A stretch of 37,067 nt of DNA from Gammaproteobacteria bacterium. Lineage in GTDB: Bacteria; Pseudomonadota; Gammaproteobacteria; Arenicellales; UBA868. Where the stretch lies: NCBI GenBank assembly GCA_011523045.1, contig WTHR01000213.1, forward strand, positions 1 through 37,067. The letters are read 5' to 3'. The notes under the pieces are model-generated. The model was not told the origin of the DNA. It did no database searches and worked only from the letters and a program-made list of their open reading frames with translations. The position numbers and the translations under genes are program-made. Below are positions 1 through 37,067 of this stretch, piece after piece; position 1 is the stretch's first letter, and every line of letters begins with the position of its first letter.

Positions 1-276
1 CCAGAGGGTCAGGCGGTTTTGGGAGACCCGGAAAAGGAAACCACCGCGGTGATGCAGGTGATTTCGGAAATACTCGAGGAGATGGGTCTGGGGTTCAGTG
101 ATATTGTTCGGGCGGATGTGCATCTTTCTGATCTGCGTTACTTCGATGAGATGGATAGCGCCTATCGGCAGTTTTTCGAAGGCGCAGCGTTCCCTGCGCG
201 CACCACCACTGAGTCACCGCGGCTTTTCGGCGGCTCTAGCGTCGAGATCACGGTGCAGGCACGTCTTAGGTCCTGA
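1..276 (+). CDS. RidA/YjgF-family protein, 5' truncated by window edge
   Basis: The reading frame is open from the first base and ends at the TGA at 274-276, so the N-terminus lies outside the window. The 91 visible residues match the C-terminal two thirds of the RidA (YjgF/UK114) family: a helix around DIVRADVHLSD, then an FPARTT segment and a closing strand ending EITVQARL. RidA proteins are small trimeric enzymes, about 130 residues, that hydrolyse reactive enamine/imine intermediates released by PLP enzymes. Some family members have other deaminase roles, and the conserved Arg of canonical RidA appears to be present (PART). The gene converges on purN with about 30 bases between the stops. 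The TTG at base 19 is internal, not a true start. The family call is firm; the exact subgroup is not. Confidence 0.85.
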   Translation, partial: PEGQAVLGDPEKETTAVMQVISEILEEMGLGFSDIVRADVHLSDLRYFDEMDSAYRQFFEGAAFPARTTTESPRLFGGSSVEITVQARLRS

Positions 277-308
277 GGCATTCAAAACACCGAATAGGTC
301 GGGATTCG

Positions 309-959
309 TCAGGTCAGGGGTTGCCCATCCAAGGTGGCGACATCACCCTCCACTCTCAGTCGTCCTGAGGCAAACCAGCGAACGGCCTCAGGATAGATGC
401 GATGCTCCACCTCGTGGACGCGCGCAGCCAGCGTGTGTTCTGAATCATCTTCGAGTACTTCGACCCGGCCCTGGATGATCACGGGGCCTGCATCAAGATC
501 TTGGGTGACAAAATGGACTGTCGCGCCGTGTTCCCTGGCGCCGTCCGCGATGGCCCGCCGGTGGGTGTCCAAACCGGGATAGCACGGAAGTAAAGAGGGG
601 TGGATGTTTATCAGGCGGCCTGCAAATTGATCGACAAACGCGGGACTGAGAATGCGCATGAACCCGGCCAAGGCGACCAGGTCTGGACGGAAATCCTCAA
701 CCAGGGTCGTGAGCGCCTCATCAAAAGCCGCGCGGCTTATAAATTCCCGATGATTAAGGCAGCGCGCCTCGATACCTGCCAAGCGGGCACGCTCGAGGCC
801 AAAAGCAGATGGCACATTGCTGACAACGCCCACCAGCTCAGCTGGTATCTCGCCGTCGCTGCAGTGATCAATAATCGCCTGAAGATTGCTGCCGTTGCCG
901 CTGATCAGTACCACGATCCGGCAACGCCCGTTGATGTTATCGGAAGACAACACCTGCAC
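309..959 (-). CDS. purN: Phosphoribosylglycinamide formyltransferase 1
   Basis: PurN transfers the formyl group of 10-formyl-tetrahydrofolate to GAR, the third step of de novo purine synthesis, in the cytosol. From the GTG chosen here the protein has 216 residues, close to the usual 212. The GNGSNLQ phosphate-binding loop lies at about 21-27. The catalytic trio is present as N118 and H120 (in NIHPS) and D156 (in DLDAGPV), each offset by 12 from the E. coli numbering. A longer frame extends upstream to 1046, but it only adds sequence antisense to nothing conserved and overlaps purM deeply. The GTG at 959 has a GAGG six bases upstream, inside the purM end, and gives a 23-base overlap with purM. 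This suggests translational coupling. The purM-purN order is the common gammaproteobacterial arrangement. Confidence 0.95.
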
Positions 960-1974
960 GACCGGCCTCAATCTGGCCAATATGAAAAGCGGTCTCACCA
1001 CATTGCTCAAGCAGTGTTTTCGCTTTTTCGGCATTTTCTGGCGCAACGATGATGACTAGCCCAATGCCGCAGTTGAAGGTTCGCCACATCTCATCGTCAG
1101 CAACCTGACCTTGCGATTGCAGCCATTGGAATATTTCCGGGCGGTGCCAGGCGTTCGGGTCGATATGACACTCAAGTCCATCCGGCAGTACGCGCGGAAT
1201 GTTGCCGGGTAAGCCGCCTCCGGTAATGTGGGCAATTCCTCTGACGGGGCAGATTTTCAGCAGGTCGAGAATGCTTCTGACATAAATCCGTGTTGGTGCC
1301 AGCAGCGTCTGCCCAAGCGTGCTGGTTCCGATAGGCGTATCCAGTGAAGCGCGGCTTCGGTCAACAATAGCCCGCGCCAGCGAGTAGCCGTTTGAGTGCA
1401 GTCCGGTGGATGCGAGACCAATGACCTGATCCCCGGCACGAATGTCCCGGCCATCGATGATGTCTTTCTTCTCGACAACGCCAACGCAGAATCCTGCAAG
1501 ATCGTAGTCGCCGGATTGATACATCCCCGGCATTTCGGCAGTTTCGCCTCCGATCAGGGCAGCTCCCGACAGTTCGCATCCTGTCGCAATGCCGGAGATT
1601 ACCGATTCCGCCTGCGAGGGGGAAAGGGCGGCAGTGGCGAAATAATCCAGGAAGTACAGGGGTTCCGCGCCCACCACGAGAATATCGTTGACACACATGG
1701 CAACGAGATCAATACCGATCGTGTCGTGGCGGTCCAGTGTGATCGCAAGCTTGAGTTTGGTGCCGACACCGTCAGTGCCAGAGACCAGTACGGGGTTTTC
1801 GTACCGTTCTGTGGGCAGCTCAAAAAGTCCGCCGAAGCCGCCGATGCCGCCGAGGCATTCGGGCCGCTGGGTACGTCGAACCAGAGGTTTGATGCGTTCG
1901 ACGAGATCGTCACCCGCGTCGATATCAACGCCGGCGTCGCGGTAACTGAGGGGGGTATCGCTTGGAGGGGCCAC
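937..1974 (-). CDS. purM: Phosphoribosylformylglycinamidine cyclo-ligase
   Basis: PurM closes the imidazole ring of FGAM using ATP to make AIR, the fifth step of de novo purine synthesis. The protein is about 345 residues, the normal length. It opens with the family's [12 protein letters not shown] block, followed by the GTDGVGTK nucleotide-binding segment near 66-73. [12 protein letters not shown] motif and a glycine-rich [11 protein letters not shown]-type loop come later. Two starts compete: TTG at 1986 and GTG at 1974. Neither has a clear Shine-Dalgarno sequence. I chose GTG because the distance to the conserved SY.DAGV block then resembles E. coli PurM. The gene is first in a purM-purN operon and diverges from the phosphatidyltransferase gene, leaving about 115 bases for both promoters. 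Confidence 0.96.
966..969 (-). promoter_or_regulatory. Ribosome binding site that sets the purN start
   Basis: On the minus strand a GAGG sits six bases upstream of the GTG at 959, inside the last codons of purM. No comparable site precedes the upstream ATG at 1046, so this motif decides the start. It also implies that purN is translated by ribosomes finishing purM. Confidence 0.5.
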
Positions 1975-2089
1975 GGGAAAACACAAGAGCTGAACCAGAC
2001 ACTTATGGTATCGTATGTCCGGTCGGGAAAGGGAGTTGAATCATCGCGTCTGTCAGTATTCAGCGGTTACCGCGCCCGAATTGAGTTCT

Positions 2090-2650
2090 ATGCCCCGCAT
2101 GTCGTTGCTTCATCAGCTTCCCAATCTACTGACGCTTCTTCGGATCGGTGCGGTACCGGTCCTGATCCTGTTCTTGTATGAAGGCCGTTATGGGGCGGCA
2201 CTTGTTGTCTTTGTTATCGCCGGCATCACTGATGGGCTTGATGGATGGATTGCGAAGCGCTTTGATGCCGTAACGCGTCTGGGCTCGATTCTTGATCCAC
2301 TTGCAGACAAGATGCTGATTGTCAGCACCTATGTCATGTTGACCTTGGCGGGTGATATCCCGTTCTGGCTCTTGTTGCTGATCGGTTTCCGAGACCTTGG
2401 GATCATAGGTGGCGTTCTGGTGCTGCAATGGGTGCATGGCGAGGTAAGGATGCAACCGAGTCCCGTCAGTAAACTGAACACTTTTCTGCAGATCTTGCTG
2501 GTCGTGCTGATTATGCTCGAGCAGGTGGAGTGGCTTGTGCTGGCACCTTTGACGGATGCGGTGCTTTGGCTGGTAGTCGCGACAACACTCGCGAGTGCCT
2601 TCCATTATGTCTATTTCTGGGTTCTCCGGTCCTCGGATGCCGAAGCGTAG
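2090..2650 (+). CDS. CDP-alcohol phosphatidyltransferase family membrane protein (PgsA-like)
   Basis: This is an integral membrane enzyme of the CDP-alcohol phosphatidyltransferase family, which moves a phosphatidyl group from CDP-diacylglycerol to an alcohol in phospholipid synthesis. The metal-binding signature is complete: D48, D51, G52, A55, R57, G65, D69 and D73, within the DGLDGWIAKR and GSILDPLAD blocks. About five to six hydrophobic segments follow. The NLLTLLRI opening resembles phosphatidylglycerophosphate synthase, but PgsA paralogs with other alcohols exist, so the acceptor is left open. The ATG at 2090 gives 186 residues. An upstream start at 2015 would add a polar tail not seen in the family. 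It lies between purM and hda, where related genomes often carry a membrane protein gene. Confidence 0.85.
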   Translation: MPRMSLLHQLPNLLTLLRIGAVPVLILFLYEGRYGAALVVFVIAGITDGLDGWIAKRFDAVTRLGSILDPLADKMLIVSTYVMLTLAGDIPFWLLLLIGFRDLGIIGGVLVLQWVHGEVRMQPSPVSKLNTFLQILLVVLIMLEQVEWLVLAPLTDAVLWLVVATTLASAFHYVYFWVLRSSDAEA

Positions 2651-2661
2651 CTTCTATAGCT

Positions 2662-2669
2662 GAAAAGAG
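2662..2669 (+). promoter_or_regulatory. Ribosome binding site setting a TTG start for hda
   Basis: The purine-rich GAAAAGAG lies seven bases before the TTG at 2677. There is no ATG in frame between the end of the preceding gene and the conserved N-terminal clamp-binding motif of Hda. The site therefore supports TTG initiation. Confidence 0.45.
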
Positions 2670-2676
2670 CGACGCT

Positions 2677-3384
2677 TTGGCTAAGACTGATCAGATCGGA
2701 CTGCCTTTGCGCCTGAAAGATCAGGCGTCATTTGAAAATTTTTTCTCCGGCGACAACCAGCAGATTGTTGCTCTGCTGCAGAATCCTGATGCGGACCCTG
2801 ACCTGCGCGTGATCTTTCTCCATGGCGCAAAAGGTGCTGGAAAGTCCCACCTGCTACAGGCATTCTGCAAGGCGCGTTCCAGGGCGTCGCAGACACCTGC
2901 ATATGTCTCTTTAGGACTCGAAGGGGTTGGTCCAGAAATGATTGCAGATCTGAGCGGATCCCAGATCGTCTGTCTGGATGATATCGATTCGGTCAGTGGC
3001 GATGCGCTTTGGGAAGAGGCCATGCTGGCGTTGTACGAGCGGTTGATACCCTCGGGAGGCAGTCTCCTTGTCGCTGGAAGATACCCACCTTCTCAATCGG
3101 GTTTTGAGCTGGCAGATCTTGCAACCCGCCTCGCATCAGGAGGTAGCTGGCGGGTGCAGCCTTTGAACGAAGGGCAGTTGCCCGAAGCCATGCAACTGCG
3201 CGCGCGACTGCGTGGACTTGAGTTGTCGGACGCCGTGGTCGCTTATCTTCTACGTCGGGTCCGCCGTGATCCTGCCACTTTGTTCGCGCTGCTGGACCAG
3301 ATCGACGACGAAGCTTTCTCGCACCAGCGCCGATTGACAGTGCCGTTTGTCCGCGAACTGGCCGGCCGTCTGCTGCCGAGTTAG
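2677..3384 (+). CDS. hda: DnaA regulatory inactivator Hda
   Basis: Hda is a AAA+ protein related to DnaA domain III. With the DNA-loaded sliding clamp it stimulates hydrolysis of ATP bound to DnaA after initiation and so prevents over-initiation. With the TTG start the protein has 235 residues, against 233 in E. coli. The N-terminal QIGLPL at 6-11 fits the clamp-binding peptide typical of Hda. The Walker A loop is GAKGAGKS at 50-57, Walker B is VCLDDID near 100, and the C-terminal lid carries RRVRRDP. There is no DNA-binding helix-turn-helix domain, which separates it from DnaA itself. It starts 26 bases after the phosphatidyltransferase gene and its stop overlaps the convergent wrbA stop by a few bases. 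Confidence 0.93.
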   Translation: MAKTDQIGLPLRLKDQASFENFFSGDNQQIVALLQNPDADPDLRVIFLHGAKGAGKSHLLQAFCKARSRASQTPAYVSLGLEGVGPEMIADLSGSQIVCLDDIDSVSGDALWEEAMLALYERLIPSGGSLLVAGRYPPSQSGFELADLATRLASGGSWRVQPLNEGQLPEAMQLRARLRGLELSDAVVAYLLRRVRRDPATLFALLDQIDDEAFSHQRRLTVPFVRELAGRLLPS

Positions 3385-3977
3385 TCTTTCCTGAGGGCGT
3401 CGGCCGCGGTGGCCAGTCTTGCCCCCAGCGCTCGACATAGTGCGGCTTCATCTGCGCTGATGGGTTTGTTGTCGGCACTGCCGGCGACATGACTGGGGCC
3501 ATAGGGCGTGCCGCCGGTCTCAGTTCGATTGAGAGCAGATTCGGTAAACGGCAGGCCGCAGATCAGCATGCCATGGTGCAGCAGGGGGAGCATCATGGAG
3601 AGCAAAGTCGACTCCTGTCCGCCATGCTGGGTCGATGAGGAAGTAAAGACCCCGGCCGGCTTGCCTGCGAGCGTACCGGCAAGCCAATCCGATCCGGTTT
3701 GCTGAAGAAAATAGGCCAAGGGGGCGGCCATCTGACCAAAGCGGGTAGGACTTCCCAGAGCCAGCGCGTCACACTCATCGAGGTCCCGCTGCTCGACGTA
3801 GGGGGGGCCTTTGGAGGGAATCTCTGGTGCCGTGCTCTCGGATGTTGCCGAGACCGGTGGAACCGTTCTGAGGCGGGCAGTGCAGCCCGGCAGACTTTCG
3901 ATTCCCTGACAAACCAGCCGCGCCATTGCTTCGACGGCACCATAGCGGCTGTAGTACAGGACCAGTATTTCAGACAT
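3381..3977 (-). CDS. wrbA: WrbA-family NAD(P)H:quinone oxidoreductase (flavodoxin fold)
   Basis: This is a 198-residue flavodoxin-fold protein of the WrbA family. These are FMN-dependent tetramers that reduce quinones by two electrons and limit redox cycling. The N-terminal strand and phosphate loop read ILVLYYSRYG, and the FMN-binding loops include GSPTRFGQMAAP and a TSSSTQHGGQE segment, both family hallmarks. The C-terminal GGTPYGPSH matches WrbA. The frame extends upstream to 4067, but that would run into arsC; the ATG at 3977 fits the family N-terminus. It lies 25 bases downstream of arsC on the same strand, and an arsC-wrbA pair next to hda is a recurrent gammaproteobacterial arrangement. 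Confidence 0.92.
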   Translation of the reverse strand: MSEILVLYYSRYGAVEAMARLVCQGIESLPGCTARLRTVPPVSATSESTAPEIPSKGPPYVEQRDLDECDALALGSPTRFGQMAAPLAYFLQQTGSDWLAGTLAGKPAGVFTSSSTQHGGQESTLLSMMLPLLHHGMLICGLPFTESALNRTETGGTPYGPSHVAGSADNKPISADEAALCRALGARLATAADALRKD

Positions 3978-4002
3978 TGCGCGAGTCAACTGTGGGATGG
4001 CG

Positions 4003-4344
4003 TTAGAGGATATCGAGAACGTTCTCGGGCGGCCGACCGATTGCGGCGCGGTTGCCGTTAACGACAATGGGCCTTTCCAAAAGGATCGGAAACTTTGTAA
4101 TGGCCGTGATCAGCCCGTCTTCACTGGCCGCCTCCAGGCCATTTTCCGCATAAGGCGCTTCTTTCTTGCGGACCATGTCGGCAACCGCACAGCCAAGTGC
4201 TTTTTGGATCTTTTTCAAGGTGGTTTCGCTGGGAGGATCGTTCAGATAATCGATGATTTCAGGCTCAATCCCTTGTTCTGCGAGGAGCGCAAGCGTGGCC
4301 CGTGACTTTGAACAGCGGGGGTTGTGATAGATCTGAATTGCCAT
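4003..4344 (-). CDS. ArsC/YfgD-family glutaredoxin-dependent reductase
   Basis: The protein has 113 residues with the thioredoxin-like ArsC fold. The HNPRCSKSR motif places the reactive cysteine at C11, and the LLERPIVV and GRPPENVL segments are typical of the C-terminal half. Canonical ArsC reduces arsenate to arsenite with glutathione and glutaredoxin. Chromosomal homologs next to wrbA, away from any ars operon, are often annotated as arsenate reductase without a proven role, and no arsB, arsR or acr3 is present here. The start is well supported by GAGGAA seven bases upstream. Treat the arsenate function as a family prediction. Confidence 0.85.
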   Translation of the reverse strand: MAIQIYHNPRCSKSRATLALLAEQGIEPEIIDYLNDPPSETTLKKIQKALGCAVADMVRKKEAPYAENGLEAASEDGLITAITKFPILLERPIVVNGNRAAIGRPPENVLDIL

Positions 4345-4363
4345 AGGGGGTTCCTCGAATTTC

Positions 4364-4392
4364 TTGACAGATCAGAGGGTAATAGTTACATT
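4364..4392 (+). promoter_or_regulatory. Sigma-70-type promoter for the LysM lipoprotein gene
   Basis: A perfect TTGACA -35 box (4364-4369) is followed, after 17 bases, by TACATT (4387-4392), which matches the -10 consensus at four of six positions. The predicted transcript starts near 4399 and leaves a 5' leader of about 70 bases before the ATG at 4472. This is the clearest promoter in the window. Confidence 0.7.
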
Positions 4393-4471
4393 GCGCTCGT
4401 TATACCGCACTGCAAAAACTCCCGCTAAACGGCGTGATTTTATACGCAAACATTCCACAGAGAGCGACCCG

Positions 4472-5416
4472 ATGAGAATGAACGCAACACCTATCCGCAC
4501 CTTGCTGGCACTGGTCTCAATAGCCGCTGTCGCCACGGGTTGTGTCACCGCCAAACCCACCGAAACGGAAGCAGGGTCGGCAACGGCCGCCGCGCCTGCG
4601 CCAGCAGTGTCCATGGCGCCCGCGGTCGTGGCCGCAGTCGCCAAGCCCGACGACTGGTGCGACCGCTATCCGGACTCCTTCGAGTGTGAAGATGCGTCAG
4701 CAAAAGCAACGACATCGGATGATTGGTGTGCTCGCTATCCGGACTCTTTCGTCTGTCAGGAAGAGGTGGCCGCCGGTCAAACCTCTACAGAAGACTGGTG
4801 CTCTCGTTATCCTGATTCGTTCGTCTGCAAGGCCGAAGCGCCAGTCCCCGCGATTTCGGCCTACGTCGTTCAGGCGGGCGATCATCTATGGGGCATCTCC
4901 TCGCAACCGAAGGTGTATGGTGATCCCTACCAGTGGCCGCTTCTTTTCAAGCGCAACCGGGCCGATATTATGGACGCAGACCTGATCTATCCGGGACAGA
5001 TGATCCAGATCGAGCGGGAGATGAGTGATGCCCAGATTCAGGAAGCTATTGATCACGCCAGAAGCCGCGGCGCATGGGTTCTTGGGGTGGTGGAAGGCAG
5101 TGATCTGAGATACCTGCAGGCGGCTGGATCAACCGATGCGGCCAATGCGACGGCAGAGCAGGCGGCAGCGATGATCGCTCAGGCCGGTGCTGATCTCAAG
5201 GCAGCCAAGGCTGCCAAGGGAGAATGGCGTATCCTTGATTCCGCCACAGGCGGAAGCGCCGTGCCGATCAGCAAAGCCCTGAAAGCGGCGCAGAAACTGC
5301 TCGATGAAGGTGACGCGGCTGAGGCATACCGATTGGCTCAGCGGGTTTCGGAGTCTGCTCAACTGGGAGTTGCCCAGTCTGCGGAACAGGCGAGCGCTGC
5401 CCCGTCTTATAATTGA
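4472..5416 (+). CDS. LysM-domain lipoprotein with three WC-RYPDSF-C repeats
   Basis: This is a 314-residue predicted lipoprotein. A short basic start and hydrophobic stretch end in VATGC, putting the lipidated cysteine at C24. After an Ala/Pro-rich linker come three copies of a 13-residue unit with the pattern D-W-C-x-R-Y-P-D-S-F-x-C, at residues 60-72, 83-95 and 107-119. Each has two cysteines that could pair. A LysM domain follows at about 130-185 (AYVVQAGDHLWGIS to YPGQMIQI), which should bind peptidoglycan. The remainder is Ala-rich and helical, possibly coiled coil. I do not recognise a named family for the repeats. The likely place is the periplasm, anchored to the outer membrane. It has its own promoter upstream and a strong terminator downstream, so it is a monocistronic unit. 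An in-frame extension to 4364 runs through that promoter and is rejected. Confidence 0.8.
   Translation: MRMNATPIRTLLALVSIAAVATGCVTAKPTETEAGSATAAAPAPAVSMAPAVVAAVAKPDDWCDRYPDSFECEDASAKATTSDDWCARYPDSFVCQEEVAAGQTSTEDWCSRYPDSFVCKAEAPVPAISAYVVQAGDHLWGISSQPKVYGDPYQWPLLFKRNRADIMDADLIYPGQMIQIEREMSDAQIQEAIDHARSRGAWVLGVVEGSDLRYLQAAGSTDAANATAEQAAAMIAQAGADLKAAKAAKGEWRILDSATGGSAVPISKALKAAQKLLDEGDAAEAYRLAQRVSESAQLGVAQSAEQASAAPSYN
4649..4828 (+). repeat. Three tandem 13-codon Cys-repeat units inside the LysM lipoprotein
   Basis: The units occupy 4649-4687, 4718-4756 and 4790-4828, with starts 69 and 72 bases apart. Ten of thirteen residues are kept in all three or nearly so, yet codons differ. The Ser codon, for example, is TCC, TCT and TCG, and Arg, Pro and Asp also switch codons. 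The duplication is therefore old and kept by selection on the protein. Confidence 0.85.
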
Positions 5417-5432
5417 TCTACGTTCAAAAACT

Positions 5433-5463
5433 AAAAAAGCCCCGCTATGCGGGGCTTTTTTTT
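5433..5463 (+). terminator. Rho-independent terminator after the LysM gene
   Basis: A perfect seven-base-pair stem (GCCCCGC / GCGGGGC at 5439-5445 and 5449-5455) encloses a three-base TAT loop and runs straight into eight T residues. A run of A residues on the left side mirrors the T tract, so it could also stop transcription on the other strand. It lies 17 bases after the LysM gene stop. Confidence 0.95.
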
Positions 5464-5504
5464 GTCTGACGGCACTGGCTTGAGGTTATATTGGCTTTAA
5501 GGCT

Positions 5505-6380
5505 ATGAGCACTTCCACACCGACAACACTCTGGAACCGGCAAATGATTGGGCGCATCCTTGCCCGGATCAAAATAGAGCGTTTGCCCAGTGTGGCCTCG
5601 GCGCTGGCATTTACCACTTTGCTTGCCTTGGTGCCATTGCTGACCGTGATGTTTGCCATTCTTTCCATGTTTCCTTTTTTCGTAGAGTGGAGAGACGAGA
5701 TCGAGACTCTGCTCTACAGTAATCTTGCGCCTGCAACAGGCGATGCGGTGCAGACCTATCTGCGGGAATTTGCGGGTCAGGCAGGCAGCCTGACGGGACT
5801 GGGTCTTGCGGGGCTGTTGGTGACGGCACTACTGTTGCTCTACACGATTGAAGACGCATTCAATCAGATATGGAGTGTTTCGAAGGGTCGGACGCTGTCG
5901 CAGCGCCTGCTCCTATACTGGGCTATGCTGACTTTGGGTCCGATATTGATGGTGATCAGTATTGCCGTCACGACATATCTCGGCTCAAATGTGTTGGGTC
6001 ATTGGGTTTCCATGGCGTCCGGACCCCATGAGGTGGTACTGGGAGCATTGCCGGTGTTACTGCAGGTGTTTGGATTTTTCCTGATGTATCTTATCGTGCC
6101 AAGTTGCCCTGTCAGGCCGAGGTCCGCGTTGGTTGGGGCAGTCGTCGCGCTCGCACTTTTTGAGCTGACAAAGTTTGGCTTTGTGATCTTTATCTCAAAC
6201 TTTGATACCTACCAGATCATTTATGGGGCGATGTGGAGCATCCCGGTTTTCTTGCTTTGGATCTATCTCTCCTGGCTCGTGATATTGCTTGGCGCCTGTA
6301 TCAGCGCCGAGATAGATGTGACACCCAAGAGCCCCGGCCCGCTGCCAAGAGTGGCGCCCGTCATAAAAAGTCCTCGGTGA
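5505..6380 (+). CDS. YihY/BrkB-family inner-membrane protein
   Basis: The protein has 291 residues with about six membrane segments. It has the family's N-terminal AxxLAFTTLLALVPLLTV stretch, a TIEDAFNQIW motif, and a C-terminal YGAMWSIPVFLLWIYLSW block. The family was once labelled ribonuclease BN, but that assignment belongs to a different gene and is wrong for this family; its true role is unclear. It follows the LysM terminator and probably has its own promoter between 5464 and 5504. A TAAGG lies just before the ATG. The place next to arsC/wrbA matches the order I recall from Pseudomonas. The family call is firm; the function is unknown. Confidence 0.9.
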   Translation: MSTSTPTTLWNRQMIGRILARIKIERLPSVASALAFTTLLALVPLLTVMFAILSMFPFFVEWRDEIETLLYSNLAPATGDAVQTYLREFAGQAGSLTGLGLAGLLVTALLLLYTIEDAFNQIWSVSKGRTLSQRLLLYWAMLTLGPILMVISIAVTTYLGSNVLGHWVSMASGPHEVVLGALPVLLQVFGFFLMYLIVPSCPVRPRSALVGAVVALALFELTKFGFVIFISNFDTYQIIYGAMWSIPVFLLWIYLSWLVILLGACISAEIDVTPKSPGPLPRVAPVIKSPR

Positions 6381-6484
6381 AGCCAGGAGAGAATCATGGG
6401 TGAAGCCGCACATTGGCATAAGCTTTAGGCGCGCATGGGGCCAGCAGAGGACGAAAGCGCCAGAATCCTCAATAATTACTGTAT

Positions 6485-6490
6485 TATAAT
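6485..6490 (+). promoter_or_regulatory. Possible -10 box upstream of the thioredoxin-like gene
   Basis: An exact TATAAT lies inside an AT-rich stretch (6470-6500) that contrasts with the GC-rich surroundings, about 47 bases before the ATG at 6537. No good -35 box is found 16-18 bases upstream, so this is only a candidate. It would serve the three-gene thioredoxin-TolC-adaptor unit. Confidence 0.4.
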
Positions 6491-6536
6491 ATTCTTAAAA
6501 TAGGTCACAAATAGTCGAGAATTTAGGTAGCTACTG

Positions 6537-7082
6537 ATGAAAGTTCCCCAGTTTGTCTTTGCAGCGTTGACCGCTTTGCTGTTGGCGATGACTTTGCCGT
6601 CAGCCGCCAGTGAGACCCGGGATCCTTCCGAATTCTTCTTTCAGGACAGTTTCAATGATCTTTCTGAGGAAGCTGAACTGGCTCAGGAAGAGGGCAAGAT
6701 CGGTGTCCTAGTGGTTTTTGAGACTGACGATTGTCCGTGGTGTGATCGAATGAAAGAGACAATTCTGAATCAGGCGCAGGTTCAGGATTATTTTCGACAG
6801 CACTTCCGTTTGATCGGGCTCAATACCGACGGTGATGCACTGGTAACTGGCTTTGATGGTCAGGAAGTTTCCGAGACGGACTTCGCGCTTTTGCACAATC
6901 GCGTACGCGCCACGCCGGCATTTCTTTTCTTCGATACCGAAGGAGAGCTTTTGGTCCGGTTTACTGGTACCACTCGTGATCCGGAAGAATTCCTGTGGCT
7001 TGGCGAGTATGTCGTCAAGGCACATTTCGAGCACGAGCGATTCTCAAGCTATAAGCGCAGACGTAGGGCGGCGTCGTCCTGA
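6537..7082 (+). CDS. Periplasmic thioredoxin-fold protein with CPWC motif (SoxW/DsbD-gamma-like)
   Basis: This is a 181-residue protein with a signal peptide (hydrophobic to about residue 20, AxA-type site near PSAAS). It has a thioredoxin fold with an active-site CPWC at 66-69, preceded by VLVVFETDD, and a cis-proline in the RATPAFLFF strand. Such proteins reduce or isomerise disulfides in the periplasm; close relatives are SoxW and thioredoxin_7-type proteins. The C-terminus is strongly basic (YKRRRR). It is first in a cluster with the TolC-type and HlyD-type genes, 43 bases before the former, so it may act on exported or envelope proteins. The exact partner is unknown. Confidence 0.8.
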   Translation: MKVPQFVFAALTALLLAMTLPSAASETRDPSEFFFQDSFNDLSEEAELAQEEGKIGVLVVFETDDCPWCDRMKETILNQAQVQDYFRQHFRLIGLNTDGDALVTGFDGQEVSETDFALLHNRVRATPAFLFFDTEGELLVRFTGTTRDPEEFLWLGEYVVKAHFEHERFSSYKRRRRAASS

Positions 7083-7125
7083 TCGGACGACTGTCTTCGT
7101 GCCGCCGCAGGAACTTGGTTGATTT

Positions 7126-8451
7126 ATGAAGGCAACGGGCCGCATGTCCATCCTGTGCGTGGCATTGTCATTGCTCCTTTTCCCCGTGTTGGTGCTGGGA
7201 GACGAAGAGCGCAGCCACCTTCCTTTGCCCGAGCCATTGACCTTGTCCGACGCGCTGCTGATCGGGATCCAGTCACACCCCGAGTTGGCGGCGGCCCAAA
7301 ATCAGGTAGCCGCGGCCGAGATCAGTTTAGGAAAAGTGGAGGCCAGTTATGGCGTGAACGCTTTCGTCGAATTGCAGCCACGGCTGTCGAGCCGCGCGGC
7401 TGCGGACACCGTCGACTTTCAGGATGACAGCCGCTACGGCCTGGTTATTAGAAAGCGCCTGACGGACTTTGGTCGAACCGAAAGCAGAAAAGAAGCAGCC
7501 CAATCAGATATTGCGGCAAGCCAGGCCCGCTTTGTCTCTCGTCTTGATCGCCATAGATTGGAAATCATGCGCAGTTTCTTTGCCGTGATCCTTGCGGACC
7601 ACGCCTATCGGGCACGTAACGAACGCATGGCGATAGCGTATTTCCGTTATTCCCGGATGGCGGAAAGACGTGATCGCTTTGAGCAGTTTTCTGATCTTGA
7701 GGTGGCGAAACAGGAGGCGGCCTACCGGAAGGCCTATGTGGCTCGGCATCGTGCGGATCTTGAGCGTCGGCAGCGACGCCACGCGCTGGCGCCGAAATTG
7801 GGCCGGCCCGGAGAACTGTCGGGTGATTTGGTGGTGCCTGACCTCTCGGCTTATCGCGACCGCGAAGTCCCGGAGTACAACGACATCATCGATGAAGCGA
7901 TTGCAACATCTTCCATATTGAAAGCGCATAGAGCCCATGTTGCCTCAGCTCAAGCGAAGGTTTCTATTGCGCAAAAACTCAACTCACCGGTATTGAGTGC
8001 TGACTTTGAGGCGAGGGAATATCACGACAGTTCCTTTTCCAGTCGTGACCGCTATCGACTGAACCTTAAATTCATCATGCCGCTTTTGGACGGCACCCAC
8101 GTACGTGATACCGAGGTTGCACTTGCGGAAAATGCTTTGGCGCAAAAGCAGGCCGAGCTGCTCATGGCTGAATATGGTGTCCGTGAGGATGTGCTTTCCT
8201 TAATCAGCGATCTTCTCGTCAACCGGGCGGCGATTGTTGCTGCGGAGGCTGATGAGACCTATCGAAGTTATTACCAGGATCGCAGCCGGGCGATGTATGA
8301 GATGGAGATGCGCTCGGATCTGGGCGACGCCCAGGCTGCCGCCGCGGAAGCAATGTTGGAAGCCGCAAGAGTAGATTTTGAACAGGTGTTGCTCTGGGCC
8401 GAATTGGACGCTTTGCTGGCCAGGCCGCTTGCCCTGATGGAGGAAGACTGA
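7126..8451 (+). CDS. TolC-family outer-membrane channel protein
   Basis: The protein has 441 residues with a signal peptide ending near VLVLG-DEE. It shows the TolC-family layout: two related halves, each with long coiled helices. The first begins LTLSDALLIGIQSHPELAAAQNQVAAAE and the second ALAENALAQKQAELL. TolC proteins form trimeric outer-membrane barrels with a periplasmic tunnel, through which type I secretion systems and efflux pumps export substrates. The gene ends four bases before the adaptor gene, so the two are co-translated. No pump (RND, ABC or MFS) is encoded here, so the substrate cannot be inferred. The helices are highly charged and strand detail diverges from E. coli TolC. 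Confidence 0.88.
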   Translation: MKATGRMSILCVALSLLLFPVLVLGDEERSHLPLPEPLTLSDALLIGIQSHPELAAAQNQVAAAEISLGKVEASYGVNAFVELQPRLSSRAAADTVDFQDDSRYGLVIRKRLTDFGRTESRKEAAQSDIAASQARFVSRLDRHRLEIMRSFFAVILADHAYRARNERMAIAYFRYSRMAERRDRFEQFSDLEVAKQEAAYRKAYVARHRADLERRQRRHALAPKLGRPGELSGDLVVPDLSAYRDREVPEYNDIIDEAIATSSILKAHRAHVASAQAKVSIAQKLNSPVLSADFEAREYHDSSFSSRDRYRLNLKFIMPLLDGTHVRDTEVALAENALAQKQAELLMAEYGVREDVLSLISDLLVNRAAIVAAEADETYRSYYQDRSRAMYEMEMRSDLGDAQAAAAEAMLEAARVDFEQVLLWAELDALLARPLALMEED

Positions 8452-8455
8452 ACTT

Positions 8456-9223
8456 ATGAAAAATCGATTCCGGATTTTTTTGTTGGGACTGCTGTCATTG
8501 ACCGCCGGTACCCTATTCGCCGACACCTTCGATGCCGTAGTGGACTGGAACCGACGGGTCGAAGTGGGTTTTGGCATGTCTGGCCAGGTCAAGGCTGTTG
8601 AGGTGCGCCCTGGAGATGCTGTCGCTGCAGGCGCAGTCCTGGTCTCGCTTGATACGGTTCTACTCGAGATTGCGGTAAACAAGGCGTTAAATACCAAAGC
8701 GATCAGCGAAGCAGAAATGGAAAGACAGCTTGCCCTTGTTGAGCGGGAGCAGACCCTTTACGACGAAGGAGCCCTTTCCGCCGTACAGTTGGAGCAGGTG
8801 GAGCTGGATCTTTCCCGAACCGAATTTGCCTACAATGATGCGCAACTTGAGCATCGGCGGGTGCGTCACCTACTCGAACTCGCTACGCTTACCGCGCCTT
8901 TTGATGCGTGGGTTGTGGATTCCGACTTTATGCCCGGGCAGTTTGTACATCACCAGGCAGATTCTCCGGTGCTGATGACGCTCGCAGAGCGAGGACGCTA
9001 TGTGGCTGAAGCTGAAATAGATGGGGCCGCGGTCGAACGACTAAACCGCAGCCCGGATATCAAGATTCGTCTTGGGGACAAAACCTTTGAGGCGGTGCAA
9101 AGCCGTATTGGACTCGAGCCGATTGGCGACGGCAAGGAGGGACAGCGTTACCTGCTTAGCGTGCACTTCGAAACCGATGATCTCATACGCCCAGGGACGT
9201 CCTGTACCGTCTTGGCACCCTAA
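8456..9223 (+). CDS. Short HlyD/RND-type periplasmic adaptor protein
   Basis: The protein has 255 residues with a signal peptide (ends near TLFA-DTF). A lipoyl-like half motif VEVGFGMSGQVKAVEVRPGDAVAAGAVLVSLD is followed by a helical hairpin (residues about 75-130). The second lipoyl half is LATLTAPFDAWVVDSDFMPGQFV, and a beta-barrel segment ends in RPGTSCTVLAP. This is the membrane-fusion-protein plan. It is shorter than typical RND adaptors (about 380), because the hairpin is brief and there is no C-terminal membrane-proximal domain. It overlaps closely with the TolC-type gene and is last in the unit. It would normally bridge an inner-membrane pump and the TolC channel; the pump is missing from the neighbourhood. 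Confidence 0.82.
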   Translation: MKNRFRIFLLGLLSLTAGTLFADTFDAVVDWNRRVEVGFGMSGQVKAVEVRPGDAVAAGAVLVSLDTVLLEIAVNKALNTKAISEAEMERQLALVEREQTLYDEGALSAVQLEQVELDLSRTEFAYNDAQLEHRRVRHLLELATLTAPFDAWVVDSDFMPGQFVHHQADSPVLMTLAERGRYVAEAEIDGAAVERLNRSPDIKIRLGDKTFEAVQSRIGLEPIGDGKEGQRYLLSVHFETDDLIRPGTSCTVLAP

Positions 9224-9251
9224 AGCATTCGCAGAATCGGGTGTTGACCAG

Positions 9252-10964
9252 TTAAAGCGAACTGAGTGTTTTCAGCGTTTCAACGAAGGCATCAAGAGCG
9301 TAATCGACGGTCTCCCCCGTCGCTCGGTTGCGATACTCTACAATCCCCTTGGCAAGTCCTTTTTCTCCGATGACGATGCGGTGCGGGATACCGATCAGGT
9401 CCATCTCTGAGAACATGACGCCGGGTCTTTCATCTCGGTCGTCGAGCAGAACCGCAAATCCCGCTTCCTCGAGTTCCGCGTATAAGGCCTCGACGGTGTT
9501 GGCAACCTGTTCGGATTTTTTCAGCCCGATCGGGACGATGCAGACATCAAATGGTGCAAGGGGCGCCGGCCAAATGATGCCGTTTTCGTCATGACTTTGT
9601 TCTATTGCCGCCGCGACGATTCGAGTGATGCCGATTCCATAGCAGCCCATATAAAAAGGCTGGCTGCGGCCTTGTGCATCAAGAAAATTCCCATCGAGTG
9701 CTTCGCTGTATTTGGTGCCGAGTTGGAATACGTGACCCACTTCGATGCCGCGTCGGACCTGGATCGATTGCAAGGGATCGGTCGGACAGGGATCACCCTC
9801 GACCGCCTGGCGCAGGTCATGTGTCGTGGGTTCCGCAAGATCCCGACCCCAGTTGACTCCCTGCAGATGAAAGCCGTCTCGATTGGCGCCGCAAACGAAG
9901 TCTGACAGTGCGCTGGCATCATGATCGACGATGACGGGAAGCTTGAGTCCGACAGGACCCACGGAGCCCGGTGCTGATCCGGTCGCCTCTTCAATTTCCT
10001 TGGCACTCGCCATCCGCAGGGGTTTGGCGATCTCATCGAGCGTTTCTGCCTTAACACTATTGAGATCATGATCACCGCGCAGCACCAGCGCGACAGGCAA
10101 ATCGCCACTGCCTTGGACAATCAAGGTCTTAAGTGTCTGCTTGGCGTCGATTTTGAGAAATGCGCTCAACTCGGCGATGGTGTGCACATCGGGAGTGGCG
10201 ACTTCTGCCATAGTCTCTTTGGCGTCGGGCCGCTCACAAGACGCCGGCGTCAAGTTCACCTTCTCTACGTTGGCGGCGTATCCGCAAGGGGAGCAGAACG
10301 CAATGGCATCTTCGCCGGAATCGGCCAGCACGTGGAACTCATGTGAGAAATTACCCCCTATGCTTCCACTGTCTGCTTCGACTGCCTGCGCCTGAAGCCC
10401 AAGCCGTTCAAAGATTCGTACATAAGCGTCATACATGGACTGGTAACTTTGTGACATCCCGTCACTGTCACGGTCAAAGGAGTAGGCATCCTTCATGATG
10501 AATTCGCGCGAGCGCATGACTCCAAAGCGCGGTCGAATCTCATCGCGGAATTTGGTCTGGATCTGATACAGGTTGACCGGCAGTTGGCGGTAACTGCGGA
10601 TCTCTGAACGGGCAAGGGTTGTAATGACTTCCTCATGGGTGGGTCCAAAACAGAAATCCCGCTCGTGGCGGTCCTTGAATCGAAGCAATTCCGGCCCATA
10701 GTCATCCCATCGGCCGGAATGCTGCCAGAGTTCAGCGGGTTGGACTGCCGGCAGCAGTACCTCCTGGGCGCCGGCGCGATCCATCTCTTCCCGGACGACC
10801 TGACTGACCTTGGAGAGTACCCGGTGGCCCAGCGGAAGCCAGTTGTAGACACCTGCTGCGACCTGGCGGATCAGGCCGGCCCGCAGCATGAGCTGGTGAC
10901 TCACAATCTCTGCATCAGCAGGGACTTCTTTTAAAGTGGCAAGAAAAAATTGAGACGTACGCAT
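9252..10964 (-). CDS. proS: Prolyl-tRNA synthetase
   Basis: ProS charges tRNA-Pro with proline. From the ATG at 10964 the protein has 570 residues, as in the bacterial-type enzyme (572 in E. coli). The N-terminal MRTSQFFLATLKEVPADAE is diagnostic. Class II motif 2 (RFKDRHERDFCFGPTHEE) and motif 3 (GCYGIGITRI) are present. Between them lies an INS editing domain of roughly 180 residues, which clears mischarged Ala-tRNA-Pro. An in-frame extension to 11171 overlaps the glutamate dehydrogenase gene and is not real. It converges on the adaptor gene with only 28 bases between stops, and starts about 100 bases after the dehydrogenase stop on the same strand. Confidence 0.97.
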   Translation of the reverse strand: MRTSQFFLATLKEVPADAEIVSHQLMLRAGLIRQVAAGVYNWLPLGHRVLSKVSQVVREEMDRAGAQEVLLPAVQPAELWQHSGRWDDYGPELLRFKDRHERDFCFGPTHEEVITTLARSEIRSYRQLPVNLYQIQTKFRDEIRPRFGVMRSREFIMKDAYSFDRDSDGMSQSYQSMYDAYVRIFERLGLQAQAVEADSGSIGGNFSHEFHVLADSGEDAIAFCSPCGYAANVEKVNLTPASCERPDAKETMAEVATPDVHTIAELSAFLKIDAKQTLKTLIVQGSGDLPVALVLRGDHDLNSVKAETLDEIAKPLRMASAKEIEEATGSAPGSVGPVGLKLPVIVDHDASALSDFVCGANRDGFHLQGVNWGRDLAEPTTHDLRQAVEGDPCPTDPLQSIQVRRGIEVGHVFQLGTKYSEALDGNFLDAQGRSQPFYMGCYGIGITRIVAAAIEQSHDENGIIWPAPLAPFDVCIVPIGLKKSEQVANTVEALYAELEEAGFAVLLDDRDERPGVMFSEMDLIGIPHRIVIGEKGLAKGIVEYRNRATGETVDYALDAFVETLKTLSSL

Positions 10965-11061
10965 AAGTCGTATCAGTTTCTGGTCTGGATGACGAAGTGT
11001 ATGCCTTTTCCAGAAAAGACGGGAGAGGCGGTTTCCTTTTGCAAGCGCCGCCTCGCAAAGG

Positions 11062-14000
11062 CTATGGTGTCTCCGCTGCGGCGGGATCCGAGTGTGAGCC
11101 CAGTTGCGCCGCTTCACTGACAGCCACGGACAGCATGGCAAAGTCCGGGCTGGCAGATTTTTGCAGATCATTAATCATCTGGGTGAGTCGTTCAGTGTCG
11201 GTATGGTTTTGCTGGACCCATTGCCGCACGGCCGCTTTGCCTCGGCTGCTCTGACTGTTCAGTATGAGCCCGCTGATCGTGCGCTGAGTCAGATGAAGAT
11301 CTGACCGCAGTGTCGTTCGGGCCAGGGCGTGCCAATGGTTATCTGTGGATAGGTCTCGGATTCGATCTGAAAGCCAGTGCAGGCCGAGCCGGTCTCCGAT
11401 ATCAAAATACACGGTAGCCACCTGGGCGATCCCATATCGGCCTTTGCTTGCAACATCAGCAATATCCAAAGCTCTGGAAAGACCCGCAAGTTCAGCGACG
11501 TGATTTGCGATTGCGGGAGGCACGTCGGCATTGAGGTACCGGCGCACCCGGCGCTTCTGAATGAGACGGTTGGAGGCAGCCAGTACCCGTGGGAAACCCC
11601 GCCGCAGTTGGTCTACGGCGTCGCGAAATTCCGTGACCGCCAGAGCGATATCGATGGGTTGGGGCCGGAAGCGCAGCAGCCATAGGATGGCCTGTTCCAG
11701 CAGGATCCGGGTTTCACGCATCAGCTCTTTTTGAGTCTTTGAGGGCACGGCGTTGTCGAGACCTTCGACTTCGTGCCAAAGATCGCGAAGACGAAATATC
11801 TCGCGCGCTGCCGCGTAGGCACGAGCGGTATCAGAGGGATGGGCACCTGTGAGTTCGTTCATGCGCAGAGTAAAGCCCGGGCCTACCCGATTAATCATGC
11901 TGTTGGTGACATGGGTTGCGATGATTTCCCGACGGAGCCGATGGGCAGGCATAAGATGCTTAAATCGTGAGCTTAGTGCTGTGGGAAAATAGCGTTCAAG
12001 ATCTTCTGCAAGGAACGTATCCTCGGGCACGTCTGAGTCGAGCAGCATCTGGAAGGTGGAAATCTTGCTGTGACTGAGCAGGACAGCCAGTTCGGGCCTC
12101 GTCAAACCTTTTTTCTCGGCAATTCTTTTCTTGATCTCGACTTCGGTTGGCAAATACTCGAGTCCGCGGTCCAGTCCATAGCTCTTTTCGAGTTGTCGGA
12201 TTGCCCGAGCATGATGGTGTATGAGATTCGGGGCCTGATCTACCGCCAACGCCAATGCCTGGGTTTGCATGTAATTGTTACGTAACACCAGTTGAGCAAC
12301 TTCCTCTGTCATCTCGCTGAGCAGGTTGTTGCGCTCATCGATGTTTATCTCGCCAGCTTCAACTGCCGCATTGAGGACAATTTTGATGTTGACCTCGTGG
12401 TCCGAGGTATCGACTCCCGCGGCATTGTCGATAGCGTCTGTGTGACACAGCCCCCCTCGCTGGCTGTACTCGATGCGGGCAAGCTGGGTTAAACCGAGGT
12501 TGCCGCCTTCGCCAATCACACGACACCGTAACTCAGAGGCATCTGCCCGCACCAGATCGTTAACACGATCGCCGACCGACTCATGGGTTTCTGTTGATGC
12601 TTTAATGTAAGTCCCAATGCCGCCGTTGAAGAGCAGGTCGACCGGGCTTTTGAGCATTTCGTGAATCAGTTCATCGGGACTCAAAGTCTTGGCACTGATA
12701 CCGAGTGCGTTCTGAGCAGCCTCTGACAATTCGATCGATTTGATATCGCGAGGCCACACGCCGCCGCCCTCAGAGATGAGAGTCGGATCGTAGTCTTCCC
12801 AAGTTGACCGGGGCATCTGAAACAGGCGTTCACGCTCCGCAAAAGAAATAGCAGCATCAGGATTAGGATCAATAAAAATATGCAGATGGTTAAATGCGCC
12901 GATCAGTCGGATATGGCGAGAGAGGAGCAGGCCATTGCCAAAAACATCGCCCGACATATCACCGATGCCCATAACCGAGAACGGCTGAGTCTGAGTATCG
13001 ATATCCAGATCTCGGAAAAGCCGTTTGACGGACTCCCAGGCGCCACGTGCGGTGATGCCCATTGCCTTATGGTCATAGCCGGTTTGGCCTCCTGACGCAA
13101 AGGCATCGTCCAGCCAATAGCCATACTCGGCGGCGACTTCATTGGCCATATCGGAAAATGTGGCGGTTCCTTTGTCTGCTGCGACTACGAGATAGGGATC
13201 ATCCTGATCATAGCGAACCACTCTGGGAGGCGGAATCACCGAGTCATGATCTCGATTGTCCGTAAGGTCGAGCATGCCGCGAATGAAGGTTTGATAGCAG
13301 GACTCAACTTCTTCAGTGCGCTCACTGGGCGCACAGTCCGCCAAACGCCTGACGATAAATCCCCCTTTGGAACCCACCGGCACGATGACCGCATTCTTCA
13401 CGATCTGTGCTTTGACGAGACCCAGTACTTCAGTTCGGAAATCCTCCGGTCGATCTGACCAGCGCAGACCTCCGCGCGCTACCAGGCCGCCACGCAGATG
13501 GATGGCTTCGACTCGAGTGGAGAACACGAAAATCTCGACCATGGGTCGAGGTTGGGGCATGCGGGCAATCGCGGCGCAGTCTATCTTGAAGGAGAGCCGT
13601 TCAGGTTGTTGCGGGCTGTGCTGTTGAAAATAATTCGTCCGCAGTATGGCCTCAATCAGATTGACGTAGGCCGACAGAATCCGGTCTTCATCCAGATTGG
13701 CAACCCGCTCCAGGCCTTGTTGAATGTCCGCACGAATCGCTTCCAGAGCCTCGGAACGTTCATCCCGTAGGTCCGGATCGAAACGGGTCTCGAACAAGCG
13801 AACGATTCGCTGGACCATGTGGGGGTTCCCGGCAAGTGTGTCAATGACGTAGTCCTGGCTGTATCGAAAACGGATCTGCTTGAGGTACCGGTAAGCAGCT
13901 CTCAAAAAGGTGGTCTGCTGCCAGTCGAGCTGCGCTCTGAGCGCCAGTCGGTTGAAGCCGTCATTGTCTGTCTGTCCCCGCCAGATTCTCCCAAACAATC

Positions 14001-15900
14001 GTTCAAAGTCAGATTTGCTCTTTCCAATCTCAATGTCGCGCCGGTCATGGTCGACAAGGTCAAAGATATGAAGAAAGACCGTCCTGCCGCTTGCGCTCTG
14101 GATTCGAAAAGGGTTTTCGGTCAGTACGTGGAGCCCGAGGTTTTCGATGACGGGCAGTACATCAGACAGCACCACGGCACTCTCAGGGGAATACAGTCTC
14201 AGTTGTGCCTCGTGAGCGGCATATCCTGGTGGTTGGTGAAGCGCAATCTCGAGCTGTGTCTCAGCGTCGGTCTTCGTAATGAGAGCAAGATGATCAAGTC
14301 CTTCGGCCGGGGAGAAGTCTTCACGAAAGGCGGTAGGAAATGACTCGGCCCACTCGTCGGCCAGCGCCAGGCCTTCCCCTTCTCCGTGAAGTTCTTTCAG
14401 CAGAAGGCCAAGTTCATCAGGCCAGGAGCGCGTTAACTCTCTGATCCGGGATTCGACCTGATTCAATTCAGGAGAGTGCGCGGTCCGAGGATCGACACTG
14501 ATGAGGTAGTGAATGCGGGTCAGTACCGATTCGGAGAAGTACACGTTAAATTCATAAGATTGGCCACCGTAAGACGCCATCAACGCGTCGCCCACTTTTT
14601 GCCGCAAGCCGCTATTGAAGCGTTCGCGGGGCACAAAGACCAGGCACGAGTAAAATCGTGAGAAACGGTCTCGCCGCACAAATACCCGGGTGTGCTGACG
14701 TTCCTGCAGCTCAAGCATTCCCATCGCCGTGTCGTAAAGTTCGTCCTGGGTAATCTGAAAGAGATCGTCGCGGGGATACCGCTCGATCAGATTCTGCAGC
14801 ACCTTCATGCCGTGGCCTTGTTCCGGAAGGCCGCTACGAGCCAGTACGTACTGAAGTTTTTGCCGGGAGCCGGGAATATCCATTACGCTGCGGTTGTATG
14901 CACCTGCGGCAAAAAGACCGACCAGACAGGTTTCTCCGATGAGGTCACCGATGGAATTTCGGTGACGTACGAAAAGAACGTCCATATAGGCAGGGCGGTG
15001 TACCAGAGATCGTTTGCTGGATTTGGTGATCATCACCGGTTCACTGTCTTCGGGATCACTTGTGATGTTGTCCGGCAAGACTGAAAGCCGATCAGCCAGA
15101 TCAAGATCGCTGCGTGGTCTCAGGATTCCAAGCGCTGAGGCTGCCTGAGGCGACAACGAAGCATCTCCGTCAGGGGACATGTCGTAACGGATGGCCCCCA
15201 AGAAAGTGAAATTTTCCTCACCGATCCAACGACATAACGCAGAGGCCGCTGAGCCGGCGTTGTTGTCGTCGTCGGGCGTATCCGGGGCATCAAGATCGTC
15301 TGCCAGTGAGAGGGCAAGTTCGCGCATGGCGATGCGATCATCATTCGCCGCCGCGACCTCGCTTAGGACCCGGGACAATTCCCAAACGATGTGGTCGAGT
15401 CGTTCGGTCCGGAATTCCCGGTTGATCTGGAAACACAGAAAGGATTCAAAGGTCGCGCCAGCCGCATCGTGATTCAGTGCGGTAAGGCGGCCGTTTTCAT
15501 CTCGACTCACTTTGACCACAGGGTGGATGGTGAGTTGAATGGTGTAACCGAGTCGGTTCAGGGCCATCGACGCGGAATCGACCAGGAAAGCCATGTCGTC
15601 GACGACCGCTTCGACAACAGTGAAAGGACTCGCATGCGGGCCTTGGCCCTCGGCTGGATTATGGGCGCGCAGCAGCAATTGCCCGGGTTGTCGCTGCTCG
15701 GCGAGGTCGAGGTGGGCGAGTGCGCTCGAATAAAGCGCCTCGGGATCGGACCGCGCAAGATCATCGGAGGGAATCCGATGAAAATAGGCTTCAAAAAAAG
15801 ATTGTGCGAGGCCTGATTTCGCAGGAGTCAGCCGTTGCTTCGCCCAGTCACTGAGCGTTGCGATCAGTCTATTGCGGTCAAATGAAGGGGTTGCCGCCAT
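11062..15900 (-). CDS. gdhB: NAD-specific glutamate dehydrogenase (large, 180-kDa type)
   Basis: The protein has 1612 residues. It belongs to the very large NAD-dependent glutamate dehydrogenase class (Bac_GDH family), which deaminates glutamate to 2-oxoglutarate and ammonia for catabolism. These enzymes have a long N-terminal region with ACT-like domains, a catalytic core near the middle, and a long C-terminal helical region. The catalytic lysine is in the VGSKGGF motif, K845 counting from the ATG. The preceding GLRWSDRPEDFRTEVLGLVKAQ and the GDMSGDVFGNG dinucleotide-binding segment are strong hallmarks. The listed TTG at 15909 is three codons upstream; I prefer the ATG at 15900, though neither has a clear Shine-Dalgarno. 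It is divergent from acetoacetyl-CoA synthetase with 186 bases between. The gene symbol follows Pseudomonas usage. Confidence 0.95.
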   Translation of the reverse strand: MAATPSFDRNRLIATLSDWAKQRLTPAKSGLAQSFFEAYFHRIPSDDLARSDPEALYSSALAHLDLAEQRQPGQLLLRAHNPAEGQGPHASPFTVVEAVVDDMAFLVDSASMALNRLGYTIQLTIHPVVKVSRDENGRLTALNHDAAGATFESFLCFQINREFRTERLDHIVWELSRVLSEVAAANDDRIAMRELALSLADDLDAPDTPDDDNNAGSAASALCRWIGEENFTFLGAIRYDMSPDGDASLSPQAASALGILRPRSDLDLADRLSVLPDNITSDPEDSEPVMITKSSKRSLVHRPAYMDVLFVRHRNSIGDLIGETCLVGLFAAGAYNRSVMDIPGSRQKLQYVLARSGLPEQGHGMKVLQNLIERYPRDDLFQITQDELYDTAMGMLELQERQHTRVFVRRDRFSRFYSCLVFVPRERFNSGLRQKVGDALMASYGGQSYEFNVYFSESVLTRIHYLISVDPRTAHSPELNQVESRIRELTRSWPDELGLLLKELHGEGEGLALADEWAESFPTAFREDFSPAEGLDHLALITKTDAETQLEIALHQPPGYAAHEAQLRLYSPESAVVLSDVLPVIENLGLHVLTENPFRIQSASGRTVFLHIFDLVDHDRRDIEIGKSKSDFERLFGRIWRGQTDNDGFNRLALRAQLDWQQTTFLRAAYRYLKQIRFRYSQDYVIDTLAGNPHMVQRIVRLFETRFDPDLRDERSEALEAIRADIQQGLERVANLDEDRILSAYVNLIEAILRTNYFQQHSPQQPERLSFKIDCAAIARMPQPRPMVEIFVFSTRVEAIHLRGGLVARGGLRWSDRPEDFRTEVLGLVKAQIVKNAVIVPVGSKGGFIVRRLADCAPSERTEEVESCYQTFIRGMLDLTDNRDHDSVIPPPRVVRYDQDDPYLVVAADKGTATFSDMANEVAAEYGYWLDDAFASGGQTGYDHKAMGITARGAWESVKRLFRDLDIDTQTQPFSVMGIGDMSGDVFGNGLLLSRHIRLIGAFNHLHIFIDPNPDAAISFAERERLFQMPRSTWEDYDPTLISEGGGVWPRDIKSIELSEAAQNALGISAKTLSPDELIHEMLKSPVDLLFNGGIGTYIKASTETHESVGDRVNDLVRADASELRCRVIGEGGNLGLTQLARIEYSQRGGLCHTDAIDNAAGVDTSDHEVNIKIVLNAAVEAGEINIDERNNLLSEMTEEVAQLVLRNNYMQTQALALAVDQAPNLIHHHARAIRQLEKSYGLDRGLEYLPTEVEIKKRIAEKKGLTRPELAVLLSHSKISTFQMLLDSDVPEDTFLAEDLERYFPTALSSRFKHLMPAHRLRREIIATHVTNSMINRVGPGFTLRMNELTGAHPSDTARAYAAAREIFRLRDLWHEVEGLDNAVPSKTQKELMRETRILLEQAILWLLRFRPQPIDIALAVTEFRDAVDQLRRGFPRVLAASNRLIQKRRVRRYLNADVPPAIANHVAELAGLSRALDIADVASKGRYGIAQVATVYFDIGDRLGLHWLSDRIRDLSTDNHWHALARTTLRSDLHLTQRTISGLILNSQSSRGKAAVRQWVQQNHTDTERLTQMINDLQKSASPDFAMLSVAVSEAAQLGSHSDPAAAETP

Positions 15901-16086
15901 CAGGAACAACGTTTTTGAGGTCGGGGTAACTCATCGGCTGTTGATGCCGGACTATACGCCAATTCGTACAGTTATTGGGCTTATTGCGCGGCGCTTCGTG
16001 AAATCGTCGGCGCGTTAAGTTTTCTTCGGCACCACGGTAAACTCTCAGGAGTCGTTTTTCAGCGGCAGATTCATCAGAGGAACATC

Positions 16087-18039
16087 ATGACCGAACAACC
16101 CTTGTGGCAACCGGCTCCCGAGCAGATTGCGAGCACCAACATGACCCGTTTTGCGCGTGAGGCCGCTTTGCGCTGGGGTCAGAACTTTGAGGACTACGCA
16201 GACCTGCATCGTTGGTCGGTTGAAGCCCCCGAAGAGTTCTGGCTCAACGTCTGGGACTGGACGGGGGTGATTGGCGCCGGAGACACGGAACCGGTCGTCG
16301 TTGACCGGCAGCAGATGCCCGGTGCCCGCTGGTTTCCCAATACCCGACTGAATTTTGCGCAAAACCTGTTGCGTCGGCAGGATGCGGCTTTGGCCTTGAT
16401 TTTTCAGGCTGAGGACAAGGTCACACGTTCCATCAGTTTTGCAGAGCTCTATGCCCAGGTCGCCCGCCTGGCCGACGGTCTGAAACAGGCGGGGGTGGTT
16501 CCCGGTGATCGGGTCTGTGGTTTCATGCCGAACATGCCGGAAACCGTTGCTGCGATGCTGGCAAGCGCATCCGTAGGGGCAGTATGGTCTTCATGTTCTC
16601 CGGACTTCGGCGTCCAAGGTGTCCTGGATCGTTTCGGCCAAATCTCTCCCAAAGTGCTCTTCAGCGCCGATGGCTACTGGTATAACGGCAAGACTCACGA
16701 CTCGCTTGAGAAACTTCGTGAAATCACCAATGGCCTGCCGTCGCTTGAGCACACTGTGGTCGTGCCGTTGATTTCGGATAAACCAGAACTGTCCTCGAAT
16801 CCCGGTGCCAGGCTGATTACTGATTTTGAAACGGATGCAACGCAGATTGATTTTGAGAGTCTGCCTTTTGATCATCCGCTTTACATCATGTACTCGTCGG
16901 GCACGACAGGCGTGCCTAAATGTATTGTGCACGGAGCGGGAGGATCCCTCCTCAAACATCTCGTGGAGCAGCAGTTGCATGTCGACCTGCGTCCAAACGA
17001 TCGACTGTTCTATTTCACGACCTGTGGCTGGATGATGTGGAACTGGCTGGTCTCTGGGCTGGCAAGTGGTGCCACCGTAGTGTTGTACGATGGTTCGCCG
17101 TTCTTTCCTGATGGCAATGTCGTGTTTGATCTGGTGACGCGGGAGCAGGTGGGCGTGCTCGGTACTTCTGCCAAATATATTGATGCGATTGCCAAGGCAG
17201 GGCTGAGACCGCGTGAGACGCACGATCTTTCCCATGTCAGAACGATTCTTTCGACGGGTTCTCCGCTGATCGCCGAGAGTTTTGACTATATCTACGATGC
17301 GGTCAGCGATACCGCGTGCCTGTCGTCGATTTCCGGGGGCACAGATATCATGGGATGCTTCATCGGTGGGAATCCCAATCTGCCGGTCCGGCGCGGAGAA
17401 ATCCAGTGCCCCATTCTTGGCATGCAGATAGAGGTCTGGAATGATGAGGGCGCAAAGGTGCCGGACGGAGAAAAAGGCGAGTTGGTCTGCGTCAACGCTT
17501 TTCCCTCAATGCCGATCGGATTTTGGGACGATCCAGAAGATTCAAAATATAAAGCCGCCTATTTTGAGAAATTTCCGGGCGTCTGGTGTCATGGGGATTA
17601 CATTTCCGTCACCGAGCACGGCGGGATTGTTGTTTTTGGTCGATCGGATGCCGTACTGAACCCCGGAGGTGTGCGAATCGGCACAGCGGAGATCTACAGG
17701 CAAGCCGAGCGTGTTGAGCAGGTGCTGGAGAGTCTGGTGATCGGACAGCAGTGGAAAGGAGATGTGCGAGTGGTGCTGTTCGTCCGTTTGCGCGAAGGCG
17801 AGGAGCTCGATGACGCACTTCGGGCAAAAATCTGCAGCGAGATCCGACAAAACACCACGCCCCGTCACGTACCTGCCAAGGTGATTCAGGTGGAGGATAT
17901 TCCCCGGACCAAAAGTGGGAAGATCGTCGAGTTGGCGGTGCGTAAGATCGTGCACGGTGAACCGGTGCTCAATCGGGAGGCGCTGGCCAATCCGGAGGCG
18001 CTGGATTTATTCGCTAACTTGCCGGAGCTGGATGTTTAA
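16087..18039 (+). CDS. aacS: Acetoacetyl-CoA synthetase (acetoacetate-CoA ligase)
   Basis: This is a 650-residue ANL-superfamily ligase that activates acetoacetate with ATP and CoA, giving acetoacetyl-CoA for ketone-body or polyhydroxybutyrate carbon reuse. The P-loop-like YSSGTTGVPK is at about 269-278. The AacS-specific GGTDIMGCF segment lies in the middle, and the C-terminal RTKSGKIVE carries the adenylation lysine, near K612. The N-terminal cap containing ANMTRF-type residues and an FWLNVWDWTGV stretch separates it from acetyl-CoA synthetase. A strong AGAGGA sits seven bases before the ATG. It is monocistronic and faces the secreted unknown protein, 11 bases away. It may be coupled to beta-oxidation or PHB mobilisation elsewhere. 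Confidence 0.95.
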   Translation: MTEQPLWQPAPEQIASTNMTRFAREAALRWGQNFEDYADLHRWSVEAPEEFWLNVWDWTGVIGAGDTEPVVVDRQQMPGARWFPNTRLNFAQNLLRRQDAALALIFQAEDKVTRSISFAELYAQVARLADGLKQAGVVPGDRVCGFMPNMPETVAAMLASASVGAVWSSCSPDFGVQGVLDRFGQISPKVLFSADGYWYNGKTHDSLEKLREITNGLPSLEHTVVVPLISDKPELSSNPGARLITDFETDATQIDFESLPFDHPLYIMYSSGTTGVPKCIVHGAGGSLLKHLVEQQLHVDLRPNDRLFYFTTCGWMMWNWLVSGLASGATVVLYDGSPFFPDGNVVFDLVTREQVGVLGTSAKYIDAIAKAGLRPRETHDLSHVRTILSTGSPLIAESFDYIYDAVSDTACLSSISGGTDIMGCFIGGNPNLPVRRGEIQCPILGMQIEVWNDEGAKVPDGEKGELVCVNAFPSMPIGFWDDPEDSKYKAAYFEKFPGVWCHGDYISVTEHGGIVVFGRSDAVLNPGGVRIGTAEIYRQAERVEQVLESLVIGQQWKGDVRVVLFVRLREGEELDDALRAKICSEIRQNTTPRHVPAKVIQVEDIPRTKSGKIVELAVRKIVHGEPVLNREALANPEALDLFANLPELDV

Positions 18040-18050
18040 TGTGTCGGGAC

Positions 18051-18866
18051 TCAGCCGCCGGGCAGGCCAATGATGCGGTAGCCCTGCGGCACCATCAGGC
18101 GCAGTGACACATCAAGCCGGTCGACTGCTGTCAGCGTGGCGGAGAATTTGCCGGAAGCCTTTTCCAGGCGGATCGGCAGGGAAGACGAATCCGCGAGGCC
18201 GAGCGGGGGCAGGACAAATCCCATCGATGACAACAGCGCACTTGCAGACAGCTGCAGCTCCTGAACGTAGGCCGCGAGCGCTGCGAGGGTCTGGAAGTCC
18301 GCCGGCGCGATGCCAAGTCCGTTGTTGTCTGTCACACAGCTTCGACCGATTGCCCGCTCTTCGCGGCGAATCTGCCACCATTGGCAGCGAATACCCGCTG
18401 CATCGCCTTGCTGACCGAGGTGCTTGAGTTTGATTGAGCCGCCGGCGAGCGCATCTGGATCGGGAATGCCCAGGCTTTTCAGCATCTCATCCAGTTGTTC
18501 GCGTTTTTCCTCCGAGAGGGTTTCGCGTTGAGCCATCAAACTTTGCGCGATACCGGAGAACTGGTCTATCGATTGACGCAATACGGCGGGATCAACGCGG
18601 GTTAACTCTTTGCGCGCATGCCGTATGAAGTAAACCTCACGGTTGTCTGAGATAAATAGCACTTCTTGGCGTGGCATCCCGGAATGGGTAAGCCGAACGC
18701 GCCCGTCGCTGATAACAATCTGGGCCTTGCCGGAAATGCCATGATCGACAGTATCGACAATCAGCCGGGTGGTTGCCTGGGCAGGCATGATGACGCCCGT
18801 CAGCGAGCAAAAGCCAAAAAGAGCAAAGGCGATGCTGGGAAGACGTCTTGGGAAAGATAAGATCAA
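18051..18866 (-). CDS. Predicted secreted or periplasmic protein, unknown function
   Basis: No ATG fits the expected N-terminus. I use a TTG at 18866, which gives a basic then hydrophobic signal peptide (SFPRRLPSIAFALFGFCSLTGVI ending MPAQA). The 271-residue product then has a mature domain rich in beta strands, starting ATTRLIVDTVDHGISGKAQIVISDGRVRL. This looks like the DUF4412-type fold, whose members carry a strand pattern around KxxxIR and EVYFI; that resemblance is weak and from memory. A mid-region helix (about residues 105-130) is rich in Glu, Lys and Gln. Two cysteines (in IRCQWW and RSCVTD) could form a disulfide. An ATG at 18992 exists but would put about 40 polar residues before the signal peptide. 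The gene converges on aacS. No function is proposed. Confidence 0.65.
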   Translation of the reverse strand: MILSFPRRLPSIAFALFGFCSLTGVIMPAQATTRLIVDTVDHGISGKAQIVISDGRVRLTHSGMPRQEVLFISDNREVYFIRHARKELTRVDPAVLRQSIDQFSGIAQSLMAQRETLSEEKREQLDEMLKSLGIPDPDALAGGSIKLKHLGQQGDAAGIRCQWWQIRREERAIGRSCVTDNNGLGIAPADFQTLAALAAYVQELQLSASALLSSMGFVLPPLGLADSSSLPIRLEKASGKFSATLTAVDRLDVSLRLMVPQGYRIIGLPGG

Positions 18867-19138
18867 GACAAAGTTCTGGATTGTGATCAGGCGCCAACGC
18901 CCGAAGGATGCTATCCGGCCGGTGCAGTCAGCAGATTGTAATTGATGGGGAAAAGCTGTGTCGTCGGCGCGGCTTTGGGTATCAGGTATCATCCGAAGAC
19001 GGTTGGGTAAGGTTCAATGCGGAGTTTTCACTCCGCGGGATGTGGCAGAACATGGTTCGGGTCACCCGGATTGATCTTCGTTGGAGCCCACTTGAACAAA
19101 CTGCAATTAAACTGAAACAAACAGAAAGCACAGGACCC

Positions 19139-19360
19139 ATGATTACCAATATTTACGGCAAACAGTTAAGTGACCTGGAGAAGATGCGGGTCGAAGAAAA
19201 AATCCGTCACGTCAAGGAGGCAATCCCTGATGAGGTCTATGAGGTTCTCACAACTGAGTGGCGGCGATTTGTCACCAGGTCCGTGGAGCAGGGCCAGGGA
19301 GAAATGAAGCTTGAGGAGTTCGATTACTATTTTGAACTTTTCATGAAGTTTCCCCATTGA
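19139..19360 (+). CDS. Small conserved-looking protein upstream of lgt, unknown
   Basis: This is a 73-residue product, acidic and predicted mainly helical, with no cysteine and no signal peptide. It opens MITNIYGKQLSDLEKMRVEEKI and ends in an aromatic-rich FDYYFELFMKFPH. The ATG at 19139 has AGGA five bases upstream. The same frame stays open to 18908, but that stretch lies in the divergent promoter region and reads as noise, so the short form is preferred. It ends 21 bases before lgt, so the two may be co-transcribed with the YfcE-type gene. I do not recognise a family. It could be a cytoplasmic adaptor or an unrecognised small protein. Confidence 0.6.
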   Translation: MITNIYGKQLSDLEKMRVEEKIRHVKEAIPDEVYEVLTTEWRRFVTRSVEQGQGEMKLEEFDYYFELFMKFPH

Positions 19361-19381
19361 TCTGAAGCGCTTGTCTCTTTT

Positions 19382-20164
19382 ATGACGTATCCGGATATCG
19401 ACCCCATCGCAATCAGTATCGGCCCGATTGCGATCCACTGGTACGGCCTGATGTATCTCGTCGCATTTGCGGCGGGTGGTCTGCTCGGCAGATACCGGGC
19501 TCGTCGAATGCCGGGGCAATGGACGAACACGCAGATCTGGGATCTCGTTTTCTATATCGCCGTCGGTGCGGTGCTTGGCGGTCGGCTCGGTTATGCGATC
19601 TTTTACAACACAGGCTATTACCTTTCACATCCTATCGAGATTTTCTGGGTATGGACGGGGGGCATGTCTTTTCATGGAGGCCTGATCGGGGTCGTCCTCG
19701 CTGTCGGACTTTTTGCGCGTCGATCACAGCGACGCTTTTTTGAGGTGGCTGATTTTCTTGCGCCACTTTGTGCGCCGGGTCTTCTGGCAGGTCGAATCGG
19801 CAACTTCATTAATCAGGAGTTGTGGGGGCGGGTCAGTGATGTTCCCTGGGCGATGGTGTTTCCTGCGGGTGGGCCGCTGCCGAGACACCCGTCCCAGTTA
19901 TATGAAGCAACTCTAGAAGGTGTCATTCTTTTCGTTATTGTCTGGAGTTTTGCGGCGAAACCGAGGCGGCCCGGTCAGGTAAGCGGTCTCTTCCTGCTGG
20001 GTTATGGCGTCTTCCGATTCTTTGTGGAGTTCTATCGTGAGCCGGATGTCCATCTTGGTCCGGTGGCGCTTGATTGGGTGACGATGGGTCAACTCCTGAG
20101 CGTCCCGGTAATCGTGGCAGGGGCGTGGTTGCTGATGCGACGACCGCATAAAGGAAGCCATTAA
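19382..20164 (+). CDS. lgt: Prolipoprotein diacylglyceryl transferase
   Basis: Lgt attaches diacylglycerol from phosphatidylglycerol to the lipobox cysteine of prelipoproteins, the first step of lipoprotein maturation in the inner membrane. The protein has 260 residues, slightly shorter than E. coli Lgt (291). Seven membrane segments are likely. The SFHGGLIG motif (H98) and the signature GRIGNFINQELWGR (R138, N141) are present. So are HPSQLYE and, near the C-terminus, FRFFVEFYREPD, which includes the essential arginine. The usual GRxxNFIN signature has A or G in the variable place; here it is G. It is followed by the phosphoesterase gene with a one-base overlap. Confidence 0.95.
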   Translation: MTYPDIDPIAISIGPIAIHWYGLMYLVAFAAGGLLGRYRARRMPGQWTNTQIWDLVFYIAVGAVLGGRLGYAIFYNTGYYLSHPIEIFWVWTGGMSFHGGLIGVVLAVGLFARRSQRRFFEVADFLAPLCAPGLLAGRIGNFINQELWGRVSDVPWAMVFPAGGPLPRHPSQLYEATLEGVILFVIVWSFAAKPRRPGQVSGLFLLGYGVFRFFVEFYREPDVHLGPVALDWVTMGQLLSVPVIVAGAWLLMRRPHKGSH

Positions 20165-20697
20165 TGCGGGTGTTGCTGTTGTCGGATACGCACGGCTTTG
20201 TAGAGCCTTTTGTCCAGACACTGGCACGTTCGGCTGACTGTGTCGTGCACGCCGGAGATATCGGTGGGTTGGAAGTGATCGAGGCGGTGACGCCGGTTCG
20301 GGGCAAATTGGTCGCGGTGCGGGGAAACAACGACTGGCCTGAATCCTGGCCGGGCGCAGCGAAAGCGGGCGTTCTGGATCTGGGAGAGTCTGCCGAGGTG
20401 GATCTTCCCGGAGGCCTATTGGCAGTTGAGCATGGTCACCGTATCTGGGATACCCGTCACTACCATAAGCGCCTTCGAGCAAAATATCCTAAGGCCCGCG
20501 CGATTGTCTACGGACACACCCATATCCGCTGTGCAGATCTGGATCAGGCGCCGTGGGTGTTGAACCCCGGGGCTGCAGGCCGTGAGCGCACCAAAGGCGG
20601 CGCTTCCTGCATCCTGCTCGAAGCAGGCCGCCATAAATGGAAAGTGAGTGAGTATCGAAACGGGGAGATCAGCGCGTCTGATTGCCACCGTGCTTAA
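20164..20697 (+). CDS. YfcE/MJ0936-type metallophosphoesterase
   Basis: The protein has 177 residues with the two-metal calcineurin-like phosphoesterase fold. The metal ligands read in order DTH (D8, H10), GD (G31, D32), GNND (N55 or N56, D57), a later histidine in VEHGHRIW, and GHTH. The short length and simple core put it in the YfcE/MJ0936 group, phosphodiesterases of broad, poorly defined substrate range. The start codon overlaps the lgt stop by one base (TAATG), so it is translationally coupled to lgt. The coupling does not suggest an obvious shared task. The substrate is unknown. Confidence 0.88.
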   Translation: MRVLLLSDTHGFVEPFVQTLARSADCVVHAGDIGGLEVIEAVTPVRGKLVAVRGNNDWPESWPGAAKAGVLDLGESAEVDLPGGLLAVEHGHRIWDTRHYHKRLRAKYPKARAIVYGHTHIRCADLDQAPWVLNPGAAGRERTKGGASCILLEAGRHKWKVSEYRNGEISASDCHRA

Positions 20698-20748
20698 GCT
20701 CGCCTAGCAGCAGCGCGTCGCGTTACAAGGACTTCAAGATCGTAACGG

Positions 20749-21522
20749 TCAGTCGTCTTGTTTGATGAGAAATTCTCGAACGATAGGCAAGACGCGTTCA
20801 GTCGCCTCGATAAAGATAGCGTGTTTGAGGTGATCCAGGATAACGAGTTCGGCGTTGGGCAGGGCGTCTGCCATTTCCCGATTGAGTCGGGGGTTGCAGC
20901 CGCCGTCTTGCGCACCAGTGACCAGTTGGCAGGGCACCGATATCTCATGAAGCCATGGCGCCATCTCGGTTTGGGCATAGATATCGAAGACATTCAGGAA
21001 GACATCGGCCGGGGTATCGATGACCTGCTGTTTCCGTTTCTCAATGAGATCAGGCCGTTCGGCGATAAATTCATCCGTGAACCAACGCGCAGACAGGGTA
21101 TCGAGCACTTGTGAAATGCCTTTTTCCCGCATCGCGCTGACGACTGCATTGACCTTGGCACTGTCGTCGGGCGTTCGAAAGGCCGCGGTAGACCATAATC
21201 CCAGGGAAAGGACCCGCTCGGGATAGCGCTTCGCGTAGGCCGGGCCGATCATGCCCCCCAGCGAGTGGCCTGCGAAGTGCGCGTATTCAACACCGAGGGC
21301 CGATCGCAGGGCCTCCAGGTCGTCGACCAGATCGTGCAGGCTGAACGGAGTGTCTGGAGTGGGACTTTCGCCATGACCGCGAAGATCGTAACGGATACAG
21401 GTGAAGCGGTCCTTTAATCCTTCAACAAGCTCAGCAAAAGTTGCCCGCCGGGCGCCGATCCCGTGGATCAGGAAGAGCGCTGGACCTTGACCTTCTATGG
21501 TGTAGGCGCAGTCAATCGTCAT
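20749..21522 (-). CDS. Alpha/beta-fold hydrolase (enol-lactonase-like)
   Basis: The protein has 257 residues. The catalytic triad is complete: S87 in GHSLGG, D206 in the TGAQDGG loop, and H234 in LKHAIF. The oxyanion HG is in LFLIHGIGA. The lid is short, as in 3-oxoadipate enol-lactonase and related esterases or C-C hydrolases. No signal peptide is seen, so it is cytoplasmic. It starts 23 bases after the stop of the luciferase-like monooxygenase gene on the same strand, which implies an operon: the monooxygenase would make an ester or lactone that this enzyme opens. The substrate is unknown; esterase or lactonase is the family-level call. Confidence 0.85.
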   Translation of the reverse strand: MTIDCAYTIEGQGPALFLIHGIGARRATFAELVEGLKDRFTCIRYDLRGHGESPTPDTPFSLHDLVDDLEALRSALGVEYAHFAGHSLGGMIGPAYAKRYPERVLSLGLWSTAAFRTPDDSAKVNAVVSAMREKGISQVLDTLSARWFTDEFIAERPDLIEKRKQQVIDTPADVFLNVFDIYAQTEMAPWLHEISVPCQLVTGAQDGGCNPRLNREMADALPNAELVILDHLKHAIFIEATERVLPIVREFLIKQDD

Positions 21523-21545
21523 GATTCAGTCCAGTCGTCGGTAGA

Positions 21546-22574
21546 TCATGCAACGTCACGGCTGAGCGAGCGAACGTGCGGCACGACCTCTTCACTGAAC
21601 CGGCCCATCATGTCCAGGGTCTCAGACTGATCCTGGCCAAAGTTGGACGATGCAATCACCTCACTGATGCCCAGTTCGGCATATTCTGAAAGGCGGTCAA
21701 TCATTTCCTGGACGCCGCAAATAAGAACATTTGCTCCGAGTTCCTCAATAGACTGGGTTCGGGGCAGGGGTTTGATGATCCCCTCCTTGACGATTCCCGG
21801 ACCTCCAAAGACATTATCAAAGCTCTGGTAGTAACGGTAGGCGAGGGCGGTCTTGTTTCGGGTATCCGCATCATCTTTGGTGAGATAAAGCCCCCGCTGA
21901 AGCGACAGGCGAGAATGGCAGTGTGTGCCGGCTAAAGCTCTGCCCCTGAAGAATGCGCTGACCTGCTCTACGAGAACATCATGATTTGCGCCAAGCGGGG
22001 TAGTCTGGATGTGATAGCCCTTGGCTGCCATGGCTTCGATGCCGGCAGGCGCCATGATAGCAAGTGCAATGGGAATCGGGTGTTCAGGTCGCGGCATCAC
22101 GGTGAGGGGTTCGAAACGGTAATGCTCGCCATCCCAGGAAACCTCTTTTTCCAAGAGAAGGGCCTCGAGCACCTGAAGACTTTCCTCAAACTTGGGCTTG
22201 GTGGCATCGAAAGCCACTCCCATGCGTTCTGTTTCGTATTCGAAAGCGCCTTTGCCCACACCTAAAACCAGTCGGCCGTCGCACAGCGTCTGGGCTTGAA
22301 TCACTTCGCCGGCAAAGATCCGCATGTCGCGCAACGGCAGCTGGCAGACTGACGTCGCGATCTCGATTCTCTCTGTATGGGCTGCGACCTTGACCGCAAA
22401 CTGCAGCGGCGAGGGCATCAGGAGAATATTGACGAGGTGGTGCTCGGGGATGGAGACCCCCTGATAGCCGCAGGATTCAGCGTGCACAGCCTGTTCCAGC
22501 ATCTCACGGTAGAGCCGTTTCGCGCCAATGCCAGGGTCGAGCAGATGACTGTTTAAAAAGTGCGAGAACTCCAT
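21546..22574 (-). CDS. LLM-class flavin-dependent monooxygenase (luciferase-like)
   Basis: The protein has 342 residues with the (beta-alpha)8 bacterial-luciferase fold. It opens with the strand MEFSHFLN and has the conserved SIPEHHLVNIL block early in the barrel, and a GRLVLGVGKGAFEYE segment that binds the flavin. These enzymes use reduced FMN (some use F420) from a partner reductase to insert oxygen into aldehydes, sulfonates, amines or terpenes. No reductase gene is adjacent. It is first in a two-gene unit with the alpha/beta hydrolase and is divergent from phzF-like. The substrate class is undetermined. Confidence 0.87.
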   Translation of the reverse strand: MEFSHFLNSHLLDPGIGAKRLYREMLEQAVHAESCGYQGVSIPEHHLVNILLMPSPLQFAVKVAAHTERIEIATSVCQLPLRDMRIFAGEVIQAQTLCDGRLVLGVGKGAFEYETERMGVAFDATKPKFEESLQVLEALLLEKEVSWDGEHYRFEPLTVMPRPEHPIPIALAIMAPAGIEAMAAKGYHIQTTPLGANHDVLVEQVSAFFRGRALAGTHCHSRLSLQRGLYLTKDDADTRNKTALAYRYYQSFDNVFGGPGIVKEGIIKPLPRTQSIEELGANVLICGVQEMIDRLSEYAELGISEVIASSNFGQDQSETLDMMGRFSEEVVPHVRSLSRDVA

Positions 22575-22808
22575 ACCGTAAAAAGACGCGCCAAAAGACG
22601 CATCTTACACGAGGGTGAAGACGCATGACCCTTAACGGCGCTCCTGTCGGGCATAAGGCGTTTCAAGTTACTCGTTATCTTTACGAGAGCAGCTTGATAG
22701 GAAACTCGTTCCCCCTTTTTCGAGCGTAAGGCGTATGATCGATTGGTTTTGAGAAATAGGTCTCGATACATCGAAAAATATTGATTTGATTTCATTCAAG
22801 GATTCGGT
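22575..22808. promoter_or_regulatory. Divergent intergenic region with short direct repeats
   Basis: This 234-base region separates the two halves of the catabolic cluster. It contains AAGACGC three times (22583-22589, 22595-22601, 22618-22624), the last two extended to AAGACGCAT. TAAGGCGT occurs twice (22654-22661 and 22727-22734). Such repeats may be operators of a shared regulator. No regulator gene is adjacent and I could not place a convincing promoter. Confidence 0.3.
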
Positions 22809-23594
22809 ATGAAGCAGGATGTTTTTTGGGTCGATGCGTTCAGCGCGGAGCCATTCGGTGGCAATCCGGCTGTGGTTTGTGTCGGAGCCGATGAGTTGTC
22901 AGATGCGCAGCTTCAGCATCTCGCAAATGAGTTCAACGTATCCGAGAGTGTTTTTATCTCAGGTGATAAGGGTGAATATTCCATCCGCTGGTTTACGCCG
23001 ACCAAAGAGCTCCCGCTGGTGGGTCATGCGACGCTTGCAGCAGCTCATGTGGTGTTCTCTTCACTCGAGCCTGATCGATCTGAGGCGCGTTTTTTTTCAG
23101 CCATGAGCGGGGAGTTGGCCGCGTTTAAGGATCAGAGAAATATTGCGATCGTTTTGCCCGCGGATGACCCTGTGAGCTGTGATCCGCCGGATGCCCTGAT
23201 TCGCGGACTCGGGTTGATGCCGGCTGCGACCCTGAAGGGTCGTCACTATATTGCGGTATTGGGTCATCCTGATGAGGTAGCCTCAGTCGAGCCGGACCTT
23301 GACGCGTTGCAGACCTTGGATCTTCCGACAATCGCGGTCACGGCAGCTGGTGGGGATTCAGACTACGTCCTGCGTTTTTTTGCCCCGGCTAACGGTGTCC
23401 CGGAAGATCCGGTCTCGGGAGTGGCCCAGTGCTCACTGATGCCGTATTGGGCGTCAAAGCTTGGAAAAACGGAATTGGGCTCAAGACAGCTTTCCTCAAA
23501 AGGTGGTGAGATGCACTGCAAGTTACTCGATGCCGGCGTGCAGATCGCTGGTCCTTGTTGCACGATTTTTTCCGGCTCCCTTGAAAACTGTTGA
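22809..23594 (+). CDS. PhzF-family isomerase/epimerase-like protein
   Basis: The protein has 261 residues with the PhzF fold (two diaminopimelate-epimerase-like halves). PhzF isomerises trans-2,3-dihydro-3-hydroxyanthranilate. Most bacterial relatives act on unknown small molecules as isomerases. Family marks are the N-terminal VDAFSAEPFGGNPA, a VSESVFI stretch with the catalytic glutamate at E46, LVGHATLA, and the second-half GVPEDPVSG. Some residues vary: the usual EDPxTGSA is EDPVSGVA here, which suggests a divergent substrate pocket. The ATG has AAGGA six bases upstream. No other phenazine genes are nearby, so it is not part of phenazine synthesis; the cluster context suggests a catabolic isomerisation. 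Confidence 0.85.
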   Translation: MKQDVFWVDAFSAEPFGGNPAVVCVGADELSDAQLQHLANEFNVSESVFISGDKGEYSIRWFTPTKELPLVGHATLAAAHVVFSSLEPDRSEARFFSAMSGELAAFKDQRNIAIVLPADDPVSCDPPDALIRGLGLMPAATLKGRHYIAVLGHPDEVASVEPDLDALQTLDLPTIAVTAAGGDSDYVLRFFAPANGVPEDPVSGVAQCSLMPYWASKLGKTELGSRQLSSKGGEMHCKLLDAGVQIAGPCCTIFSGSLENC

Positions 23595-23802
23595 ACTTGA
23601 TTAAGGGCTGAATGGGGCTGGAAGATCTGCGACAGCGGTTTCCTTTTTTACTCCACCCTGACAAGTGTGCGCTTGCGAAGTAATATCTCTCATCTTTTTA
23701 TGAGCCCCTCGGGGACATCCAACAGGGTTTCGGAGGCCTTGCTGGGAATGTCATGCCGTATCGGGTGGCCATACTGTAATCTCAACCGCGAGGAGGAAGC
23801 GA
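23595..23802. other. Intergenic leader before the amidinotransferase gene
   Basis: The region holds no recognisable gene. Its last bases carry a near-perfect ribosome binding site (AGGAGG at 23791-23796, six bases before the ATG). A CCCC-TC-GGGG hairpin at 23705-23714 has no T tract, so it is not a terminator. A promoter for the downstream pair is likely here, but none is clear. Confidence 0.3.
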
Positions 23803-24792
23803 ATGAGTCAAACTGAAGGATTCGGTGCCTATACCGATTTCGGCAAACTGCGTACCGCGATCGTCGGCAGCGCTGAGGGGCTTTCCCTGCCGCCGTTCAA
23901 TCCAACACTGCACCACTACAATGATGAAGTTCAGGCCGCGCTAAAGGCAAGCGGTGACCAGCCGCTTGATATCGCCAAGGCAATGCCGGAGCGCTGGGAA
24001 AAAACGGCAGAGCAGTTGGATAGCCTTGCGGCGCTCTACGAAGCCAATGGTGTCAAGGTCCATCGTCCGAGACCTTACAGTGAGGAAGAGCGGCTGTACC
24101 TTGCTGAGGCACAGCCCGGGGCTTCCCTGCTTTATCCTGCCGATCCGGTCTATACCGTCGGCAAGCATTATCTGGAAGTGAATATCCGAAGAGCCTATCG
24201 GCGGAAAGAGGTTTTCCCGTTGCGGGAGATCGTTGCGCCCCTTATCGCGTCGGATCCCGAAGCCCATCATGTGATCATGCCGGCCGTGCAGCCTTTCGCT
24301 CCGTCCAGTGGCGGGCCGGGGCCCTATCTTGAGGGCGGTGACATCATCTGCTATCAGAATCACCTGTTCGTGGGAGAGTCTGACATCGCCACGAACCGTG
24401 CGGGAACAGATTGGTTTGCGGACTACATCGAGCCCTTCGGTTACCAGGTACACCCGATGCCGATGCATGGCACCATCCTGCATCTTCTCGGCACAATGGT
24501 GTTGGTGGCCGAAGGGGTATTGCTGCTGTATCGGGATGAATTAAAGGAGTCGCTGCCGGCACCGCTGGCAGACTGGGATGTCATTGACTTGACCGAGGAA
24601 GAAGCCAGAGCCTACGCCACCGTTGGCGTCAGTCTGGATGAAAAGCGCTACATCATCCCTGCCGGGATGGGTCGAGTGTGTGATGAACTCGCCAAACGCG
24701 GTGTCGAGCCCATCGAAATTGCCTACGATCACGTCAGTTACTGGGGTGGCTGCGTTTCCTGCTCAACCCATGCAATCCTGCGGGATCCCTAA
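23803..24792 (+). CDS. Amidinotransferase-fold enzyme (guanidino-group modifying superfamily)
   Basis: This is a 329-residue cytoplasmic enzyme of the guanidine-group-modifying superfamily (arginine:glycine amidinotransferase, StrB-type, arginine deiminase, DDAH). The fold's triad is visible: D180 in the EGGD motif, a histidine in the GTILHLLGT stretch (H227 by alignment, with H222 nearby), and a C-terminal cysteine in YWGGCVSCST (C320 by position, C317 also present). The opening GKLRTAIVGSAE matches the typical first strand of amidinotransferases. The length is near StrB (about 350) and shorter than mitochondrial AGAT. Whether it transfers, hydrolyses or deiminates is not decided by sequence alone. 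It is followed after three bases by the M20 deacylase, which makes them one operon. Confidence 0.8.
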   Translation: MSQTEGFGAYTDFGKLRTAIVGSAEGLSLPPFNPTLHHYNDEVQAALKASGDQPLDIAKAMPERWEKTAEQLDSLAALYEANGVKVHRPRPYSEEERLYLAEAQPGASLLYPADPVYTVGKHYLEVNIRRAYRRKEVFPLREIVAPLIASDPEAHHVIMPAVQPFAPSSGGPGPYLEGGDIICYQNHLFVGESDIATNRAGTDWFADYIEPFGYQVHPMPMHGTILHLLGTMVLVAEGVLLLYRDELKESLPAPLADWDVIDLTEEEARAYATVGVSLDEKRYIIPAGMGRVCDELAKRGVEPIEIAYDHVSYWGGCVSCSTHAILRDP

Positions 24793-24795
24793 AAC

Positions 24796-26118
24796 ATGAG
24801 CCCGCCTGAGATAGACCTGGCGCCGGAGTTAATCGGACAGGTGCTGGATGCGGTGGACAAGGGATTTGAGCGACAACTGGCGTTTACCCAGCAGATGATG
24901 TCGCTCGACTCGACCCGTGGCAATGAGCATCAGGCTCAGGCATGTTTTTACGAAGCGCTTGAATCACGCGGCTTTGAGATGGATCAATGGTCCATTGATA
25001 TTGCCGAGATAGAAGACCACCCCGGGTTCTCGCCTGTCAAAGTCGACTATGACAACGCGGTGAACGTGGTCGGAACCCATACGCCGGTCGAGACCAAGGG
25101 CCGCTCCCTGATCCTGAATGGACACGTGGATGTCGTGCCCACGGGGCCGGTGGATATGTGGACCCGCCCGCCGTTTGAACCCTGGATCGAGGGAGATTGG
25201 CTGTATGGCCGCGGCGGCGCAGACATGAAGGCAGGCCTTTGCGCCAATCTCGCAGCACTGGATGCGCTCAAGACCCTGGGTTGGCAACCCGCCGCTCGCG
25301 TGCATGTGCAGTCGGTTACCGAAGAAGAGTGCACTGGTAATGGCGCACTGTCTGCATTGGTGAGAGGTTATCGGGCGGATGCGGCACTGATTCCAGAGCC
25401 AGAGGAGAACATGCTGGTGCGGGCCAATACTGGTGTGATCTGGTTTCGGGTTCATGTGCGCGGCAGGCCGGTTCATGTCCGTGAGGCAGGTCAGGGGACA
25501 AATGCCATTGAAGCCGCGGTATCCATTATCCCGGCGTTGAAAAAGCTCGAGCGCGAATGGAACGATGCTCGCTCGAAGCATCGCTATTTTGAATCGCTGG
25601 AGCACCCGATCAATTTCAATATCGGCAAGATCGTTGGTGGCGACTGGGCCTCTTCCGTCCCGTCATGGTGTACGTTCGATATGCGTGTGGCGATTTATCC
25701 CGGCGTGGATCCTCGTGATGCTGCCAAGGAGATTGAATCGTGTATCGGGGCGCATGCTGATGAGCATCCTTTCTTGCGCAACAATCCGCCTGAGGTGGAG
25801 TACAACGGATTCTTTGCCCGCGGCTATGTGCTGGAGGAAGGCAGCGACGCTGAGATGGTGTTGGGCCAGGCCCACGCGGCAAGCTTCGGAGCCAGTCTTG
25901 AATCTTTTGTGACTCCGGGATATCTCGATGGCCGGGTGTTCGTGCTTTATGACGACTGTCCTTGCCTCGTGTATGGTCCGGTCTCGCGGGACATCCATGC
26001 CTTTGATGAAAGGGTGAGTCTTGCCTCTTTAAAGCGAGTCACCGGAACGATTGCGCTTTTTGTCGCTTCCTGGTGCGGCCTGGAACCCGCTACTCCTCGG
26101 GATCGTCCCCACGCTTGA
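24796..26118 (+). CDS. M20-family metallopeptidase/deacylase (ArgE/DapE type)
   Basis: The protein has 440 residues. M20 enzymes use two zinc ions to hydrolyse amide bonds, deacylating amino acids or small amides. Visible ligands are H110 in the NGHVDVVP motif, with D112 as the catalytic aspartate. D143 in GADMKAG is the bridging ligand, and the E176-E177 pair in TEEECTGNG holds the general base. The dimerisation domain is central (about 220-330). The ArgE/DapE grouping is family-level; specificity cannot be read out. It is coupled to the amidinotransferase gene, so a substrate that carries both an acyl amide and a guanidino or amidino group is plausible. The 3' end overlaps convergent dinB by 29 bases. 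Confidence 0.87.
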   Translation: MSPPEIDLAPELIGQVLDAVDKGFERQLAFTQQMMSLDSTRGNEHQAQACFYEALESRGFEMDQWSIDIAEIEDHPGFSPVKVDYDNAVNVVGTHTPVETKGRSLILNGHVDVVPTGPVDMWTRPPFEPWIEGDWLYGRGGADMKAGLCANLAALDALKTLGWQPAARVHVQSVTEEECTGNGALSALVRGYRADAALIPEPEENMLVRANTGVIWFRVHVRGRPVHVREAGQGTNAIEAAVSIIPALKKLEREWNDARSKHRYFESLEHPINFNIGKIVGGDWASSVPSWCTFDMRVAIYPGVDPRDAAKEIESCIGAHADEHPFLRNNPPEVEYNGFFARGYVLEEGSDAEMVLGQAHAASFGASLESFVTPGYLDGRVFVLYDDCPCLVYGPVSRDIHAFDERVSLASLKRVTGTIALFVASWCGLEPATPRDRPHA

Positions 26119-27340
26119 CCTGCATAGAAAGACCGACCTGCTCACGAGTGGTACGCGGCAGTTCGCCGATCGCTTTTCTTCCAAAACGCCTGGTGATTTC
26201 GTCTAGGGTCTGATTGAGGGTGTTCCGCCTGGCTTTCTTTTCAGCACCAAAAAGCGGCAGTTGGTCGACAGACTCCGCGGTCAGCCCGGTGCAGCCTACC
26301 CCAAGCAGGCGAATCGCTTCTTTTGGTCCGGATCGATATAGAAGCTGTGTTGCCTGTCTGGCAATTTCGTGACCGTCATCAGTCGGTTGCGGCAGCGTTA
26401 CCCGGCGGGTAAACACCGGATATCCTCGAACACCGGGCCCCGTTCTTCTGGCAGATTTGAATTTCAGGACAACGGTATGTGCGCGTACCTGGTCGTGTCT
26501 AAGGCGTCGGGCGACAGATTCCGCGTGCTCGCGAATCAGTGGTTCGAGTTCCCGATAATCAGAAATGTCTTTGCTGAAAGTGTGCTCCTCGCTGTAGGAG
26601 ACGGCTTCACGATAAGGCTCTACCTCGCGAACATCGTCGCCGCGCGCCAAGCGCGCAATCTCGATCCCCCATTCGCCAAGCAGGTCACGCAGAGTGCCAT
26701 CATCGGCCTTGGCGACATCCCCGATCGTCTCAAACCCCAGCGTTTCCAGTTTTTCTTTCGCAACGGGCCCCACACCCCAGATCCGGCTGACAGGGAGCGG
26801 CTCGAGAAAGCCCTGGACTTCGCCCGCCTTAACTTCAAGCAGGCCGTCAGGTTTCGCTCCTGCACTCGCAATCTTGGCCACCATCTTGACTGGCGCAATC
26901 CCGACTGAGACGGGAAGCGACAAGACTTTTCGGATCCTGCTGCGAAGGGCTTCTCCCACTTCTTGTGGAGGACCCATAAGCCGGGTACTGCCGGTCAGGT
27001 CGATAAAAGCTTCATCCAGTGATACGCGCTCTACGACGGGCGAAAAGTCCCTGAAAATCTTGAAAATGCGGGTGGACTCTTTCTTGTAGAGCGCCATGTT
27101 GCCCCGGACAAACACCAGATCCGGACAGCGTCGACGCGCCTCGACAGACGGCATGGCCGAGCGCACACCAAACTGTCTTGCCTCGTAGCTTGCAGCCGCC
27201 ACTACGCCGCGTGGACCGCTGCCGCCGACCGCTACGGGGCGGCCTCTGAGTTCCGGGTGATCACGCTGCTCCACGGACGCATAAAAAGCATCCATGTCGG
27301 CATGCATGATGACTCGAGGAGGATCGTTAGAGGCAGTCAT
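26090..27340 (-). CDS. dinB: DNA polymerase IV (translesion)
   Basis: This is a Y-family polymerase of 416 residues that bypasses bulky or alkylated lesions. The palm carries HADMDAFYASVEQR (D15) and SLDEAFIDLTG with the metal-binding acidic pair. The thumb has the IWGVGPVAKEKL helix-hairpin-helix, and the little-finger domain includes YSEEHTFSKDI. It is longer than E. coli DinB (351). The tail contains VDQLPLFG, which resembles a clamp-binding peptide (QLPLF), although it is not at the extreme C-terminus; about 45 residues follow it. The preferred start is ATG at 27340; a TTG one codon upstream also reads. No LexA box was recognised between 27341 and 27383. Confidence 0.94.
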   Translation of the reverse strand: MTASNDPPRVIMHADMDAFYASVEQRDHPELRGRPVAVGGSGPRGVVAAASYEARQFGVRSAMPSVEARRRCPDLVFVRGNMALYKKESTRIFKIFRDFSPVVERVSLDEAFIDLTGSTRLMGPPQEVGEALRSRIRKVLSLPVSVGIAPVKMVAKIASAGAKPDGLLEVKAGEVQGFLEPLPVSRIWGVGPVAKEKLETLGFETIGDVAKADDGTLRDLLGEWGIEIARLARGDDVREVEPYREAVSYSEEHTFSKDISDYRELEPLIREHAESVARRLRHDQVRAHTVVLKFKSARRTGPGVRGYPVFTRRVTLPQPTDDGHEIARQATQLLYRSGPKEAIRLLGVGCTGLTAESVDQLPLFGAEKKARRNTLNQTLDEITRRFGRKAIGELPRTTREQVGLSMQVKRGDDPEE

Positions 27341-27383
27341 CAACAGCGAATCTTACAGTCTATTCTGCTGTGTCGGTGAGCGC

Positions 27384-30122
27384 TTAGCCGGTATTGCGCA
27401 GTCCCGCAGCAATTCCGTTGATGGAAAGCAGTAATGCCCGCTGCATCTGATCATTGCGGTCGCGGCTTTTTTCTCGTCGGCTGCGGGTAAGCAATTCCAC
27501 CTGCAGCACGCTAATGGGGTCAAGATACGCATCCCGCACTTCGAGCGTACGACGCAACATCGGCTTGTCGGACAACAGTTCAGTTTCTGTAATTGAGGTG
27601 ATCATCTCCATCGTGAGCGAGTGCTCCTCAACAACCTGATCGAATAAATGATGCAGCTTGGGATCAACCAGCCGTTCAACATAGTGACGTGCGATGGCGA
27701 GATCAGTTTTGGCGAGTGTCATTTCGACGTTTGATACGAACGTTGAGAAGAAGTGCCATTCAGCATACATGCGGCGCAGGTCTTCCCCGTGCCCGGCTTC
27801 CATCGCAGCACGCAGACCGGTACCGGCGCCGAACCATCCAGGAATAATCTGACGTGACTGGGTCCAGCCGAATACCCAGGGAATGGCACGCAGGTCGGCG
27901 ATACCGGCCTTCGCTGCGGACCGGCGCGCGGGCCGGGATCCGATATTCATGGATCCGAGTTCCTCAACCGGTGTCGAGGTGGTGAAGTACTCCGGCAGCC
28001 CCGGGGTTTCGACAAACTGCCGATAGGCCCGGAAGGCGGCACTGGAAACCTGCTCCATGATTTCATACCAGGCCGTGATGGACATCTTGTCATGCCGCGG
28101 CGCTTTGTGGGCGAGGGAGCTTTCCAGGAGGGCGCTGATCGCAAGATTCAGGTTGCGCCGCGCAATAGCGGGCAGGCCGTATTTATCGGCGATCACCTCA
28201 CCTTGCTCTGTCAGTTTAATCTCTCCATCGACGACGCCGGGAGGTTGGCTGAGAATGGAAGCATGGGTCGGGCCGCCCCCACGGCCGATGGTTCCGCCGC
28301 GGCCATGGAATACGCGGATCCGGACGCCGGCCTCCTCGGCGACTTCCTGAATCACCCGAAGTGCTTTGTGAATTTCCCACTGCGACGTGGTGATGCCCCC
28401 GTCCTTATTGGAGTCGGAGTAGCCGACCATGACTTCCTGCTCGTCACCGCGAAGGGTCAGTAGGTGGCGATATGAGGTATTCCTGAAGAGTGTGCGAAGC
28501 GTGGGCCCGATCGATTCCAGATCCTCAATCGTTTCAAAAAGGGGAACAAAATCCAGACGGGCAACATCCTGCCCGAGATCGACCAGGCCGACTTCACGCG
28601 CCAGCAGCACGGGCGCAAGAATATCGTCGACGCCCCGCGTCATGGAGACGATATAGGCATCGATTACCTCGTCGCCATCTCGATCCATGATCGATCGGAG
28701 CGTCCGAAAGAGCGTAAGGTTGTCATGCTCGTTATGACCCTGGGGCGGTGCCAACGGACGACGGCTGTCGAGCTCTTCGACCAGCCGATCCAGCCGTTGC
28801 TCTGGGGTCATGTCCCCATACGCAACGCCCAGCGGCTCAAAGAGCGCGGCCAGTGCCTCATGATGGCGCGCCGAGTGCTCGCGGATATCGAGGCTGGCAA
28901 AATGAAAACCGATCGCACTGACAATCCGCCGAACCCGGGCAAGACGGCCGTCTGCGATCAATGCGCCTCCGTGACTGCGTAAGGAACGATCCATGGCCGC
29001 AAGTTCACTCATTAGTTGATCTGGTGAAGCGTACGCCTCGGCACCGCGGTCTCGCGTTGCCAGGAGACGCTTTTCGATAACGGCGCAGTGCAGTCGATAG
29101 GGTTCAAGCAGCCGGGCTGGCGTCAGCACATCGGAGTGCTCAGCTGTGTCTTGAGCAACCATCTGCTCCATTTCCTCGGAGACCTGATAAAGACGCCCGC
29201 TCATTGAGGCATCATCTGAGAGTTGCTTAATCTCACTGATCAGCAGGGCAATGGCGCGGTCACGCTGCAGGTCAAGCACAGCGACAGTGGTATCCGGGGA
29301 GACATTAGGGTTGCCGTCGCGGTCACCGCCGACCCACGAGCCAAATCGGATCGGAACATGATCCGGCCGCATCTTCTCGCCAATATCTCCCAGGGTCGCT
29401 GCGATCGTGTCAAAAAGATCCGGCAGAGCTTCGCTAACGGTCTGAGAAAGGTAATAAAGGACAAATTTGGCCTCGTCAAAAGGGTCAGGTCTTTCGTGGC
29501 GAATCTCGTCGGTTTGCCAGATGGCCTCGATCATCTCATCAATGCGCCGGTCGATACGCTCGCGTTCAATCTGCGTACAGCGCACATCCCCCCGCGCTTT
29601 TAGGAGGTCGGCGATAGTGGCAAGTTTGTTGAGGATGGACCGCCTTGAGGCTTCCGTCGGATGGGCGGTAAAGACGGGTCGGAAATCTGACCGGTTAACC
29701 AGATCCCCGATCTCGGGCGCTGTGACACCGGAATCAAGGAGACTCCGGACGGTCTGACCGAAGTGATTGCCCGCCCGGCTACCGCCCACGTTGAGATCTT
29801 CGATACGATGTTCCTGCTCGGCGATATTGGCGAGATGAAAATAGACGGTAAAGGCCCGCACCAGATGAATGGCGCGGTCACCGTCCAGGCCGGCCAGGAG
29901 GTCTGTGAGTTCGGCGGTAACGCCGGTCGGGCCACCCGTCTGACGAAGCCTTTGGGCAAGGTGGCGTACTTCCTCAACAGTATCGAGAAGCGCCTGGCCG
30001 TGTTGACGGACGAGGGTGTCTCCTAACTGATGTCCCAGACGCCGAATATCGGCCCGCAGTGCCGCATCGGCCGTCTCGGCCCGCGCGGGAATGGACTCCT
30101 TGGGATGGATGGTGCTTTTCAT
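27384..30122 (-). CDS. ppc: Phosphoenolpyruvate carboxylase
   Basis: PEPC carboxylates PEP with bicarbonate to oxaloacetate. The protein has 912 residues from the ATG at 30122 (E. coli 883). All catalytic blocks are present: FTAHPTEASRRS with H154, GYSDSNKDGG, the glycine-rich FHGRGGTIGRGGGP loop, and a C-terminal GLRNTG typical of the family. An upstream extension to 30182 is not conserved in the family. It is divergent from mcl-mtkA-mtkB, a grouping I recall from serine-cycle methylotrophs, where ppc sits with mtkA, mtkB and mclA. In that cycle it supplies the oxaloacetate that becomes malate and then malyl-CoA. An ordinary anaplerotic role is also possible. Confidence 0.97.
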   Translation of the reverse strand: MKSTIHPKESIPARAETADAALRADIRRLGHQLGDTLVRQHGQALLDTVEEVRHLAQRLRQTGGPTGVTAELTDLLAGLDGDRAIHLVRAFTVYFHLANIAEQEHRIEDLNVGGSRAGNHFGQTVRSLLDSGVTAPEIGDLVNRSDFRPVFTAHPTEASRRSILNKLATIADLLKARGDVRCTQIERERIDRRIDEMIEAIWQTDEIRHERPDPFDEAKFVLYYLSQTVSEALPDLFDTIAATLGDIGEKMRPDHVPIRFGSWVGGDRDGNPNVSPDTTVAVLDLQRDRAIALLISEIKQLSDDASMSGRLYQVSEEMEQMVAQDTAEHSDVLTPARLLEPYRLHCAVIEKRLLATRDRGAEAYASPDQLMSELAAMDRSLRSHGGALIADGRLARVRRIVSAIGFHFASLDIREHSARHHEALAALFEPLGVAYGDMTPEQRLDRLVEELDSRRPLAPPQGHNEHDNLTLFRTLRSIMDRDGDEVIDAYIVSMTRGVDDILAPVLLAREVGLVDLGQDVARLDFVPLFETIEDLESIGPTLRTLFRNTSYRHLLTLRGDEQEVMVGYSDSNKDGGITTSQWEIHKALRVIQEVAEEAGVRIRVFHGRGGTIGRGGGPTHASILSQPPGVVDGEIKLTEQGEVIADKYGLPAIARRNLNLAISALLESSLAHKAPRHDKMSITAWYEIMEQVSSAAFRAYRQFVETPGLPEYFTTSTPVEELGSMNIGSRPARRSAAKAGIADLRAIPWVFGWTQSRQIIPGWFGAGTGLRAAMEAGHGEDLRRMYAEWHFFSTFVSNVEMTLAKTDLAIARHYVERLVDPKLHHLFDQVVEEHSLTMEMITSITETELLSDKPMLRRTLEVRDAYLDPISVLQVELLTRSRREKSRDRNDQMQRALLLSINGIAAGLRNTG

Positions 30123-30182
30123 GGGCGCGACAGTACGGTCATTTCCTCGCCGAGACAAGAAAAAATTTGAGCATGCCCTCAA

Positions 30183-30470
30183 ATTGGTTTCGAGTGGGAA
30201 AAACGACCTCCGTATCCAATTTTGCCTTGATATCCAGAGGCGAGTGGCTGTCGTTGCCCAATTGCCATAAGTCTTTCTTGATAAGGCTAATCAGTAATCG
30301 CACTCATTTTTGGACTGAAGTCGCCGTATCCTTCCGGCCGCAAAATGAACCCGATGCTCTGATCGATCAGGCGCGTTGTGGTTTTGGTGGGGGTTTTGGC
30401 ACGCAGATGTGTTCGTCCCCCTCGATCACCGATTCCTGACTCCACAAACCGATTAACCAAAGAGAAGACC
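30183..30470. promoter_or_regulatory. Divergent ppc/mcl control region
   Basis: This region separates ppc from mcl and must carry both promoters. I could not place a confident -35/-10 pair on either strand. A perfect 12-base palindrome, CTGATCGATCAG, at 30359-30370 lies about 100 bases before the mcl ATG and could be an operator, though such palindromes also arise by chance. An in-frame extension of mcl to 30378 would cross this region and has no family match. Confidence 0.35.
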
Positions 30471-31418
30471 ATGAGTCACACCCGTACCCCAGAGCGCACC
30501 CGTCGATTGCAACGCAGCGAGTTGGCAGTGCCCGGCTCAAACCCCAATATGTTTGAAAAAGCCGCGGCGAGTAATGTTGATTACGTGTTTCTCGATCTTG
30601 AAGATGCGGTTGCTCCTGATGACAAGCTGGCTGCCCGGGCCAACATTATCCAGGCCCTCAGAGACATCGACTGGCGTGGCGCCGGCAAGACCATTTCCAT
30701 CCGTATCAACGGCCTCGATACCCACTATATGTACCGAGATGTTGTTGAGATCGTAGAGCAGGCGGGCGAGTTTCTGGACACCATCCTGATTCCGAAAGTC
30801 GGTGTCCCGAGTGATGTGTATATGGTGGACGCCATGCTCTCCCAGATTGAGACCGCGGTAGGCATCAATCACCGGATTGGTCTCGAAGCGTTGATTGAAA
30901 CGACGCTCGGCATGGCGAATGTCGAAGCGATTGCGATGGCCAGTGATCGTTTGGAAGCCATGCACTTTGGCGTAGCGGACTATGCCGCCAGCTGCCGGGC
31001 TCGTACGACAAACATCGGCGGTCTCAATCCGGATTACCCGGGCGACCAATGGCACGACGGTCTCTCGCGGATGCTGGTCGCCTGCCGGGCTTATGGTCTT
31101 CGGCCTGTCGACGGGCCTTTTGGAGATTTCAATGATCCAGAAGGGTTTCAACTGGCTGCACGCCGTGCGGCGGCGTTGGGCTATGAAGGCAAGTGGGCTA
31201 TCCACCCGTCCCAGATTGACTTGGCAAATGGTGTTTTCTCGCCGCCAGCGTCAGAGGTAGACAGAGCAAAGCGCATTCTTGTCGCCCTTGAGGAAGCCGC
31301 TGCGCAGGGTAAGGGTGCGGCCCAGCTGGATGGTCGGATGATCGACGCGGCATCAGCGCGCATGGCCGAGAACGTGGTTGCGATGGATGATGCGATTCAG
31401 TCAAAGGCCAGTAGTTGA
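30471..31418 (+). CDS. mcl: L-malyl-CoA lyase (HpcH/HpaI aldolase family)
   Basis: Malyl-CoA lyase splits L-malyl-CoA into glyoxylate and acetyl-CoA, and can run in reverse. The protein has 315 residues. Family marks are the HRSELAVPGSNP-like opening (here QRSELAVPGSNP), VFLDLEDAVAPDDK, SIRINGLDTHYMYRDVV with R78, and LIETTLGMANVEAIAM with E143. FGVADYAAS carries D170, and EGKWAIHPSQIDLAN is near the C-terminus. The strong match to methylotroph and Rhodobacter-type Mcl, rather than citrate lyase beta chain, is from memory of the family. Compared with those it lacks about 15 residues after IGGLNPDY. AGAGAAG precedes the ATG at 30471. It is the first gene of the mcl-mtkA-mtkB unit. Confidence 0.93.
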   Translation: MSHTRTPERTRRLQRSELAVPGSNPNMFEKAAASNVDYVFLDLEDAVAPDDKLAARANIIQALRDIDWRGAGKTISIRINGLDTHYMYRDVVEIVEQAGEFLDTILIPKVGVPSDVYMVDAMLSQIETAVGINHRIGLEALIETTLGMANVEAIAMASDRLEAMHFGVADYAASCRARTTNIGGLNPDYPGDQWHDGLSRMLVACRAYGLRPVDGPFGDFNDPEGFQLAARRAAALGYEGKWAIHPSQIDLANGVFSPPASEVDRAKRILVALEEAAAQGKGAAQLDGRMIDAASARMAENVVAMDDAIQSKASS

Positions 31419-31492
31419 TGAGGGGTCGGGGAACTGACGTGATTCTGTTCAACGGGCGGCACGCATAACACTTTACCGAGGAGGGGACGACG

Positions 31493-32668
31493 ATGGATAT
31501 CCACGAGTACCAGGCCAAGGCGCTGCTCGCTGATTTTGGGGTGCCGATACCGCCAGGCGGCCTCGCCTACAGTCCGGAGCAGGCGCAGTATCGGGCTTCA
31601 GAGATTGGCGGTGAGCAATGGGTGATCAAAGCGCAGGTCCATACCGGAGGCCGGGGCAAGGCGGGAGGCATCCGTTTATGCCAGAGCGAGCAGGAGGTCT
31701 GGACCGCAGCTGACGAAATGTTGGGCAGCCGATTGGTGACCAACCAGACAGGTCCCAGAGGCCGCGGCGTGTATCGTCTTTATGTTGAATCCGTGGCGGA
31801 TATCGAGCGCGAGATTTATCTTGGTTTTGTACTGGACCGGGCGACAGAACGGGTGATGTTGGTAGCGTCCGCGGCAGGTGGAATGGAGATCGAGCAGATC
31901 GCAGAAGAAGATCCGGAGTCGATGATTCGGGTTGTGATTGAGCCGGCGGTGGGTCTTCAGGCTTTCCAGGCCCGTGAGGTTGCCTTTGCACTCGGATTGG
32001 ATGCGTCTCTGGTGACCGAGGCGGCCAATACCTTAAGAGCCTGTTACCGGTCTTTCCGCGATCTTGACGCCACGATGGTCGAGATCAATCCCTTGGTGGT
32101 CACGGCTGACGGGCGCATCCTTGCGCTTGATGCCAAGATGACATTTGATGACAACGCACTTTTCAAGCATCAACGCATATCTGAGTTGCGGGATAAATCT
32201 CAGGAAGACCCCCGTGAGATGAGGGCCACCGATCGGGGGCTCAGTTACGTGGGATTGGAAGGCGATATTGGCTGCATCATTAATGGCGCCGGCTTGGCGA
32301 TGGCGACCATGGATATGATCAAGCACTCGGGTGGCGAACCAGCAAACTTCCTTGATATCGGGGGTGGCGCATCACCTGAACGGGTCGCCAAGGCATTCAA
32401 CCTGGTGCTTTCGGATGACAATGTCAAAGGTGTGCTGGTGAATATCTTTGCCGGAATCAACCGCTGCGACTGGGTCGCCCAGGGCGTGGTCAAGGCGATG
32501 CAGGATCTGGATATTCAGGTGCCGGTCGTGGTGCGACTCTCGGGAACCAACGTAGAAGAAGGTCGGCGGATTCTTGAAGAGAGTTCAGTGTCTCTGATCA
32601 CCGCTGACACGCTGGCCGAAGCGGCTGAAAAATCGGTCGCGGCTGTACATAAGGGGGTGAGCGCATGA
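31493..32668 (+). CDS. mtkA: Malate-CoA ligase (malate thiokinase) subunit beta
   Basis: This is a 391-residue ATP-grasp subunit related to SucC. With MtkB it makes L-malyl-CoA from malate, ATP and CoA. The [20 protein letters not shown] opening, [17 protein letters not shown] loop, [16 protein letters not shown], and [15 protein letters not shown] and [10 protein letters not shown] blocks are shared with succinate-CoA ligase. Malate specificity is inferred. The best arguments are the mcl gene just upstream (75 bases) and the MtkB partner, which resembles known MtkB rather than SucD; a sucCD pair would normally sit next to sucAB. GAGGGG lies upstream of the ATG. The stop overlaps the mtkB start. 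Confidence 0.88.
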
Positions 32669-33555
32669 GCATCGTTATTGATAGCGGGACTCCAGTCCTC
32701 GTGCAGGGTTTCACAGGGCGGATCGGATCATTCCATAGCGAGGAAATGATCGAGTACGGTACCAACATCGTTGGCGGAGTGACGCCCGGCCGGGGCGGCA
32801 CGACCCATCAGGGTCGGCCGGTATTCGATACCGTTAAGGATGCAGTATCGGCGACCGGAGCCGAGGCGAGCATCGTGTTTGTTCCGCCGCCTTTCGCGGC
32901 TGATGCGATTATGGAGGCGGCTGACGGAGGTCTGCGTGCCTGCGTCTGCATCACAGACGGCATTCCCGCCCAGGACATGATGCGGGTCAAGCGCTATATG
33001 CGGCGCTACAAGTCCGACAAGCGAATGCAATTGATTGGCCCAAACTGCGCAGGGGTGATCAGCCCCGGCAAAGCCCTGCTTGGCATTATGCCGGGTCATA
33101 TCTATCAGGAGGGTGAGGTAGGCATCATCGGCCGGTCTGGTACGTTGGGTTACGAGGCAGCATCTCAACTTAAAGCCGAGGGGATCGGCGTTTCAACCAG
33201 CGTCGGTATTGGGGGTGACCCGATCAATGGGAGTTCTTTCAAGGATCACCTGGCGGCTTTCGAAAAGGATCCGCAAACTCGCGTGGTGGTGATGATCGGT
33301 GAGATCGGGGGTCCTCAAGAGGCAGAAGCCGCCCAGTTTGCCCGTGATCACATGAGCAAGCCCGTAGTGGGATATATCGCCGGCCTGACAGCACCCAAAG
33401 GCCGAACCATGGGTCACGCTGGCGCCATTGTTTCGGCGGCTGGAGAGTCCGCTGAGGAAAAGGTGGAAATCCTGCGCCAGTGCGGGGTCACGGTGGTAGA
33501 ACGCCCGTCCGAGTTTGGATCTACTGTGAGAAAGGTGTTGGCGACGATCTCCTGA
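32665..33555 (+). CDS. mtkB: Malate-CoA ligase (malate thiokinase) subunit alpha
   Basis: The protein has 296 residues and is the CoA-binding and phosphohistidine subunit. The CoA-binding domain is at the N-terminus ([18 protein letters not shown]), with [38 protein letters not shown] follows, and then [14 protein letters not shown]. The catalytic histidine is H251 in [10 protein letters not shown]. The RVKRYMRRY stretch is a feature I associate with MtkB, while the SucD equivalent differs. The start ATG overlaps the mtkA stop as ATGA, so the subunits are translationally coupled in a 1:1 ratio. It is last in the unit, followed 11 bases later by the stop of a convergent gene. Succinate-CoA ligase is the alternative. 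Confidence 0.88.
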
Positions 33556-33566
33556 GCCAGGAACAC

Positions 33567-34589
33567 CTAATCGGCGAGATTTAATTCCTTACCGTAGCCA
33601 AAAAGGCCCGGGGTGCCCCCAGTGTGGACGAAGAGGCTCGATTGATCCTCGCGGCTGGCGCGGACATGGTTCAGGCACGCCGCCATCGATTTTCCGGTGT
33701 AAACCGGGTCGAGCAGCAGACCCTCGCGCTGGGCGCACAGATTAATGGCCTCAAGTGTCTGCTCATTGAGTTTGCCGTAGCCAGGCTGGAATGTCTCATC
33801 GGTAATCTCGATATCTTCAGGTTTTACGGGGTTTTCCAATTTGAGCAGAGCGGCGATTTCTTCGCAGCGCTGTTTGATCCTTTGTTGCTGCGAAGTTCGG
33901 TCTCGCCTGACACAGACACCGATCACAGGTTTAAGCCAGTTATGTGACCGCAATCCAAAAAGAAGTCCCGCATGTGTGCTGCCGCTTCCTGAAGCGACGA
34001 AGATGTGACTGATCTCATCTTCCAGGCTCTCCAACTGACCCAGGAGCTCTGAGGCGGCCCGCACGTACCCCAGTGCGCCAAGCGGCGGATGGCCGGGGGC
34101 CAAAGGAATGATATAGGGCTGCCTGCCTGCGGCGCGTAGTTGATCGGCGATCCTGTTGAGATTGGCATCCGCCCCGTTTTCGTCCTCGCCCTCAGGATAG
34201 GTGTGCAGGGTAGCTCCCAGCAGGCGGTCCAGCAGGACGTTGCCGGATTGCCGGTAGGCCGCCCCGGTATCCCCGACGCGTTCTTCAAGTTGAATGTGGC
34301 AATCAAGCCCCAGCTTTGCCGCAGCGGCTGCGGCCATGCGGACAAAGTTGGACTGGACGGCGCCTGTGATCAATATGGTGTCCGCATGCTGCTGAAGCGC
34401 TTCACCGAAGTAGTATTCAAGCTGGCGGGCTTTGTTTCCTCCCATCGCGAGCCCGGTACAGTCATCACGTTTGACGTATAGCGCTCCCCGTCCCAGCACC
34501 CCGCTGAGATTGTTCAGTCGCTCGATCGGCGTTGGGGTATGGGCAAGCGGAATTCTGGGCAGGAGATCGAGGTTTGCGCTGATGGACAT
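33567..34589 (-). CDS. PLP-dependent D-cysteine desulfhydrase / L-cysteate sulfo-lyase-like enzyme
   Basis: This is a 340-residue fold-type II PLP enzyme of the ACC deaminase/D-cysteine desulfhydrase group. The PLP lysine is K53 in AMGGNKARQLEYY, with the phosphate loop in ASGSGSTHAG and the C-terminal VYTGKSMAAC and FVHTGGTPGLFGY blocks. Members include DcyD (D-cysteine to pyruvate, H2S and ammonia), CuyA (L-cysteate to pyruvate, sulfite and ammonia) and ACC deaminase. DcyD and CuyA are similar in length and cannot be separated here. It lies 71 bases downstream of the MttB-like gene on the same strand, so it may be read in that operon. No sulfite exporter is adjacent. Confidence 0.8.
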   Translation of the reverse strand: MSISANLDLLPRIPLAHTPTPIERLNNLSGVLGRGALYVKRDDCTGLAMGGNKARQLEYYFGEALQQHADTILITGAVQSNFVRMAAAAAAKLGLDCHIQLEERVGDTGAAYRQSGNVLLDRLLGATLHTYPEGEDENGADANLNRIADQLRAAGRQPYIIPLAPGHPPLGALGYVRAASELLGQLESLEDEISHIFVASGSGSTHAGLLFGLRSHNWLKPVIGVCVRRDRTSQQQRIKQRCEEIAALLKLENPVKPEDIEITDETFQPGYGKLNEQTLEAINLCAQREGLLLDPVYTGKSMAACLNHVRASREDQSSLFVHTGGTPGLFGYGKELNLAD

Positions 34590-34660
34590 CCGGACCTGTG
34601 CTCAAGTGAATACGCTACAGCGCAAATATATCGTGACGCGGTTTGAAAATGTTGGGGCGG

Positions 34661-36190
34661 TTACGCGCTCAAGGAGGCGCCCCCGGCCTGGGTGCGTTGC
34701 TCGATGAAGGCGTCGATCTCCTCGAGAAGCGACTGATCCAGCGGCGGGGGCGTAAAGTCTGCCAACGCGGCTCTTGCAATGCGATTGGCCCGCCGAGTGG
34801 CATCCACCGAGCCATTCTCGGTCCAGGTTTCAAAGTTCGACCAGTCTGAGAGCAGCGGGGCATAAAACGCGGTTTCGTACCGAGCAAGCGTATGCTGGGT
34901 GCCAAAAAAGTGTCCACCAGGTTCGATCTCATCAAAAGCGGATGCAGCCAGCGTGTCTTCGTCACAGATGACGGGCTGCATCAGGCTTGCAAACATCTGC
35001 AGCATTTCAACGTCGATAACAAATTTTTCCAAAGAAGCGGTCAGGCCGCCTTCCAGCCAACCAGCGCCGTGCAGGAGAATATTGCACCCGCCCATGATGG
35101 CGCCCCAGCAGGACATCTGTGATTCATAAGCAGACTGCGCATCAGGTGCGTTGGACGCGTTAACGTTCGAGGTCCGATAGGGAAGGCGGTATCGGCGGGC
35201 AAGTTGACCCGAAGCAAAAGCTGCCTTGACATACTCAGGGGTACCAAATGCCGGCGCCCCGGTTTTCATATCAACATTGCTTGTGAACCCGCCGTACACC
35301 ACTGGGGCGCCGGGTTGGACGATTTGCGCCAGGGCAATACCGGCCAGGGCTTCGGCGTTCTGCTGTGCCAGCGCACCGGGAAGCGTGACCGGCGCCATGG
35401 CACCCGCCAGGGTAAATGGTGTCAGGATCATCGCTTGGCGCGCTTTCGCGAAGTCAATAATCCCCGCACACATCAGCTCATCGAGCTGCAGCGGCGAGTT
35501 GGCGTTCACCACCGTGTAACAGTGCACTTTTGATTCAAAGGTCTGACGGTCCATGCCGTAAGCCATCCTGAGAATCTCAAGAGAATCTGCGACCGCTTCG
35601 CGGCCGCGGGAGTAGATGAAGGTCGGCTTATCGGTCAGGGTGACTACCGACCGGGTCATGTGGAGATGACGGACGTTCGTTGGCAGATCCTGCGGCTCAA
35701 CCATCGGTGTCGTGAGATGGATCACGTCGTAGTTTTGCGCCATCCGCAAAAGGTCACGGAATGCGTCGTGTGTCCCCGCCCGTCGTCCGTTCTCAAGATC
35801 AGAGTAATGCGGTGGACCGCCCACAGTGGCGAAGACCAGATTGTTGTCACCAACCTCAAACCATCGGTTCGCAGAACGCCCGTGCATGGTAAACGTCGGC
35901 GGTGCAGGCATGACCGTCTGCAGCAGCAAGTCAGGGTCAAAGCGCACCATCAGCGTGTCTTCGCTAACGACGAAACCCGCGTCGCGGTAGTGCCCCCGGG
36001 CTTCTTCGCTCAGCACTTTGATGCCTTTATCACGCAGGAGATTGAGCGAGGCGAGGTGAATCGCCTCGATTTCGTCTTCGCTGAACTGGGCAATCGGCGG
36101 GTAGGGGTTCTTTATTCGTAGCCAGGAGTCGCCCGGTTGCGGCGCGGGCCGTGACTCACTGCGACGAGGTCGTTTGCGATTTCGCGCCAT
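34661..36190 (-). CDS. MttB-superfamily (trimethylamine methyltransferase-like) protein, non-pyrrolysine
   Basis: The protein has 509 residues. The family's TIM-barrel methyltransferases move a methyl group from a quaternary or tertiary amine to a corrinoid protein. The ORF has no in-frame TAG, so it is the non-pyrrolysine type, which includes glycine betaine, proline betaine and carnitine demethylases. Recognisable blocks are FATVGGPPHYSDLENGRRAGT, FAKARQAMILTPFTLAGAMAPVTLPGAL, and the SNAPDAQSAYESQMSCWGAIMGGCN region in the second half. It sits 42 bases after the stop of a dimethylglycine dehydrogenase-type gene on the same strand. No corrinoid protein or activase is in the window, which a classical MttB would need; it may be encoded elsewhere or the enzyme may work differently. 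Substrate unknown. Confidence 0.85.
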   Translation of the reverse strand: MARNRKRPRRSESRPAPQPGDSWLRIKNPYPPIAQFSEDEIEAIHLASLNLLRDKGIKVLSEEARGHYRDAGFVVSEDTLMVRFDPDLLLQTVMPAPPTFTMHGRSANRWFEVGDNNLVFATVGGPPHYSDLENGRRAGTHDAFRDLLRMAQNYDVIHLTTPMVEPQDLPTNVRHLHMTRSVVTLTDKPTFIYSRGREAVADSLEILRMAYGMDRQTFESKVHCYTVVNANSPLQLDELMCAGIIDFAKARQAMILTPFTLAGAMAPVTLPGALAQQNAEALAGIALAQIVQPGAPVVYGGFTSNVDMKTGAPAFGTPEYVKAAFASGQLARRYRLPYRTSNVNASNAPDAQSAYESQMSCWGAIMGGCNILLHGAGWLEGGLTASLEKFVIDVEMLQMFASLMQPVICDEDTLAASAFDEIEPGGHFFGTQHTLARYETAFYAPLLSDWSNFETWTENGSVDATRRANRIARAALADFTPPPLDQSLLEEIDAFIEQRTQAGGASLSA

Positions 36191-36232
36191 GAGAAGATCT
36201 AGTGATAGGGGTGATTTCTAAAGCGGAGCAGA

Positions 36233-37067
36233 TTACCCCCGCATTCTGGCACCTTGGGGGTCCCAGGCAGGTTCGGTCAGGGTGACCGCCCCGCGCCGTT
36301 TGCCAACGACATCCACCATCAGGGCGCCGTTGCTCTCATCAACGTCGGCATCGAGCAGGCCCATCGCGAGGCTCTTGGCAGTATGGTGCCCAAAGCCGCC
36401 CGACGTCACAAAACCCACCCGCTTGTCGTTCTGCCAGATCGGCTCATATCCCGAGGCATCGGCATCATCGGCATCAATCTCAAGGGTCACCAGCCGTTGC
36501 CCCACACTTCCTTCAGATCGTTCTTTGGCCGCTGCCTCATGACCGACAAAGTCATCGCGGGACCAGTCAATCCATCGATCCATCCCGGTCATGCCCGGAG
36601 TGCGATCCTGGGTGAATTCTGCGCTCCAGATGCCAAAACTCTTCTCCAGCCGCAATGCGTTCATGGCGTAGAACCCGAACTCTTTTATATCCTGACCGGC
36701 GCCGGCTTCCAGCAGGATGTCTCGCAGAGTGATGTGCTCAGCGGCACCGCAGTTGATTTCATAGCCAAGTTCCCCGCAAACCGAGAGTCGTGCGACTTTG
36801 GCACGAATCAGGCCCACGTCCATCGTCGCGCAACCCATGAAGGGCAGTTCTGTATCAACGTCCTGATGGGTCAGCGCGGAAAGCACTTCTCGGGATTTCG
36901 GACCTGCTATCCCAAAACCGACCATTGCGTCAGAGACATCCCGTACGTCGACCCCGTCACGGCGATGATCATCAAACCACCGCATGTGCCAACTGCGAAG
37001 GTAGTAAGACCCCATGATCCACCACCGGCCATCGCCCCAGTTGAACAGGGTGAGATCCCCTTTGAGA
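36233..37067 (-). CDS. FAD-dependent dehydrogenase with folate-binding GcvT domain, C-terminal part only (DMGDH/sarcosine dehydrogenase-like)
   Basis: The gene runs off the right edge, and the reading frame is open to 37066, so only the last 278 residues are visible. They form the aminomethyltransferase (GcvT) domain found at the C-terminus of dimethylglycine and sarcosine dehydrogenases. Marks are GFGIAGPKSREVLSALT, VARLSVCGELGYEI, ALRLEKSFGIWSAEFTQD, and RVGFVTSGGFGHHTAKSLAMGL. The whole enzymes are 800-860 residues: an N-terminal FAD domain oxidises the N-methyl group and the C-terminal domain passes it to tetrahydrofolate as methylene-THF. DMSP demethylase (DmdA) shares the fold, but the sequence pattern here fits the dehydrogenase. 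The ATG at 37015 is internal. It is upstream of, and probably co-transcribed with, the MttB-like gene. Confidence 0.85.
   Translation of the reverse strand, partial: LKGDLTLFNWGDGRWWIMGSYYLRSWHMRWFDDHRRDGVDVRDVSDAMVGFGIAGPKSREVLSALTHQDVDTELPFMGCATMDVGLIRAKVARLSVCGELGYEINCGAAEHITLRDILLEAGAGQDIKEFGFYAMNALRLEKSFGIWSAEFTQDRTPGMTGMDRWIDWSRDDFVGHEAAAKERSEGSVGQRLVTLEIDADDADASGYEPIWQNDKRVGFVTSGGFGHHTAKSLAMGLLDADVDESNGALMVDVVGKRRGAVTLTEPAWDPQGARMRG

Follow-up and report, generated by a model that had tools for sequence, protein, structure and literature searches.

The question raised by this locus is whether five adjoining genes, encoding an alpha/beta hydrolase (ABH), a luciferase-like oxidoreductase (LLM), a PhzF-family protein, an amidinotransferase-like protein (AmT), and an M20 deacylase, belong to one pathway, as an earlier note had proposed. 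The window (the whole stretch of 37,067 nucleotides analysed here) is contig C115 of a 2.7-Mb genome distributed over 250 contigs, whose relatives by similarity search are mostly marine MAGs labelled Acidiferrobacteraceae, Arenicellales, or Gammaproteobacteria.

Gene arrangement and the variable slot

All five genes are intact open reading frames, located where they had been reported and assigned by Pfam and NCBIfam to the families claimed for them, although AmT, the 'amidinotransferase', has no Pfam match (Table 1). AmT, M20, PhzF, and ABH show the active-site motifs expected of them. Two divergent units had been described, but the spacing of the genes reads better as three units: LLM-ABH, directed leftward with a gap of 23 bp; PhzF, alone and directed rightward; and AmT-M20, also directed rightward, with a gap of 3 bp and at a distance of 208 bp from PhzF.

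Table 1. Features of the locus and their positions in the window
Feature	Coordinates	Strand	Remarks
Metallophosphoesterase	20164-20697	+	Left border of the variable slot
ABH, alpha/beta hydrolase (enol-lactonase/esterase-like)	20749-21522	-	PF00561; partner of LLM
LLM, luciferase-like oxidoreductase	21546-22574	-	PF00296
Divergent intergenic region	22575-22808		Short imperfect repeats
PhzF-family protein (261 aa)	22809-23594	+	PF02567; variable neighbour outside the conserved pair
AmT	23803-24792	+	No Pfam family; weak NCBIfam dimethylargininase matches; core of the conserved pair
M20 ArgE/DapE-type deacylase (440 aa)	24796-26118	+	PRK06837 family (NF005306, 663 bits); partner of AmT
DNA polymerase IV (DinB)	26090-27343	-	Convergent; 3' end overlaps M20 by 29 bp

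The region between the divergent genes had also been considered repeat-bearing. It does hold one 15-nt imperfect direct repeat and short copies of AAAAGACGC, but these are poorly kept in the nearest relatives. Their candidacy as regulatory sites was rejected, since they are short, poorly kept in G016, and absent from G010 and G011. Promoter- and terminator-like sites in this region show no excess over shuffled sequences, and the pattern AAGACGC is not clearly above chance within the window. In G010, G014, and G009, the gap between LLM and PhzF holds a quinone-oxidoreductase-like gene and an M24 peptidase gene.

The distribution of the five genes was followed in 33 genomes of the window's family, most of which are incomplete MAGs. 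AmT is found with at least 73% identity in 26 of them (fragments counted) and M20 with at least 70% identity in 25, whereas PhzF appears in 7 (six times at the locus and once elsewhere, with 64% identity), and LLM and ABH, both with at least 80% identity, share an identical set of 8 genomes. The five genes stand together in the window, G010, G009, and G014, and G016 holds four of the five, with AmT truncated at the contig end. However, the slot of G015 (95% complete) holds LLM-ABH alone, PhzF being absent; G017 (93% complete) carries PhzF at another place and no close copy of LLM or ABH; and in six genomes of the same genus (G001, G003, G005, G006, G012, and G018) the metallophosphoesterase directly adjoins AmT, with no LLM, ABH, or PhzF between them. 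The slot of G002 contains an M24 peptidase gene and one gene of unknown type, and DinB forms the right border in the same-genus genomes. Genomes that carry LLM-ABH at the locus cluster together in the AmT tree, with modest support (91/88). Since the slot from lgt/metallophosphoesterase to AmT differs in content among genomes, the gene set of the window looks like the product of several gains and losses. A single pathway served by all five enzymes is highly improbable, as outside one small subclade the five genes are not found together, which is largely the outcome that the earlier note itself had named as counting against its proposal, and LLM-ABH is found in unrelated contexts. The five-gene cluster is a neighbourhood put together within one subclade, with PhzF and LLM-ABH as separate later neighbours in the variable slot.

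LLM-ABH is a module of its own, and its distant copies (47-55% identity for LLM and 53-64% for ABH) also adjoin each other. In L089 and L090, the module lies beside URC-like genes of the uracil route (GTP cyclohydrolase-like, DUF1688, and UPRTase), and in L092-L097 it is near polyamine and phosphonate genes (N-carbamoylputrescine amidase, PhnW, PhnA, and phosphonoacetaldehyde dehydrogenase). In these latter loci, which belong to sister species, the LLM homologue is placed in a large cluster that holds, together with the N-carbamoylputrescine amidase, HDAC-like, aminotransferase, M20, DUF1028, PhyH, and 2-aminoethylphosphonate genes. An assignment of the module as RutA/RutD was rejected: the RutD model gives 71.5 bits for ABH against a cut-off of 238.5, and no RutA model is present among the LLM matches listed. 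Regarding the cofactor, CofD is present in 14 of the 33 family genomes, among them G015, one of those with a close LLM; searches of the window's genome (G000) and of six of the seven other close-LLM genomes, which are incomplete MAGs, did not detect it. Because no CofD was found in most of these genomes, LLM is more likely to depend on FMN than on F420, and it probably works without F420. In G015, CofD and a CofG/CofH-like radical SAM protein are encoded near a second AmT copy (L032:539-3952).

Conservation of the AmT-M20 pair

In contrast with the variable slot, AmT-M20 (positions 23803-26118) is conserved and is probably the functional unit, and its two genes are likely to be co-transcribed. 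A genome search and a scan of genome contigs provided 29 loci encoding AmT (45-99% identity), 28 of which have an M20 neighbour on the same strand; neighbours in the high-GC loci (L074/L117) were judged by tblastn, and the M20 of L052 is in pieces. In G004 (L004, L052), the M20 frame that follows AmT immediately is broken up into pieces. The lone exception among the 29 is L067, in which AmT is found without M20 and with a carbamoylase-type gene upstream.

Several of the family's genera have the pair, as do Rhodospirillales MAGs and other Proteobacteria. Two Rhodospirillales MAGs encode AmT with 54-55% and M20 with 69-70% identity, and the pair also appears in a proteobacterium (60% for AmT) and in a gammaproteobacterium (51% for AmT). 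It stays joined while its flanks vary (TypA/MacB/HyuAB, carbamoylase, MTHFR, or DddP-like genes). In the branch with 46% AmT identity (L031 and L032), the partner belongs to another ArgE/DapE-type M20 subfamily and is placed upstream, which indicates that the association recurs with a different M20.

A branch with 100/100 support sets the M20-paired proteins apart in the AmT tree as a single clade, and none of the seven sister proteins (24-32% identity, from genomes of the class of L077) has a close M20 neighbour of this kind. The family is rare, since a class-wide search at E ≤ 1e-30 recovered AmT in one of 321 Gammaproteobacteria genomes, the window's own. A plasmid search returned just two distant matches (25-28% identity), and no described system or bacterial route matching the pair was found in open-access papers. 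The GME clade that contains AmT is undescribed. The earlier remark that the combination of amidinotransferase and M20 deacylase suggests a guanidino or acyl-amide substrate still stands, because AmT-M20 alone is conserved. A nearby transporter or regulator had been suggested as a further clue; none is common to all the AmT-M20 contexts.

Fold and active site of AmT and its partner

AmT is linked by phmmer to HsvA, SxtG, DDAH, and AGAT. Its AlphaFold model (built on 12 sequences, pLDDT 79.9) matches the folds of HsvA (Z 31.5), SxtG (31.0), and AGAT (30.5), and more weakly those of ADI (25.9), NnhA (25.6), and DDAH (24.2), the leading ones among the 50 matches listed being GME-fold enzymes, with Z from 31.5 to 16.5. 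According to this model, AmT has the GME alpha/beta-propeller fold, which places it in the GME superfamily.

The active-site residues of AmT are D114, E177 (in LEGGD), H227 (in LHLLG), and C320. They were compared in an alignment of 30 clade sequences (29 loci and the window), seven sisters (L110-L116), and two paralogues from the window's genome, one ADI-like (L118, G000:C220) and the other of the standard AGAT-like type (L119, G000:C102). All 30 clade sequences hold Y[PA]ADPV, LEGGD, LH[LAG]LG, and a Cys at the C320 position, with E177, H227, and C320 kept in GME order. The R-D Arg and the H-x-D Asp are changed in all 30 (to A-D and H-x-L), whereas both are kept in the sisters, in L118, and in AGAT-like proteins. 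The catalytic acid is Glu (EGGD) in the 30 sequences; in contrast, solved HsvA, SxtG, and AGAT align an Asp, and L119 has DAAD at this position. Glu-His-Cys is the hydrolase triad of ADI and DDAH (PMC11659421). In the phmmer alignment with bacterial DDAH, the H-x-D position corresponds to HLK, so the Asp is also missing there.

The active-site acid of AmT is thus of the hydrolase type, which makes 'amidinotransferase' doubtful as the name of a reaction; judged by these residues, AmT is probably a hydrolase with altered guanidinium recognition rather than a transferase. It resembles the AGAT group (human AGAT, HsvA, SxtG, and StrB1) in length, N-terminal part, and fold (Z ~31), and shares with it the positions of Cys and His, but differs in the Glu that replaces the catalytic Asp, in the lack of the H-x-D Asp and the R-D Arg, and in its pairing with M20. 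With DDAH it shares the Glu-His-Cys triad and the absence of Asp two residues past the His; however, DDAH has ~255 aa, the identity is ~20%, and AmT reaches 36.8 and 28.7 bits against the NCBIfam dimethylargininase models, whose cut-offs are 340 and 450, respectively. Arginine deiminase has the same LEGGD-H-C arrangement and GME fold, but ADI-like proteins hold the R-D and H-x-D motifs that AmT lacks. A protein that by similarity alone would be called an amidinotransferase or a dimethylargininase is probably neither.

By score, the M20 partner is a full member of the PRK06837 ArgE/DapE deacylases (solved relative 3pfo, a 'putative acetylornithine deacetylase'), with 663.5 bits against NF005306 (cut-off 376); it also exceeds the cut-off of TIGR01910, with 291 bits, and holds the metal and base motifs GHVD, GADMK, TEEE, and DIHAFD. 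The 25 families listed for this protein, out of 49, do not include TIGR01879 (hydantoinase/carbamoylase). What sets it apart from the ArgE/DapE family is that here it adjoins a GME enzyme.

Candidate reactions and substrates

The explanation that we consider fairly probable is that AmT and M20 form a two-gene hydrolytic operon, catalysing successive steps on one guanidino compound. AmT would be a GME cysteine hydrolase of the ADI/DDAH chemical type built on an amidinotransferase-like backbone. In this proposal, Cys320 would attack the guanidino carbon and the His227-Glu177 couple would activate water, with an amine or ammonia leaving to give a ureido product, after which M20 would cleave an amide in the same molecule, removing the carbamoyl group just formed or, alternatively, an N-acyl group. 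The pairing, the single clade, the fold class, the active-site residues, and the missing linkage to the other three genes are computed results; the order of these steps, the substrate, co-transcription, and the hydrolytic nature of AmT are inferred. Both enzymes probably act on the same molecule, of which adjacency alone is no proof, and the pair probably breaks down one nitrogen-rich compound in marine bacteria. Points that weigh against this explanation are the true amidinotransferases that AmT matches best in sequence and fold, the lack of a transporter or regulator common to all contexts, and L067, with its AmT unaccompanied by M20.

Two specific forms of this explanation differ in the group removed by M20. 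The first, which can be advanced tentatively, postulates an N-acylated arginine derivative or an N-acyl methylarginine, which AmT would convert into a citrulline-type compound and M20 would deacylate. It agrees with the ArgE/DapE type of M20, supported by the PRK06837 and TIGR01910 scores and found likewise in the 46% branch, and the DDAH-like loss of the H-x-D Asp would fit a substituted guanidinium. Nevertheless, none of the contexts surveyed shows genes for acyl-amino-acid uptake or arginine catabolism next to the pair.

The second form, somewhat less likely, is a deiminase followed by a decarbamoylase: AmT would turn a guanidino acid that may carry an N-methyl group (creatine and guanidinoacetate being examples) into an N-carbamoyl compound, and M20 would remove the carbamoyl group. 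An analogous layout is that of AguA (agmatine deiminase) and AguB (N-carbamoylputrescine amidase), a GME hydrolase acting before an amidohydrolase (PMC6447857), but AguB belongs to the nitrilase family, whereas the partner of AmT is an M20 metal enzyme. Several neighbours agree with this form. AmT is immediately preceded, on its own strand, by a hydantoinase/carbamoylase-family gene in L033 (TIGR01879, 430 bits, over the cut-off), L037, and L067, where this gene is the amidohydrolase adjoining AmT; four genomes (G022, G028, G029, and G032) have hydantoinase A/B-type genes facing AmT-M20; and MTHFR lies directly upstream, on the same strand, in L038, L039, and L042. These recurrent neighbours hint at ureido/N-methyl chemistry. 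However, the scores of M20 are those of an ArgE/DapE deacylase, the hydantoinase and C1 genes near the pair may be there by chance, if such genes are frequent in these genomes, and in the window no carbamoylase, hydantoinase, or C1 gene adjoins AmT-M20. As no recurrent neighbour is constant, every single substrate class must be held as unlikely, the best placed included. A DddP-like gene is found upstream of AmT in two loci.

The right part of the window holds further C1 genes. Positions 27384-33555 encode ppc, a citrate/malyl-CoA-lyase-like gene, and two malate/succinate-CoA ligase genes, a block that appears to be of the serine-cycle type, and positions 34661-37015, at the right end, encode an MttB-family methyltransferase and a GCV_T protein. 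The latter two can be read in favour of the decarbamoylase form, being consistent with demethylation of methylated amines and fitting C1 metabolism, but the C1 genes of the window are taken as background rather than as evidence for the function of AmT-M20.

A biosynthetic role, with AmT as a genuine amidinotransferase making a guanidino metabolite and M20 deprotecting or recycling it, is improbable. The closest folds and profile matches of AmT are HsvA, SxtG, AGAT, and StrB1, true amidinotransferases, so transfer keeps some plausibility. Against this role are the Glu in place of the catalytic Asp and the loss of both guanidinium-site residues throughout the clade; moreover, no NRPS/PKS or other biosynthetic genes were seen beside the pair, and the genome already has its standard AGAT-type paralogue.

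Returning to the conserved pair, AmT-M20 is a rare and conserved two-gene unit whose function is proposed here from sequence. Its small size, the lack of a Pfam family for AmT, the clear active-site signature, and the fixed partner make it a direct target for assays. Guanidino compounds are rich in nitrogen. It is conceivable, although still speculative, that the pair represents an undescribed guanidino catabolic route of marine Proteobacteria, composed of a new clade of GME hydrolases and a dedicated M20 amidohydrolase, and acting on an N-substituted, perhaps N-methylated, substrate. If so, the loss of two guanidinium-site residues would let AmT accept an N-substituted guanidino compound, and M20 would complete the release of nitrogen and of an amino acid for C1 metabolism.

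Follow-up and report, generated by a model that had tools for sequence, protein, structure and literature searches.

In Methylorubrum and Hyphomicrobium, the genes of the serine cycle follow the order sga-hpr-mtdA-fch-mtkAB-ppc-mcl. The hydroxyproline betaine pathway of Pelagibaca and Paracoccus uses HpbD, a Rieske demethylase and another demethylase. A third related system is MtgBCD, which in the available part of its description (PMC12478193), a paper on glycine betaine, carries out glycine betaine demethylation in Ruegeria pomeroyi.

Here we analysed a window of 37,067 nucleotides from a gammaproteobacterium whose genus is probably marine. Homology in profiles and trees supports the prediction, made in a preliminary description of this DNA, that core genes of the serine cycle lie next to an operon for folate-linked demethylation. 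Our main reading, to which we give a probability of about 0.64, is that a serine-cycle cassette was gained horizontally in this genus and came to lie between dinB and an older methylated-amine operon, with activities and fluxes as predicted from sequence.

A four-gene cassette in a variable slot beside dinB

The cassette consists of ppc on one strand and, divergent from it, mcl-mtkA-mtkB, an arrangement that had been described before and that profile matches and coordinates confirm for all four genes. Phosphoenolpyruvate carboxylase is encoded by ppc at 27384..30182 on the minus strand (NF000584, 953.7 bits, cut-off 815); its open reading frame of 932 amino acids opens with TTG, and because similarity to distant relatives starts only at about residues 33-42, the true start is probably around 100 bases further in. 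On the plus strand, mcl (30471..31418) starts with ATG, has AAGAGAAG just upstream and encodes a serine-cycle-type malyl-CoA lyase of 315 amino acids. Its best PDB match is 5ugr, malyl-CoA lyase/beta-methylmalyl-CoA lyase (414.5 bits), which we take to be the M. extorquens enzyme, and the score as a citrate lyase (CitE) was 179 bits against a model cut-off of 443. The subunits of malate--CoA ligase follow on the same strand: beta from mtkA (31493..32668; NF010647, 698.7 bits, cut-off 604) and alpha from mtkB (32665..33555), the latter assigned by family model, tree and motif, as the model lumps malate--CoA with succinate--CoA ligase alpha. The GHAG motif located at residue 246 in E. coli SucD is retained by MtkB, and in a tree that included SucCD of E. 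coli together with two pairs of homologues from the same genome, MtkAB did not branch with SucCD, the split being supported at 100/100. Mcl and MtkAB both represent the serine-cycle type in predicted activity and, as the preliminary description required, stand apart from citrate lyase and SucCD.

The left border of the insertion slot is dinB (DNA polymerase IV; 26090..27343, minus strand, profile match). Further left, ten ORFs were scanned, among them wrbA, present as described at 3381-4067, proS, a gene for acetoacetate--CoA ligase and lgt; at 1e-40, no NCBIfam model recognised the ORF at 4364-5416, which in the PDB weakly matches a potassium-binding protein. The slot varies within the genus. 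In genome G008, dinB adjoins the pyridoxal-phosphate (PLP) gene that ends the right-hand operon (locus L198), leaving the slot empty, and in G003 and G006, which fall outside the cassette clade of the MttB-PLP tree, it holds a TRAP-type transporter plus an FAD oxidase.

Across the genus, mcl (counted when at least 89% identical) and ppc occur together in 9 of 20 genomes, and the other 11 have neither. No ppc was found in these 11 or in 13 other genomes of the family, mostly draft assemblies, so ppc is confined to cassette-bearing genomes within this sample and the absences are soft. G015, a genome with 95% completeness inside the cassette clade, has neither mcl nor ppc, which calls for a loss or an assembly gap. 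Contigs of seven relatives cross the mtkB border, and in 7/7 the PLP gene and then the MttB gene follow in the same order. The demethylation operon is also found in genomes without the cassette; it seems to be older than the cassette at this site, and the two halves of the locus have separate histories.

Kinship and origin of the cassette

In a joined Mcl-MtkA-MtkB tree of 78 rows, the genus has two Acidimicrobiia loci as its sister group (SH-aLRT 100), and a Ppc tree of 37 rows groups the genus with Acidimicrobiia (support 100). Of 80 named loci, 10 show ppc divergent from mcl-mtkAB, the genus accounting for 2 and Acidimicrobiia for 8; among the other 70, 51 have no ppc in at least 3 kb of upstream DNA, 5 have ppc elsewhere and 14 have less than 3 kb upstream. 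The window's cassette shares both this arrangement and a common branch with the Acidimicrobiia type. L062, another actinobacterial locus, branches elsewhere with a Gemmatimonadales locus. Kinship, patchy distribution and the empty site make horizontal gain by the host lineage, already suspected in the preliminary description, the most likely history. Because the cassette's closest kin are found in Acidimicrobiia and share its divergent order, the likeliest source is an actinobacterium or a close relative of one. Forcing the five Acidimicrobiia rows together was not rejected (p 0.059) and Acidimicrobiia form one clade in the Ppc tree (support 71), so that only patchiness and nesting point to transfer from an actinobacterium to a gammaproteobacterium.

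Two other origins were weighed. The alphaproteobacterial source suggested earlier is very improbable: many such loci (Roseovarius, Hyphomicrobium, Mesorhizobium and Pelagibacteraceae) are among the 80 Mcl relatives, but they branch elsewhere, and none shows ppc divergent from mcl, although in some the stretch of upstream DNA is too short to tell. In constrained-tree tests whose groups were picked after viewing the tree, placing the genus with 27 alphaproteobacterial rows of Rhizobiales and Rhodobacterales type was rejected (p 5.6e-5), as was placing it with the five nearest other gammaproteobacterial rows (p 2.1e-4); 12 Pelagibacteraceae-type rows, outside the alphaproteobacterial test, are part of another, separate branch. 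We also consider it improbable, if less so, that the gammaproteobacterial family inherited the cassette from its ancestor, lost it many times and passed it on to Acidimicrobiia. The non-rejection of a single Acidimicrobiia group would fit such a course, but the contrast between 0/13 other family genomes and 9/20 genus genomes with ppc argues against it, as do the empty slot in G008 and the other content of the slot in G003 and G006, both outside the cassette clade.

The gain itself would not be recent, since the GC and GC3 of the cassette equal those of its neighbours and Acidimicrobiia loci have 66-71% GC; composition thus lends it no support. Trees of the cassette and of the MttB-PLP host genes show identical small groups apart from the placement of G009 and G014, which join G002, G007 and G017 in the former (SH-aLRT 90) and G000, G010, G013 and G019 in the latter (98/98). 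This conflict leaves it unproven that the cassette was gained once and then simply inherited.

The right-hand operon and its substrate

To the right of mtkB, the preliminary description had placed, convergent to mtkB, an MttB-like gene and a DMGDH-type dehydrogenase. Both genes are present, the dehydrogenase with only its 3' GcvT part in the window, but the MttB-like gene does not directly face mtkB: a previously unmentioned gene (33567..34589, minus strand), the final one of the operon, lies between them. It encodes a PLP enzyme of 340 amino acids from the D-cysteine desulfhydrase / D-cysteate sulfo-lyase family (PDB 7ysk, 271.6 bits); assignment as the D-cysteate sulfo-lyase CuyA was rejected, as it reaches 363 bits with the equivalog NF052482, whose cut-off is 450. 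Next lies the gene for a non-pyrrolysine methyltransferase of the MttB superfamily (34661..36190, minus strand; PF06253, 618 bits), with PDB matches to 4yyc (311 bits) and the glycine betaine methyltransferase 9yce (286 bits) and with 86-99% identity across cassette-bearing relatives. It is not the pyrrolysine trimethylamine methyltransferase MttB, as its 509-aa frame has no in-frame stop and TIGR02369 scores 325 against 525. The gene for an FAD/folate amine dehydrogenase (36233..37066, minus strand; PF01571, PF08669) is cut by the contig end, with 277 amino acids of the GcvT half inside the window. The FAD half was located on another contig of this assembly, C245, the two contig ends overlapping by 20 identical bases. 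The intact protein in a relative's locus, L118, has 803 amino acids with DAO, FAO_M, GCV_T and GCV_T_C domains and is closest to dimethylglycine dehydrogenase 5l46 (527.6 bits).

The complete operon also encodes enzymes of the cis-3-hydroxyproline-dehydratase and dihydrodipicolinate-synthase families, FAD oxidoreductases and a 2Fe-2S protein. In L118, the enolase-family protein scores 517 with the cis-3-hydroxy-L-proline dehydratase model NF043002 (equivalog cut-off 500), and the copy on C245, from the window's own genome, is 86% identical to it. Assignment of the L118 protein as an HpbD-family 2-epimerase was rejected because it is nearer 4mgg (418.7 bits) than 4h2h and 2pmq (190 bits), entries that we take to be HpbD. 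The hydroxyproline-type gene set points to an N-methylated hydroxyproline, and away from the trimethylamine or glycine betaine proposed earlier; the operon most likely degrades such a compound, for example hydroxyproline betaine, with a corrinoid-type methyltransferase. A different substrate, such as a methylated sulfonated or other cyclic amino acid, with the dehydratase-like enzyme catalysing a different reaction, seems unlikely to us. It would suit the terminal PLP enzyme of the D-cysteate-lyase family, though this is under its model cut-off, as well as the divergent ABC transporter, whose binding protein weakly matches the sulfonate/taurine type, and the further homologues of the enolase-family enzyme in the genome (11 matches in total). 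Against it stand the score of that enzyme above the equivalog cut-off and the FAD oxidoreductases, 2Fe-2S protein and dihydrodipicolinate-synthase-family enzyme, a set that matches the one in the known hydroxyproline route.

A possible assimilatory cycle and its relation to known systems

In the proposed cycle, Ppc would convert PEP to oxaloacetate, which would be reduced to malate; MtkAB would form malyl-CoA, and Mcl would split this into glyoxylate and acetyl-CoA. Genes elsewhere would supply a glyoxylate aminotransferase, hydroxypyruvate reductase and glycerate 2-kinase to return carbon to PEP, with serine hydroxymethyltransferase adding the C1 unit and isocitrate lyase regenerating glyoxylate. 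A search of the genome for the glyoxylate-to-PEP genes, as suggested in the preliminary description, yielded candidates for each. An aminotransferase on contig C7 matches serine--glyoxylate aminotransferase 6pk1 best (344 bits) and is 43% identical to a Hyphomicrobium gene beside mcl, and a second, on C16, is of the alanine/serine--glyoxylate type; both types also occur in cassette-free relatives, and their presence does not track the cassette. The best hydroxypyruvate reductase candidate among eight PF02826 matches is a 2-hydroxyacid dehydrogenase on C182 (433.7 with PRK06487, a model that we take to cover glycerate dehydrogenases, under its cut-off of 448). A protein on C11 carries DUF4147 (157.8 bits) and MOFRL (100.3 bits), both above cut-off and presumably marking glycerate 2-kinase. 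FTHFS, above its cut-off, and FolD, called by best matches and under each model's own cut-off, are encoded by adjacent genes on C35. Isocitrate lyase is encoded on C72 and was found in 6 of 8 cassette-free genus genomes searched, with none in the empty-site genome G008. GlyA, enolase and malate dehydrogenase are near-universal. With candidates for the searched steps elsewhere in the genome, several of them also in cassette-free relatives, the four genes may have completed the cycle.

Methyl groups could enter by several routes. MttB-type methyltransferases would deliver them to folate through one MtgC-like corrinoid protein, an MtgD-like methyltransferase and a MetF-type reductase; a cluster on C21 has B12-binding plus B12-binding_2, Pterin_bind, MTHFR and RACo domains. 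PF02607 matches once in this genome; of 20 genus genomes, 19 have one match or more and 16 exactly one. The FAD/GcvT dehydrogenases would pass methyl groups directly into folate as methylene-folate, monomethylamine would enter by a GmaS/N-methylglutamate-type route (GmaS/MgsBC-like domains on C35) and DMSP through DmdA (on C14).

Two readings would loosen these links. The cassette may not serve an assimilatory serine cycle, Mcl and MtkAB acting instead as a malate/glyoxylate module and ppc as anaplerosis in a family otherwise without it. Malyl-CoA lyases are reversible, and Mcl could, for example, condense glyoxylate with acetyl-CoA and so replace malate synthase; isocitrate lyase, a glyoxylate source, is present, and the lack of ppc in the cassette-free genus genomes and the rest of the family sample means that the cassette brings PEP carboxylation as such. 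We nevertheless judge this quite unlikely, given the candidate aminotransferase, reductase, kinase and folate genes, the cassette-free genomes with isocitrate lyase, which presumably manage without this Mcl, and the MtkAB pair, which such a module would probably not need. By contrast, there is an even chance that the two gene sets adjoin each other fortuitously, in a slot next to dinB that simply accepts insertions: they are convergent rather than one transcription unit, the slot has other content or none in relatives, and the operon exists without the cassette. Conversely, the neighbourhood is kept in all seven cassette-bearing relatives with contigs across the mtkB-PLP border, and, at least in theory, methylene-folate links the two sets.

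Beyond the main reading of a horizontally gained cassette, we tentatively suggest, with more doubt than confidence, that a four-gene actinobacterial graft turned a methyl-oxidising genus into a methyl-assimilating one, and that N-methylated hydroxyproline feeds the cycle through a new corrinoid-linked route encoded by the adjoining operon. If so, recipients already had demethylation (corrinoid and FAD), folate oxidation, glyoxylate aminotransferase, glycerate kinase and mostly isocitrate lyase, the apparent gaps being just PEP carboxylase, malate thiokinase and malyl-CoA lyase; methylene-folate from the operon would go straight into the serine cycle.

The window has the same kinds of Mcl, MtkAB and Ppc as the serine cycle of Methylorubrum and Hyphomicrobium. 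Unlike that cluster, its cassette is limited to ppc, mcl and mtkAB, has ppc and mcl in divergent orientation and sits with Acidimicrobiia in trees; the genome also encodes FolD and FTHFS. The Acidimicrobiia loci (L036, L037, L040, L045, L052, L061, L074 and L088) resemble the window in having a divergent ppc beside mcl in 8/8, with best identities of 86% for MtkA, 87% for MtkB and 70% for Ppc. They differ in their high GC content and in the flanks of L045 and L074, which are common to other Acidimicrobiia loci, and no MttB match was found within the stretches compared. With the hydroxyproline betaine pathway of Pelagibaca and Paracoccus, the right-hand operon shares an enolase-superfamily enzyme, two demethylase-type genes, FAD oxidoreductases and a dihydrodipicolinate-synthase-family gene; it differs in having MttB and the FAD/folate dehydrogenase in place of the Rieske and other demethylase, and an enolase-family enzyme closer to 4mgg than to HpbD. 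As far as the available part of the MtgBCD description goes (PMC12478193), the genome matches Ruegeria pomeroyi in an MttB-family protein, a stand-alone corrinoid protein, a pterin-binding methyltransferase, an MTHFR-family protein and a RACo-type reactivator, whereas the window's MttB gene stands in an operon with hydroxyproline-type genes.

Enzymes of the cassette and the rest of a predicted serine cycle

The cassette consists of ppc (27384-30182, minus strand) and, divergent from it, mcl (30471-31418), mtkA (31493-32668) and mtkB (32665-33555), all three on the plus strand. MtkA scored above the cut-off of the curated malate-CoA ligase beta model (698.7 versus 604 bits), and the GHAG motif is retained in MtkB. 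In a tree of 26 MtkAB rows, the window and 22 rows from mcl-mtkAB loci formed a group (support 100/100) that excluded E. coli SucCD and two further pairs encoded in the same genome. Mcl matched the malyl-CoA lyase structure 5ugr at 414.5 bits, compared with 93 to 116 bits for citrate-lyase-named entries. These enzyme assignments are predictions from sequence. Elsewhere in the window, a 1,615-residue ORF adjoining proS (11062-15909) had no NCBIfam match at E 1e-40, and the ORF at 4364-5416 weakly matched Kbp, a potassium-binding protein, and nothing else. The purMN genes that the preliminary description placed in the left flank were not seen among the ten window ORFs scanned.

The draft genome (G000; 2.72 Mb in 250 contigs, 90.5% complete, 1.35% contamination), of which the window is contig C115 in full, holds candidates for the remainder of the cycle. 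Two glyoxylate aminotransferases were found overall, one (contig C7) with the serine-glyoxylate aminotransferase 6pk1 as its nearest match and the other (C16) of the alanine/serine-glyoxylate type. There are eight 2-hydroxyacid dehydrogenase matches, the best hydroxypyruvate reductase candidate being that on C182, slightly below the model cut-off; the gene preceding the C16 aminotransferase was rejected for this role, being agmatinase-like. Also found were a glycerate 2-kinase, adjacent FTHFS and FolD genes, and isocitrate lyase. Several of these functions recur in the genus with and without the cassette: glycerate 2-kinase in 7 of 9 cassette-bearing versus 8 of 11 cassette-free genomes, FTHFS in 7 of 9 versus 9 of 11, and a corrinoid domain in 9 of 9 versus 10 of 11. 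Of 8 cassette-free genomes searched for isocitrate lyase, 6 have it; it was not found in G008, the relative with an empty insertion site. The idea that the C16 aminotransferase is confined to cassette genomes was withdrawn, as cassette-free G003 has an orthologue (72%), and direct comparison indicated that glyoxylate aminotransferases occur independently of the cassette. Because the remaining candidates are present, also in cassette-free relatives, the cassette may be the sole part that was missing for a complete cycle. The serine-cycle reading of the preliminary description thus stands as a homology-based prediction, given the identity of Mcl and MtkAB and the glyoxylate-to-PEP candidates elsewhere in the genome.

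Kinship with Acidimicrobiia

A scan of genome contigs confirmed at least 591 Mcl relatives, the best 80 of which were analysed. In 10 of these 80, ppc lies beside mcl and divergent from it: 2 loci of this genus and 8 of Acidimicrobiia (Actinomycetota). Among the other 70, 5 have ppc elsewhere, 51 with 3 kb or more of upstream sequence gave no ppc, and 14 had less than 3 kb upstream. We built a joined Mcl-MtkA-MtkB tree (78 rows) and a Ppc tree (37 rows), both by quick searches and, like all trees here, under LG+G4 with no mixture model. The joined tree omitted two repeats (L034 of L114 and L035 of L118) and loci lacking near-full Mcl, MtkA or MtkB, including the Acidimicrobiia loci L036, L040 and L088.

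In the joined tree, the genus was sister to two Acidimicrobiia loci (SH-aLRT 100), with three more beside them (99); one further actinobacterial locus, L062, stood apart, paired with a Gemmatimonadales locus. Forced grouping of the genus with 27 alphaproteobacterial rows was rejected (p = 5.6e-5), as was grouping with the five nearest other gammaproteobacterial rows (p = 2.1e-4), and forced monophyly of the five Acidimicrobiia rows was not rejected (p = 0.059), all groups having been chosen after the tree was seen. Pelagibacteraceae-type rows, which lay outside the 27-row test, formed a separate branch (support 100). The Ppc tree united the genus and Acidimicrobiia at 100, with Acidimicrobiia as a single clade at 71. 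Collectively, the joined tree, the forced-grouping tests and the Ppc tree make the kinship between the genus and Acidimicrobiia firm, but not the direction of transfer. The alphaproteobacterial source proposed in the preliminary description therefore falls.

A false link through mis-binned Acidimicrobiia contigs is unlikely, as genes flanking L045 and L074 were also found at other Acidimicrobiia loci, all with a GC content of 66-71%. The composition of the cassette in the window equals that of the neighbouring genes; it thus gives no sign of recent transfer and disfavours a recent move.

Distribution and insertion site within the genus

Homologues of mcl with at least 89% identity were found in 9 of 20 genomes of the genus, the window's own included, and the same 9 carry ppc. 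Neither gene was found in the remaining 11, nor was ppc found in any of 13 other genomes of the family, many of these assemblies being incomplete. In G008, dinB comes directly after the PLP gene, with an M20 deacylase beyond it; the cassette is absent from an otherwise window-like neighbourhood, and 58 bases separate the PLP gene and dinB ORFs as called. The same slot is occupied in G006 (L196, 4659-9192) and G003 (L197, 1340-5873) by a TRAP receptor, a fused TRAP permease and a FAD oxidase, named by sequence reading without a family scan. These contents indicate that the slot beside dinB accepts various inserts.

A 16-row tree of MttB and the PLP enzyme placed the cassette genomes and cassette-free G015 in one group (100/100), with G008 branching just outside it (97/95); G003, G006 and G018 branch further out, as does a second G015 copy. 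This second copy (L194, on G015 contig C54) is a diverged PLP-mttB-GcvT set flanked by other ORFs. The simplest account is a single gain in the ancestor of the clade, plus a loss or an assembly gap in G015. The cassette may also have moved within the genus: the cassette and MttB-PLP trees share the same small groups and differ in one deep split, the former placing G009 and G014 with G002, G007 and G017 (SH-aLRT 90) and the latter placing them with G000, G010, G013 and G019 (98/98). Other families of the order carry different Mcl lineages (G035, G045, G055, G058 and G060 at 70-75%; G048, G051 and G053 at 55-61%), suggesting that the order acquired serine-cycle genes on several separate occasions.

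The neighbouring operon and the predicted use of methyl groups

To the right of the cassette lie three minus-strand genes. The first encodes a PLP enzyme of the D-cysteine desulfhydrase/D-cysteate lyase family (33567-34589) and the second an MttB-family methyltransferase (34661-36190); the third, for a FAD/folate dehydrogenase, is cut off by the right end of the contig, leaving its GcvT half in the window. The final 20 bases of contig C245 match the window end exactly on the opposite strand, and C245 supplies the absent part of the dehydrogenase (residues 1-532 of an 803-residue relative). Long-contig relatives, together with the genome's own C245 and window, give the operon order as an enolase-family enzyme, a dihydrodipicolinate-synthase-family enzyme, the FAD/folate dehydrogenase, MttB and the PLP enzyme. 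A divergent set beside the operon encodes an MFS transporter, FAD oxidoreductases, a 2Fe-2S protein and an ABC transporter. Genomes without the cassette have the operon as well, and so does G022, from another genus of the family, as far as its contig extends.

Hydroxyproline catabolism uses an epimerase or dehydratase, a D-hydroxyproline dehydrogenase and a deaminase of the dihydrodipicolinate-synthase family. The gene set of the operon fits this scheme, so its substrate is most likely an N-methylated hydroxyproline, from which MttB would remove the first methyl group and the FAD/folate enzyme, nearest to dimethylglycine dehydrogenase, the second. The enolase-family protein of L118, a relative's locus with the complete operon, exceeds the cut-off of the cis-3-hydroxy-L-proline dehydratase model (517 versus 500), and with such enzymes in the operon, the trimethylamine or glycine betaine substrate proposed earlier falls. 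Two observations count against the hydroxyproline scheme. The PLP enzyme, retained beside mttB in all loci of the genus that reach that far, fits none of its steps, and the nearest relative of the enolase-family enzyme is not HpbD, an identity we rejected. Assignment of the PLP gene as CuyA was likewise rejected, its score being under the cut-off. In a search of open-access literature, with subscription journals mostly outside its scope, none of the papers listed links hydroxyproline betaine with an MttB-family enzyme; this silence is weak evidence of novelty.

The genome encodes 9 MttB-family matches versus one corrinoid-domain match in 2.7 Mb, and N-methylated hydroxyprolines are a candidate substrate class for one of the 9; MttB matches number up to 16 in other genomes of the order. 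Other predicted methyl-group sources include a locus on C35 (L262, 9849-17836) with folD and FTHFS beside glutamine-synthetase-, glutamate-synthase- and GXGXG-domain genes, which we take to be the GmaS/N-methylglutamate route for monomethylamine. A DMSP demethylase on C14 is over its cut-off (542 versus 410); the same stretch (L132) holds a RipC/CitE-like lyase, a second FAD/GcvT dehydrogenase and a choline/betaine-type ABC transporter. On C21, a corrinoid protein, an MTHFR-family protein, a pterin-binding methyltransferase and a RACo-type protein are clustered, a set of the same kind as the MtgC, MetF2, MtgD and cobalamin reactivation with which Ruegeria pomeroyi is described as demethylating glycine betaine (PMC12478193).

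A link between the cassette and the operon is metabolically sensible, yet their adjacency may be accidental because the two gene sets converge and other inserts are found in the same slot. From relatives' genome titles and osmolyte genes, we infer that the genus is marine. In SAR11 Ia, methyl-group use has been predicted to serve energy and not net assimilation (PMC3160333). Whether marine heterotrophs burn methyl groups or build them into biomass bears on how much osmolyte carbon is kept in the food web. The cassette of four genes, at a single mapped site, is one of the differences among members of this genus, and one relative has the site empty, which offers a natural with-and-without comparison for asking how small a gain can convert a methyl oxidiser into a methyl assimilator. 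Our results also suggest cross-phylum transfer of central carbon metabolism. Spread of serine cycles by horizontal transfer is known in kind; what stands out here is that the gain of an Acidimicrobiia-type cassette of four genes is mapped and that a relative has the empty site.
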